From: Juglans regia
Lineage: Eukaryota; Streptophyta; Magnoliopsida; Fagales; Juglandaceae
Assembly (NCBI RefSeq): GCF_001411555.2
Contig: NC_049908.1
Location: forward strand, 26,760,724 to 26,824,723
Reading direction: 5' to 3'
Length of the DNA: 64,000 nucleotides
Below the pieces are notes generated by a model. It was not told where the DNA came from. It saw nothing but the letters and a program-made list of their open reading frames with translations, and searched no databases. Below, piece after piece: positions 1 to 64,000 of this stretch (positions are counted from its first letter, which is position 1; every line of letters starts with the position of its first letter). The position numbers were made by a program, and so were the translations under genes.

Positions 1-535
1 TTTTACAGGTAAAATCCCACAAGCTTTAGGAAACGTGACTGCTCTTGAATCACTAGACTTGTCTAGCAACAAGCTTATTGGAGAGATTCCTCAACAACTT
101 GCAGATGGTCTTATTTTCCTGTCAACCCTTAACCTTTCGTTCAATCAATTGGTGGGAAAGATTCCACAGAACAATCAATTTACTACATTTACAGAAAGTT
201 CATTTGAAGGAAATATACAGTTATGTGACTTTCCCATGAAAGAAAAATGCATACATGAAGAATTGGGACCGTCACCTCCTCCATCTAAAGAATCTCACTG
301 GAATTCAATTGACTGGGACTTCTTAAGTGTTGAGTTGGGATTTGTTTTCGGCTTCGGGATTTTTATTGGACCTCTTATATTTTGGAAGAGGTGGAGGAAA
401 CGCTACTATAAACATGTCGACGACATTGTTTTTAAGATGTTCCCTCGGACATACATAAGAATAGAGAATCATCGAAGGCGAGCATACACGAATCAAGGAC
501 GACAAGCACGAAGGAATCAAGGTGGGAGGGATTAG
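1..535 (+). CDS. LRR receptor-like protein, 3' end only (copy A)
   Basis: This is the C-terminal part of a kinase-less LRR receptor (RLP); the 5' part lies outside the window. The frame is already open at base 2 and the apparent GTG start at 35 is internal. In order it encodes the last LRRs (ALESLDLSSNKLIGEIP, then STLNLSFNQLVGKIP), a cap with paired cysteines (LCDF, EKC), an acidic/proline spacer, one membrane helix with GxxxG-type spacing (about 319-383) and a basic tail starting WKRWRKRYYKH. It ends at TAG 533-535. RLPs of this type sit in the plasma membrane and signal through partner kinases of the SOBIR1/BAK1 kind (family knowledge). The fusion gene at 27964-30279 matches it at roughly nine bases in ten by eye. 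Copy A reads CGA where that gene has its TGA stop, so its tail is ten residues longer. Whether its missing 5' part is also BAM-like cannot be seen. Confidence 0.88.
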   Translation, partial: FTGKIPQALGNVTALESLDLSSNKLIGEIPQQLADGLIFLSTLNLSFNQLVGKIPQNNQFTTFTESSFEGNIQLCDFPMKEKCIHEELGPSPPPSKESHWNSIDWDFLSVELGFVFGFGIFIGPLIFWKRWRKRYYKHVDDIVFKMFPRTYIRIENHRRRAYTNQGRQARRNQGGRD

Positions 536-1169
536 TGACAGATACGAGGAGCAATGCTCAATGATGTCAGGTATGTCTCCAATTGATTTTTTGGTAATGC
601 AATTAAATGTTGTCCGAAGTGATGTATTATAAATTAGCAATATTGTTGAAATTCATAAGGCATGATCTCCTACATGCATGGCAGGCTACACAACTTGAAC
701 TCATGGATAGATCATTACAAAGTTGTTTTGGGAAGTCCTAATTGAGAAGTACTACGTACTAAAATAAGATATATGAGGAAGCAATATGGCCTCGATCGTC
801 ATGGGAATGAAGCCATAATTAGATGGTTAACTTGTGGGGTAGAAAGTAATATGAGAAATTACATTTGTATAAGTAATTCTAATAGTATTGGCGTTACTTT
901 ATGTAAGAATTTAGTCAAATTTAGCAAAATATATGAAACCACTACTGTTTCTGGTTTGCATAACCTATACGTATAACTCTCCGTATTGAATTAGCTAACT
1001 TTCCTCTATACCATTAAATTATTATCTCTTTCTTTAATTTATTATTAATTCATCTCTTTATTGGGAGAGAAAAAAAAAATACTAATATATTAAATTTGTT
1101 GGGAGTTTTAGCTGAAAGTTGTTTTTGCTAACTTTTCGAAAGTATCTAAATATTTTACAAAAGTCAATG

Positions 1170-2180
1170 TCAAGATTAGTTATCTTATTCTTCAAATTTT
1201 GACTGACATATAACTTTTTTACCTTTATCTAATAATTCAAAACTTAAAATTTACATTGGATTAGTCATCACACTCTCTATAATAATAAAATATTATTAGT
1301 TTTTATTATTTATATTTTTTAATTAATTTTTATTTTATTTTTATAATCTTCAATAATCTCCAACAAATCATATTCATTTTTATTTTCACAATCTAACAAT
1401 TTATAATATAATAATCTTATATGTTATAATATAAAAATCTCATATCTATAATATAATAATCTCAAAAAATATTTTTAGATTAGTTATAGTTCTTTTCATA
1501 TTTAAAAAGAAAAATAGATTTACTGTAACTTATAGTTTGGATAAAAATAATTTAACTAATTTATTATGAAGTAAATATGAATAATATTTGTTAAATTTAA
1601 AGATGAATAGGCATTTGACTAATTTAATGCCAACACTTTTGTTGAGTGCCATTAAATGCTGTCTTGGTTATCGCGCCAATATATTGGTGCTTGGTTTTCT
1701 TGATTAGATTTGGATCTACGGGATTCCGATCCAAATTCTAAACATAATTCATTAATAATAATTTTCTTTTTATATTTTTTATATTTTATAATTATATTAA
1801 TTATATGTTAATTAATAATTTAATTTTTAATTAACTTATTATTTCCTAACTATTGTTTTTTTTCAACCTAATAATTGTGAGGAATGTCTTTATCTTCTAA
1901 TAGCAATTCACACACGTTCATCATTATTGGAATAATGCAAATGCACAGACATTCCTGTCTAATACATACACATTCCCAACTTAAAAAAATATCTTAATTA
2001 ATCATGAGCACCATCATAAAAAATATGACATTCATCCTCTTTTTGATAGCAAAAAAAAAAAAAAAAATCCAAGCCGCATTCAGTATAAAAAAACAAAACC
2101 ATTCCCAAACCAAACCAAACTTATACATGTCATTTCTAAACTCAATGCAAATATAAAACAATAGAGAACATAAATCAATG
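1170..2180. other. About 1-kb AT-rich segment present only in copy A
   Basis: Copy B reads straight through the equivalent site (around 30915-30930). In copy A the segment is bounded by TCAATG on both sides (1164-1169 and 2175-2180), which looks like a target duplication. I see no coding frame, no long terminal repeat and no clear inverted repeat. Its nature is unknown. Confidence 0.4.
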
Positions 2181-2299
2181 CTAATGAAATTTGATCCATA
2201 ATATTCTTTAAACTTTTACTATCTAAATATTTTATAAATGCAGATGTGGTTAGCATAAAATAATTAAATATATAAATGAATCTTATAAATTTATAAATA

Positions 2300-2533
2300 G
2301 GGTAATGCTATTGAGACCGATGATGAACCGATAAAATTTAACCGATAAGTGTAAATGCATTTTTTTTCCTTTTATTTCAATCATTTTTTATATATCTTTA
2401 AATATATTTTTTTTTAAAAATATCAATTCACTAATAGTCACTTCCTCAATCCTTTAAGTAAAAGAAAGTAAAAAATAAAAAATTCAATCGATCACTTTTA
2501 TCAGTAACTTTTATCAATTCAAGTAGCAGTTCC
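2300..2533. mobile_element. MITE, hAT-like, with target duplication
   Basis: About 234 bp with short inverted ends: GGGTAATGCTATTGA on the left, and GGAACTGCTACTTGA as the reverse complement of the right end. It is flanked by TTATAAATA at 2291-2299 and 2534-2542. Copy B has a single TTATAAATA at the homologous place (around 31088-31098), an empty site. The 8-9 bp duplication fits the hAT superfamily. It has no coding capacity. Confidence 0.6.
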
Positions 2534-3606
2534 TTATAAATATAGGTGTGCCTATCAAGTTGTAACATTTAAGCTATTATCGAATATGTACATAAATGTC
2601 GTGGCTTACTCCCATCTTTAAGTTCCCCTTTTTCTACAAATTTCCCAAAAACAATAGCAATATCATTATAATAGGCCCCTTCCTCACATCCTTGATAGCA
2701 AAACCACCATCAACGACCAAAATGGCAACATTGTGCACATCCCACGTTCACCATGCTAAGACTATGGCTAGTGTCAACCGCCACAACCATAAGCCAATCC
2801 TCAGCACCACGTACCCAGTCCAGCCACAAACAACCCATGTAAAAACCCACGAGTGGTGCTCTTTTTTTTTTCGTCTGCTGTGGCATGTGGTATATATACA
2901 TATTCCTAAGATGGCTACATGTTTCTCCTACGATTGTCGATGCGTTCTCTAATCTCCTCCCCTGGCTTCGACCAACGATAGCCCTCACTTTTCCCATCCT
3001 CTCAATAAGCCCACACTGGTCTCTTCTCCTTTTTTCCATCATTTTCTCGATCAAACTTGCCATAGGAAGTTGAGTAACTGCCTTGCCGCTAATATCGGTT
3101 AGCCACCGGCTTCATCGAACCTTGTTCCTCTTCTGGTGAGTCTCAAACCTTTCTGTCTCACTGCCCTTGGTTTTCTCAAGTGAAAATTTGTTTCTTTTTG
3201 GCGTCAAAACCATACTTACACTAAGGCTATGTTAGGGCACTTAGATGAGATGAGACTCATCTCAAAGATTTTCATAACGTTCTTCCCCAACATCACTCAA
3301 ACACAAAATACTTTTCAATTTCAAATTTTTAACTTTTTTATCTAATCGTTACCTAATTGTTACTATGAAACCCAGTTCTTTCTTTTTGTTGTTGTTTGTG
3401 TGTGTGTGAAGTCTTGGTCAGTGTAGAAGCCTAGACCACAAAAAAAAAAAAATTAGGGCCTTAAAATGGTGCCAATTTATGCCAGGGGATGAAAATGCAC
3501 TGCACCCCTCCCTCTCTTTTCTCTTCTTTCCTCATTCTCCCTCTCTTTCTTCCAACGCCGCACCCCTCTCTCCCTCTTTACAACCAATGACCTCCCTGCA
3601 TGCACC

Positions 3607-3615
3607 TTCTCTCTC

Positions 3616-3656
<41 letters not shown>
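3607..3656. repeat. (CT)n microsatellite
   Basis: A nearly pure CT tract of about 50 bp. The homologous tract in copy B lies at 32002-32035. The apparent open frames across it are low-complexity artefacts. Confidence 0.9.
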
Positions 3657-3660
<4 letters not shown>

Positions 3661-3670
3661 CCAAAAATTG

Positions 3671-5230
3671 GCATAGTGATCCACGTTAACCTGCAGCAAC
3701 ACTAGGTCACAAGGGATCACTTATCTACAGCCCAACCACTGCGAGCAACATCGTCCATGGCTGACCATGTTATTGTTCTGCAAGTTAAAAAACAGATCAA
3801 ACATATGCTCCTCTGCCTAGATCTACCGTTATCTACCTACCATGAGGCCAAGTGGCCAATATCTCTCACCGTCGTGCACGGCAAACCCAGATACTGCCAC
3901 CATGGAACAGTCATCCGCATCAACTTGAATCGAGGCCCACTTCCATAGCCTAGTTCCACCTCCAGCAACACCTTTCTTGCCACCCTTCACTTTAAAAACC
4001 ACCCAAAATCTGTTGCGGTGAGATTTTCCTCTATCTCTCTCCTTCATTGAACACCACCTTCCCCAACACTTTGATGCCTATCTTGTTCTTTGTTTTAGAT
4101 CGGTGGCCTTTGTTTGTGCTCTATTTGGTGACCCACTACCACCCGCACGCCAGTAAGCCCATCTCCTTCCATTTCTTTCTTTGATTACGGTGCTCTCTCT
4201 TTTCCTTTGTATCTCATTTTTTTTCTCTGTTTTCCTTGCACCATCGCATGCCAAGAATCACTTCAAACCGCCTTCCTCGGTTCTCCCTCATTCCTTTCTT
4301 ATGCTCTATTTTCCCTCCCTTTCACCCTCTCTGTTTTGGCTCCTCTATGAGCACCGTCATCATCGTCTTCCACCTTTCATCACCTGAGCTCCTCCATCTC
4401 TCTCTCACCTTCCCATTTTTCTTCCCCTCTCTGTGAGCACTGTAGTGCTCTCTCTTCCCCCTCTATGAGTCACTATCATGACTCTAGCCCACCAGCACCA
4501 CCTTTGTCGCCACTAACCACCCCTCCTTGTCCCTCTCAATCCTAATCACTCTCTACCCCTTCAACCCTCTCTCTGACCCATTGCCCCTTCAACCATCTAA
4601 TTGGCCACCTGGCCTTGGTCATCATTCCCTCTCAGTTCTTGTTTCAACTGCATGAATGTAGCATAGGTTCAGAATCGTAATTGTTACTTTTCAAAGCAAT
4701 AGATCAATTGCCAGAATCCACCCGTGCAACCACCGGGTCACTTGTAAACGGGAACACCCACAACTAGTCATTGAGTTTGAGACGATTAGATTAGCCAGAA
4801 ATTTTCTATTCGAACAGTAAATAGTTCTCGATCTAGCTTTTAAAATAACTGTAGTTGGAAAAATCCTGAAACTGGATTTTTTGTAGTATGGTTTTGTACT
4901 GTGATCGGAGTAATTATGTGATTCCAAACCCGAATCCCCTCTCTCCTTTTCTCCAGTTTTCTCCTTCTAGTGTCTTATCCCTTCAGGATGCCAAGCAGTC
5001 GCATTTAATTGGGGCACCCCCTTTTTTACAATTGTTATGGGATTTCTACTCGCATACTGTGCAGTCTCATTTAATGTGATAACCTTTCTTCACTCATGAT
5101 TTGGGCCAAGGCCCCGCCTACGCAAGTCATGACCCAATTCTTGCTGGCAGGAGATTAGGCTAGGCTGGGCTGGGCTCACTTGGACCTCGGGCCTTGAGGA
5201 TCCTCAGGTGGAAGTTGGGCCCTTAAAGGG
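3671..5230. other. Copy A-specific non-coding stretch
   Basis: About 1.5 kb that does not match the equivalent interval of copy B (32056-32570). It starts with pyrimidine-rich, CCACC/CTCTC-rich sequence and ends with GGGCTGGGC-type sequence near 5170. No open frame has recognisable protein character. It may include retrotransposon LTR debris at about 4640-5080, but I could not define its ends. Confidence 0.3.
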
Positions 5231-5443
5231 GGAAAAATATTCGTTCTAGGGATAATGCAATAGCACTTGGAGTCTGAGCAACGCCGGGGATGCCCACGAC
5301 AAGATTATCTTTGACGGTTTTGGAATATAGTGGGAAGATGAACAGCTTTGTTAGCCTTTGGAGTTCAACGGAGTAGAGGAAGAGAAAGAGGATGTGTGTG
5401 GCTTACCAAAAGAAAGGGACGCCGTGCAATGGTGGTTTTGAGT

Positions 5444-6020
5444 ATGGATGGCAATATGTGACATGACCCGTTAACCCAACACGAACACGACCTGATAATA
5501 GCAGTTTTGGTTTTAGTCTTAACGGATTCGGGTCAAAACGGGTTTACACGTTAAGACACAATTGCTTAACGGGTTGATAATGGGTCAACCAGTTTTGACC
5601 CGTTATGACCCATTAAGAAAGTTAAAGCTACAATTGTTGAAATTTTAATTTCGACATTTTTATTGTTTGGATTGTAATTTTGGACCAGTAGTTAGTTTTA
5701 TATTTTTTTTAATAGATATTGTGATTTTAGCATTATATAAAAGTATGCTAAACTTAATTAGGTCAAACAGGTTAATTTCGGGTTTGTTCAACCCATTTAC
5801 ATAAATGAGTTGAAACGGGTCGGGTCATGTCGTGTCAACCTATTTCATAGTATTCACTAACAGGTTAAAATGGGTAGTGTTGTGTCAACCCGTTAGGTTA
5901 ATGGGTTGTGTTAGGATTGGAGATTTTGACACTATAAGCTTAACGGGCTATGTTCAAGTTGACTCATATAATATAATATACATGCCTTGACACGACACGA
6001 ACACGATTTGACACCCCTAG
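5444..6020. mobile_element. Non-autonomous hAT-like element with 8-bp TSD
   Basis: About 577 bp rich in GGGTTGACCCGTT-like motifs, with degenerate inverted ends (left ATGGATGGCAATATGTG; right GATTTGACACCCCTAG, reverse complement CTAGGGGTGTCAAATC). It is flanked by TTTTGAGT at 5436-5443 and 6021-6028. Copy B carries one TTTTGAGT at the same place (within 32765-32775), so the empty site is visible in this window. The CACCCCTA end and the 8-bp duplication are typical of hAT. No transposase is encoded. Confidence 0.72.
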
Positions 6021-8354
6021 TTTTGAGTGGCTGAATCGCGATCAATAGCAGCAGCAGCTTTTGATGGAACATAGCCCAATCTCAATCATTGTTTGGCTGA
6101 GAAGAATGGTGGAGAAAACAGGAAGAGGAATCGGTGTGATCTTACCGAGAAAAGGCAGAGGACAACGGAGCAAATATGGAGAAAATTTATCCTCTGAACG
6201 TGGTGGTGAAACACTGAGAGTAATGTGGAGAGATGAAAGTGAGCTTGCAACGGGGCTTACCAAGTTGAAGGAAAGGCGGTCGAGGACCACGGTGGTTGGT
6301 TGGGCTCATTTTGTTTATAAAGGGAACAGGGGCTGGGTTTGTCTATTGTTGTTGGAGGTGTTTGCTATGTGTTGAGGAGTTGGTAGAGGGAAAACACATA
6401 GATGGAACCATCTTGGACGTGTTTGATCCAAAGTGTTTTAGTGAATTTTAGCAGAGGCAGACACGGTATCATCACTGAGAATTGAGGGATAACAAAGGAA
6501 GGTGACGTAAACTGAAGTGTGTGACTTAAGCAGTTTATTTATAGTAAGCTTCAGTGTGGCTGAAACTAACATGAGTATGTTTTACACATGTACAGGAGAT
6601 TTGGCAATTTATCAGTGAGACTTGGTCAGCAGTGTTACGATCAAACACTGCAAGTCTTAACTAATTATTTAATCACGTTTATATATTAATAGTGAAATGA
6701 TAAAATTAATATTAATTTGAATTAAAATATTTATAAAAATATTTAATAAAAAAATTAAAACTAATAATAATAACTAAATGATTAAATTTATCTTGTATGT
6801 ATGTCCCAAATTTACGATCGGTATTTTACAGTTGTGCAAGGTCCCACCCACTCTTTCACAACGTGAACTAGGGAAGTGCTCACACATAGGTCACTTGTGA
6901 GAGAAGTTGAAAATGTGAAGCAAAGACAATTAGGATGAGAGCACGGCCACTTGTGAAAAACAAGAAGATGCAAGACAAAATGTGTAATGACTTCAGCTGT
7001 GAAGTAATACCTAACAACAAATATACTAATTGCTAAACACCCTTACCTTGTTCTTTAATTTGTCGATTATTTAAAGGCCTCTGCAATTATGCATTAAGAC
7101 ACCAATAAATAAATGAATAAATAAATATTATAGCACTTTCGCTCCTCCAAATGGATCCCAACCCATTTTAGCTTTTTTCTTGTCAACGATTTTCTTTGAA
7201 GAAAAGAGAACAATAAAGGAGGATTGGATTGGTCAGGTCCTGGGCTACCATCCAAGCCTTCCCATATGTTCATTCCCATTATAGTGCTCACTGCATGCAC
7301 TAAAAGTGGCCAATTCCAGGACGAGAAAAGAAGCCTATATACAATAGCTACAGCCACAAATTAAGAAAGCCAAAAAATTACAAATCAAATAGGTCACACA
7401 TATAAGAAAAAAATAAAGAAGCGAGAAGCAAAGACCTAATACCTCACTTTGATAATCTCAAATAAGGAAAACCAATTATGTCGATACGAACAAGGCCTCT
7501 TAACTGACTAGAAAATGTATCCCTATCATCAACCTAGTCCATATTTAAACCCTCAGAACTCTGCTTAGAAAGAAAATTAGCTACAACATTACCTTCGAGA
7601 TAGATATGAGTAATTTTATAGTCCCACAACAGTACCTAGAATCTAAATTAGTTCGAGCAAAACTCTTAAGGTGGTGATTCCTGAAAACATGTAAAATCTC
7701 ATTGTATTTACTATTAAGCTACGCATTAACAACATTTAATTTTGTCATGAAGTCCACATATTGTGTTTATCATTTTTTCGAATTATAAAATGTGTTCAAG
7801 TTATAAAATTAGAACAAATTTTCAATCTCCCCCCATTTTAGTGCTTTTTGTAAGTATCCTGCAGCATAATTATATATCCTCTCACCACATTCTTCTTCAA
7901 CAACCTCATCCAAACCCCATTATTAGCTAGCACTCTAAAATCACACGTAGAAGAAGAAGATGACTATTGTAATGGCACTCATGAGTTTTAAGATCAGACT
8001 CACAACACAATTATTTTATGGGTGCATCTAATTCATGTATTCTATATATTTATTTTGTGCAGGTTGGAATTAAGTATTATTTTGTATTAGAAGTGCAAAT
8101 ACATTAGAGCATCGGGCATGCACCCAACTCACTCTTTCCAACTTCCAAACCCCACTCCCCATAAAAACATATTACTCAACTAAACAAGAAGAGATTATAA
8201 AAATAACCTTGGCCTCGATCTTCCCCAACCTTCAACCCTCCCATCCCCCTCTCTTCCCTCCCACCAAAATTAATTGTCACCCTATTTCATAATCTCACCG
8301 AAATGTGGGCCCTTTTAAATGTCAACGCATGGGATGATGTTGATCCTTGAATTA

Positions 8355-8635
8355 TGTGAAATCATCACTTGTCCTAAAAACTTAAACTGATGGGAAGAGG
8401 TAGATTTTATTATTTATTTTATATCTTAATACTCCCTCTCACGTAGTCACGTGTGGGCCAGGCTCCCCCTCAATAGGTGACCCAACACGTGGAATATTTA
8501 ATTAATTGGAGTAGGGTGTAGAGTTAGGGTTCGAACTCAAAATCTGGCTCTAATACCATGTGAAATCACTACTTGTCCCAAAAGATTAAGCTAGTGGTAA
8601 GAGGTAGATTTTCTTATTTATTTTATATCTTAACA
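8355..8635 (-). mobile_element. TRIM-type miniature LTR retrotransposon
   Basis: Two 77-bp direct repeats (8355-8431 and 8559-8635) flank about 127 bp. On the minus strand the 5' LTR begins TGTTAAGATATAAAATAAAT and ends in CA. It is followed at once by TGGTATTAGAGCC (8558-8546), a primer-binding site complementary to initiator tRNA-Met. A purine tract GAGAGGGAG lies before the 3' LTR. Near-identical 5-mers, AATTA and GATTA, flank it, and copy B has the empty site near 35570. The LTRs differ at about 11 positions by my count, so the insertion is not recent. It has no coding capacity. Confidence 0.8.
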
Positions 8636-9240
8636 GATTAGGGGCTATTAAAAAGAATATTGTATAATATATATCGTTCTCCACATTATGAACACATAAC
8701 ATCTTTAAGCTATCAAATAAAATTACAATGAGTAAACCTTCTAGTCAGAACCGCTCCAAAGCGGTTTTGAATTATAATATACATTTTACAAATCAAAGAA
8801 GCTTATCCTTTGAAGAATTTCTATGAAATAGAGTCATCCCGGTTGGGATGGGTGGCGGGCATTCCCTCTCCAAAACCATATTAGAGTCTTCATTTTTCTT
8901 CTCTACTTATATCAAATCATCTTGTGTATTTCCAATAGTTTATTCATAATATTTTCAACTGGAAAAAAATCCTCTTCTCCTTTTATCTTCATTTTCTTGA
9001 AAAAAAAAATACTTTTTTCAATATAGTTCACCCGCCATCAAACGCTCAAAATTAGTGAATCTCAACAGATTATAACACAATCTCTTATCTTGTTATTGCA
9101 ATTCTCACACCAATCGCTTTTATCTTCATTAGTTGTAAAATAGAGAAAGAAACAGAGAAAGGGAAAGTAGAAACTGCAGAAAGAGGACTTCAAGATTCAT
9201 GTATTCAATATTCTTGATTTTCTGTACAATTATTTATGAC

Positions 9241-9600
9241 AACTAAATGAATATATATAGGGAAATGATACACTTTCCGTTGGGGCTACTGCTGGTAGCT
9301 CCCGCTTCCATTTTTATTTATTTATTTTTATTTAGTGATTAAGGATGTGTTTTTTAATAATATTGTAATTTTTTTATTTTTTAAAAAAATATTTAAAAGT
9401 GTTAAGAAATACATATAAGAAAAAGCAAACAAGAAAAAAAAATTCCTATTAGGGGCGTAAAATAAGTAGGGGCGAATAGTAAGTAATTAAGTTGCAGTAA
9501 TACAACAAGATGCAAGACAAAATTGGTAAAGGAAAGAGGAGTTGAAGACTTTTTGGCAAAAAGTATAGTGTCAATTGTCAACAGTCTAACAAGGTAACCC
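9241..9600. other. AT-rich spacer
   Basis: Sequence between the end of the A/B homology and the first LINE. I see no gene and no defined element. Confidence 0.4.
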
Positions 9601-12600
9601 CAACTTGTCTCGAGGTGTCACCAGCAGCAGGTGTCAGGACCTCAATGTCCAGCAGGCAGACAGACTATGAATTTGGATACCAATATGGCCCTCGCAGTAG
9701 ACAATCACCAAGTAAGTCCTTCACTTCTGTACTCTCAGCCAAACCCAAAGATACAAACAAAACTCCCTTTTTGTCAAACTGAAAAAGAAGAGCCCGTGGA
9801 AAGGTAGGCTTGAATGCTATATCAAGTATGTCCAACCCCTATGTTGGAAATGCATCCAGCAAATAGAAAAAGAGAATAACTGGCTTGACAGCAAAACCTA
9901 CGAGATATTCAAAAAGACTCAAACACACTATGGCAGAGGCTGTTCAACAGCCCTGCCCATCTCCATGATCACCCTATGCTAGAACTACCGAGGGCTTGGA
10001 AACCCTCGGACAGTTAGAGAACTCTACTTGTTGGTGAGAGTTAAGTCCCAATCTTTGGTTTTTTTAATAGAAACAAAGTGTAAAAGAGAAAAAATGGAAT
10101 TTATAAGAAACAAGCTAGGTTATGAATGCAGTTTCATAGTGGCCTGCATAGGTCGAAGTGGTGGCCTAGCTTTTTTCTGTAAGCAAGAGATACCTGCCAA
10201 TCTAATGTCTTACTCCCTTAGCCATATATCTCTAAGTCCAAATGGATAACACAGCAAAAATCTTCATCACAACTGGCTTTTATGGTCAACCTATTACTGC
10301 AAAAAGCAAATAAAGTTGGAACCTTCTAAAACAACTAAAAGTGAACCCAGACACCCCCTGGTTATGCATGAGAGATTTTAATGAAATTGCTTCTCATGGA
10401 GAAAAAATGGGTGGTCCTCCCAGACCTTTTAACCAGATGGAAGTTTTCAGACAGACCCTTGCCAATTGTGGCCTTGGAGATCTAGGCTGTGAGGGCTCCC
10501 TTTTTACTTGGTGCAATAACCATGAGGGTCCCAACTTCACAAAAGAAAGACCGGATAGGGAACTAGCAAACTGTGCATGGCAAGACTTATATGATTCTAA
10601 CTCAGTCTCCATCCTCCCTACCATTAACTCTGATCACAACCCTCTTCTCATCTCAAGTTATTCTTTTACTCCCTTTATTACCAAAAATAAAAGAGTATTT
10701 AGATATGAGGCCTCGTGAGCCAAACAGGAGGGGTGTGAGAATGTGATCAAAAGGGCATGGCAAGGCTCACTCCAATCGGGTTCAAGGGCAGATGTCAGTA
10801 GACGAGGGCTTGAGAGATGTAGATACCAACTTAGAGAGTGGCATAACATCTCTAGAATTGGTCACCAACAGGCCTTAAATACCAAAACTGATCTTTTGAG
10901 ATCTCTGCAAGCTTCCAATACTGGTTTGGATAATGACCAGATTCAAATTTTACAAAAAGAATTGGATGTTTCCCTAGAGGCAGATGATCTTAAGTGGCGC
11001 CAAAGAGCCAAACAGAGATGACTCAAAGATGGTGATAGGAACAGCAAGTTCTTTCACAAATGTGCATCAGTTAGAAAACAAAGAAACCATATCCAGCGGC
11101 TCCAAACTGAGGTGGGGCAGATCTTAACTAACCCTGATGACATTGGGGGTGAATTCCAATCAGTTTTTAGGGACCTCTTCATCTCTTCCAATCCCATTGT
11201 TCCTTGCTCTCTATTGGAGAATTTCTGACCCACTGTCACACCAGAGATGAACTCTTCTTTAACAAAGCCTTACTCTAGAGAGGAGATTGAGCTAGCAATT
11301 TTCCAAATGAACCCTCTGGGTTCCCCGAGACCAGATGGTTTCCCTGCTATTTTCTTCCAAAATCACTGGCATATTGTTGGTGATGATGTGGTAGCTGCTG
11401 TTCTAGAATTCCTCAAAACCAAGTGAGGCTTCCAAGGTATCAACCATACTTTTATCACTCTCATCCCCAAGAAGAAATCCCCTTCATTTGTCACAGATTA
11501 TAAGCACATAAGCCTTTGCAATGTTTTCTACAAAATCATTGCAAAGATTATTGCAAATCATCTAAAAACCATTCTGCCTCTAATAATCTCAGATGCCCAA
11601 AGTGCTTTTGTTCCAGGGAGGATGATCTCTGAGAACACCATAGTGTCATATGAACTAATGCACTCATTGCATCACAAAAGGAAGAATCACAAAGACGGAT
11701 TTATAGCCCTCAAGCTAGATATGAGCAAAGCCTATGATAGGCTAGAGTGGTCTTTTGTGCAACTTGTGCTTCAACAGATGGGTTTTGTTAAGGACTGGAT
11801 TGAGCTAATTATGCAGTGTACTAGCACTGTATCTTATTCAATCTTACTAAATGGTTCACATCAATCACCCTTCAAGCCTTCAAGGGGTATACGTCAAAGA
11901 AACCCCCTATCACCCTATTTGTTTATTCAATGCTCAGAAGTTCTCACTTTTGCATTGAATCAATCTGAACAGAAGGGCCTAATCTCTGGATTCCCTATCA
12001 CTAGTGGCTCTTTGTTTGTTAACCATCTCTTTTTTGTAGATGATAGCCTAGTTTTTTGTAAAGCACAGCTGCAGGAATGTGACAGATTACATAACATCCT
12101 CTCTTCATACGAATCAGCTTCGGGTCAAAGGCTAAATCTTGAGAAGTCTTCAATCTTCTTTAGCAAGAGTACAAGGCCAGAGATCCAAAATTCCATCCTG
12201 TCTACTACTGGGATTAAAGCCTCGGGGCCTTTTGAAATATATTTGGGTTTACCTTCTTACATAGGCAAGAGTAAGTCAAGGGCTTTCTTTCCCATCCTTG
12301 ATAGAATCAAAGCTCAAATGAGTAGCTGGAAAACAAACCTACTATCCCCAGCAGGTAAGGAAGTCTTGCTGAAATCAGTCATTCAATCCATACCAACATA
12401 CTGCATGGGCATTTTTCTAATTCCCAAGGGTATCTTGAGGAATATTAATAAACTGATGCAGTCCTTCTGGTGGGGGATTAGAAACCAGAATTCCAAGATG
12501 CATTGGTTAAATTGGAAGGGGCTTGGAAAGGGCAAACAGGTTGGGGGTTTGGGATTTCAAGATTTTGAAGATTTCAACATAGCTTTATTAGCTAAGCAAG

Positions 12601-14106
12601 GGGGGAGACTCATCACCAACACCCAATCTTTGGCCTCTCGAGTCCTAAAAGCCAAATACTTCCCTTCAACTGACTTTTTTGAAGCAAGAGTTAGAAGGGG
12701 TGATTTCTTTGTGTCGAAAAGTATTATAGCAGCCAGACCACTACCCTATGAGGGACTTTTATGGAAGATTGGTAATGGAAACAAAGTGAAGATTTGTTCA
12801 GATCGATGGCTGCCTATTCCAACGTCATACAAGACTCGGCCTCCTCCCAAGGTGCTCAGTACAGAAGCAAACTGTCAACTCTCTCATCGACCAAGACTTT
12901 CACTCTTGGAACCTACCCCTTGTTTAAAGTGTTTTCATCCCTGAGGAGGCTGCCATCACCTCTAGAATTCATATCAGTCCTTGCAACGACAATGACAAAC
13001 AGGTGTGGAGGTGCACTAAGAATGGGATCTTCTCAATTAAATCAGCATACCATCTCCAAGTCCCTGTGAATGATCTCAATAAGGGGCAAGCGTCAGATCC
13101 GACCAAACATGAGGTCCTATGGAAACTGCTTTGGTAGCTTAAAGTGCCTAACAAAACCAAAATATTTCACTGGAGATTATCTAGGGAAATCCTTCCCACT
13201 AGAGTAAACTTGCACAAAAGGAAGATCATTTATTCGCCCATGTGTCCAATATGCTTATCTCATCCTTAAACCGTGTCTCATGTACTATGGACATGCAAAG
13301 CAGCCCAGGATGTATGGAGCATTAGCTCAAGAAGGTTACAGAAGAGTAGGACTGAGGAGGTACCCTTTTATGAAATGCTTACAGAGCTTCTATCCACTCT
13401 CCCACTAGAGGAACACACTAAGTTAACTCTCACAACTAAGGAACTTTGGTACAGAAGGAACAAGTTTATCTTTGATTCCAAATTCGCTTCACCTCAACAG
13501 GTCTTAAAGCTTGTCTCCACTAGCATCACAGAGTTGGATGAGCTAGAAAGGAACTAGCAAAAGATATCTCCTCAGAATCTACCTCCAGCCAAATGGTGTA
13601 AACCTCCAACCAACTATTACAAATTAAATTGGGATGCAGCCATCGACAAGGTTAACTGCAGGGTGGGTATCGGAGTGTCAATCAGAGATTGGCTTGGCCT
13701 TGTGACAGCAACTCTTAGGAGCCCTGCCCTTCTTTTCCTGATCCACTTCTGGGAGAAGCACTTGCTGCCTTACGAGCTGTAAAATTTGGCATTGCGATTG
13801 GTCTCAACAATGTCATTTTTGAAGGCGATTCAAAGCAAGTGGTAAATGGCATAAACGGTTCAACTGAAGACTGGAGAACGGTGAGGCTGATTTATCAAGA
13901 CATCAAGAAATTACTTGGCACTTACCTTTCTTGGTCTATTTGTCATGTACCTAGACAAGCCAATTTAGTGGCGCATTGCCTGGCTAAAAGTTCTCTAGAC
14001 TTATTTGAGGACTCATTTCATGTAGAGGATTATCCTCATTGTATTCACAACTTTCTCCTTTGAGCTATTAATATGAAGTTACCTTTCTCTCTAAAAAAAA
14101 AAAAAA
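9600..14106 (+). mobile_element. LINE (L1-type) retrotransposon 1, decayed
   Basis: A non-LTR retrotransposon in forward orientation. It carries a remnant of the basic C-terminal end of ORF1 (about 9680-9960), ORF2 with endonuclease, reverse transcriptase, zinc-ribbon and RNase H regions, and a terminal poly(A) at 14093-14106. The 5' end is not sharply defined and the element is probably 5'-truncated. Numerous stops and frameshifts make it inactive. Its tail before the poly(A), TATGAAGTTACCTTTCTCT, resembles that of LINE 2. Confidence 0.85.
9965..14063 (+). pseudogene. LINE 1 ORF2 (endonuclease, RT, RNase H), broken
   Basis: The endonuclease starts at 9965. The usual CWNxRGLGN motif reads C-stop-NYRGLGN, so the tryptophan is lost to a stop. 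The SGGLAF block lies at about 10160-10180 and DFNEIASHGEKMGG at 10374-10415. After a frameshift near 10250, one frame carries most of ORF2 from 10341 to 12944, with stops at 10716, 11019, 11226 and about 11424. RT motifs are LKLDMSKAYDRLEW (about 11712-11753) and FVDDSLVF (about 12031-12056), where the usual FADD is FVDD but the aspartate pair is kept. Further frameshifts separate a zinc-ribbon region (about 13090-13330) from an RNase H region starting KLNWDA at about 13624 and ending near 14063. The function would be target-primed reverse transcription; as it stands it cannot make protein. Confidence 0.85.
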
Positions 14107-14630
14107 ACTTATCAATTGTTTAGGGTGATCTTTTTGTATTTGTGGCGGAAGTTTCCCACATTTGTGGCGAGAAATATCACCGTAAATGAATGTTGTATAT
14201 GTGACTAGAATTAATTTTGCCACAATATACTTGAGATATGTTATTTGTGTCCACTTTTCCCGGCAAGGATTGTATATTTGAGTGGCTTACAACAATTTTT
14301 TTAGATAATGTTGCGTAATTAGTGGCGAGAAGAAATAAATGCAACAAATAGTTTTTCGCAGTGCTATTTAGTATTTTTTGCACAATTTTTATTGCCACAA
14401 ATAGTTTCCGTTGAAAATAAATGCAACTTGGGATCAATTTATAATTGGAGTTAATTTTTCCGTAATGATTAATTTGTCTTTAAAAATAGTTATTAACGAA
14501 TATAATTAATTTCCCACAAGAAATTTAATATAAGAGAACAAAAGATTTAGATATCTACAATTTGTTGCCCATCCCACATAATACATTTATTATTATAATT
14601 AGTCAATTCAAGTACTATACGTATTAGTTA
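14107..14630. other. AT-rich non-coding with TTTGTGGCG motifs
   Basis: Repeats of the words TTTGTGGCG and GCCACAAATAG in both orientations resemble the interior of non-autonomous CACTA elements. No terminal inverted repeat could be fixed and there is no gene. Confidence 0.3.
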
Positions 14631-14995
14631 ATTTTTGTTATTGCTCATGTCTATCGAGAAGGAAATCCGCCGGCTGATTTTTTAGTTAAAATGGGAGCTC
14701 AAGGTTCAACTTGTGTTTGGAGATCTCTTATGCATGTGCCTAGATTTCTTAAAGGTTTGAGTCAAATGGATAAAATGTCTTTACCATATCTGAGAGGGCA
14801 ATAAGATGTTCTTTCTCTTATATTTTTTCAAGTAAGTTTTGGGGAGTTTTTTAGACATGTGCAGTGTTGATTATTCTTTTTAGGCTTCTTATGTAATGAT
14901 GGTATTCCTCCACAGCAAGTGAGGGTTTTATTAATAAATTTGGGAAGGGGTCACTCGTAGACATGTGATCTCGTTCTCTTTAAAAAGAAAAAGAA
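14631..14995 (+). mobile_element. LINE 3' stub (RNase H C-terminus and 3' UTR)
   Basis: About 14645-14804 reads HVYREGNPPADFLVKMG and then a tail ending at TAA, the typical end of the RNase H domain of plant LINEs. A 3' UTR with GAGGGTTTTATTAATAAA and GGGGTCACTCGTAGACATGTG follows. It is a 5'-truncated copy of a LINE family different from LINE 1 and LINE 2. Related tails lie at 23940-24055 and 55492-55740. Confidence 0.65.
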
Positions 14996-15293
14996 AAAGT
15001 ACTATACGTATTATATATAGACTACAATTTGCGCTAGTTATTCACAAACATATAAATGGTAACCAAGTTCCCCCTTAAAACCCGAGCCCAATTTGGCCCA
15101 GAACGAAATTTAAAAAAAGAAATAGAAAAAAGGAAAGCAAGAATTGCTTGCTAAAGGGCAAGCAAACAGCTAGAAAATGTGGCTAATTAATCTCCTCTCT
15201 GGCGTAGAGGTTTCTCTCCGGTCGAGTGCAGGATCTCATCAATCATATTGATTCAACATTATTTTGTTGCTCTTGGTGCATACTTGACACAGT

Positions 15294-16775
15294 ATGGATC
15301 CAAGTCTTGATTCATTGTGTGCGCACTTGTCGTTAACCGAATAGGAGGAAGAGGTTCTGAAGGGTGAGGAGCATTCGTTGGGGGATGTTCTTGTTAGGAG
15401 TGAAAGATGTTTGTTGTTCAAGTTGTTAACTTTCAAACATTTCAACAAGGAAGCGCTTAAGTCTACCATGAAGACGGTTTGGCACCCTACCCATGCATTA
15501 ACCGTTCGTGATTTAGAACCAACATTGTTTATTTCTGAATTCAAAGATATGAAAGATAAAGATCGTGTTAAACGTGATGGCCCTTGGAGCTTTGATAAGC
15601 AACTTGTTTTAACAAGTGATGTGGACGGATTGAAACAAGCTCACCAAATTCATCTTACTAAGGCACTGTTTTGGGTCCGTATTCATGACCTACCAGTCAT
15701 GGCACGAAACGCTACTATGGAAAACATCATTGGGAAGGCTATAGGCAAAGTTGTGGCAATTGATTTAGATCCTGATGAAATGTCCTGCAGTGAATTTATG
15801 CGTATAAGTGTTTGCATGGATGTGTCGAAGCCTATTTTAAGTGGAAAGAAGGTCTGTGTGGGATCATCTCAGCCTGTCTAGGTGAATTTCACGTACGAAC
15901 GCCTTCCAATTCTATGTTATCTCTGTGGATTGATTGGACATATCCATCGTGACTGTGAAGTTTGGGAGGAGTCTATGAATTCTTTGAAAGTTTCTGAATT
16001 TTCCTACAGTCCTTGGCTCCATGCAGGGGATGATAATAGTCCTACTCTAAGTCATTTCCACTAACAACTTGATCAGCGAAGTCCATCGGTGCATCCTGAG
16101 GAACAAGTCTCTGGTGAATCTAAGAGTAACAGTCAGATGGAAGTTACTGGGGATCATTTAAGTTCTAAGTATGTTTCGAAGCAGTTACACCAGGAGTCCA
16201 ATCCAAATCATGCAGGTTCAGAAAAGCAGTTAAACTATGAGGCCAATCCTAATCAAGTAAGTTCTACGAAGCAGTTATCTTCAGTTAATGGTGATGAAAA
16301 AAATTCGGGTTCTGGTCTATATAGGATGTTTGATGCTAATAAAGGAATTTTGAATGATACATGTTTGATGGGGGTCTCTGAGGATTTTGTTGCATATGGT
16401 GGTTTGTTACCAATTACTGAGGAAGCTAGTTTTGTTAATAAAGTTGGTGGGTCTGAAGAAGTTTTAGATAAATTCAAGTCTCAAGTAACTGAGTCACGTA
16501 AATGGAAAAGATTCAAGCATCCTTGTATGCATGATAAAATAAAGATTGGCTCTCAGATTGGTGCTAAAAGGGCTTCTAGTCCAACTCCTGGTGTAGAGGC
16601 TACTAGAGTGTCTAAAAGATTACAAAAAATATGGGGAATTTGGATGAGGAAGTATCTGGTATTAATCATGTTGATTTGGTGGTGGCTGTTATTCAGCCCC
16701 ACCAAGCCCCATGAGGATCCTAAGCTGGAATATCCGAGGGCTTGGGAACCCTCGTGGTATTCGAACTCTTGCTGA
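15294..16775 (+). pseudogene. LINE 2 ORF1, DUF4283/zinc-knuckle nucleic-acid-binding protein
   Basis: The frame opens with ATG at 15294 (MDPSLDSLCAHLSLTE) and continues to 16775, interrupted by in-frame stops at 15342, 15879 and 16062. It has the plant LINE ORF1 layout. A DUF4283-type domain (about 15370-15880) includes the block DRVKRDGPWSFDKQLV. A CCHC zinc knuckle follows, CYLCGLIGHIHRDC (about 15909-15950), then a low-complexity linker. Proteins of this kind bind the element's RNA (family knowledge). Three stops in one otherwise continuous frame suggest decay by point mutation. The last 65 bases overlap the start of ORF2. Confidence 0.8.
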
Positions 16776-19700
16776 TTTGATCAGGAGAGAAGATCCCGAA
16801 GTTTTGTTTCTTTAGACTTAGAGCTACTAAAATGGAACTATGTAGAGTGAAATTAAAGTATGCTAATTGCTTAACTGTCGATGCCTCAGGCCGTAGTGGT
16901 GGATTAGCTCTTTTATGTAAAAAGGATGTAAAGTTAGAAGTGATTAGTTACTCTTCTTCTCATATTGAGGCTCTTGTAGATGAAGATGTAAAACAATGGT
17001 TCCTAACTGGTATTTATGGCCAACCAAAAGCCTCAAGAAGAATGGAAACTTGGAATCTTATAAGAAGATTACCTAGTGGCCCCTCAGATCCTTGGCTTGT
17101 CTTTGGTGACTTTAATGAGATCCTAGCTCAGGGAGAAAAATGGGGAGGGAGGAATAGACCTGCCAGCAAATGATGGACTTCTGCCTGTTATTATCTTACT
17201 GCAATTTGAAGGAACTTGGGTTTAGTGGCCCAAGATACACATCGTGTAACAAAGGGGAAGACTCAACACTGGTTACTGAACGATTGGACATATTTTTGGG
17301 GAATCTAGCCTGGTGTAATATGGAACCTGCTTGGTAACTATTGGAACCTGCTAGGTAATCAGTCATACTTTGAAGATGTTATGTCTAGTATCTCTGGTTG
17401 TGCTACTAATTTACAATTATGGAATAAAGTTCAATTTGGTAAAGTGCATTCTAATCTGCAGAAAGCATGACAGAAACTGAAACTAGTGCAACAAAGAGAC
17501 CCTCTTGAACTAAACTCTTCGGAAGTTAATGCAGCATCTGATGAAGTTCATAAATGGTTGAGTAAGGAAGAAATGATGTAGAAGCAGAGATCTCGAGCCC
17601 TGTGGTTAGCTGAAGGTGGTCAAAATACTAGGTTCTTCCATGCTAAAGCATCTTAAAGACAAAAGAAGAATAAAATCTTTCAACTCATGGATGAAGGAGG
17701 TCATTGGCATGAAGGAGAATGCTGTGATAACCTAATCATTAACCATTTTTCTTCTTTGTTTTCCTCTGTAGGTATACATAATATGTCTTATGTGCTGGAT
17801 AACATAGACAGTAAAGTCACAGAGGAGATGAATGCAGATCTTATTAAGCCATATTCTGTGGATGAAGTCAGTAGAGCTCTGAAAGAAATGCACCCGTCGA
17901 AAGCACCAGGTCCTGATGGAATGCCCCCATTATTCTGTCAACAATTCTGGCCTCAAATTGGTAATTCTATATCTGTTGCTGTCCTCTATGCTTTAAATTC
18001 TGGTAATTTTCCACAAGCAGTCAACCACACTTTTATTACCATGGTCCCTAAGAAGAAAAATCATGTTAGAGTCAATGATTTTAGACCCATCAGTCTTGTA
18101 ATGTAATATAGAAACTGATACCCAAAGTCATTGCTAATAGGATTAAAAATGTCTTACCTACTGTTGTATCAGAAACACAATCTGCCTTCTTACCTGGTTG
18201 ATTGATCTCGGATAATGTCCTTGTTGCTCATGAGGTTTTTCATTTTTTAGAAAGGAAAATGAGGGGTAAGAAGGGTTATATGTCATTAAAGCTAGACATA
18301 AGTAAAGCTTATGATAGGGTGGAATGGCCCTTTCTTGAAGCAGTTTTGTTAAAGCTTGGATTCCATGAGAGTTTAACCAAACTTGTTATGAAATGTGTTC
18401 AAAGTGCCTCATTTTCTGTTCTAATCAATGAACTCCTACTGGACATATTATTCCTTCTAGAGGATTGTGACAAGGTGACCCCATCTCTCTTTATCTATTC
18501 CTGTTGTGTATTGAAGGTTTAATTGGCTTACTGAGAAGAGCATCAATTTCAAATTCCATCATGGTATCAAATTCTGTAGAGGGACCCCAAGCTTGAATCA
18601 TTTGTTGTTTGCAGATGACAGCCTCATTTTTTGTATTGCTAGTGTTGAAACTAATGGCAGATTACTTGAGCTTCTGAAATGTTATGGGGATGCTTCAGGA
18701 CAATTAATTAATCAAGGCAAGACTGCCATGGTGTTTAGTCAGAATACTGAGGCTACTAAGAAGAGAGCTATTATGAATCTATGGGGAAATTCTCAGATTC
18801 AGCACTATGACAAATACTTAGGCTTAGCACCTTTAGTTGGTAAATCAAAGTTGACTGCATTTTCTGAGATTAGGCATAAAGTATGGTCGAAATTACAAGG
18901 TTGGAAGGGCAATATTTTTTCTCAAGGGGAAGGGAGGTGTTGCTCAAAGCTGTGGCTTTAGCTAATCCATCCTATGCCATGTCTTGCTTTTTCTCAAGGG
19001 GATAGAAGAAGGAAGAAAAAAAGATCCATTGGATAAGCTGGCGTAGTATGTGTAAGCCTAAAAGTGTAGGAGGTTTAGGCTTCAAAGATTTGGAAACATT
19101 TAATATGGCTATGCTAGCCAAACAGATTTGGAGGCTGCTGCAGTGCACAGATAGTTTGTTCTATAAGATTTACAATTCCCAATACTTCCCTACTTCTAAT
19201 CTTTTTGAGGCCACTCTTGGTAATTCACCCTCTTTTGCATGGAGAGGGATATGGGAGGCTAATAGTCTGTTGATCAAAGGAGAGTGTGGGTAATGGCAAC
19301 AGTATACATATTCTCAATGACTCTTGGATTCCTAATTTTCGATAACTGAGTAATGAAGTTTCTGTTATGTATAACCAACACAGAAATGCACAAACAGAAT
19401 TGGATGATCAAGTCTCTTCTTTAATTGATTGTAATACACATTGGTGGAATATACCTAAGATCAAGACTCTCTTCAATCCTAAAATAGCTGAGGCAATGTT
19501 GGGGATTCATCACAGTTTTACAAATGAACCTGACAAGTGGATTTGGCAACATGAAAGGAGTGGAGCTTTTTCTGTTCGAAGTGCATACAGATGTTTTAAG
19601 GGGTTAACTACCATTAATACAAGGGAGACATCAACTGAGGCCTCAATAAAGAAGTTTTGGAAAGTCATGTGGAGACTGAAAATTCCTCATAAAGTTAGAA

Positions 19701-20617
19701 TGTTTGCATGGAGGGCATGTAAAGAGATTCTTCCAACAAAATCTAATCTGGTCAGGAAAAGGGTGATGGTGGATGGCTCTTGTTGTTTCTGTGATAACTC
19801 AATGGAAGATGTAGCCCATGCAATGATCTTTTGTCCAGATATACATGCATATTGGGTATCCAAATTTGCTATTTTATAGAAACTGGATTTCTTCAGATCT
19901 TTTATGCTAACTGCTATGGAGATCTTTTCTTCACAATCTACTGAATGTTTCACAGATTTTATTCTTATAGCATGGGGATTCTGGTTTAGAAGGAATAAAA
20001 TGATTCATGAAACTGTGAGGCTGCACCCTCAACAAGTTATAAGCCATGCTCTCTCCTTGAAAGGTTTTCAGTCCAAATGTTCTCAACATCAGGTTTTGGT
20101 CAAAAACCTAAATTATTGATGGACTCCTCCTCCTCCAGGCTGGTTTAAACTAAATGTAGATGGGGCTCTCTTATTTGATTGCAATAAAACTGGAATTAGA
20201 GGTATTCTGCGTAGTGATTGTGGTGAGGTGATCATGGCACTTAGCAAAGTTGAAGATGAATTCTTAAAACCAGAAAATGTGGAGGCTATGGTTGTTTTGA
20301 GGGGTCTCCAATTATATTTTCAGATTGGCTTTTACAATCTTCTTATTGAGAGTGATTGTTTACACTTAGTAGAGGAAATAAACAGTGTTGATTCACCTTG
20401 CTCTTCTAGAAGAATTGTTATCACTGAAATTAGAAGACTTATGCTCAAATTTATGCACTGTCAAATCCAACATAATTCCCGTATGGCTAATGCAGCAGCT
20501 CATCACCTAGCAAAGCATGCTTGGTCTATTTTTGATGTGGAATTGTGGTGGCATGGAGTTCCCCACTTTATTGATAATATTGTTTACATAGATGCCATTT
20601 CTTGTAAGCACTCTTAA
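16711..20617 (+). pseudogene. LINE 2 ORF2 (endonuclease, RT, RNase H), broken
   Basis: ATG at 16711 starts MRILSWNIRGLGNPRGIRTL, the canonical endonuclease N-terminus. The frame breaks at about 16813 and resumes at 16832-17173 (SGRSGGLALLC, FGDFNEILAQGEKWGG). RT blocks lie at 17687-18106 (SKAPGPDGMP, NDFRPISL), 18202-18522 (LKLDISKAYDRVEW) and 18593-18961 (LLFADDSLIF, intact FADD box). A zinc-ribbon region lies at about 19540-19870 and RNase H at about 20140-20617. RNase H keeps NVDGA, an ENVEAM glutamate and IESDC as likely catalytic acids. At least four frameshifts and several stops separate the blocks, so no intact protein is possible. Confidence 0.85.
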
Positions 20618-20662
20618 GGCCTTTTGTGCCTATTTGTAATGAAGATCTCTTTTCTATAAAAC

Positions 20663-20813
20663 ACGTCATCCTTGCTTAATTTCCATGCATTTTGCCATCT
20701 TTCCAAGTTCTTGTCAACATTGGCAACATACTGTGTGCAAGTCTTTTTCTGATATTCGATCACGAGTTCCGGAACAATCCCGACAGCATTCAATTCTGGG
20801 AATGCCTCGTACC
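20663..20813 (-). pseudogene. Unrecognised exon-like fragment
   Basis: On the minus strand about 50 codons read through without a stop, beginning WYEAFPELNAVGIVPEL near 20813 and including IEYQKKTC and NLERWQNAWKLSKDD toward 20663. The composition is protein-like, unlike the neighbouring AT-rich DNA. No start codon and no splice acceptor are visible: it is bounded by an (AAT)n run on one side and the LINE 2 tail on the other. I do not recognise the family. It may be an exon remnant cut by the LINE, or chance. Confidence 0.3.
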
Positions 20814-20814
20814 A

Positions 20815-20840
20815 AATAATAATAATAATAATAATAATAA
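20815..20840. repeat. (AAT)n microsatellite
   Basis: About nine AAT units. The following 20841-21249 is AT-rich with no supported gene. Confidence 0.85.
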
Positions 20841-21249
20841 AATTACGGAGTACATCGGACTGCTAATTTAATATTCAAGCAAGTTCAAATTTGTTCACGA
20901 GTTGTTTGATTTAGATAAATAGATTTTTTATAATTTATTTGATAATTTTATCTGCAATGTTGATAAATAAACTTTGAGTTTCTACTAATATCTTTGGAAA
21001 GTTTTGTACACCAATATTAACAATTAGATTCATAAAGACTCAAATAACATGTTTAATATTAGGAACATGATTTCTTATACGTTTTTAAATATTCTTATTA
21101 TAATGATGGAGTTAATTAATATTATAAAAAATAAATGCGAAATTATTCGAATTAATTTATACGAGCTTATACAAGTCGAGCCGATATGTATAGAAGTGTT
21201 ATCATTGATAACTGATCATAATTTTGTGTTGACGGACAACTTGTTTAAG

Positions 21250-22463
21250 AAATGAATCAAGCTTAATCGTGTCTGACGAGTCGATCTCAAGCTTCCTTTT
21301 CTTTCTTCTCTCATACTTATCATGTTTAAGGTAGCGAGAGAAGCGCTGAAATGTATGTTGCATGCCCTGCCATTTGCAAAGTTCAAGTTGCAATTGAAAA
21401 GCCCCAATGAGTGGTAAATTGAAATTATCTTTCTAGTTCACCTAAGCCTATGTGAGAGTCATCGATATTTGCGTAACATAGCATTATTTCTCGTTCCTGC
21501 TTGCAAAGTTTAATTAAGCATATATGGGTTATTGAAAACTGGATCAAAATGTAGCAAAAGCATACTAGAAACTGTATCAAGATATGAGTTTCGAATCCAA
21601 ACAATACTGTATCAAGATATGAGTCAGGAGTCTAGAGTCGTCAGAGTTGTCAAGCAAAAAGCATACTAGAAAGTTTTCTCCCCAAATCGCGTCTTATTTT
21701 TCAATCGAGCTTTAACTTTTAAGTCCAAACAATAAATGTTAGAGATTCAACAAATAAAGCAACTTTAATGATTAACTTTGGCAGAAAGTGCTTATATATG
21801 ACCCTGGTTATAAGGTTAGGCTGTAGAGATCGATAGTTAATTATTAATTCAAGAGAGTACTGCTTGAGTCCTTGACTTGGAAATTAGCATAAAGTAGAGT
21901 GAGTGTGCAAGAAAAACATATAAGTAGAAAATTATATATAAAGTGATGCTCGATCGTGGAAATTAAGGACGAAGCTACTGATGATGAGCAATGAGGTTCC
22001 AACTTCCAACCAAGTTGCATGCTTTGGCTTGGCTATACTTTTACTTGGTCGACCGAACGTCTTGATAACGTCTAAATAATTCTTTTATATTTGAACAAGT
22101 TTTAACTTTTTACGAGTTGTTTCATTTACATAAATAGATTATTTATATTTTATTATTTAATTTCATTAATGACTGGTGATAATTTCTTTTAACAAACAAC
22201 TCGTTTAATAAATGAATCGAGCAAAATCAAGTTTTACGAGTCGATTTCGATAATTCCTTTACATTCTTCGATCATACTTCTGTTTAAGGTAGAGAGGGAA
22301 GAGCTCAAATGTCTGTTGCAATTGAAAAGCCCCAATCGGTGGTAAATTAAAATTTGGTTGGAAGTTCACCTAAGCCTACGTGAGCGTCGTCGATATTTGC
22401 GCAACACAGCATTATTTCTCGTTCCTGCTTGCAAAGTTTAATTAAGCATATATGGGTCAAAAT
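21250..22463. repeat. Direct repeat pair of non-coding DNA
   Basis: About 290 bp at 21250-21540 recurs at 22210-22463. Both carry GAAAAGCCCCAAT, GATATTTGCG and CATTATTTCTCGTTCCTGCT in order. The second copy lacks about 25 bp. The spacer segment 21673-21795 (TTTTTCAATCGAGCTTTAAC) recurs at 25947-26065. The short open frames here do not match between copies, so no gene is supported. Confidence 0.75.
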
Positions 22464-22710
22464 GTAGCAAAAGCCTAAGTTGATTGGAAATGATGAATTT
22501 AATTATTTAATTCAAACTCTAACAATAAAAAAAAAAAAATGAATTAGAGGTGATTTGTTGAAGTAAGATTAACTTACACAAGTTTTTAGAAGCTTGGGTT
22601 TAGTTTTCTGCTGGAACTGGACACATTGAATGTGAGACATGATGGATTTAGTTCCAATAGAAATGAGATCCAATCTAATGCTTTTTGAAAGTTACAAGGT
22701 AAAAAATAGG

Positions 22711-22906
22711 TTGGTTTGGATTTCAAGATGAGATGAGATGGTTTTAGATGAGTTAAATAAAATATTGTTAGAATATTATTTTTTAATATTATTATTGTTT
22801 TAAAATTTGAAAATGTTGAATTGTTTATTATATTTTGTGTGAAAATTTGAAAAAATTGTAATAATATGATGAGATGAGCTAAGATCACTTCTTAATCCAA
22901 ACGGAA
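22711..22906. mobile_element. MITE, GTTTGGAT family, copy 1
   Basis: About 195 bp starting TTGGTTTGGATTTCAAGATG and ending AATCCAAACGGAAC. The arms are inverted and the core is AT-rich with AATAAAATATTGTTAGAATA. The same family occurs at 34991, 38812, 44818 and 53341. Confidence 0.7.
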
Positions 22907-23339
22907 CTGGCTAGAAGTATACCAGGAAGATTCCTTGCTCCCCAACAACCTTTACTTAAAAAGAATATGAACCGTCATACTTGTGAGACTTGGATTTAGT
23001 TCCAATAGGAATGAGATCCATCTTGCTAGTGAATGAATTTTAAACATGAATTTTTATAAGTATTATTCTTATAAATATCCGTAACGTTTGTTTGAATAAT
23101 AATTTGTTACAATTTTAAATAGATATGTCTCCCAAATGCAAAGCAACACGTGTGTCATCCACATCCATTACTGACTTCCCGTGTTGTTCACCTGCCAGGA
23201 ATAGTGAGCCAATATCACAAGACCCAGGACAAGATATTTTATCAAATTAAATACCACATTTTATGCTCAATTTAAGTAATATATCTATAAAATAAAATAA
23301 TTCAATTAAAACATATGTTTTAATTACTATATATATAAC

Positions 23340-24775
23340 AGTTGTAAGCCAATGCCGAGGTAGAGACACTACGAGGGGTGTCTACATAGAGAAAGTAAAG
23401 AAAATTGGTAAAATCAAGATTGATATTCCTATAATCACATCGATAGCTCCAGAGATTCGGCAGCGTGACTTGCTTCTTATGTTAATACGTTTGCTCACAC
23501 GTATGTACCGATTATTACATCATCTTGGTCTAAAGTTTCTTAAGATGTGAAAGACCACATCAAAAAGCATTGCTTGATAATAAGCTACATCTCAAGCAAC
23601 TAAGTATATAACATGTTACTTTCAAGTTATTTTGTATTTATACTAATTGTTTATAATTTTTGAAATGATGAGTTTGAGCTTAATTTTGGCTGATGAGAGG
23701 ACAAATTAACGGTTGAGGAATTGATGTCGAATGCATTCCGAAGGTACAAAGGTCAATGTCATGCACACTATAAGAAGTTCAGTACTACAATAAAGGCGCG
23801 CCAAAATCTATTTTAAGCAATGACACCAAACTAATGGGAGAAGGTTTGTGATATGTTTGAAGATCTTACTTATCAGATAATTTTGCTACTACCTTTTTTA
23901 ATAGTATATGATAAATATATTAAACATATAGACTAATATTGGTATGTAACCATGGTTTTCCTCTGCTATAACTGAGGGTTTATTAATAAAATCGGGACGG
24001 GGTCACTCGTGGACAGGTGATTCTCTGCTCTTTATAAAATAAAATAAAAACAAAACAAATAGATCAAATTTAACGATACACCATCATGCAGGTTCTCGAT
24101 CTTTTTATCATTTGTATAACAAAATGGTAAGTTATTTTAGTCCCCGTTAAATATTAACATATAATATACTTTTTTTATTTAAGTTCTAATATAGATTTTC
24201 CTTTTGCAGAAAGAAAAAAAACATGCTGACTATGATTTGACCCAATTGTATGCTAAAGCATATAAAAATCGTGATGGTGTTTGGGCAAATTTCAAAACAA
24301 AGTCAAATTATGTTTAGTTTCTTTAATTCCATTGTCACATAATTATTTTTGTTACTTATATTAACTTTACTATTTTTGTTTTTGTAGGATAAGATGATAT
24401 CTCTTAAGAAAACTACTGCGGATCCATCTGATACATCATCTGTCAACGATGCTCAGATCCTTTCTCAAGTTCTTGGATCACATTCTGGATATTTGAAGGG
24501 CTTAGGACTTTGCGTGAAGCTATCCTCAATATCATCATCCTTTTCTCGAGTCAAATCGAATGACGACAAGACTAAGGAATTAGAGGAAGTAACATTTGAG
24601 ATAGAACGATTGAGATTCAAGGAAAAAGATATGCTGACCCGATTAGATCAAGCAACGGATCTTAAGGTAAGATTAGAAAAGAACATGCAGAGGTGACTGG
24701 GTAGAGGTACAAAAAATTGTACTTAAACAATTGCAGTCAATTATGTCCCAAAACTCTATACCACCACCACAATCT
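23340..24775 (+). pseudogene. Plant En/Spm (Ptta, Transposase_24-like) gene remnant
   Basis: Pieces in order resemble the plant Ptta/En-Spm protein family. An N-terminal piece reads RGVYIEKVKKIGKIKIDIP, then APEI (about 23370-23470). A WSKVS-stop-DVKDHIK block lies at about 23528-23570. A piece including WEKVCDMFEDLTYQ lies at about 23837-23880. A piece with KEKKHADYD and GVWANFKTKSNY lies at about 24210-24310, just after a possible 3' splice site. A last open exon, 24394-24696, has SQVLGSHSGYLKGLGL followed by a coiled coil (KELEEVTFEIERLRFKEKDM). In the family these proteins act with the CACTA transposase. Stops, a frame change in the first exon and a LINE fragment in the middle show that it is dead. 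The assignment is from memory of family motifs. Confidence 0.55.
23940..24055 (+). mobile_element. LINE 3' UTR tail fragment
   Basis: It carries GAGGGTTTATTAATAAA and GGGGTCACTCGTGGACAGGTG, and matches the 3' tail at 14895-14990 at most positions. It is a very short 5'-truncated LINE insertion inside the CACTA remnant. Confidence 0.6.
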
Positions 24776-25468
24776 TAAAATTTATTTTTTCTTTTATTGT
24801 CTTTTCTATTATTATGTTCCAAAACATTTGAACAATTGATGTTTGAAATTTGTATAATACTAGTATGATATTTTTAATTAATTAAATTATGTTCTGTATG
24901 ATTAATACTGTTCGAATGGTTCGAGCAACATTAAAATTTCACAATTCGAACGACAAATGAGAAATACAATCCGTACTGACGTTTGAACATTAAAATATTT
25001 CTTCGAGTAACATTAATTTTCAAAACACTGTTCGAACGAACAAAATTTCACAAAATAAAATGTATGTTCGAACGGACATAATTTATATTCAAACAAACGT
25101 CATTGAAACAAAATTTATTAGTTTGAATAGGATCAAATATGGTTATTTGTTTGAATAGATAGGTCGGTTCGAATGAATGAGTCGATACAAACTGACAAAT
25201 ATTTCATTCGAACAATTTTTTTAGACGAAATTGATTCGTCTAAAAAAGAAACTCCCGTTCGAATAATTTCGACTGGTTCCACTAAATTTCATCCTTAAAA
25301 ATGATTTTTTGAGAGGAAATTTGAATTTTGTTTGTAAAAATCTTTTGAGACGGTCTTTTAGAGACAAAATAGAGGCGAAAATTTTTCATTTCCAAAACTA
25401 ATTTGAGACGAAATTGAAATTTTTTGAGACAAAATATTTTGTTTCAAAAAACCGTATCTCTTGTAGTG

Positions 25469-26301
25469 GGGTGAAATAGTTTTGATTATAAATTAATCCA
25501 TCATCCAATTACAAGCTTTACGAAGAGATGACTAATCGTCTTGACTCTTGACTCTTGGGAGTCACTTGACTTTGTCAAGCAAGAAGCATACCACTTTGTA
25601 AGTTTACTTAAAAAGAATAAGAATCCGACATGATTTTAATTTACAGTCCAACAAATAAAAAGAAAATGGACCCGACATGATTTGTGAGACTCGGATTTAA
25701 CTCCAATAGGAATGAGATCCACCTTGCCAGTTTGGAGTGTTTTCAGCATACTCCACTACTTTTTATTCTTTTGACATTATTTTTTTTTATCTTTTTATTT
25801 TATTTTATATTATAATATTTAAGATTTTATTATTATTTTTTATTATTATTCATAAAATATCTGATACTATCTCCGCATGCACCAACCTATCTCCATGTTA
25901 ACCAACAAAACTGGCCCATTGTATTACTTTAGATAGAAAGATTCCTATTTCCTCCCCAAATCTCGTTTTATTTTTCAATCGAGCTTTAACTTTTAAATCC
26001 AATCAATAAATGTTAAAGATTCAACAAATAAAGCAACTTTAATGAATAAGCTTTGGCAGAAAGTATCCGCGTGGGTCATAATTACTTTAGATATTATATT
26101 TAAATATTTATTTTCATTTAAGAAAAAGGAAAAAGTGAACTTCTGTCCTAATGGGCTCCTATCAGATAACATTCCCTTATTCCACTATGTGGATTTAAAA
26201 AGAAAAAAGAAAAAAAGTTGTAACAAAGAGAAAGGCAAAGTCAGTCAAAAAGACATGAAAGGGAAAAATTGTAGCGTAGAGAAAGGCAAAGTTAGTCAAA
26301 A
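25469..26301. other. AT-rich non-coding spacer
   Basis: It contains the second copies of two local direct repeats (25663-25731 and 25947-26065). The open frame at 26042-26350 is lysine-rich low complexity with a repeated VEKGKVSQK word, and I do not support it as a gene. Confidence 0.4.
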
Positions 26302-26477
26302 AGGAGTTTTGTTATGGAAAAGTAAATTTATATATCAATCTACATATTAATATTATTGTCTTCATATTTTAAATTTAAATTAGTATTATTTTTAATAAAA
26401 TTTATTTTCTGACCAATCATATTGAATGGGTACGCATATTAGTGTGCAGAATCGCTTATAATTAAATTTTTCCAATA
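26302..26477. repeat. Dispersed repeat R2, copy 1
   Basis: About 175 bp with CAATCTACATATTAATATTA, AATAAAATTTATTTTCTGAC, ATCATATTGAATGG and ATCGCTTATAATTAAATTTT. A second copy lies at 46489-46664. It is probably a MITE; the ends were not resolved. Confidence 0.6.
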
Positions 26478-27643
26478 AAAAAGACAAGTATGAAATGGAG
26501 AGTGCGGAGAAAAGAAGTTATTATTTGGTGTTGTAAGTAGAAAATTTACAGAAAAGAAGGAGAAAACAGAAAAATTAAAAATACGATATCTTAATGCCTA
26601 ATGGTGTGGTGTAAGCATAGAATCGTGTCAATCTCCACAAAAATATATTTGAATTATTGTTTATTTATTTTTTGTTGTTTGGTTCTTGTAACTATTTATT
26701 TATTATTCGTTATTTGGGTGTATTGATGTACAAATAATATGTTTGCATATTACTATAACAAAACTTATTAAGTTGTAAATATGTTTAGTACTAGAGTTTT
26801 GCTTGTAATTGGAAAAGAAAAGGTTTAAATATATTTGATCGACTAAGCAAAAAAATTTAAAATCCGGCTCCGCACCAACCTCGATAAAAATAAGTTGGAG
26901 TCTTTTTTTTTTTTTTTAATTTTTTAGTTGGAGTCAGAGTCGGAGTTGGAAGCGTCACCCAATAAACTCCAACTCCGAATCTAACTCCAATATTATATAT
27001 ATGTTATACAAATATGTATTTATCTATATATTGATCATATATGCTAGTATGATTTTATAGTAATATAACTAGAACTTATATAGTTAAATTTAATAATATA
27101 TTAGTATGAGTGAATTATTATAAAATAATATACTTATACTATAATATAAATAGACTGATAATAGTATTTGTAAACATCATAGTATTACTAATTGAGATAA
27201 GTCTAATATAATACGTTAATAACACATAATACTAATTTATTAAAGTATAATGACATGTAATTAGACACTACAAAGTCTAGTATATAATTAAGTTAGAAAT
27301 AAATTAAACACTAGTATAAAAACATGTAATTAGATATTATAGAATAAGTCTAGAATATAAATAAATTAGACAGTAGTATAGAAATAACTAATAAATTAAT
27401 AACACATAATACTAATTTACTAAAATATGATAATATATAATTACAAATTACAAATTACAAATAAATTATAAATAAGTTAGACACTAATAACTAATATCTT
27501 TTATAATTAAAGATTTACTATAAACACTGATGTGCAATGACCATTAACAGGGGCATTTTGTTGGTATTATTCAAAGAGATTTGATTATCTTTTTAGTAAA
27601 CTTCAAATTCAAAAGGCCACAAAAAAGTCTTGTTTAAAAAAAG
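26478..27643. other. AT-rich upstream region of the fusion gene
   Basis: No gene is supported. A short stretch at 26860-27000 has repeated GGAGTTGGAGTC and ACTCCAACTCC words in opposite orientations, possibly a small inverted-repeat element. 27000-27540 is very AT-rich with repeated AATACTAATTTA(C/T)TAAA words. Confidence 0.35.
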
Positions 27644-27818
27644 AAAAATTCTAGACATAAGTCTCACATTCTTGCACACCATTTAAAAACATGTGATTTT
27701 ACTCTTTCATCGTCATATTTCATATTTCATATTTAATCATATTTCATAAAAGAGTAAAATTACTTGTTTTTAAATGAAATACGGAAGTGTAGGACTTCTG
27801 AGTAGCACAACTCTTAAA
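27644..27818. mobile_element. Inverted-repeat MITE in the fusion-gene promoter
   Basis: The left arm contains ATTTAAAAACATGTGATTTT followed by ACTCTTT. The right arm, 27750-27818, reads back as ATTTAAAAACAAGTAATTTT then ACTCTTTT. The arms are about 50 bp and a TTTCATATTTCATATTT spacer lies between them. It ends about 30 bp upstream of the TATA-like box and about 145 bp upstream of the start codon. Confidence 0.55.
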
Positions 27819-27850
27819 AAATAGTTAAATTTTTTTTTTTTCAAGTGACC

Positions 27851-27859
27851 TTTATAAGG
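27851..27859 (+). promoter_or_regulatory. TATA-like box of the fusion gene
   Basis: TTTATAAGG lies 105 bp upstream of ATG 27964. The leader that follows is pyrimidine-rich (CTCGCTCCATATCTACTTCT), similar to the leader of the BAM1-like gene (CTCCCACTCCATCTACTTCT). Confidence 0.45.
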
Positions 27860-27963
27860 CTTCACAGTTCACACTCGACTTATTACAAACATCTTTCTCA
27901 TTCTCGCTCCATATCTACTTCTTCGCTACCTCTCCAAACCAAATCAAGAAATTAAAGAGAAAA

Positions 27964-30279
27964 ATGAAAATGCAATTCCTCCTTTCGCTTCTGCTTCTGT
28001 GCCTCCTCCACGTCCATCCAACCCTCTCTGGCAGATACCTCCTCCTGGAACACAAAGCCCTCCTCTCCTTCAAATCCTCCATCACTGATGACCCACAATC
28101 AGCTCTTTCTACGTGGAATGCCTCCACTAGCCACTGCAACTGGGAGGGTATCACGTGCCACCCTTCCCTTCGCCGCGTGACCGCCCTCAAGCTGGTTCAC
28201 CTTCAACTCTCTGGTACTCTCTCCCCGGACCTAGCTCATCTCAGTTTCCTGTCCGAACTCTCTGTCTCCCTTAATCAGCTCTCCGGGGCCATCCCCACCG
28301 AGCTCTCTTCCCTCTCTGCCCTCCGCGTCCTCGATCTCTCATATAATCGCTTCCACGGCGCTATTCCTGAGTTTATTGGTGACATGCCGGAGCTGGAGGA
28401 GTTGAGTTTGTGGGAGAACAACTTTACTGGGATTATTCCTCAGAGGCTAGGAAAGAATGGGAAGCTTCAGCTTCTTGATCTTTCATGGAATAAACTGACT
28501 GGTACTCTGCCTCCTGATATGTGTTTTGGGAATCGGCTTGAGACTCTGAATACTGAGGAAAATTTATTGGTCGGTCCAATCCCGAACTCACTCGGGAGGT
28601 GCGAGTCGCTGTCTGAGATCCAAATGGGGCACAACTTTCTCAACGGTTCAATGCCAAGAGACCTTTTCGGTTTGCCCAATCTCAGCATTGTGATGCTGCA
28701 GAATAACCGTCTGACCGGGAAGTTTCCCATTTCCTCAAGAAATAATTCTCAATTGAGGGCACTAGATATTTCTGACAACAAGATTCATGGGGAGCTACCT
28801 AGTTGGATCTGGAGACTTCCCGATCTTCAGTTTTTGAATCTTTCTCAAAATTGTCTAGAGACTCTAGATGTGAATTTAAACTCACAGACTTCCCAACCCA
28901 TGTTGAATATCGTAGACCTTCACTCCAACCAGCTCAAAGGGCAACTTTCAACTATCCCACTGGGTTTTCGACACCGAGTCCCGCGCTCAGGTTACGACAG
29001 TATGGCGAGGCCCTTTTTTTTCTTCTCTGTTTCAAGGAATAAATTTGACGGGACTATTCCTACGTCACTATGCAATGCTGCCTATCTTAATGCTCTAGAC
29101 TTGTCCTATAATCACTTGACTGGCATGATTCCCAAATGCTTAATTGAAAAGAGTAAATATCTAAAGGTGATGGATTTAGGGGGAAACAACCTTACTGGCG
29201 TAATTCCCGATTCCTTTTCAGACTTCTGTAGTTTAAAAGCTTTGGTTCTGAATGGAAATCAACTAGAAGGAGAGCTACCAAAATCCTTGGCCAAGTGCAA
29301 TACAGAGTTGGAGGTTTTGGACGTCGGGAACAACCACATTCAGGATACCTTCCCATGTCATTTGAAGAACATAGACACATTGAGAGTCCTTATTTTGCGA
29401 TCTAACCAATTTTATGGGTCTGTTAATTGTCTAGACGCTAATACCACTTGGTCCAACCTACAAATTTTAGACCTGGCCTCAAACCATTTTGTTGGTATGT
29501 TTTCAATACGTTACTTTTCTAGCTGGAAGGCAATGATGGGAACTGAAAATAAGACTGGATCTGAGTTTGAAGATCTCCAATATATAACGCCAGTTCTCAC
29601 CTATCAAATTACGGTAAATGTTACATTAAAAGGTCAAGATTTGGAGTTAGTGAAGATCCGAACTATCTACACTTCACTTGACCTGTCGTGCAACAGTTTT
29701 GATGGACATATACCTGCAGAAATAGGAGAATTCAAAGCCCTATATGCCCTCAACTTATCTCACAATGCTTTTACAGGTCAAATCCCACAAGCTTTAGGAA
29801 AGTTGACTGCTCTTGAGTCACTAGACTTGTCGAGCAACAAGCTCATTGGAGAGATTCCTCTCCAACTTGCAGATGGACTTAAGTTCCTGTCAACCCTTAA
29901 CCTTTCCTTCAATCAATTGGTGGGAAAGATTCCACAGATCAAACAATTTCATACATTTACAGAAAGTTCATTCGAAGGAAATATAGGATTGTGTGACTTT
30001 CCTCTGAAAGAAAAATGCATACATGAAGAATTAGGACCATCACCTCCTCCATTTAAAGAATCTCATTGGAATTCAATTGATTGGGAATTCTTAAGTGTAG
30101 AATTGGGATTTTTTTTCGGCTTGGGGATTTCTATTGGACCTCTTATATTTTGGAAGAGATGGAGGGAACACTACTATAAACATGTCTACGACATTGTTTT
30201 TAAGATGTTACCTCGGGCATACATAAGCATAGAAAATCAACGTAGGCGAGCATCCAGGAATCAAGGACGGCAAGCATGA
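27964..30279 (+). CDS. Chimeric LRR receptor: BAM1-like N-terminus fused to RLP C-terminus
   Basis: An intronless open frame of 771 codons. Residues 1-22 form a signal peptide. The N-cap has [15 protein letters not shown] (51-65). LRRs run from about 73. Residues 1 to about 254 match the BAM1-like kinase at 40384 throughout, including [14 protein letters not shown] and [10 protein letters not shown]. After residue 129 they skip 193 BAM codons in frame. From about residue 255 (RNNSQLRALDISDNKIHGEL) the protein is an ordinary RLP: further LRRs, an island (about 516-565), four last LRRs, cap cysteines, an acidic/proline spacer, a membrane helix about 711-729 with GFFFGLGISIG, and a short basic tail. 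There is no kinase, so signalling would need a partner such as SOBIR1 (family knowledge). Residues 333-351 (FRHRVPRSGYDSMARP) break the LRR rhythm. The start is ATG 27964, with a second in-frame ATG at 27970 that aligns with the BAM start. The ligand is unknown. Confidence 0.85.
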   Translation: MKMQFLLSLLLLCLLHVHPTLSGRYLLLEHKALLSFKSSITDDPQSALSTWNASTSHCNWEGITCHPSLRRVTALKLVHLQLSGTLSPDLAHLSFLSELSVSLNQLSGAIPTELSSLSALRVLDLSYNRFHGAIPEFIGDMPELEELSLWENNFTGIIPQRLGKNGKLQLLDLSWNKLTGTLPPDMCFGNRLETLNTEENLLVGPIPNSLGRCESLSEIQMGHNFLNGSMPRDLFGLPNLSIVMLQNNRLTGKFPISSRNNSQLRALDISDNKIHGELPSWIWRLPDLQFLNLSQNCLETLDVNLNSQTSQPMLNIVDLHSNQLKGQLSTIPLGFRHRVPRSGYDSMARPFFFFSVSRNKFDGTIPTSLCNAAYLNALDLSYNHLTGMIPKCLIEKSKYLKVMDLGGNNLTGVIPDSFSDFCSLKALVLNGNQLEGELPKSLAKCNTELEVLDVGNNHIQDTFPCHLKNIDTLRVLILRSNQFYGSVNCLDANTTWSNLQILDLASNHFVGMFSIRYFSSWKAMMGTENKTGSEFEDLQYITPVLTYQITVNVTLKGQDLELVKIRTIYTSLDLSCNSFDGHIPAEIGEFKALYALNLSHNAFTGQIPQALGKLTALESLDLSSNKLIGEIPLQLADGLKFLSTLNLSFNQLVGKIPQIKQFHTFTESSFEGNIGLCDFPLKEKCIHEELGPSPPPFKESHWNSIDWEFLSVELGFFFGLGISIGPLIFWKRWREHYYKHVYDIVFKMLPRAYISIENQRRRASRNQGRQA

Positions 30280-31998
30280 AGAAATCAAGGTGGGAGGGAT
30301 TAGTGATAGATACGAGGAGCAATGCTAGTCAATGATGTCAGGTATGTCTCCAATTGATTTTTTGGTATGCAAGTAAATGTTGTCCGAAGTGATGTATTAT
30401 ATATAAATTAGCAAGATTGTTGAAATTCCTAAGGCATGATCTCCAACATGGCAGGCTACACAAATTGAACTGGATAGATCATTACAAAGTCGATCCCCCA
30501 CCAGCAGAAAGCGTTATGGGAATGAAGCACGGGGCTTTGTACCCATAATTAGATGTTTAACTCGTGAGTTAGAAAGTAAAATAAGAAATTACATTTGTAT
30601 AAGTTTCTAATAGTATTGGCGTTACTTTATGTAAGAATTTAGTCAAATTTAACAAAATATATGAAACATTTATTTCTGGTTTGCATAACCTATACGTAAT
30701 ACTCTCCGCATTGAATTAGCTGACTTTCCTCTATACCATTAAATTTTTTTTAATTTATTATTAATTCATCTCTTTATTGGGAGAGAGAGTTTAACAATAT
30801 TAATCAAATTAAGGAAGAGATACAGAAAAAAATATTAATATATTATTTAGTTGTGCAACAATGCTAATTAAATTTGTTGGGAGTTTTAGCTGAAAGTTAT
30901 TTTAGCTAACTTTTACATAAGTCAATGCTAATGAAATTTGATCCATAATATTCTTTAAACTTTCACTATCTAAATATTTTATAAAATCCAATGACAATGC
31001 TCTAAGTTGAGTAACACTAAATTCAGACGTTGTTAGCATAAAATAATTAAATATATAAATGAATCTTTTATATATATATATATATATTTATAAATATAGG
31101 TGTGCTTATCAAGTTGTGACGTTCACCACGCTAAGACTATGGCTAGTGTCAATTCCCACAACCATAAGCCGATCCTCGTACCCAGGACAGTTGCAAACAA
31201 CCCATGTAAAAGTTCACGAGTGGTTCTGATCTTTTTTTTTTTTATTTGTCTGTTGTGGCATGTAGTATATATACATATTCTTAAGATGGCTACAAGTTTC
31301 TTCTATGGTTGCCGCTCTGTTATCTAATCTCCTACCCCGGCTTCGGCCAGCCATAGCCCTCACTTATTCGTTCCTCTCGATAAGCCCACGCGGGTCTCTT
31401 CTCATATTCTCCATCATTTTTTCTATCTAACTTGCCACAGGAAGCAGAGTAACTACCTCGTTGCTAATAATTGCTAGCCACCAGCTTCGTCGCACCTTGT
31501 TCCTCTTACGGTGAGTCTCAGACCTTTCTGTCTCTCTGCCTCTGTTATCTCGAGTGAATATTTGTTTCTTTTTGGCATCAAAACCATACTTATACCTAGG
31601 CTATGTTTGGGCACCTAGATGAGATGAGACTCATCTAAAAGACTTTCATAATATTCTTCCCCAACATCACTCAAACATATAACAATTTTCAATTTTAACT
31701 TTTTTCATCTAATTGTTACCTAATCATTACTATGAAGCCCAGTTCTTTCTTTTAGTTGTTGTTTGTGTGTGTGAAGTCTTGGCCAGTGTAAAAGCCAAGA
31801 CCACAAAAAAAAAGGGCACAATCCCTCATCCCTAATATGGCACCATTTTGTACTAAAGAAAGGGGCATGAAACCCTAATCCACTACACCCTTCGCTCTCT
31901 TTTTTCTTCTTTCCTCATTCTCCCTCTCTTCCTTCCTATGCAACACCCCTCCCCAAGCCCCTCTCTCCCTCTTTGCAACTCATGACCTCCCTGCATGC

Positions 31999-32001
<3 letters not shown>

Positions 32002-32035
<34 letters not shown>
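32002..32035. repeat. (CT)n microsatellite
   Basis: A pure CT tract, shorter than its counterpart at 3607-3656. Confidence 0.9.
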
Positions 32036-32040
<5 letters not shown>

Positions 32041-33786
32041 TCCAATAACCGGCATAGTGATCCACATTCACCGAAACTCAAATAATAAACTCTGAACTAT
32101 TGAAACCTAAATTCAGACTCTCTAAAACTCAAAACTAAGATTAAGAGCCAAACTCCCTATTCATCCCACAAGACGGGATTAAATAGATGTCAAAACTCAA
32201 ATCCAGAAGTAAAATAAATGCAGCTACAATCTAGTATAAAAATCTGGAAAATAGTTTCTAAACATAGATGTTAACATAAAAGGAAATTATCCCAAGAATA
32301 TCGAAATTATCTAAAATGGAAGATTCAGTGATATGCGGCTTAAATTACAGAGTTTGGGAGGATTTAGTCGTCAATAGATTGATTACGAAACTCGGAAGGG
32401 TCCCACCAAATAGATGACATGTGCGCTGAATATAATGGCGGGCGTGGAGGTCGCAAAGAACACAAGGCCCTCTTCTCGTCTACCGAGTTGTTGCCCACGA
32501 TATCATTTAGGTTTATTTTTTAAGTTGATCGTTTAGACTAGTCGTCCAATCTAACCACCTAGAGACAATATCCCTTCCAGGGACAATGCGACAACACTTG
32601 GAGTTTGAGCTACGATGGAAACGCCGACGACAAGATGATCTCTGACGGTTCTGGAATATAGTAGGAAGATGAACGGTTTTCTTAGCCTTTGAAGTTCAAC
32701 GGAGTAGAGGAAGAGAAAGTGGACGTGTGTGGCTTACCAAAAGCGAGGGATGCTGTGCGACAATGGTTTTGAGTGGCTGAATCGAGATTAATGGTGGCAG
32801 CAGCTTTTAATGGAGCAAAGCCCAATTTCAGTCATTGTTTTGCTAAGAAAAAAGCAGTGGAGAAAAAAGGAAGAGGAATCGATGTGATCTTACTGAGAAA
32901 GGGCAGAGGAGTAGGACAACAGAGCAAATATGGAGAAACTTTCTCCTTTGAAAGTGGTGGTGAAACACTAAGAGAAAATTTCTTTGTACTGTTAGATCAA
33001 GAGTAACGTGGAGAGATGAAGGTGAGCTTACGATGAGGCTTACTGAGTTTAAAAAACTGCGGCCGAGGACCACGATGGTTGGTTGGGCTCGATTTGTTTA
33101 TAGAGGGAATAAAGGTTGGGTTTCTCTATTGTTGGTGGACGTGTTTGCTATGTGTTGAGGAGTTGGCAAGTGGAAAACATATAGATGGGACCATCTTGGG
33201 CGTGTTCGATCCAAAGTGTTTAAGTGAATTTTAGCAGAGGAAGCCTCAGTATGATGACCGATTGAGAATGAATGGATAACAAAGGAAGGTGGCGTGAACT
33301 GAAGAGTGACTTAAGCAGTTTATTTATAGTAAGCTTCGGTGTGCCTGAAACTAACATGAGCATGTTTTACCCATGTAGAGGGGATATGGCAATTTATCAG
33401 TGAGACTTGGTCAATAGTGTTACGATCAAACACTACAAGTTTTAACTAACTATTTAATCACGTTTATATATTAATAGTGAAATGATAAAATTAATTCTAA
33501 TTTGAATTAAAAAATTTATAATAATATTAAATAAAAAAAATCAAAACTTATAATAATAACTAAATGATTAAATTTATCTTGTCTTTCTCAAATTTACGAT
33601 CGGTATGTTACAGTTACGCAAGGTCCCACCCACTTGTATAAAACAAGAAGATGCAAGACAAAATGTGTAATGACTTCAGCTGTGAAGTAATACCTAACAA
33701 CAAATATGCTAAGTGCTAAACACCCCTATCTTGTTCTTTAATTTGTTGATTATTTAACGGTCTCTGCAATTAAGCATTAAGACACA

Positions 33787-33787
33787 A

Positions 33788-33826
<39 letters not shown>

Positions 33827-33842
33827 AATAAATAAATAAATT
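33787..33842. repeat. (AAT)n(AAAT)n compound microsatellite
   Basis: About ten AAT units followed by about six AAAT units. Copy A has only a few AAAT units at the same place (7103-7128), so the tract expanded in copy B. Confidence 0.9.
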
Positions 33843-34071
33843 TATAGCTCTTTCGCTCCCTCAAATGGATCCCAACCCATTTGGGCTTTTCTCTTGTCAA
33901 CTATTTTCTTTAAAGAAAAGAGAACTATAGGAAGGAGGATTGGATTAGTCAGGTCCGGGCCACCATCCAGGCCTTCCCATATGTTCATTGCATTATAGTG
34001 CTCACTGCATGCACTAAAAGTGGCCAATTCCAGAACAAAACAAAAAAAAAAAGCCTATATACAATAGCTGT

Positions 34072-34390
34072 GACCCACTTTGTGGAGGCCCATAATCAGG
34101 TGGCCTTCGGCCATAGGGTGGCTCCTCGGATTAGATGGAGTTAAAAAAAATTCAATCAAAAAGAAAATTACAAAGGAGGAATAATTTTGTATTTGTAATG
34201 GAAAAACTAGATTCTTTCTTAAAAAATAAAAGATAAAAAGCCATGAAATAGTGAGGGGGAAGCGTTTGGGCTCTTCCACAGCAGTCCAATTTTATTGATA
34301 GCTCTTATTTTTTGTGAAAGAAAATCATAATTACAATCAGATTTCTAAAGGTTACAAATAAACATAAAAACTCATGTATTAAAAATTAAA
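34072..34390. other. Copy B-specific insertion of unknown type
   Basis: Copy A joins CAATAGCT directly to a run ending AAGAAAGCC (7348-7370). Copy B has about 320 bp in between, starting GTGACCCACTTTGTGGAGG. ATAGCT recurs inside it near 34297. No coding frame and no clear terminal repeat. Confidence 0.4.
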
Positions 34391-34990
34391 AGACCCAATC
34401 ATAAACTAAGAAAGCCAAAAAATTACAAACCAAATAGAAAGAATAAATCTAAGATACCAATTTGTAACAAGCGTAACAGAATCACACATATAAGAAAAAA
34501 AATAAAGAAACGAGAAGCAAAGACACAGTACCTCATTTTGATAACATCAAATAAGAAAAATAAATTATATCTATGTGAATAAGGCATCTTAACTGATTAG
34601 ATAAAGTATCTTTATCATCAATTTAGTTTGTATTTAGACCTCCAGAACTCTGCTTAAACAAGAAAATCAACTACAACATTACCCGAAGAGAGATATGAGT
34701 AATTTTATAATCCAACAACAGTACTTAGAATCTAAATTAGTTCGAGCAAAACTCTTCATGTGGTGATTCCTGAAAACATGTAAAATCTCACTGTATTTAA
34801 AATTAAGCTACGCATTACTTATAAAAGGAACACCACCCAATACATTAAATAGTAATTCATGCAACGTGGTTTCTGGGAAGGGGTGGGAATTTGAGCTTCG
34901 GGCATGCTGATCGGGGGTTTGCTCATTTTCATCTTTTTATTAACTTATAAGATTCTTAAGCTTACTATAGAAAAAACAAAAAAAAGTTTT

Positions 34991-35207
34991 AGGATGAGTT
35001 TGGATAGACAGTTCAGATGAGATAAGATGATATATTTGTTAAAAATTAAATAAAATATTGTAAAATATTATTTTTTAATATTATATTATTTTGAGATTTA
35101 AAAAAAATTGAATTATTTATTATATTTTTGTATAAAAATTTAAAAAAATTTTAATAATAAAATAAAATGAGATGAAACGAGATGTTTTGTGTATCCAAAC
35201 CGACCCT
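34991..35207. mobile_element. MITE, GTTTGGAT family, copy 2
   Basis: It starts AGGATGAGTTTGGATAGACA and ends GTATCCAAACCGACCCTTAA. The core has AATAAAATATTGTAAAATAT. It is absent from copy A. Confidence 0.7.
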
Positions 35208-35760
35208 TAAAGCTTTTGCTTTTTCCTAGTTGTAAGTGAAATTGTTTTGAAAAACTATGGTACGTAAGTAGATACAACCAGCGAATCTGTCTCCACCCAA
35301 CTCACTCTTTCCAACTTCCTAACCCCACTCCCCATAAAAACATATTAGTAAACTATACAATAAGAGATTATAAAAATAACCCTGGCCTTCCACAACCTTC
35401 AACCCTCTCATTCCCTCCCTCTTCCCTCACACCAAAATTAATTATGTCACCCTATTTCATACTCTCACTACCATACAAATTCTTAATGCTATCGGCCTAA
35501 CTACGTACGTCCAAACAAATATGGGCCCTTGATTCTAAATGTAACACATGGGATGATGTTGATCCTTGGATTAGGAGCTATTAGAAAAAATATTGTACCA
35601 TATACATCCTTCTCCACATTATGACACAACATCTTTAAACTATCAAACAAAATCGTAATAAACATTTTACAAATCAAAGAGATTATCCTTTGAAAAGTTT
35701 CTATCAAACAAAGTCATTTCCGTCGGCAGGGGCGACATTCTATGGAGTTTGATTTATTCT

Positions 35761-36203
35761 TGTAGCAGCCCAATTTGATAACATGACTCAACAAGATTTC
35801 GGTACAATTTTTTGGGAGAGTTTCAATGAGGCTTGGTCCATAGAGCGTAGGCTTGAGGTGATAAACTTTTGGCCTATTTGGTGATTCAACAAACATCATA
35901 CAAAAAATTCGTCCGAGCAAAACTCAGGCAAATAGTTTTCTCGACAAGTCGTTAGAGCAAATAACGCGATAATTGTGAAATTAGAATTTTCACTATACAA
36001 TCATAAATATATATGTTTATTATAAACAATATGATCGTTCTAAGCATTGTAATTTCACCCAATTGTGTACTTTAACACTTCTCAAGATAATAAAATTTTA
36101 TGTAACTCTGTAGAGATAAGCACGTTATCAAACTATGTAAATTTTTATGTTCTTTGATTGATTTCTTGTATTACTTTACTTTCTTGTATTGTTTTTCACA
36201 ACA
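35761..36203. mobile_element. Possible solo LTR
   Basis: A copy B-specific block of about 440 bp with TG...CA-type ends: it starts TGTAGCAGCC and ends TTTTTCACAACA. It is AT-rich, with TTATAAACAA and later AATAAAATTTTATG, which could be promoter and poly(A) signals of an LTR. No clean target duplication was found. Copy A has no equivalent. Confidence 0.35.
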
Positions 36204-36425
36204 GACTCCCTCTCCAATACCATATTAGAGTCTTGCTTTTTATTCTCTTACTTATATCAAACCATCACCATGTCCAGTCATTTATTTAGAAATCTTCTTC
36301 TTCTTTTCTCTCTATTTTCTTCTTAGAAAAAATGTAAAAAAAAAAAAACTCCCGCCACATAGATATTCAAAATTAGTTAACTACAATCAATCTCACCAGA
36401 TTGAAATAACTTAAATGACAAGTTT

Positions 36426-37821
36426 TGTCTTGCACTTAGTATACCTACTCTAATCAGATGTTGGTTGAGCATATACCTTCTTTTCACTCTCATAAATTAT
36501 TGTAATACATAATTCCTTTATTGAAAGTGGAGTGCTATAACCACAAAAAAATCTTATAAAAATAAATTTATAAATTAATATACATTTATATGATTTGTTA
36601 GATTTACTTTATAATAAAATTAGTTTTATAATCTAACTTGTCTTATTAAGCCACGTCAGTTTATAAATTTACTTTTATAGAATCTTTTTATAGCTAAAAC
36701 ATTTTGAATAAATGTTTGAGAAAAAATACGGTCTTTGTTTGTAACTGGTAACAGGTTGAGGTTTAGGTCTGTCTTGGTTTCACAAATCTTTAAAATCATC
36801 TCATTTTATCTAAATATAAAAACACCATTTAAAATACAAACATTTTTTTATTTTTAAGTTTTCAACTTTTTTATCTAATCATTATAATTTTTTAAACTTT
36901 AAAAATAATTCAAAATTTCTAAACTCTAAAATAAAAATAATATTAAAAAATAATATTTTATTTTTATTATATCTGATATGGACAGTGTGCATGAAAGATG
37001 CTGAAATCAGTAGCTTTGAGCAGTGTGAGAGTGGAGTAGAGTAGAGGGGCCGAATAGAGCGGTGTTGATGTTGATAAAGACCTGCCACCTGAATGCTTGA
37101 TTTCCAAATGACAAGATGCTCTCTGTTACCACCAGAAAAACACTTGGCATTTAAAGGGTCCTATGGTCTTACCACATTAAACGACAACCCTTCCTACGAC
37201 ATCGATTGTGTTGTGTCGACCTCTTTTTTGGGAGGGAGCGGTAAAAGGACTCCTTCGTCATTTTGAATTTTACCCATCTGATCTACTTTTCTATTCACTG
37301 GTTATTCCGGTCGGGACCATCATATCGCGTGCCTCTGCCTTCAACCTTCTTCATTAGCCAGCTCTTGGTCACTGTGAGCCGCTGATCCCCCCCTACACTG
37401 CACTACAATACGATACGATACGATACGTTGGGTCCAACCCAGGAATATATGTAAATCTTACAACATTTGGAGGTTGATAAGGTAATGTCGAACGGTGAGA
37501 ATGCCAAAACACTCCGTCTCGTGTCTCTCCATGTCAGTCAAGATTGTTTGACCGGCTTTATCCAACCCCAAACAAAATTATAATGCTTAATAATTCCCTA
37601 TTATTACTGTTTTCAATACTCTTGAGTAAAGAATCTTCTACCTATGTTCCCTATTATCACCCAATTGAAATATTGGATTATCTAAACATCTTACGAATTC
37701 AAATTTTTCAATAAATGAATAACTATATATAAATGAGATATGTTTGAAGATAAAAAAGAAAAAGAAAAAAGCTTAGGTGTTTAAAAAAATTAATAATATA
37801 AAAAAACTCGATTGCAACCGA
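36426..37821. other. Non-coding spacer
   Basis: No gene is supported. 36770-36975 looks like a degenerate GTTTGGAT-family MITE in reverse orientation. 37408-37428 is a small (ATACG)n run. Confidence 0.4.
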
Positions 37822-38227
37822 TAGAGGTGTAAGAATTTTGGTTCGAACCGAAAATATCAATCCGATCGAATGGTTTCGATAATTGATTAAGGATGGTCGG
37901 TCTCGATCCAAGAAAATAAGAAAATTCAATTTCTTTTACTTAATTAAAACACTTAATTGGTTCAGTATATACTTAGTTAGACAATTTAGATTAAATCATT
38001 CAATTAAATTTTTTTTTTCATTTTATATAATTTTTTTGTCAAAAACATGAAAGAAAAGGCCAAACTAAAACACCTCGATAAGACAAACCAGACGAACCAA
38101 AGCAGTCTGATCCGGTCCGATCCAAAGGCTTTCTTAGTCCAATTCGGTCTAAAGATTTATTGGACGGAATAATTTTGATTCTGTTCAAAATTCTCTTTTA
38201 AGACTGATCGGACCGAGTACACCCCTA
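37822..38227. mobile_element. Possible non-autonomous hAT-like element
   Basis: About 406 bp with inverted ends TAGAGGTGTAAG and, reading back from the right, TAGGGGTGTACTC. The interior is rich in TTCGGT/CCGATC words. The flanking 8-mers GCAACCGA and GCTAAGAG match poorly, so the assignment rests on the ends alone. Confidence 0.4.
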
Positions 38228-38811
38228 GCTAAGAGTTTTGAAAGATGGGTGAAAGTGGGGTAACCCTCGATGTCCATCCATTTCGCGTGTTCCGGTACAG
38301 TTGATAATGTGTAGCATTTGGAGAGAGAAAAAAACATATGTGACCACTTGATCATGATTAATGAAGCAAAGCTTTATTCATAAACAACAGTGTTTAATTA
38401 ACGGGATGGTTAATTAAGGAAGCTAAATGAGCAGAATGATTTTTCTTTTTTGCTTTTTATGTTCTTTTGGTGTCTTTTAGTTGTGTTGCAATGTGAATTG
38501 TCTACATGACCTGAAAAATAGACTGGTAAATAGTTTGTTTGACCCTGCAAACGACCCTACAAAACACCAAAAGCTAAATCAAATGATAATTAAAGTAGAA
38601 GCTGTAAAGAAAATTCTTAATAAAAAAAGAGAGAAAGGGGTATCCAAAGTTTGGTTGAACCAAAGTAGTTTTTGGGGGTTAATTTTCCAAATTTTACAGA
38701 GTATTTTGGTATCATGAATTCAACATGATTATGACAGTCAAACATGTAGTCCCCAATTCACAAACTCACCTAATACTTTTGCCTCCATTGTCCACATATA
38801 CAATCTATTTA
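38228..38811. other. Non-coding spacer
   Basis: The open frame at 38481-38717 has no recognisable domain and no supporting context. I see nothing else. Confidence 0.35.
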
Positions 38812-38990
38812 GGTTCCGTTTGGATGCAGAAACGGTTTTATCTCATCATTACAATTTTTTTAAATTTTTATATAAAATATAATAAACAATTCAACTTTTT
38901 CAAAATCTCAAAATAATATTCAAAAAATATTCTATATATTTAACTTTCATCTAATATCATCTCATCTTATCTTACTATCCGAACGGGACT
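38812..38990. mobile_element. MITE, GTTTGGAT family, copy 3
   Basis: It starts GGTTCCGTTTGGATGCAG and ends ACTATCCGAACGGGACT. The best-preserved inverted ends of the family in this window. Confidence 0.75.
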
Positions 38991-40260
38991 TTAATTTCCT
39001 ATGTATGTCTACTCCTTTTAAATAATTAGAAACATTTTCTATGGCACTCCCCAAAATCTAAACAATCTCTCAAATTGGTCATCCTCTTATAATTTAAAAT
39101 AATTCCAATGTTCCACAAAAATTTAGAAATAAAACCAATGGAAACCTTTTTAGGTCCTTATTTAAATATTAGAGTCTTTAAATGGAGATAAATAGATACA
39201 TAAAATAGAATTTAGAGTATTTATTCTAAAACTCATTTAATATGTAAATATTCTAGATCCTATTAAATGATTAATAAAAATTATAAAATTATTTATCTCT
39301 TTTTCACTTAGATGCTCTTATTTTTATAAAATTGAAAATGAGTATTAATTTCCTAACTAAACATACATGCTAAAAATATTTATGTTGGATTGGAGTTAAA
39401 TTAGTTTGTGCTTTTATATAAAAACTAATAAAAAATATTAAAAAAACAATATACGTACAATCATTTTATAATTTTTTATATAATTATATTTGAAATTAAA
39501 AATATTTATATAAAACCATATCACTTTTATTAATTATTCTCTAAAAATACTTATCATTTAAAATAAGACAGTTTAAAAAAACTATAAAAGTAATTGTACC
39601 TAATAAAAATGACATATTCTAATCTCACGTCTCCTCAGCACTAAAAGCCAATCAATCTATTTAGTTTATTTTCGAATCTTTATTCAATACTAAGAGGATT
39701 CTCCTTAGCTTATGGATAATACAGAAAATATAAATTATATAAAGAATTGTTCATAAAATGAATTCTATATGATTATATAAAAAAATATATAAAATAAATG
39801 CTACAGTAACCCATTATATATAGAGGATACTGTTCATCCTTCAAATAATTTTTTTATTATTTATACTTCATTTACGCTCTCATTTATTTTTATTTTTACA
39901 TTTCAATACAAATTCTTTTTATTGTTAATCATCTAAAACATCTATATTTTATTTTTTCTACAAAATATATTGAAAATATTATTTATCCAATTTTTTTATA
40001 TTTTGATTTTATTTTTAATTTTTATTTGGTTTATATATTTTTATTTTATGTGTACATGACTGAATAATATACTGTAAATATAAAAAATATATAGATATTA
40101 AAATTTATTGATAGAAAGAAAATGTTTAAAATGAATAAAAATATTATTTAAATAATAGAAAAAAATAAGTTAATATATAATATATTATAAAAGTTATTAT
40201 ATAAAATAAAAAAAATAAAAATTGGTAATATATTTTTAAAAATAAGATAAAGCAAGATAA
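38991..40260. other. Very AT-rich upstream region of the BAM1-like gene
   Basis: Non-coding and mostly A/T homopolymers and short repeats. No element ends could be set. Confidence 0.4.
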
Positions 40261-40264
40261 AGTA

Positions 40265-40274
40265 ATTATATAAG
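40265..40274 (+). promoter_or_regulatory. TATA-like box of the BAM1-like gene
   Basis: ATTATATAAG lies about 110 bp upstream of ATG 40384. The CT-rich leader 40313-40356 lies between them. Confidence 0.45.
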
Positions 40275-40383
40275 ATAAAGTAACCATTGCTCTCAGAAAG
40301 AACAATAACCAGACCCCCTCTCTCACTCCCACTCCATCTACTTCTCTCTCTCTCTCAACCAAACCGTGGAAGGGAAAAGCAAA

Positions 40384-43300
40384 ATGCAACTCCTCCTTTT
40401 GCTTCTCCTTCTGCTCCACTTCCACATACATCCGGCCCTCTCAGGCGGCCGCATCTTCCCGGAATACAGAGCCCTCCTCTCCGTCAAGTCCTCCATCACC
40501 GAAGACCCACAATCAGCTCTTTCTACCTGGAACGCCTCCACTAGCCACTGCACCTGGTCGGGTGTCACATGTCAACCCTCACGTCGCCGGGTGACCGTCC
40601 TCGACCTCTCCGGCCTTAACCTCTCTGGTAGTCTTTCCCCGGACCTGGCTCACCTCCGTTTCCTGTCCAACCTTTCCGTCGCATCGAATCGGTTCTCCGG
40701 GGCCATCCCCGCCGAGCTCTCTTCTCTCTCCGCCCTCCGCGTCCTCAATCTCTCCAGCAATGGCTTCAACGGCACTTTCCCATCCCAGCTCTCCCTTCTC
40801 AAGAACCTTCAGGTGTTGGATCTCTACAACAACAACATGACCGGTGACTTGCCCTTGGCCGTCACTCAAATGCCCAACTTACGCCATTTGCATCTCGGCG
40901 GTAACTTCTTCTCGGGTGCGATCCCGTCCCAGTACGGGCAATGGGAGTTCCTGGAATACTTGGCTTTATCCGGTAACGAGCTCCAAGGTCCTATACCGCG
41001 CGAGATCGGAAACTTGACCAACCTCAGGGAGCTCTACATGGGATACTACAATATGTACGAAGGTGGCGTACCCCCGGAGATCGGGAACCTATCGGAACTA
41101 GTTCGTTTCGACGCCGCCAGCTGTAACTTATCTGGTGAGATACCACCAGAGATTAGCAGGCTCCAGAAGCTTGACACTTTATTTTTGCAAGTAAATGCGC
41201 TCTCCGGGCCTTTAACCGTCGAGCTCGGGAACTTGGTGAGCTTGAAATCCTTGGACTTGTCGAATAACGTTTTTACAGGCGAGATTCCAGCGTCGTTTGC
41301 CGAGCTAAAGAACTTGACGCTGCTGAACTTGTTTAGAAACAAACTCCACGGCGCAATTCCTGAGTTTATTGGTGACATGCCGGAGCTGGAGGTGTTACAG
41401 TTGTGGGAGAACAACTTTACGAGGATGATTCCTCAGGGGCTGGGAAAGAACGGGAAGCTTCAGCTTCTCGATCTCTCAACGAATAAACTGACTGGGACTC
41501 TGCCTCCAGATATGTGTTATGGGAATCGTCTTGAGACTCTGATTTCTTTGGGGAATTTCTTGTTCGGTCCAATCCCGGAATCACTCGGGAAGTGCCAGTC
41601 GCTGAGTCGGATCCGAATGGGGCGCAACTTTCTCAACGGTTCAATACCAAGAGGGCTTTTCGGGCTACCCAATCTGACCCAAGTGGAGCTGCAGGATAAC
41701 TATCTTACAGGGGAGTTTCCGGATACCGATTCTATCCCGGCGAGTCTTGGCCAGATCAGCCTCTCCAACAACCGGCTTTCCGGGCCGTTACCTCCAAGTA
41801 TTGGCAACTTCTCTGGTGTTCAGAAGCTTTCCCTCGATGGTAATAAGTTCTCAGGTCGAATCCCACCCCAAATTGGGAGGTTACAGCAACTTTCGAAGCT
41901 GGACCTCAGCCACAACGAATTCTTGGGCCCCATTGCTCCCGAACTCAGCCAATGCAAGTCGTTGACCTTCATCGATCTTAGCCGAAACCAGCTCTCCGGC
42001 GAGATACCGAACGAGATGACTGGTATGAGGATTCTAAATTACCTGAACATTTCGAGAAACCATCTGGTTGGTAGCGTTCCTGCTTCAATAGCGACTATGC
42101 AAAGCTTGACCTCTGTTGATTTTTCTTATAACAACCTCTCTGGTTTGGTTCCGGCCACTGGCCAATTCAGCTACTTCAACTCCACGTCGTTTGTGGGCAA
42201 CCCTGACCTCTGCGGTCCTTATTTGGGTCCTTGCAAGGAAGGGGTCACCAATGCTGCCGGCCAGGCGCACGGGAAAGGTCCCCTCTCTGGTTCTTTGAAG
42301 CTATTGCTTGGGATTGGGTTGCTTCTTTGTTCGATTATCTTCGCAGTGGCGGCAATCTTCAAAGCCCGGTCGTTGAAGAAGGCCAGCGAGGCTCGCGCGT
42401 GGAAACTGACCGCATTCCAACGGTTGGACTTCACGGCCGATGATGTTTTGGATTGCTTGAAGGAGGATAACATTATAGGCAAAGGTGGTGCTGGTATCGT
42501 GTACAAGGGATCGATGCCTAATGGTGAGCATGTCGCCGTGAAAAGACTACCGGTAATGAGCAGGGGTTCTTCCCATGACCATGGATTCAATGCGGAGATT
42601 CAGACCCTGGGGAAGATTAGGCATCGTCACATTGTGAGATTACTGGGTTTCTGCTCAAACCACGAGACCAATCTTCTGGTTTATGAGTATATGCCAAATG
42701 GGAGCTTGGGTGAAGTTCTTCACGGCAAGAAAGGGGGTCATTTGCTCTGGGATACTAGGTATAAGATTGCCGTGGAGGCTGCAAAGGGTCTTTGCTATCT
42801 TCACCACGACTGCTCGCCACTCATCGTCCATCGAGACGTGAAATCAAACAACATTCTGCTCGACTCCGGTTTCGAAGCACATGTTGCTGACTTCGGCCTG
42901 GCCAAGTTTCTGCAAGATTCGGGCACTTCCGAGTGCATGTCTGCAATTGCTGGCTCCTACGGATACATAGCCCCAGGTATGCTTTCAATTAAGTTTTGAT
43001 TCACTCCTTTTTCTTTTTGTGATCGTGTTTCTTTAGATACGTACTAGTTTTTGTTTCAAAGTCTTAATTATGTTAAGGCTAGTGAAAAACAAGACTTTTT
43101 TTTTTTGTCTCATATTGTGGTTTGATTCAGTTTCTGCATTATTGTGATAGTTGCTGTCTGTTTCATACGAGTTTTGACTCTTTAAGCCACGGAACCATAA
43201 TTCTGTCATCTTATTTATTGTCGAGACTGTTTATTGTCGACAATCATAAATAATTTTTTATTTTTTAGGAAAAAAAAAAAAAAAACAATTCCATATGTCA

Positions 43301-43916
43301 ATGTTCTTGGCTGCATCGAGTTACAGTGTCATTAGTGTTTCTGTTACCACAAATTGAAGGTTTGTAGATTTAAATGGTAGATTACTCAAGTTTGGTATTT
43401 TGTTTAAAGCAAAAATCAATGTTTCTTCATGCAGAGTATGCCTATACTCTTAAGGTCGATGAAAAGAGCGATGTCTACAGCTTTGGTGTGGTTCTCTTAG
43501 AACTGGTTACAGGCAGGAAACCAGTTGGGGAATTCGGGGATGGTGTGGACATAGTCCAATGGGTTCGAAAGATTACAGACTCAAAAAAGGAGGGAGTCAT
43601 CAAAATTCTCGACCCAAGGCTACCTTCACTTCCTCTACAAGAAGTGATGCACGTATTCTACGTTGCAATGATGTGTGTTGCAGAGCAGGCAGTGGAGCGC
43701 CCAACAATGCGCGAGGTGGTTCAGATCCTAACCGAGCTTCCAAAACCACCGAGCTCTAAACAGGGAGACTCAACATATAATAACATAATCACAGAATTAT
43801 CACCACCACCACCAGGCACTGCCCTACACTCTCCGACCACCACAACGACCATAGACTCGAACGACAGCCAACATGCACCACCTCAATCACCACCACCCGA
43901 TCTGCTAAGCATTTGA
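40384..43916 (+). CDS. BAM1: BAM1-like LRR receptor kinase (CLAVATA1 family)
   Basis: Exons 40384-42976 and 43435-43916 join into 1,024 codons. The 458-bp intron has GTATGC/TGCAG borders and splits a glutamate codon in YIAP-E-YAY, the position conserved in CLV1/BAM genes. The start is ATG 40384; the upstream in-frame GTG at 40366 is not needed. Domains are a signal peptide (1 to about 21), an N-cap [15 protein letters not shown], some twenty LRRs, a membrane helix (about 638-663) and a kinase. The kinase has glycine loop GKGGAG (699-704), lysine K720 in VAVK, HRD (816-818) and DFG (836-838), all intact, so it should be catalytically active. The tail is proline-rich and ends [12 protein letters not shown] kinases perceive CLE peptides at the plasma membrane and act in meristem and anther development (family knowledge). 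The length fits BAM1 (about 1,000 residues). The symbol denotes the closest clade, not proven orthology. Confidence 0.93.
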
Positions 43917-44817
43917 AGTGCTTTTAGTTCATTGGAGATGATGGGAGTCTTTGTTCTGAATTCAAGGATTGTGTTATTAGCTTTCATTTTGCAGGGTTCT
44001 TTAATTTTTGTTATCTGGGGGGGTGGGTTTGGCCAGTTTGGTCTCAACTTTTAAGGAGTTTTCACTTTTTCACAAAATGTTTAAAAGTTTGTGTATAGTA
44101 GCAATTGGTGGGTATTTTTTTTTCTTATTTCTCTGCTCCTTATCATGTAGTAGTACTACTAGCTGGCGCTTCATCCTCTGCTATTTTGTGTATGGCAACA
44201 GCTGTTACTGTTCTTGGCCTGATCCTCCATCACTGTAAACATCAAGTGGAGGGAGCCAGAGCGTTTTGAAGGTGCTTGTGACGTGTGAATGGGGGGAAAC
44301 TGAAGATGATTTAAATGGGTTGGGTATTATTTGGTATAGTAAAATGTGTTTGTCGATATGAATGATGAACTGAAACCCCCCCAAGAGGGGATGGCTTTGC
44401 AGTCAAAGCAGTCCTTTCAATTGCCGAGACTGGGGTTTTCCTGCTGCATATACCGAGTGGAAACTGAAAAGTTCAAACTGCTTCTGTCCTCGAGGGGCCC
44501 TTCTGTGAACAACGATGAAAGGTCTGGATTAAAATATGGCAGTAAAAAATACCATTTTATAACCATGTTATTTTTTTTAACTTATATTAGAAAAATATTT
44601 TATTTAAAATAAAATTGAGTAAAGAATTATTAAAAGGGTCCTATGTATATTATATTTTTTTTCGTCAGCCGCAGTTTCATATTGGTCATTAATATATGGT
44701 AAAATATACTTGTCAGAAGTTAATATATCAAGAAGTGAATTTTAAAATATTTATTGATTATTTAATATTATCTAAAAAATAAAATGAATAGTGAATTATT
44801 TCATATATGTATCTATT
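43917..44817. other. 3' UTR and downstream flank of the BAM1-like gene
   Basis: T-rich sequence with no gene. The short open frames at 44008 and 44346 have no protein character. I cannot fix the poly(A) site. Confidence 0.4.
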
Positions 44818-45034
44818 AAGCTTAGTTTGTTTTTGTAATTATTCTCAATTCATCTTATTTAATCATTATAATTTTATTAAATTTTTACGTAAAATAAAAT
44901 AAATAATTAAATTTTAAAAAATATTAGCAAATAAACTTAAAAAAAAGTATTATTAATAAATATATTCGAATAATATTTTATTTAATTTTTAATTTTAATC
45001 TTAATTTATCTCATCTATAAAAATAAACGAGTCC
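44818..45034. mobile_element. MITE, GTTTGGAT family, copy 4 (degenerate)
   Basis: AAGCTTAGTTTGTTTTTGT on the left and AAATAAACGAGTCCTAAACG on the right. The AT-rich core contains TTATTTAATCATTATAATTT, as in the other copies read on the opposite strand. Confidence 0.5.
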
Positions 45035-46166
45035 TAAACGGGACCACATACTTAAATTTGAGAATATAAATTTTGATATATGAAATCACTTCAAATGAAC
45101 TATATATTTATTAAAACGATAAAAGATAAATTTTTAAGATACATAGAGCATTACACTTTGAGTCCTGCTACGGGTTTCGAATTCATGATCTAAAAATTAT
45201 CCCGAAAAGAGTTAATTTTTTGTCTTTTTTTTATGTATTTTTTTAATCATCATAAATATTTTTAAAAAAAATAAAAAATTCACATCATCATTAAAAATAT
45301 TTTTTTAATTATTTGGTAAAAAAAAAATCTCATTCGAGATATTTTTTAGCTCCTTAATTCGAAACCCAAAACATTTCTCTTATACTTTTTCTTCCTGTTA
45401 TGTACAAAAATAGTTCATAATTTTCTTTTGAAATTCTCTTAGGAACTTTTAAACTAACCTTCCACCCGCCAATGATAATAGGAATTGTAGGTACTGTGGG
45501 ACGTTTTCTAAGGTAGACCCCACAAATGAGACTTGGCATATCTGCCCAACAGTGATTCACATGCAATGCAAGACGTTTGGATTGACACTGGCCCACCATC
45601 GTCTTCGCTCCTTGAAACTTTTGAATCTTGGCAACTTTTCCTGTCCAATAATGTCACAAATGCCTATCTATTTTAATAGATAGATCAGCTAGTCTACACA
45701 TTCATATGGGGGTGCTTTAGGTCATTTGGTAATCTTTCTATAATAATTACCGACTAGATAATGACGTATGAGAAGAAATTCCGATATTTTGGAGGCAACT
45801 TGCTCACTGAATATACAGTGAGCCTCACGGGTCACGTCTCTCTCTTTGAATTGTATATTCTAATTTATAGAGCAAGATAGTCTATAATTTTTAGAATATT
45901 TCCATGACATAAGAGTTCTTTCAAATTTTAACGATTGTTTAGATAAGTACTTATTTTAAAATAAAAATATCTATCATTCTTTAATATATTATTATAAATA
46001 TTCAGATTATACATATAGGATCCATAGAATTATCAGACACCAATTTAATAATATTTTAACCGTTTTATTGAAATGAAAATATTTTTCCTCTTTTAAAGAA
46101 AATTCAAAAATATTTATACAAATATATAACAAAAGTATTTACAAAAACTTTATATACTCGGATCGC
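45035..46166. other. Non-coding spacer
   Basis: AT-rich. The minus-strand open frame 45354-45599 (81 codons) has no recognisable domain or splice context, and I do not support it as a gene. Confidence 0.35.
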
Positions 46167-46306
46167 TATTACAAGAAAAAAGAGTATTTGTGACGGATTA
46201 TTTATGATAGGAATGACTATTTGCGACGAAAATAAATTTATTTTTACAAAAAATAATCATTTTCGCAAGAAATAACTGACTACAAATAAACAGTTTTTTT
46301 ATAATG
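46167..46306. mobile_element. Small CACTA-like MITE
   Basis: The left end is CTATTACAAGAAAAAAGAGT followed by ATTTGTGACGG. The right end read backwards is GCATTATAAAAAAACTGTTT then ATTTGTAGTC. The ends are inverted and resemble the CACTACAAGAAA termini. About 140 bp, no coding. Confidence 0.45.
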
Positions 46307-46488
46307 CACTTTCACAGCTCATACCAAAAATCATGCTTCAATCACTTTTCTCATTCTAAAAATATTTTTAATAGAATTTACAACTCATAAACAAAAACGC
46401 AACCCATGCCATTTTTCTTTTATCAAAATTATTAAAACTTTTATATAGAAAGAAGGATTTTAGAATTCAGAATATATAGATTAAGAGT

Positions 46489-46664
46489 TTTGCTATGTAT
46501 AAATAAATTTGCGTATTAATCTACATATTAATATTATGGTCTTCATATTTTAAATTTAAATTAACACTGTTTTGAATAAAATTTATTTTCTAATCAATCA
46601 TATTGAATGGATATTTGTATTAATGCGTATAATCGCTTATAATTAAATTTTTTCATAAATTAGT
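46489..46664. repeat. Dispersed repeat R2, copy 2
   Basis: It matches 26302-26477 over most of its length, sharing AATCTACATATTAATATTA, ATCATATTGAATGG and ATCGCTTATAATTAAATTTT. Confidence 0.6.
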
Positions 46665-47202
46665 TCTAAAACGATGGTTTTGCTTTTTGTCTTTTTAGAT
46701 TAAAAAAATGAATTTTTTATACAAATTAAGGGTAGCTGAAAGATGGAAGGTCCATGTATGATTCATGGTATGAGGAAGCCTAGAAGGGTGATGGCGCGTC
46801 CCATCTCTGAGACTGCTTGGGACTACTTGCTCGTGAAAATTATTGGGTTGAGGTTCAGTCATCAGTGTTGTGGTGTCTCTGACTGATGCTGTCTTTGTGT
46901 TCGGAGGGAATCTTCAATGTTCTAATCATATTACACAGAATTTCAACCATATGCATACGGTGCGGTACTGAGTGAACAATTCATGTACAATTTCTTTACT
47001 TCTCTTTTGGGTTTACGCAAATGAGCATTCCCTATCCTAGCTAGCTTAAGGGTCGGCCTCTCTCAAAGTCAAAGACCACCGGCCCTCCCCTTTCAAGAGG
47101 GGTTTTCTTTATCCTTTTCTTTTATTTTACTTAATGTTTTTTTTTTTTTTTTATACTGTGACAATGTTCAAAAAAATTGATATGTTCTATATCTATAAAC
47201 TA
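46665..47202. other. Non-coding spacer
   Basis: No gene and no defined element; a poly(T) run lies at about 47136-47152. Confidence 0.35.
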
Positions 47203-47283
47203 TATTAACTATATAATATAAATAAATAAATCTATCTCTTCTCATCAATTTAAAATTTTAAGACAAGTGGTCATGATTTTACA
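47203..47283 (+). mobile_element. Solo TRIM LTR
   Basis: A single copy of the LTR found in the TRIM at 48479-48756: AATAAATAAATCTATCTCTT, CTCATCAATTTAAAATTTTA, GACAAGTGG, ending TTTTACA. No second LTR or primer-binding site is next to it. Confidence 0.55.
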
Positions 47284-48478
47284 AACCATGATGCAAAAAA
47301 TTTGTCATTAGCAAGTTACAGGAAAGGAATTGATAAAATAGTAAACCAAGGAGGGTTTTTTTTTTTAATGTTAAACCATGGGACATTTTAGTATTTAAGC
47401 TGCATTTTCTTTTCTTGTCTGCTTGAGTCACATATATAAGAGGCCGGTCAGGAAACTTCTTAGAAAATAGAAAACAAGAAAATACACAGAATTTAACGTG
47501 GTTCGACAATGTGCCTACTTCCACAGGAGCAGAGGGTGAAGTTTTTACTATGCATGAAATTAGGGTTACATCATATGTATTTAGACTAAACCCTAGCCGT
47601 TCTGCTCCGCTCTACTCGATACGCTATGCTCCCTTCACTCCCGAAATCAGTCTGCTTTCTCTATATATGTATTCCATTCAATATGAGCTACATACTACAA
47701 CAATAATATTCTAAGCTTTATCCTTAGATCTCATGTTTGAGATATGAATTTTGGGGGGTCTGGTTTTGTCCTTTAAACGCGGGCTTATTAGTAATTAAAA
47801 GTGGAATCTAAGAAGAAAAACCTAACCCGACCTACTCTTATGACTCACGTACACTGATAACTAATTATTAGAACAAAAAGTCCAACCTCTTTTAAATTAA
47901 CCTAAATTTGAATGAGAAAATAGCAGCTCCTGCATATATGGATCTATCATTGCTTAATTTGTGATTGATGAACTCTACATACAACATGACCAAAATAAAA
48001 GAAAAGAGCAACATGTTTTAGAAGAAGGTGATCCAAATCATGTAAAAGAGATGACTGCATTAACTTCCTTTTGAGAGGTTTACGACTTTCGGGGGTAAAA
48101 AAACATATATATATAAGGTAAAAGTTGAAAAGTAATTGGATAACTAAAGGAAAAGAAAACAAAATATTTCCCAACAGACAAACAACTTTTTACAAAAAAT
48201 CTGTGAAAGCATGGGATTCCAACCTGTCTTCTGTCTAAAAGAAACATAACATGATCTTTTTGCTTGGAACTATATCATGTCCATATCAAATTATAGCCTC
48301 ATGTTTCTTCTCATATTCGAATGATGATCGAGCTCGTTTCACTATATATATTTACTTGTCTTTCGTTATCTTTTTCAGAAATATTGACAGAACAAAAGAG
48401 ATAGGAATAAAATTATTAATGAAAACATGCATAGAAAACATGACACATGGAACTAGCAAGTTTCTCAAGCATACTACT
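47284..48478. other. Non-coding spacer with retroelement-like debris
   Basis: 47490-47525 has AATTTAACGTGGTTCGACAA, a word often seen in plant retroelement LTR regions (from memory). It may be part of an LTR fragment spanning about 47459-47780. I see no gene in the rest. Confidence 0.3.
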
Positions 48479-48756
48479 ATTTAAGATATAAAATAAATAA
48501 TAAAATCTATCTCTTTCTATTAGTTTAAGTTTTTTGGACAAGTAGCAATCTTACATGGTATTAAAACAGATGTTCTGAATTTGAACCCTGACTCTATACT
48601 CTACTCTCATTTAACTAAATATTCCACGTGTTTGGTCATCTATTGAGGGAGAGTCTAGTCCACAAGTGAGGAAGAATGTTAAGATTTAAAATAAATAATA
48701 AAATTTATCTATTCTCATCAATTTAAATTTTTGAGACAAATGGACGTAATTTCACA
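48479..48756 (+). mobile_element. TRIM-type miniature LTR retrotransposon, copy 2
   Basis: Direct repeats at 48479-48555 and 48677-48756 flank about 120 bp. TGGTATTAAAACAG follows the left LTR at 48556 as a degenerate tRNA-Met primer site. GAGGAAGAA precedes the right LTR. Same family as the element at 8355-8635, opposite orientation. Confidence 0.7.
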
Positions 48757-49151
48757 AGTACTACTACTCCATATATAATAGTATTGCCACTCCTTTCCAT
48801 TCCCGTAATAATAGTGGCAGATCTGGCGTTTATATGCAGCTGTTTATAAGTACAGCTCTCATTGATCGAAGAAAAGCTTCCACACTTCTCACAAGAAAAT
48901 AAATTTAGCTGAAGAAAGGCGATATTGCTGGACGGCGATCGATCTAGAGAAGAGTACTGGGGTTGAGACTAATTGAGAGGGAGCATGCATGTCAAATGTT
49001 AGAAGGATCGAGAAAAGATCATTTTAAGTTGTTGTCCGAACTTGAGAGTTTCAATTAAAAAATTAGATATTAACATAAAATAGATCTCTTGAAGTATTTA
49101 TGTTACTCTATGAATTTTATGGACAATATATCTATATTATATACATATATA
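48757..49151. other. Non-coding spacer
   Basis: No gene and no defined element. Confidence 0.35.
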
Positions 49152-49984
49152 TCTACTCTATTATAATAAGTGTCTATCTAACTGTAAATAGTAACTTTTG
49201 TTACTTTTCCGTTAACTTTTGTTGTTTTTCCGTTAAATCTTGTTTTGCCAAAAGGCTCTTAAAACACTTGATCATTTGACGTGTAGCTCCATTGTAGAAT
49301 TTAATGAAGGATTTTATTTTACCAAAAGGTCTGTAAGACCCTTGACCATTTGACGTGTAGCTCTATTGTAATATTTAATGAAAAATCATGTTTTATCAAA
49401 AGGTCCTTAGTAACCCCGTAGCGCACTTGAATTGATGTCTATTTTTTATGTCATTTTTGTTCTGACAATGTACTCATTTTCCTTTCTTTTTGTTTCAATT
49501 TTTTTAAATAAAAAAATTAAAATGACTTTACTCTTTATAACAAAAACGCTTTAGAGCATTCTCACTAAAAAATCCAACTTTAAGTAAATTTAACTAATAA
49601 AATACTTAAAACACTCAATATATAATATTAGTTGTTAATTTAATTAGAATATAATTATTATTAGTATCTATATTTAATATTATTAACTTGATTAGAATTT
49701 AATTATTATTAATATTTTAATTAGTAGAACTATAAAATGTGATAAAAATAAAAATTAAAAAATTATTAAATTAATAATATTTTATTATTATATAGAGAGA
49801 AAATAGATAATCTAATATGAATGCAGACCAATGTTTATACTTTACTGAAGTTTAGATTTTTTTTTATCTTTTTTTAGCCTTGTATTTTATTTTCTCAAAT
49901 AAATAAACTACTGAATTTTTCACATTTTTTTTAAATCATTATGTCAGGTGTACACTGGGATTAACGCACAGGGCCGTTCCCTAG
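49152..49984 (+). mobile_element. Helitron-like non-autonomous element 1
   Basis: It begins TCTACTCTATTATAATAAG after an A and ends CCGTTCCCTAG before a T, which fits Helitron 5'-TC, 3'-CTRR and A/T insertion. Near the 3' end GGGATTAACG and CGTTCCC can pair as a short hairpin. A (TG)n(TA)n tract follows at once. The 833 bp carry no helicase. Related to the element at 50592. Confidence 0.6.
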
Positions 49985-49986
49985 TA

Positions 49987-50045
<59 letters not shown>
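49985..50045. repeat. (TG)n(TA)n microsatellite
   Basis: About eight TG units followed by about 25 TA units, directly after the Helitron-like terminus. Confidence 0.9.
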
Positions 50046-50052
<7 letters not shown>

Positions 50053-50160
50053 CGGTTCTATATATGGGCTTCTTTCTTACTCTGATACCTTCAAATTTAG
50101 GTAATTTTCAAGGACAATGTTTAGATCATAAAGAAATTGGTCTGAGCAATAAAGGCAAAT

Positions 50161-50552
50161 AATAGGTGAGATGGTTCGAGTTCGCAATATAGGTATATGC
50201 AACTTTGATGTCGCACCCACATCAGAGACCAAATTTAATGTTGCCATGATGCCATGATCTCTTGCTTTGATCTTTTACTTCATTAAATGTTTTGGTCCCA
50301 AAAATGTCAGCTATATTTATACATATTAAGAACTGCCTTGTAAAACACTGCACTCAAATAGGTGAGATGGTTCGAGTTCGCAATATAGGTATATGCAACT
50401 TTGATGTCGCACCCACATCAGAGACCAAATTTAATGTTGCCATGATGCCATGATCTCTTGCTTTGATCTTTTACTTCATTAAATGTTTTGGTCCCAAAAA
50501 TGTCAGCTATATTTATACATATTAAGAACTGCCTTGTAAAACACTGCACTCA
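50161..50552. repeat. Perfect tandem duplication of 196 bp
   Basis: Unit 1 is 50161-50356 and unit 2 is 50357-50552. I see no difference between them over 196 bp. They contain ATAGGTGAGATGGTTCGAGT and TTGGTCCCAAAAATGTCAGC. No coding frame. The duplication is very recent, or it is an assembly artefact. Confidence 0.9.
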
Positions 50553-50591
50553 AATTCATAAATGCAACAGATCAAAAAATAAAACTGTATA

Positions 50592-51094
50592 TCTACTTTA
50601 TTATAATAAGCGGCTATCTAACTGTGAATAATAATTTTTGTTATTTTTCCGTTAACTTTTTATGTTTTTATGTTAAGTCCGTTAAGTCTGATTTTACCAA
50701 AACGTCTTTAAAACTCTTGACTATTTGACGTGTAACTCCCTTGTAGAATTTAATGAAAGATCTTGTTTTACCAAAAGGTCCTTAAGACCCTTGACTATTT
50801 AACGTATAACTCCATTATAGAATTTAATGAAGGATCATGTTTTATCAAAAGGCTCTCAATATTAAATTAATAATATTTTATTATTATATATAGAGTAAAT
50901 AGATAATCCAATATAGATGCAGACCAATGCTCATACTTTGAAGAAGTTTAGATCTTTTTTAATTCTTAATTTTTATCTTTCTTTAACTTTGTATTTTTTT
51001 TTCCAGATAAATAAGTTATTGATTTTTTTACATTTTTTTTAAATCATTATGTCAGGTGCACCATGAGACTAACGCACTCGGAGCCGTTCCCTAA
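50592..51094 (+). mobile_element. Helitron-like non-autonomous element 2
   Basis: It begins TCTACTTTATTATAATAAG after an A and ends GCCGTTCCCTAA before a T. It shares most of its sequence with element 1 (TTTGACGTGTAACTCC, AATTTAATGAAGGATCATG, AAATCATTATGTCAGGTG) but is about 330 bp shorter through internal deletion. A short (TA)n follows. Confidence 0.6.
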
Positions 51095-51574
51095 TATATA
51101 TATATATATATGATTTCACAAACATACAACATTAAACTTAGAACATGCATGCACACATACGATGCATTCATGCTACATAAAACATGATCTATATGCCAAT
51201 ATCTTAAAAAAATATACACAAAAGTCTGCATCCCCGACCTAGACTTTGGTTCAAAACTTAGAATTATTGGTTTTGAATTGTCAACATGATCGATCTTTAG
51301 CAATCTGTGAGTGTGTGATTGCCAGACTTACATGCATGTATCGTTATCGATCGGCCACTAATTGTGGATAACTTGAGATTTAAAAGGGATATTAATTAGT
51401 ATAACTTAGAAACTATTTAGAGCATTTAAATGGCTATTATATGTAATTAACTTGCTAATTTTGTATGATCTCGTACTCGTCGTTGCTGAATTGTAAACAC
51501 TTTTGCAACTTAATTCAACGACAACAATCGATCAAAGTGCAGATGACATGATTGTCCAACAACTCCCAATAATA
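51095..51574. other. Non-coding spacer
   Basis: No gene is supported; a short (TA)n run stands at its left edge. Confidence 0.35.
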
Positions 51575-51614
51575 GGCACTGTGGTAAATTAATTTATTGA
51601 TTTACCACAGTGCC
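51575..51614. repeat. Perfect 15-bp inverted repeat (hairpin)
   Basis: GGCACTGTGGTAAAT at 51575-51589 and its exact reverse complement at 51600-51614, with a 10-base loop. The pairing stops sharply on both outer sides. Confidence 0.9.
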
Positions 51615-53340
51615 ATCACGGCCATGTAGTGATGTAGAGACCACGAGAAAGTGGGATGCCTTTTTCTTGAAAGTGTCTGCACCTGGTATTATTTTACCAG
51701 ATCGAGGAAGAGATGAGATCGAGGCAGAAATATATATATAGTCCAAAATGTCCGCCCTTCAGCGTGGAAAAAAATGCATGGCCTAGCTTGGAATATTTGG
51801 TACTTTTACAAATTAAGCCATGCATGTCAGTTTCATCAATTATTTCATAATACACAAACAAAAGTAATTAATTATAAATTGACATAATTCCTTAGATTAT
51901 AAAATACATTTTTATTGTAAAATAGTAAATTTGATATATCAAATTTATCAGCATCAATTTAAAATTTTATTTTATAGACAAAGTATGCGTATAAACAAAG
52001 TATGCGTATAAAAAAGTAAGACGTATTATATTAGAATAATAAAAATGACAAATCATATATTAATGTGTGATATGTGAGAATGATCATAAATAGCATTTCT
52101 CTATATATTATACTATATATTTTGGAAACATTGGCCTTTATTGAGCTCTTTTTTTTTTTTTTTTTTATGGCATTCATCCATTTCCCGGCAATTCTCATCT
52201 TCTCTCCATGATTTTAAATTAAATCTTAAATATTGTCATTTCATTAAAAACTAATATATATACTATCATGGTATATATTGAACCTTTTTAATAAAATCTT
52301 TTACAATACTTAGTACATATCTAACTGTAATGTTTGGATATTGAGATGATATGAGATGTGTAATAAAATGAAAATCTCTCTCAATATAGTTATTTCTAGT
52401 CCCGGCCTTTAGGCTGTGAAACATGTGGGTGTACTTGCTCTAGTCTTACCACGTTGCACACTCCACCATTGATACATGAATATTTTGAATGAATATCAAC
52501 GACATAAGTTGTTCATCCGAAATCTTATGAGATAATTCCAATGAGGTAATATCTTTTTTGTTGTATATTCTGATCTAGTTTTTCTAGCAAGATGACTTAG
52601 AAGTATTTTACTATCTAAACCAGACCTAATTTTCTTAATTAACTTCTGCCCTTTTTGTGTTATAATCGGTATATATTGTGAAAGATTATTGGATACTAAA
52701 TTACTAATTATGACTTTGGTAGGTAGAATTACTTTGACATACTATAGAAATTAGTAGTCATGCGAAAACTTTATTTAAAAGATTTTATTGAAATTGAGAC
52801 TCTTTAAAATTAATTAGATTTTATTTTATTTATTAAAAACATCATGGAAAAAGGAAAATGTTTGAAAACTTTATTTATCAAGCCGGCCCCACCTATGTTT
52901 GTTTGGTTGAAACGCATTTAATGCAAATTATCATGCGAGGCATAGGAGTGGGAATAGAGAGACATTTGAGGTGATGTTGGATAAAGCAAAAGGAAGATGT
53001 GATTGCCCCTTTCACGTTTTTGACCTTTGAAATTTCAGTAATATAAGGAAGTGCATGGTAGCTGGAGACACAAACAAAAGCTGTAAAGCGAATCAAAATC
53101 CTTTGCCCGCATGAGTTGAACTTAGGGCCTTGAAAGTTTGGAACCAAGTAAACGTGCATTAATTCTAGCCGATAAGATTGTGTTATAAAGATAAAATTCT
53201 GTAGACAATAATAATATATATCATATATTAGCTAGGAATTTGGAAGATGGGGGACCAACATCATAAGCTAGCACTAGAGTGATGTTAATAATGTTATCTA
53301 CTCATCTTTAAATTAGTCCACTCCTACTAGGCTATTACTA
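51615..53340. other. Non-coding spacer
   Basis: No gene is supported. 52326-52380 has a partial GTTTGGAT-family MITE end. 52150-52167 is poly(T). Confidence 0.35.
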
Positions 53341-53540
53341 AGCTCGTTTGGATATATATGAGATAAGATGAGATGATATGATATGAGATGAGTAAAATAT
53401 TGTTAGAATATTATTATTATTTTGAGATTTAAAAAAATTAAATTATTTATTATATTTTATATGATAATTTAAAAAAATTATAATGATCGTAAAATGATAT
53501 GAGATGGATTGAGAATGTTTCTGTATCCGAACAAGACCTA
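53341..53540. mobile_element. MITE, GTTTGGAT family, copy 5
   Basis: It starts AGCTCGTTTGGATATATATG and ends CTGTATCCGAACAAGACCTA. The core has GTAAAATATTGTTAGAATAT, nearly as in copy 1. Confidence 0.75.
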
Positions 53541-53828
53541 AATTTTATATTCAAACCGACCATAAAGTTTGCTTCTTTAATGAGATAATATTCGTGATTA
53601 GGTTAATTGGAGTAAGTCCTCTAATGTAGCTAATTACTCCACTCCCACAGCTTATAATTAATTAGTTTTATACAATTAAACTCCATAATTTAATTTAATT
53701 TTATTATATTATCAAGATAGTAGTCATGATCGAGATTATTGTGATCAGACATTATGTTAGAATATAAAATATATATATCGATGTCTTGAAGAATTTTTTT
53801 AGTAATTATATATCTTTCCAACATATAA

Positions 53829-54060
53829 TACTACAAAAAATCTTCACAACTTCCTAACACTCCACACTTTACATTATTTTTAATTTTTCTTATTTTTTTC
53901 TTTTATTAAATATTTATTATATGAATAATGAATAATAAATTTGAAATAATTTAAAAAGAATAAACTCAAAAAAAAATTTAAAAAAAATATTAAAATTTTA
54001 AAAATTTAAAAAAATATGAAGTGTGGAGTGTTATAGAAATTGTGTAGCAAAGCTCATAAT
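53829..54060. mobile_element. Inverted-repeat MITE
   Basis: The left arm has CACAACTTCCTAACACTCCA then CACTT. The right arm read backwards has CACAATTTCTATAACACTCC then ACACTTCATA. The core is A/T-rich and the total is about 230 bp. Confidence 0.55.
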
Positions 54061-55490
54061 ACCAACATGTTCTGATGATAGACGCCATGCATGCAAGGCG
54101 GATAGAGATGGAAATTTAGAAGCTAAAAGGGATCAAATGATGGTGTCCGATCTATTTCGTGGATAAAAGTGGGATGGATCACTAAGCCTACAAAGTAAGA
54201 CTTCCTATATATAATTATATATTTAAACAAATCAATCATCACTTTCTAAGTTGTGGACTTGTATATAAAGTAAGATTAATTTTACATGCATTTGTGCATT
54301 TGTGCATGAATCATGTCTATGGGAGAAAACGACAAATCAATATCACAGAGAGAGAGAGAGAAGGGGGTCCCATCCGAAGAATTCAGACTCGATGTTCTGC
54401 ACAAGTACAGACACATAGAGAGGTTTGTGGGGGTCTGAACAAGACATAGCGGCAAGATTGAGGAAGCTGGTGAAGAGGCCAGGCAGCCTCGTGAATGTAA
54501 GGTAGTGCAAAGCACCAACAATCTGCCGATGGATAGCGATGTAGGATCATCGATCAAGATGAGTTTACGACCGTAAATCATACCGTTTCTACTCTATTAA
54601 ACCTCCACTTACTTATGTTATTATTAAATATGATTAATCCTGTCGAATATGGATAATGAGCTATATAGTCAATAGAAGGTTATTGTGTTGTATGTGCCTA
54701 CGCACGTGTATGCATACTTATTAACTGGATCATTAAAGATGATCGATATTAATAATGGTCTCCATACAATTGAGTGGTGTCTGCCTTGAGCCAAACAAAA
54801 AGACTTGGAATATATAGGTTTTGTTTGGCTGGATTAATATTGAAGAAGAAGAAAAAGAAAGAGAGAAGAAAAGGTACTAGGAAAGCATGAATGGAAAAAC
54901 ATAATAAAAGAACGACGAAAGAGATCATGATTTTTCATTATGAATGTCCGCCGAAAGAGATCATGGAAAAACAAACTAATGGATCGAAGAGATCATGGCT
55001 TTTCCTCCCCTTTTGATATATATATATATATGAGAAATGCTATGCATCAGCTACTATTCACTCTTACATTTTATATTTATAGTTTTCTTCATAAAGTGTG
55101 AGATGTTTTTCATAAAGTATGTGAGTGTTTTTTATAAGGTGTGGGGTGTGGGTGGTGAACAATGATTAATGAGAAAAAAAAATTCATATATATTCCAAAT
55201 TAAAATAGGCTAAAAGTCGATATATAGTTTGAAGATTTTGTAATTGGGCGGTGAAAAATATGAAATTAATATTCCTCAATTTAGATTAAACTGTTTGCTC
55301 ATGATCATTAGAACTAATTTGATAGAACAACAATAAGACAAAGCAATAAATTTACAATGCGGAAGTTAAGACAAGTACCATTGATTGTTGCAATGATTAA
55401 CTAATTAGTCCTTCCTCCAAGTCAAATTTCAACAGTGGATGAGTATTATGCATGCACGCATGCATGGCAAACCTTCGGATGCTTTGGCTA
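54061..55490. other. Non-coding spacer
   Basis: Nothing firmly coding. 54344-54361 is a (GA)n run. 54840-55010 repeats GAGATCATG. 55030-55180 resembles a decayed short repeat beginning GAGAAATGCTATGCATCAGC. Confidence 0.35.
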
Positions 55491-55491
55491 G

Positions 55492-55740
55492 AAGGTAACC
55501 AAACAGCTGATTTTTTGGCTAGAAGGGGGTGAGGAGGGTTTGAATTATAGGTTTGGTACTGATGAGAGTCTGCCAAGACTTTTGCGGGGAATCATTAGAT
55601 TGGACAAGTTGGGGCTCCCAAGTAATAGATCCTAAGACTCGGGTTCGGTTGTTTTAATTGGGCTGTTGCATAGTATTTTGTTTTGGCTGTTGTTTTTTGT
55701 TGTGTTCCATGGTTTTTTGTTGAGGATGCTTTGGAAATCA
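55492..55740 (+). mobile_element. LINE 3' stub (RNase H C-terminus)
   Basis: EGNQTADFLARRG at about 55491-55530, then after a one-base shift LPRLLRGIIRLDKLGLPSN up to a stop at about 55633. This matches the RNase H end of plant LINEs and the stub at 14631 (REGNPPADFLVKMG). A T-rich 3' UTR follows. 5'-truncated and dead. Confidence 0.6.
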
Positions 55741-56437
55741 AAGATATATAGCATGCTCATGACTACACCCTGCATCATCTCCTAGGACAGAGTAATTGCA
55801 GGCAGGATTATTGCAAAGGATTTTGCATGAAAAGCTGAGGATGATAAGTAGTTTGACAGTTGACAATGGCAACTTCTACATCAGCTAATTACATGATCAT
55901 GTTCTTAAAATAAAATGAAGAACATGATTTATACCGGTACCCTTTTGAAATAAAAATATTCTACCAACTTGTCTGTCAATTTTTTAGCCAAAGTGTATAC
56001 AAAATCATAATTCTGTTCAGGTAAAAAGTATTTGCTTTGTTTGTGTCGATGGCTTGGGTTTGAGGTCCGTCCTTTGTGGTCTTGGGCTCGAAACAGGCGG
56101 CCTGGCCTGCCTTAGTACAGGTAGAGTTACAAAGTTAATCCTGGTTTGAATCTCTGGCACAAGCTTGAGAATTACAGATTCATGGTTTTGTGAACTTATT
56201 GAACTGTTAAAAACATGAGTAATGCATACAGATACCCTGTTCAAGCATACAGATGAGGAATTTCATCTGAGCCCCAAACAAGCAACTGCACATGATCGAA
56301 ACTTCTTTATCGTTTGAAACTAGCAACGGGTAAATGTAATGACACCAACTTCCATCTGGTATGGTTAGAAGAAACAGGTTTTGGTCCATAAGACAAGGAA
56401 TGTGTATCCAAGAAAACCAGATTATAGGCGCCTCTGC
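55741..56437. other. 3' flank of the malate dehydrogenase gene
   Basis: It probably includes the 3' UTR of the minus-strand gene. No separate gene is supported. Confidence 0.4.
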
Positions 56438-59400
56438 TCATTTTCTGATGAAAGAAACTCCCTTCTGGATGCTTGCTGACAACTCCTTCTTTGCCTTCTC
56501 CAAGCCAGCGCTGTTTATAATTATTGCCCTTTTTAAAACTTATTATATAGAATGAACAAAGGACTTAAATTACTTAAATTAAAGACTTCTGATAACTAAC
56601 AAATAACAATACAGACCTCTCGTACTCATTCAGAGGGCCAAGAGGATATATTTCCTCAGCTCCAGAACGGCCAAGCCTTACCTTGGATGCAAAGAAAGGA
56701 AGCTCCGTCACCTAAAACAGCAATGCATCAGTTCTTTGAAACTGCAAGAAATTAAAAGAAAAAGAGGAATTCGCTCAAGGTAATGGTACTCCATAAACAT
56801 ACCGTAGAAGCCACGAAGGCACATTCGACAACACCCAAATCTCCTCTCAAGCCCCTAAGGCATGCATCTGCAAATTTTACAGCAGCATATGCCTGCATTT
56901 GTTTTTTAAAAAAAAATTGTTGAACTCTTGTCATATTTTAAGCAAGTCCAATCATAAAATTAGCATGGAATTCTTTTGGAAATTAGTTTTAAAGATAAAA
57001 TAACTAACCATTGATAGTGTTGCAGAACCAGTTCCAGCTTTTGCCTGCACACAATGTCAGCAATCATGAGTGAAATAATTCACTCTAAACATAATGGCAA
57101 TAGAAAGGGAGTATAAAAGAGTTCTGTAAAGTGGTACCAATCAGAACTCGTGCAAAAATCACACTGAAAGTAAATTTTATTTATAAACAACGCCATAATG
57201 TCATTAATCTGGCAGCAAATACTTGACAATATGAAAGCAAAATCATCTAGAAAATGAGACTATTGAATCAACCAACTGGCTTCTTCTGGCTTCATATATT
57301 CATCTCAATCCAGAATTCCAAATCCGCTCCAAACAAGAGCTAGCCAGTGTATGACACTCCAAACAAAAGCTACACTCTGATGGCGCAGTATCTGTAGACA
57401 CCAATTTACAATTTACAACTTGTCCTGCTATTACAAACCATGGTAGCCAATTTCTAATACAGAACCTGTAACGCACCAATAGAAAGCCCAAACCACGTAA
57501 CCTTCCAAGCAATGCAGGATCCCATACACCACCTAACCTTATCCTTATAATCATATGGGATATCACAGAACCAAGTCTGAAGAAAGATAAAGCTTCCTCT
57601 CTGCATCAGAAAGCCATAAGAAACTCCAACTTTCATATGGAACAAAGATTTTTTTGTTAGCTGTTCTGACTTATAATTTCAGCAGTACGCAACCTAACGG
57701 AACTCAAGCCATTCTGGATACCTTCTGAGTCAGGAAAGTGTCTGCTGTAGTTGCTGCAGCTTTAGTTATTTTTATTATTTGACTTTTTTATATGTAAATT
57801 TAATATTTTTATTAATGGAAAGCTTATATGGAGTCTTTTCCCATCAAGTGTTGTAATTGTTAACCCTCTGTTTATTTCCTTCAGTTTCTTATTTAGGTAG
57901 TTAATGTTCGAATGAATGCAAAACGGTGTACTGCAACAGTAAACATATGTTTATACCCACAAAATAAAGGTCTGTGAGACCAAGATCCATGTCAATTGAT
58001 ACTCATTAGATCAAGGTTAACACATACAAGCCAATCATGTCATTGAAAGAATAAATAGGTAAGTAGATCCATGTCTGTTATGAGTTTATATGGTCCTTGT
58101 CATTTGATCTCCTATAAGACTACAAAATCATCTCTGAAGCATGCCACAGTATCGGACCTACAGGAAGAAACAATTCCATGCATGTGTTCACAATCACAGC
58201 GAGATGTTATGATGCAAGTCCACATAAGTAGTAATTAAGGAAAGAAAATAGAAAGGACAGGAAAAGATATGTACTTATACCTCAACAACTTCTGTTCCAC
58301 CATTTTGAATGCGATCTGTCAGAGAGTCAATCTCTTTCAGGGTAAAAGAGCTGGGAGGCTTAACCTGTATATAATGTAAATAACAATCAATTGAGATAAT
58401 AATAATAAAAAAAAAAGGACCTGCACTAGAGCACGGTACTAGAAGCATCTAAATGCAAACATGTTGCTATTGCTCTTGAACCTGAGATAGAAGAGGTAAA
58501 ATTGTAACTCCGGAGTGACCCCCAACAACTGGAACATCAACTTCTCTAGGATCAAGACCTAGAACTTCTGCCTGCAGTGCACCCAAAAGAACATAAAAGT
58601 AAGTTTTATGTTAGGTTTAGAAACATAATGCGAAAGTTGCCTTAACCCCCAGGTGCGGGGATGTCAGAAGGTTCCACAAAGGGGTGTCATACAATCCATG
58701 TTTTAATTCTTTTTTTTAATGGAACATAGATACACTGACTTAGATAGTAAGTCACAAATATCATTGAAGGTCATCCTTTCAAGTTATGGAGTGTCCTCAA
58801 TGAGTTCCAACAAGGGTTCTCATGCAATCAAAGTATTAGTTATTTTTTTAAATGGAATATAGCCATGCATTGACTGACTTAGTAAGTCACAAATATCACA
58901 GAAGGTCTTCTTTCGAGCATAAATCAACCAGATCATATCTTTTACAATTGAGAACATTGCAATGTAAGGACTAAGTACCCATTTTGGGTACATACATAGA
59001 CAATTATTCTCTTTACACTGACCAAAACAATGAAGGGAAAGAAGTTCCACCCTATAGTCAACTCAAACAGTGCCTTAAATCCCACCAAAAAGATTTTGCA
59101 ACTTACTCATATGTGATGATGAAATATAACATGAATCGTCAACGTAAAGAATTCAAAATAAAAGGAGGTGCAGGGGATACTTCAGTTTTCAGAGAGCTCA
59201 GTTATAATAAAAAAAGCATGAAATTGTAAACACCACGACTTCACATACCCAACATGAAGAAGCATATAGAAACGGGGAAATTATCTGTGCATACCACAAA
59301 AGTATTAGCTCTAACAACGTCAAGCATTGTGACACCCAAGAGTCGCTTTGGGTCAAAAGTGCCTGCTTGCTTGAAAACTTCTGCCGCAATTGGTACTGTA

Positions 59401-60457
59401 GAGTTAACAGGATTACTGATCAAGTTGACAATAGCATTTGGGCAGCATCTAGCAATTCCTTCACAAATTGTCTTAACGATTCCAGCATTGATTTTGAACA
59501 GATCATCCCTTGTCATTCCTGGTTTGCGGGGCACTCCTGCAGGGATGATAACTAGGTCCATGCCAGAAAGGGCATTGTCCAGCTGCTGTGGCCCCAAAAA
59601 CCCACGCACCTATATAATTAAAGAAAACAGTCAATTCCGAGAGCCATACATAAATTTTTGCCTGATAAAGCTGGAGAGCCTCAAATAAAAGCTATGGCGA
59701 GGTGAATGACTATTCTATTGAAAATTACTGGCCCTACTCGGATATTCACGAAAAGAAGTTTCGCGCTCCAAATAAGAACTCAGGATACATATTTTTATAC
59801 ATGCATTCAGTTAATCATTGTCAACAGTTTCGCAAATTTGTATTTTTCTTTTGGTCTCTCATGAAATCAATTACGCCGACACCATTTAAACAATCCAATA
59901 TGTACACTAGAATTAGCTAGACAAAAATCGTCACATATCAATTTCAAAATTACCGTATATGTTCAAGCACTGAAATGCCAAAAAAAGAAAAAGAAGAAGA
60001 AGAATTAACTCTACCACAGCACCAGTGTCCATGTGACTGATATCAGCCGCAACACCAGGAGTGTTGACAACATCATACAGATGAAGAACAGAAACCAATG
60101 GATTAATCTTCATCAACAGCGCTAGAGGCTGTCCAATGCCCCCCGCAGCACCCAAAATGGCCACCTTGAATCCGTGTTTCCCAGCTTTCCCCCGGCAATT
60201 CGCTGCTCTCAAGCCCGAAGTCTCCCCCATCTTTTAGTCCACAAGTTCACATACGTTTCCAACATCACCAAAATCATATTAGAAACCAGAAAGCATAAAC
60301 TTGTATGGAAGAGTTCGCTGTGATTGGTAAAATTAAAAGAAAAAAAAAAAAAAACAAGGAAAACTTGAGAAAAAGAAAGGTAAACCTGGAAACTAGGAGG
60401 ATGGAGATGTGCAGAGATTCTTGCGACGCGTTGGTTAACATCTGAAGTGGGCTGCAT
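56438..60457 (-). CDS. Glyoxysomal/peroxisomal NAD-malate dehydrogenase
   Basis: Nine exons on the minus strand: 60457-60386, 60230-60015, 59609-59295, 58571-58482, 58364-58281, 57044-57009, 56892-56803, 56711-56617 and 56510-56438. They join into 357 codons (356 residues, the usual length), and every intron is GT-AG. The enzyme interconverts malate and oxaloacetate with NAD in peroxisomes, supporting beta-oxidation and the glyoxylate cycle (family knowledge). The N-terminus [20 protein letters not shown] contains a PTS2 signal, R-V-x5-H-L. Exon 2 has the Rossmann loop GAAGGIG. Exon 3 carries the substrate-loop arginines in [14 protein letters not shown] and the signature [11 protein letters not shown]. 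Exon 4 has GGHSG with the catalytic histidine. The protein ends GVSFIRK. Exon 1 nearly coincides with the cleavable presequence. The last splice gives NEYESAGLEK, a small difference from the family consensus as I recall it. No defect is seen. Confidence 0.95.
58672..58930. repeat. Tandem duplication inside malate dehydrogenase intron 3
   Basis: Two imperfect units of about 130 bp: TTCCACAAAGGGGTGTCATA at 58672 and TTCCAACAAGGGTTCTCATG at 58805. Each continues with TTTTTTTAATGGAA(C/T)ATAG and AAGTCACAAATATCA. Confidence 0.7.
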
Positions 60458-61400
60458 CTTCTTGTCTAGTTTTCCAAGTTATCGAAGCGAAAAGACTCTG
60501 TCGGGGAGGTGGGTGTAGAAGGTCAGAAAGAAATTTGCTACAGTGATCCTCTCATTCATGCAAAATGTATAATAAATGGAAGAAAATAAAGTATGACGTA
60601 AAAGTTTTTCTGAGGAGTTGGGAAGCCTGGAAAGCTAATCTTATCCTAGTTCCCAAAATTTGTTTCTACCAAAGAAAATTAAATTACAAGAGACAAAAAA
60701 GACTAATAATAAATAATAAAATAATTATTCTGGTCTACGTACGACACGAAGAAGATGATCGGATTACAAAACAAATCCACAAAAACTCTTGAAGATTACA
60801 TTTGGGCATGATAATAGGCTTCTTGGGCTGACTCTAACTTATAAAGTGGGCCAGTTGGCCTAGATTGTGAGGGGAAAGAGGACAACATATGTTTTTAATG
60901 TTGCGACTTTTTATCCTTGGGATGGACGAACTAGGCAACAGATGTTTTTTTCCCCCCTTAATATAACAGTGAAAAAATTCCAATATAGTTGTGACTTTTA
61001 GTAATCATAGGATTCTTGAATTTCAGTACTAAGTTTTACTCATTATCCTCATTTTTTAAGATAACTACATAAAGAGAATTAGAAATTATAAAATTATTTA
61101 TATCCAAAATTACTTTCAATTACCAGAAACCATCAAGTCTAACTGTTGGGTCTATGATGTGAAACTAATTTCTTTATATATCAAAAGCATATATTTTAGA
61201 AACATATTTTCTATAATTATAGTTCATACTTTCAAACTCACGATGGAATATATTTATATATATATATATATATATAAAATACAACCATGTGATCATTAAT
61301 AAATGGGCAATGTTGCAAATTGGATGGGTACTTGCATGTTTATAAATCTCCACACACATTAAACAAGGATTCCCTCATGTTATAGGTTTCTCAGAGTACT
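60458..61400. other. 5' UTR and promoter region of the malate dehydrogenase gene
   Basis: Non-coding sequence upstream of the minus-strand gene. I could not pick a TATA box with confidence. A (TA)n run lies at 61255-61275. Confidence 0.4.
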
Positions 61401-62837
61401 TGTAACACCCGGGCCTAGCGCCAAGCCTGTTTGTTATTATTATTATTATTGGGTTAAAAATATTTTAATGGGCCGAAAATATTTTTAAGACAAGTCACAA
61501 GATTATAGAGTTTTGGATCGAAGCCCAAAAGTCAAAGGAAAAGGCCATTTATCGTGCCATATCCATGAGCCCAAATACATGGAATGAACCAGTAAGCCCA
61601 AGCCCGTGTTACCTTATTTTTCAGACTCCACGATTCTACACGTTTTACGTCAGTTTTATCCCTATTCATGCACACACACATCTCCTTCTTTTCTCTAGGG
61701 TTTTTTTTTTTTTTTTTTCGTATTGCCCTTTTGATATATATTTAAGCACTTATCATCACATGCACGTACGCCTATATTTTCTCCTCTTTTTGTGTTTGTT
61801 TTGTTTCAAACATCTTTTCTTCCACACGTTAACTTCCCCGTATGTGTTATTATTATTTTTTATTTTTTTTCTCTTCTTTCCGTCTATATTTCTTAATTCT
61901 CGTAAGTTTTCATCTCGTCCACTCCATGCACACACACGACACATCCGCGCGCACGTCTCTCTCTCGGCTCTTTAGGGTTTTATTTTTTCTTTGGTCATTT
62001 ATTCATCTATATATTTGCACGTTCTTCATCCTCAACGAAAACCTAGAGTTTGCCGCTTCTTCTTTTTCACACCTCAGCCTCCATCACCCACTGTACCCTC
62101 TCGTTGCTGTAGCACAATTCATCCATTCTCCACTGTGAACGTCAGTTAAGACATCACCACCGTGCCCACTGCCCAGACACACGAAGCTGTCACCTAGAGT
62201 CCCGTAGCCTCTACTGCAAGCTTCGGTTTCCTCTGTTTTTGTATCCAAAAACAAAGCAGCTTGCAGCCACCATAAACTGCTGCAATACCCTCCACCGAGA
62301 GCCCTACCACGTTGTGACCCCACCTCACGAAAACCACGACGGTTAACTCTACCGTGAGCCGCCCCTCTCACGGAAAACCCAGCCGTTTATTCCCCTGTTT
62401 TTAGCCACCCGAAACAGAGGTCCACCCGTTGGACCACTGGACCACTACACTGCACTGCACTGCACCGCACCGTACCAACCACTCCAAGCCGTCGCCACCC
62501 GCACGGAAAAGGGCTCTGAACACCCTCAGGCCACCCCAGCCATAGCACCCCCTCACGGTGAGTACCTCCCTCGGTTACTCCCTCCTTTCTCTCTGCCCTC
62601 TCTCGCTCACCTCTCCCTCTCTTTCTCTCATGCTCAGCGCAGCTCGACGGAAGCTCCGCCACACTCATGCTCTCTGCCGCACCATCACAGCCCCTCCAGC
62701 CAGCACCGTCGCCCCTTACCCCCCCACGCGTGCCTCGGTTTCCCTTGGGTAAGCCCCTACCGCCGCTTACTGGGTGTTATCCCGTGTATTGTGTGTGCAT
62801 CTAGTTTTATTCTTATAAGTGATGTACATACATAGTG

Positions 62838-62870
<33 letters not shown>

Positions 62871-64000
62871 GATATATAAAGTGTTAACTTGATAGTTGAG
62901 TTCTATTACCAGTTTTACCCTTATACTTTCTAGAAATATGTTTTCGGATGAAGGTATTTATTTATTTATTTTTGTTGTTATGTTAAAATGAGTTTTGGTT
63001 TTAAGTCTCATAAAACATTATTTTTGTGTAGAAAATATTTTAATAATATTGTTAACTAAATGAAGTAAACCTATTTTTTTTAAGAGAGGAATTTTTCATG
63101 GCGTATTTTATAAGATTTTTAAAGTAGTCTAAGTATTCTATTAATTTATAATACGTTGTTGGTAATTTAGATATTTTAAATATTACTTTTTATTGAGTTC
63201 CGTAATTGTCTTAACACTTGTTCGATTAAATCTCTTATTCGGTACGAATTCGATTAAGTGGATATTGATGGTTTTAGAAAATGATGGTATTTTTGGAATT
63301 ATGATAACTTTAGGTTTTGAGGATTTAAAATAGGTTCCTTTAGCAATTTAGGTTTGAATATCGAAATACGTGATTGATTGAAAATTTACGAGAATTACGT
63401 GATTTTTATAGGTGACGATTAATATTTGTTCGACATTTTGAGGAAATTTTTGAAAGGCTAAGAAGTTCAGGTAAGCGAGGTTCCTATGCTAGACTTTGCA
63501 TTAAAATAAAATGAGCTGAGATTATTTTTGAAAAATATACATATTTGATTTTGGAAACAAATTTGAACTACCTCAGTTATTTGTTTTGCATTACTCATGA
63601 GATTCTGTTTAAGAAGAAATTATTTTCTGTCATGACTGGTGTAGACATGAGCTTATTTTTTACATTCTATTTCTGAACTTTGAAAAATAGAGCGAATATG
63701 AAATTTTGTGCATAAATTATGTTGTGTTATGATTTTGTTCTGTTCTGAAGATTTTCTGTACTCTGATATGTTCTGATGTGATTTTTGAAAAACCTCTGGT
63801 ATAACATTCTGTTTCTGTTTCTGTTCCGTTCTGACCTCACCACAGGTGTAAAACTGTGGCTTTTGTTTGGGTTGGTACCAACTTTTCTATTTCTGGTGCA
63901 CCCATTTTGGAAACAAAGTGGTTTTCTGTGTGGTCTTTTCTATGTACACACTTGGGGCTCCGAGAATGAATAAAGGAAAGATTCACATTCTGTTTCTGCT
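61401..64000 (+). mobile_element. Probable Gypsy-type LTR, running off the window
   Basis: It starts TGTAACACCCGGGCCTAGCG, a form of LTR start common in plant Gypsy elements. GC- and CCACC-rich sequence follows (about 62040-62760), then T-rich sequence with repeated GTTCTGTTCTGA and GGTTGGTACCAACTTTTC words near the end. The open frames inside are repetitive and show no domain. No second LTR, primer site or polyprotein is in view, so the call is inferential. Alternatively part could be the leader of an unseen gene. A (TA)n tract lies at 62838-62865. Confidence 0.45.

Follow-up and report, generated by a model that had tools for sequence, protein, structure and literature searches.

A 771-codon open frame in the walnut (Juglans regia) genome raises the question of whether part of a hormone receptor has been joined to a kinase-less RLP within one gene, and, if so, what the joined protein might do. 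The frame and its stop codon lie at positions 27964-30279 of the forward strand of the 64,000-nucleotide stretch analysed here, which we call the window, and we denote the encoded protein P0001. A preliminary description of this DNA had proposed a fusion between a BAM1 (BARELY ANY MERISTEM 1)-like receptor kinase ectodomain and an RLP, and that proposal held up: the frame is open throughout, and its two halves match separate families. Pfam finds an LRRNT_2 domain (residues 31-65) and LRRs in P0001 and no kinase domain; a kinase is present in the BAM1-like ORF further along the window. When the halves were searched separately, the N half (residues 1-255) aligned with BAM kinases at 55-64% identity, and the C half with RLPs from Fagales and others at 53-61% (22 best rows in each case). 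BAM kinases share only about 26-30% identity with the fusion C half, as measured on P0002, the sister protein described below.

Comparison of the window with itself locates the joint. Positions 27893-28367 match 40318-40780 at 78.1%, and 28352-28727 match 41345-41720 at 84.8%. Upstream of 27893 no match to the BAM1-like gene was found, just AT-rich minus-strand matches. The resemblance to the BAM1-like gene stops at 28727, close to where the switch had been placed (near 28725, residue 254). Around the joint, typical RLPs read FPDFLRNQS.L..LDLS, and P0001 reads LTGKFPISSRNNSQLRALDIS. The claim that repeat phase is kept was also correct: the predicted model of P0001 forms a single solenoid across the joint, with strands starting at residues 218, 242, 266 and 290, one repeat apart, and a pLDDT of 83 at joint residues 251-260. 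We regard it as confirmed that P0001 is a real, in-register fusion of a BAM1-like ectodomain and a kinase-less RLP.

The BAM1-derived part had been thought to consist of the first BAM1 LRRs, which describes it only in part. The signal peptide, the N-cap and LRR1 to mid-LRR3 are present, but they are followed, across a 579-bp gap, by mid-LRR11 to LRR16. The offset to the BAM1-like gene changes from 12414 before positions 28352-28367 to 12993 after them, which means that 579 bp (193 codons, eight repeats) were lost in frame; the deletion junction sits in a stretch that is alike on both sides. A fusion made by a single cut is ruled out by this second, internal in-frame deletion. The LRR numbers used here are our own count from the alignment, and the limit between signal peptide and N-cap in P0001, at about residue 23, is an estimate by eye. 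The features of the locus are collected in the table.

Features of the fusion gene and its neighbours in the window (positions are those of the window)
Feature	Position	Strand	Basis
Last part of P0002 (946 aa), the upstream sister fusion; remainder lies left of the window	1-535	+	
Leader upstream of the P0001 start, still resembling the BAM1-like gene	27893-27963	+	Window self-comparison
Signal peptide and N-cap, residues 1-74	27964-28185	+	Pfam LRRNT_2, predicted model
BAM1-derived LRR1 to mid-LRR3	28186-28351	+	Comparison with BAM1-like gene
Junction of the internal in-frame deletion (579 bp, 193 codons, 8 BAM1 repeats missing)	28352-28367	+	
BAM1-derived LRR12-16	28368-28725	+	Offsets against BAM1-like gene
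RxR position, reading EIQ, residues 218-220	28615-28623	+	
Joint between BAM1 and RLP parts at the 'FP' common to both, residues 254-255	28723-28737	+	
RLP-derived LRRs ahead of the island	28738-29514	+	
Island, residues 518-570, with Yx8KG	29515-29673	+	
Terminal LRRs and C-cap, with QxxT (QFHT)	29674-30018	+	
Outer juxtamembrane, net charge -5	30019-30105	+	
Membrane helix with GFFFG and GISIG	30106-30153	+	
41-residue tail and stop, without kinase	30154-30279	+	
Copy, in pieces, of 1-8921 by segmental duplication (RLP end and about 6 kb behind it)	29769-36266	+	
BAM1-like receptor kinase gene, exon 1	40384-42976	+	
BAM1-like gene, putative intron	42977-43434	+	Splice signals and frame
BAM1-like gene, exon 2, rest of kinase	43435-43916	+	

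The predicted model of P0001 has a mean pLDDT of 86.0 and a pTM of 0.78 (58 aligned sequences). Searched against the PDB with Foldseek, it resembles an LRR receptor ectodomain, with FLS2 as the best match and HSL1, MIK2 and PXY also found; RXEG1 is absent among the best 50 matches listed. An Rfam scan of the window gave no match at the gathering score. The BAM1-like gene encodes 1024 residues, kinase included, once the putative intron is removed.

We next asked if P0001 stands alone. The preliminary description had noted a single fusion, and had likened its RLP part to the gene end at the left edge of the window. The likeness is real, as 29769-30786 match 1-1070 at 85.1%, but this end does not belong to a plain RLP. 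The last 177 residues of P0002 are letter-identical to window positions 2-535, and P0002 carries the same BAM1-RLP joint as P0001, without the eight-repeat loss; the gene cut by the window edge is therefore itself a fusion. Altogether we found six fusions that share one joint: P0001 and P0002 from walnut, and P0003, P0004, P0005 and P0006 (partial) from pecan (Carya illinoinensis). Gene models, full or partial, exist for the five relatives of P0001. One of them, P0005 (786 aa), aligns with P0001 over its whole length at 74% identity and has the same eight-repeat gap.

To delimit this group we screened 336 proteins (335 identifiers plus the spliced BAM of the window), 215 of which are not kinases. 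Over alignments of at least 80 residues, the six fusions show 64-100% identity in the N half, and the other 209 non-kinase proteins reach at most 51%. In a search with P0002 at whole length, the fusions among the best 120 matches listed come only from walnut and pecan. As each search listed its best 120 of thousands of matches, further fusions may exist in other plants. The best reading is that the fusions are a small, tandemly amplified RLP subfamily rather than an isolated event. An artefact of assembly, or two genes read as one, might be suspected from the absence of P0001 itself among the best 120 of 3947 protein matches, where its closest protein is 77% identical. However, the frame runs uninterrupted through the joint, and since the same joint, sought in relatives, recurs in the walnut sister gene and in four proteins of pecan, under two locus-tag series, the fusion is not an assembly error. 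We consider an artefact exceedingly improbable.

We then asked whether the six fusions descend from one event. In a tree of the N halves (25 rows), they fall into a single clade (100/100), grouped with the BAM1-like gene of the window (100/99) and apart from the Fagus, Carpinus and other BAMs. In a tree of the C halves (29 rows), a single clade (100/100) unites the six fusions with the walnut fragment P0007, and this clade groups with the walnut RLP P0077 (98/95). Both trees were midpoint-rooted, for drawing only. They support a single origin, and the simplest reading is that one fusion event, drawing on the Juglandaceae BAM1 lineage, probably took place before the walnut-pecan split and was followed by tandem amplification. 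Within the fusion clade the two halves conflict: P0001 is placed with the pecan proteins in the N-half tree and with its walnut neighbours in the C-half tree, which points to later exchange between copies. In the N-half tree P0001 stands beside all four pecan proteins and not beside P0005 alone, an arrangement that bears on whether the eight repeats were lost once or twice.

The RLP halves of the fusions retain parts through which RLPs signal. Chimeras of RLP23 indicate that pairing with SOBIR1 needs the GxxxG membrane helix, and pairing with BAK1 the juxtamembrane and the last LRR (PMC10834447). We found QxxT, the BAK1 contact, in the last LRR of all six fusions. The outer juxtamembrane is acidic in each, with net charges of -5, -5, -5, -6, -6 and -7 in P0001 to P0006, and GxxxG is present in every membrane helix (two motifs in five fusions, one in P0006). 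In P0001 the island, at residues 518-570, is followed by four LRRs, whose strands in the predicted model lie at 570-573, 593-597, 619-621 and 644-646. The island lysine motif of RLPs is given as Yx8KG or Kx5Y (PMC10834447); among the five fusions scored, Yx8KG is found in P0001 and P0003 and not in P0002, P0004 or P0005, and Kx5Y in none. The set formed by QxxT, the acidic juxtamembrane and GxxxG is that of immune RLPs (PMC10834447), and it speaks against a developmental co-receptor in the manner of CLV2 or TMM, which would shape the perception of growth peptides rather than serve immunity. The N half does come from a developmental receptor, as such a role would lead one to expect, but the tandem copies, the variation in repeat number and the fast change on the concave face (see below) fit recognition RLPs better, and we think a co-receptor role highly improbable.

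Recognition may not rest on the N half alone. Ve1 requires its first thirty repeats, yet these can be replaced by those of Ve2, while repeats 30-35 cannot (PMC3914901). These swaps imply both that N-terminal repeats are exchangeable and that repeats on the island side can matter equally for specificity; since repeats 30-35 of Ve1, near the island, decide function, the same may hold for the fusions.

The next question is whether the BAM1-derived half can still bind CLE peptides. The preliminary description had suggested a decoy or modulator of CLE signalling, that is, an ectodomain with its binding to CLE peptides or BAM partners intact, which would dampen or reroute CLE signalling. The N half is truly BAM1-derived, as this idea demands, but two features linked to peptide binding are gone. 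The RxR motif, listed for CLV1, BAM1 and BAM2, is reported to contact the last residue of many peptide ligands through salt bridges (PMC6162732); PMC9191895 yielded no passage on it. RxR is present in 121 of 121 BAM kinases (120 listed and the window gene, where it is intact at 41608-41616) and in none of the six fusions, whose equivalent positions read EIQ, VIR, RIV, EIQ, NIQ and EIR in P0001 to P0006. Likewise, the LFLQVN repeat is found in all 121 BAM kinases (as LDTLF in 113 and as MDTLF, LDSLF or VDTLF in eight; F codon at 41182 in the window gene) and in 0/6 fusions. We take the F of this repeat to be Phe269 of AtBAM1, judging from its position 270 in the Capsella BAM P0292. Phe269 itself comes from a docking model rather than a crystal structure, and in HAE the combination of F268A with R409A abolishes complex and function (PMC8847575).

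The geometry of the ectodomain has changed as well. In BAMs, 346-353 residues separate the N-cap from RxR in 104 of the 105 proteins measured and 324 in the remaining one (16 of the 121 BAMs did not match the spacing pattern). The corresponding spacing is 155, 302, 300, 336 and 155 in P0001 to P0005, and P0006 has no cap. P0001 is without the repeats from mid-3 to mid-11, and so without most of the stretch equivalent to LRRs 2-14 of the related HAESA, which IDA spans (PMC6749341). On the other hand, the specificity of BAM1 for CLE9 has been placed mainly in an N-terminal pocket (PMC8847575), and repeats 4-8 are kept in the long fusions P0002 and P0003 and in part in P0004 and P0006, so these long forms may bind CLE peptides weakly. 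The losses in all six fusions, together with the finding that the face with which BAMs bind CLE peptides is the fastest-changing part of the fusions, nevertheless make a CLE decoy or modulator very improbable, and we do not retain that suggestion.

To measure change on this face, we took the x positions of each xxLxLxx strand, five per strand, as exposed and calculated the ratio of change at exposed positions to change at others. When the window BAM is compared with 120 BAM kinases, this ratio is 0.33-0.99 (median 0.63) and exceeds 1 in 0/120, whereas comparison of the fusions with the window BAM gives 2.2-3.0 in 6/6. Between fusions, the N-half ratio is 1.4-6.5 in all 15 pairs, with p<0.05 in 12 of these non-independent pairs, and the C-half ratio is 0.8-2.0. 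Six hand-chosen pairs of RLPs, used as comparators, gave N-part ratios of 1.9-2.8 in five cases and 0.86 in one. Where P0001 is the reference, part of the signal peptide (at residue 12) was counted among the repeats, and the other fusions may be affected likewise; polarised counts limited to residues from 69 on gave the same picture. In the polarised counts, a change was a departure from the residue shared by at least four of five outgroup BAMs. Only 3/58 exposed positions had changed in the window BAM, compared to 17/28, 23/48, 24/48, 21/46, 14/28 and 21/48 in P0001 to P0006, which places the change on the fusion side.

At the codon level, the relatives are represented by protein sequences only, and selection is thus read from one DNA pair per half. 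Between the window BAM and P0001, exposed codons have a dN of 0.53 against an N-half dS of 0.29, and the other LRR codons a dN of 0.086 and a dS of 0.268. The exposed dN/dS is 1.83 in this one pair and its 40 codons (bootstrap 1.01-3.27, with 2.3% of replicates at or below 1), the N-half dN/dS is 0.61 overall, and the exposed codon count was reached in none of 50,000 permutations. For the last 169 codons, P0001 and the sister gene give a dN/dS of 0.35 (0.19-0.70). We favour diversifying selection as the probable cause of change on the exposed face of the fusion N half, although an exposed/other ratio close to 3 would likewise be expected if the scaffold were kept and the surface simply released from constraint.

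That second possibility corresponds to a decaying or relaxed by-product with no selected recognition role, in which the face drifts neutrally and the scaffold is kept generically or has had too little time to decay. It would agree with the lower end of the bootstrap range and the overall N-half dN/dS, and with the apparently free variation in repeat number; the gene model of pecan P0004 also has a shortened last LRR stretch, of 84 residues instead of 100. Against it, P0001 is uninterrupted, five relatives in two genera are modelled with the same joint, the other LRR codons and the last 169 codons are constrained as described above, and the signalling motifs are kept in 6/6, so we consider a by-product unlikely.

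The same pattern bears on the possibility that the fusion carries its own bait. Built-in decoys are an idea known from intracellular immune receptors, and here the BAM1 ectodomain would be kept as a target of microbial molecules, with an attack on it reported through the RLP half. A BAM1-derived surface on an RLP signalling end, with an intact BAM1-like gene adjoining, is what a bait would look like. A targeted surface should be kept, however, and the concave face, to which alone this argument applies, is the part that changed most, while repeats were lost; a bait is quite improbable on this evidence.

We return to a repurposed receptor. We propose that, once and in a common ancestor of walnut and pecan, a local BAM1 ectodomain may have taken the place of the N-terminal recognition repeats in an RLP with an island and four further LRRs, through recombination of LRR-coding DNA that kept the repeat register. 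In the RLP half, the acidic juxtamembrane and GxxxG helix through which such receptors pair with SOBIR1 are kept, as is the QxxT that recruits BAK1; the BAM1 half has lost its known CLE-binding features and combines a fast-changing concave face with a constrained LRR scaffold. The product would be a cell-surface receptor, probably an immune one, in which the remodelled face senses a non-CLE ligand and signals via SOBIR1 and BAK1. Taken as a whole, we think it probable that the fusions are kinase-less RLPs with a repurposed CLE-receptor ectodomain that act in this way. The earlier suggestion of an immune receptor whose N-terminal surface is new agrees with the RLP signalling end and with the rapid change of the concave face; its immune output, like the expression of the fusion, its pairing with SOBIR1 and BAK1 and its class of ligand, is what we infer from these features. 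A further idea, to which we give an even chance, is that the captured hormone-receptor ectodomain turned into an actively diversifying module after its release from CLE binding, while its BAM1-like neighbour stayed conserved. That repeat number and concave face in such a module evolve as the N-terminal parts of RLPs do seems to us equally balanced between true and false.

How do the fusions compare to known receptors? They resemble LRR-RLPs of the RLP23, RXEG1, Cf-9 and Ve1 type in their island, terminal LRRs, QxxT, acidic juxtamembrane, GxxxG and short tail without a kinase, and differ from receptors of this type in that a BAM1 receptor kinase, and not an RLP, is the source of their N-terminal recognition repeats. 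With BAM1 the fusion N half shares the signal peptide, N-cap and LRRs, but the fusions are without the kinase, RxR and the LFLQVN repeat, their repeat number is not fixed, and their concave face changes fast. The closest engineered counterpart is an EFR-Cf-9 chimera, which likewise sets a receptor-kinase ectodomain on an RLP end and signals through SOBIR1 and BAK1; it joins the whole EFR ectodomain to the Cf-9 endodomain (PMC6637901), whereas the joint of P0001 is natural and lies inside the ectodomain, so that the RLP island and terminal LRRs are kept. Natural rearrangements of LRR-RLK genes are also on record, and 15 of 57 Arabidopsis LRR-RLPs fell in LRR-RLK trees; the structurally modified maize example, however, which no other sequenced plant shares, combines LRR-RLK fragments with unrelated genes or has a converted kinase domain (PMC7318236). 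The available portions of that paper describe no fusion of an RLK ectodomain with an RLP, and those of a paper on pecan scab (PMC10868059) name no such gene. Judged by titles and the beginnings of abstracts, the open-access literature yielded no report of a BAM1-RLP fusion, and a mention elsewhere is possible.

Modular evolution of plant surface receptors has already been proposed (PMC10834447). In walnut and pecan, a natural exchange across the divide between hormone receptors and immune receptors can be traced to a gene of the donor lineage, a recipient family and an exact joint, and the recognition face has switched from being more conserved than its scaffold to being less so. If our proposal is true, this would be a new receptor specificity made naturally from a hormone receptor, and a single 64-kb stretch would hold a gene of the donor lineage together with the product and its joint. 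The locus allows the change of ligand by a receptor to be tested directly, and the walnut and pecan receptor cluster is worth testing against diseases.

In the tree of C halves, a third walnut C half within the clade of walnut and pecan BAM1-RLP fusions is P0007, a walnut protein of 438 aa that we found by database search and that is encoded outside the window; its N half may be BAM1-like.

When the window was compared with itself, the two copies of the duplicated block, which comprises an RLP end and about 6 kb behind it and goes with each of the two walnut fusions, were found to differ (1-8921 vs 29769-36266), with large insertions in the left copy. The remains of a non-LTR retrotransposon, with three domain-bearing ORFs, occupy 11622-19879. 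Further along, two head-to-tail copies of a 196-bp unit lie at 50161-50555 with 100% identity to each other, and the same stretch holds 74-bp repeats (49235-49405 and 50692-50852).

Insertions (examples) and retrotransposon ORFs in the window
Feature	Position	Size	Match
Insertion, left copy of duplicated block	1136-2168	about 1.0 kb	
Insertion, left copy of duplicated block	3691-5236	1.5 kb	
Reverse transcriptase ORF	11622-12944		RVT_1
DUF4283 ORF	15378-15881		DUF4283
zf-RVT ORF	19367-19879		zf-RVT

The BAM1-like receptor kinase gene that neighbours the window's fusion gene (40384-43916 for the kinase gene) is intact, and we read it as a complete gene. Walnut and pecan entries are absent among the 120 database matches listed for it, the best of which come from Carpinus and Fagus, at 84%.
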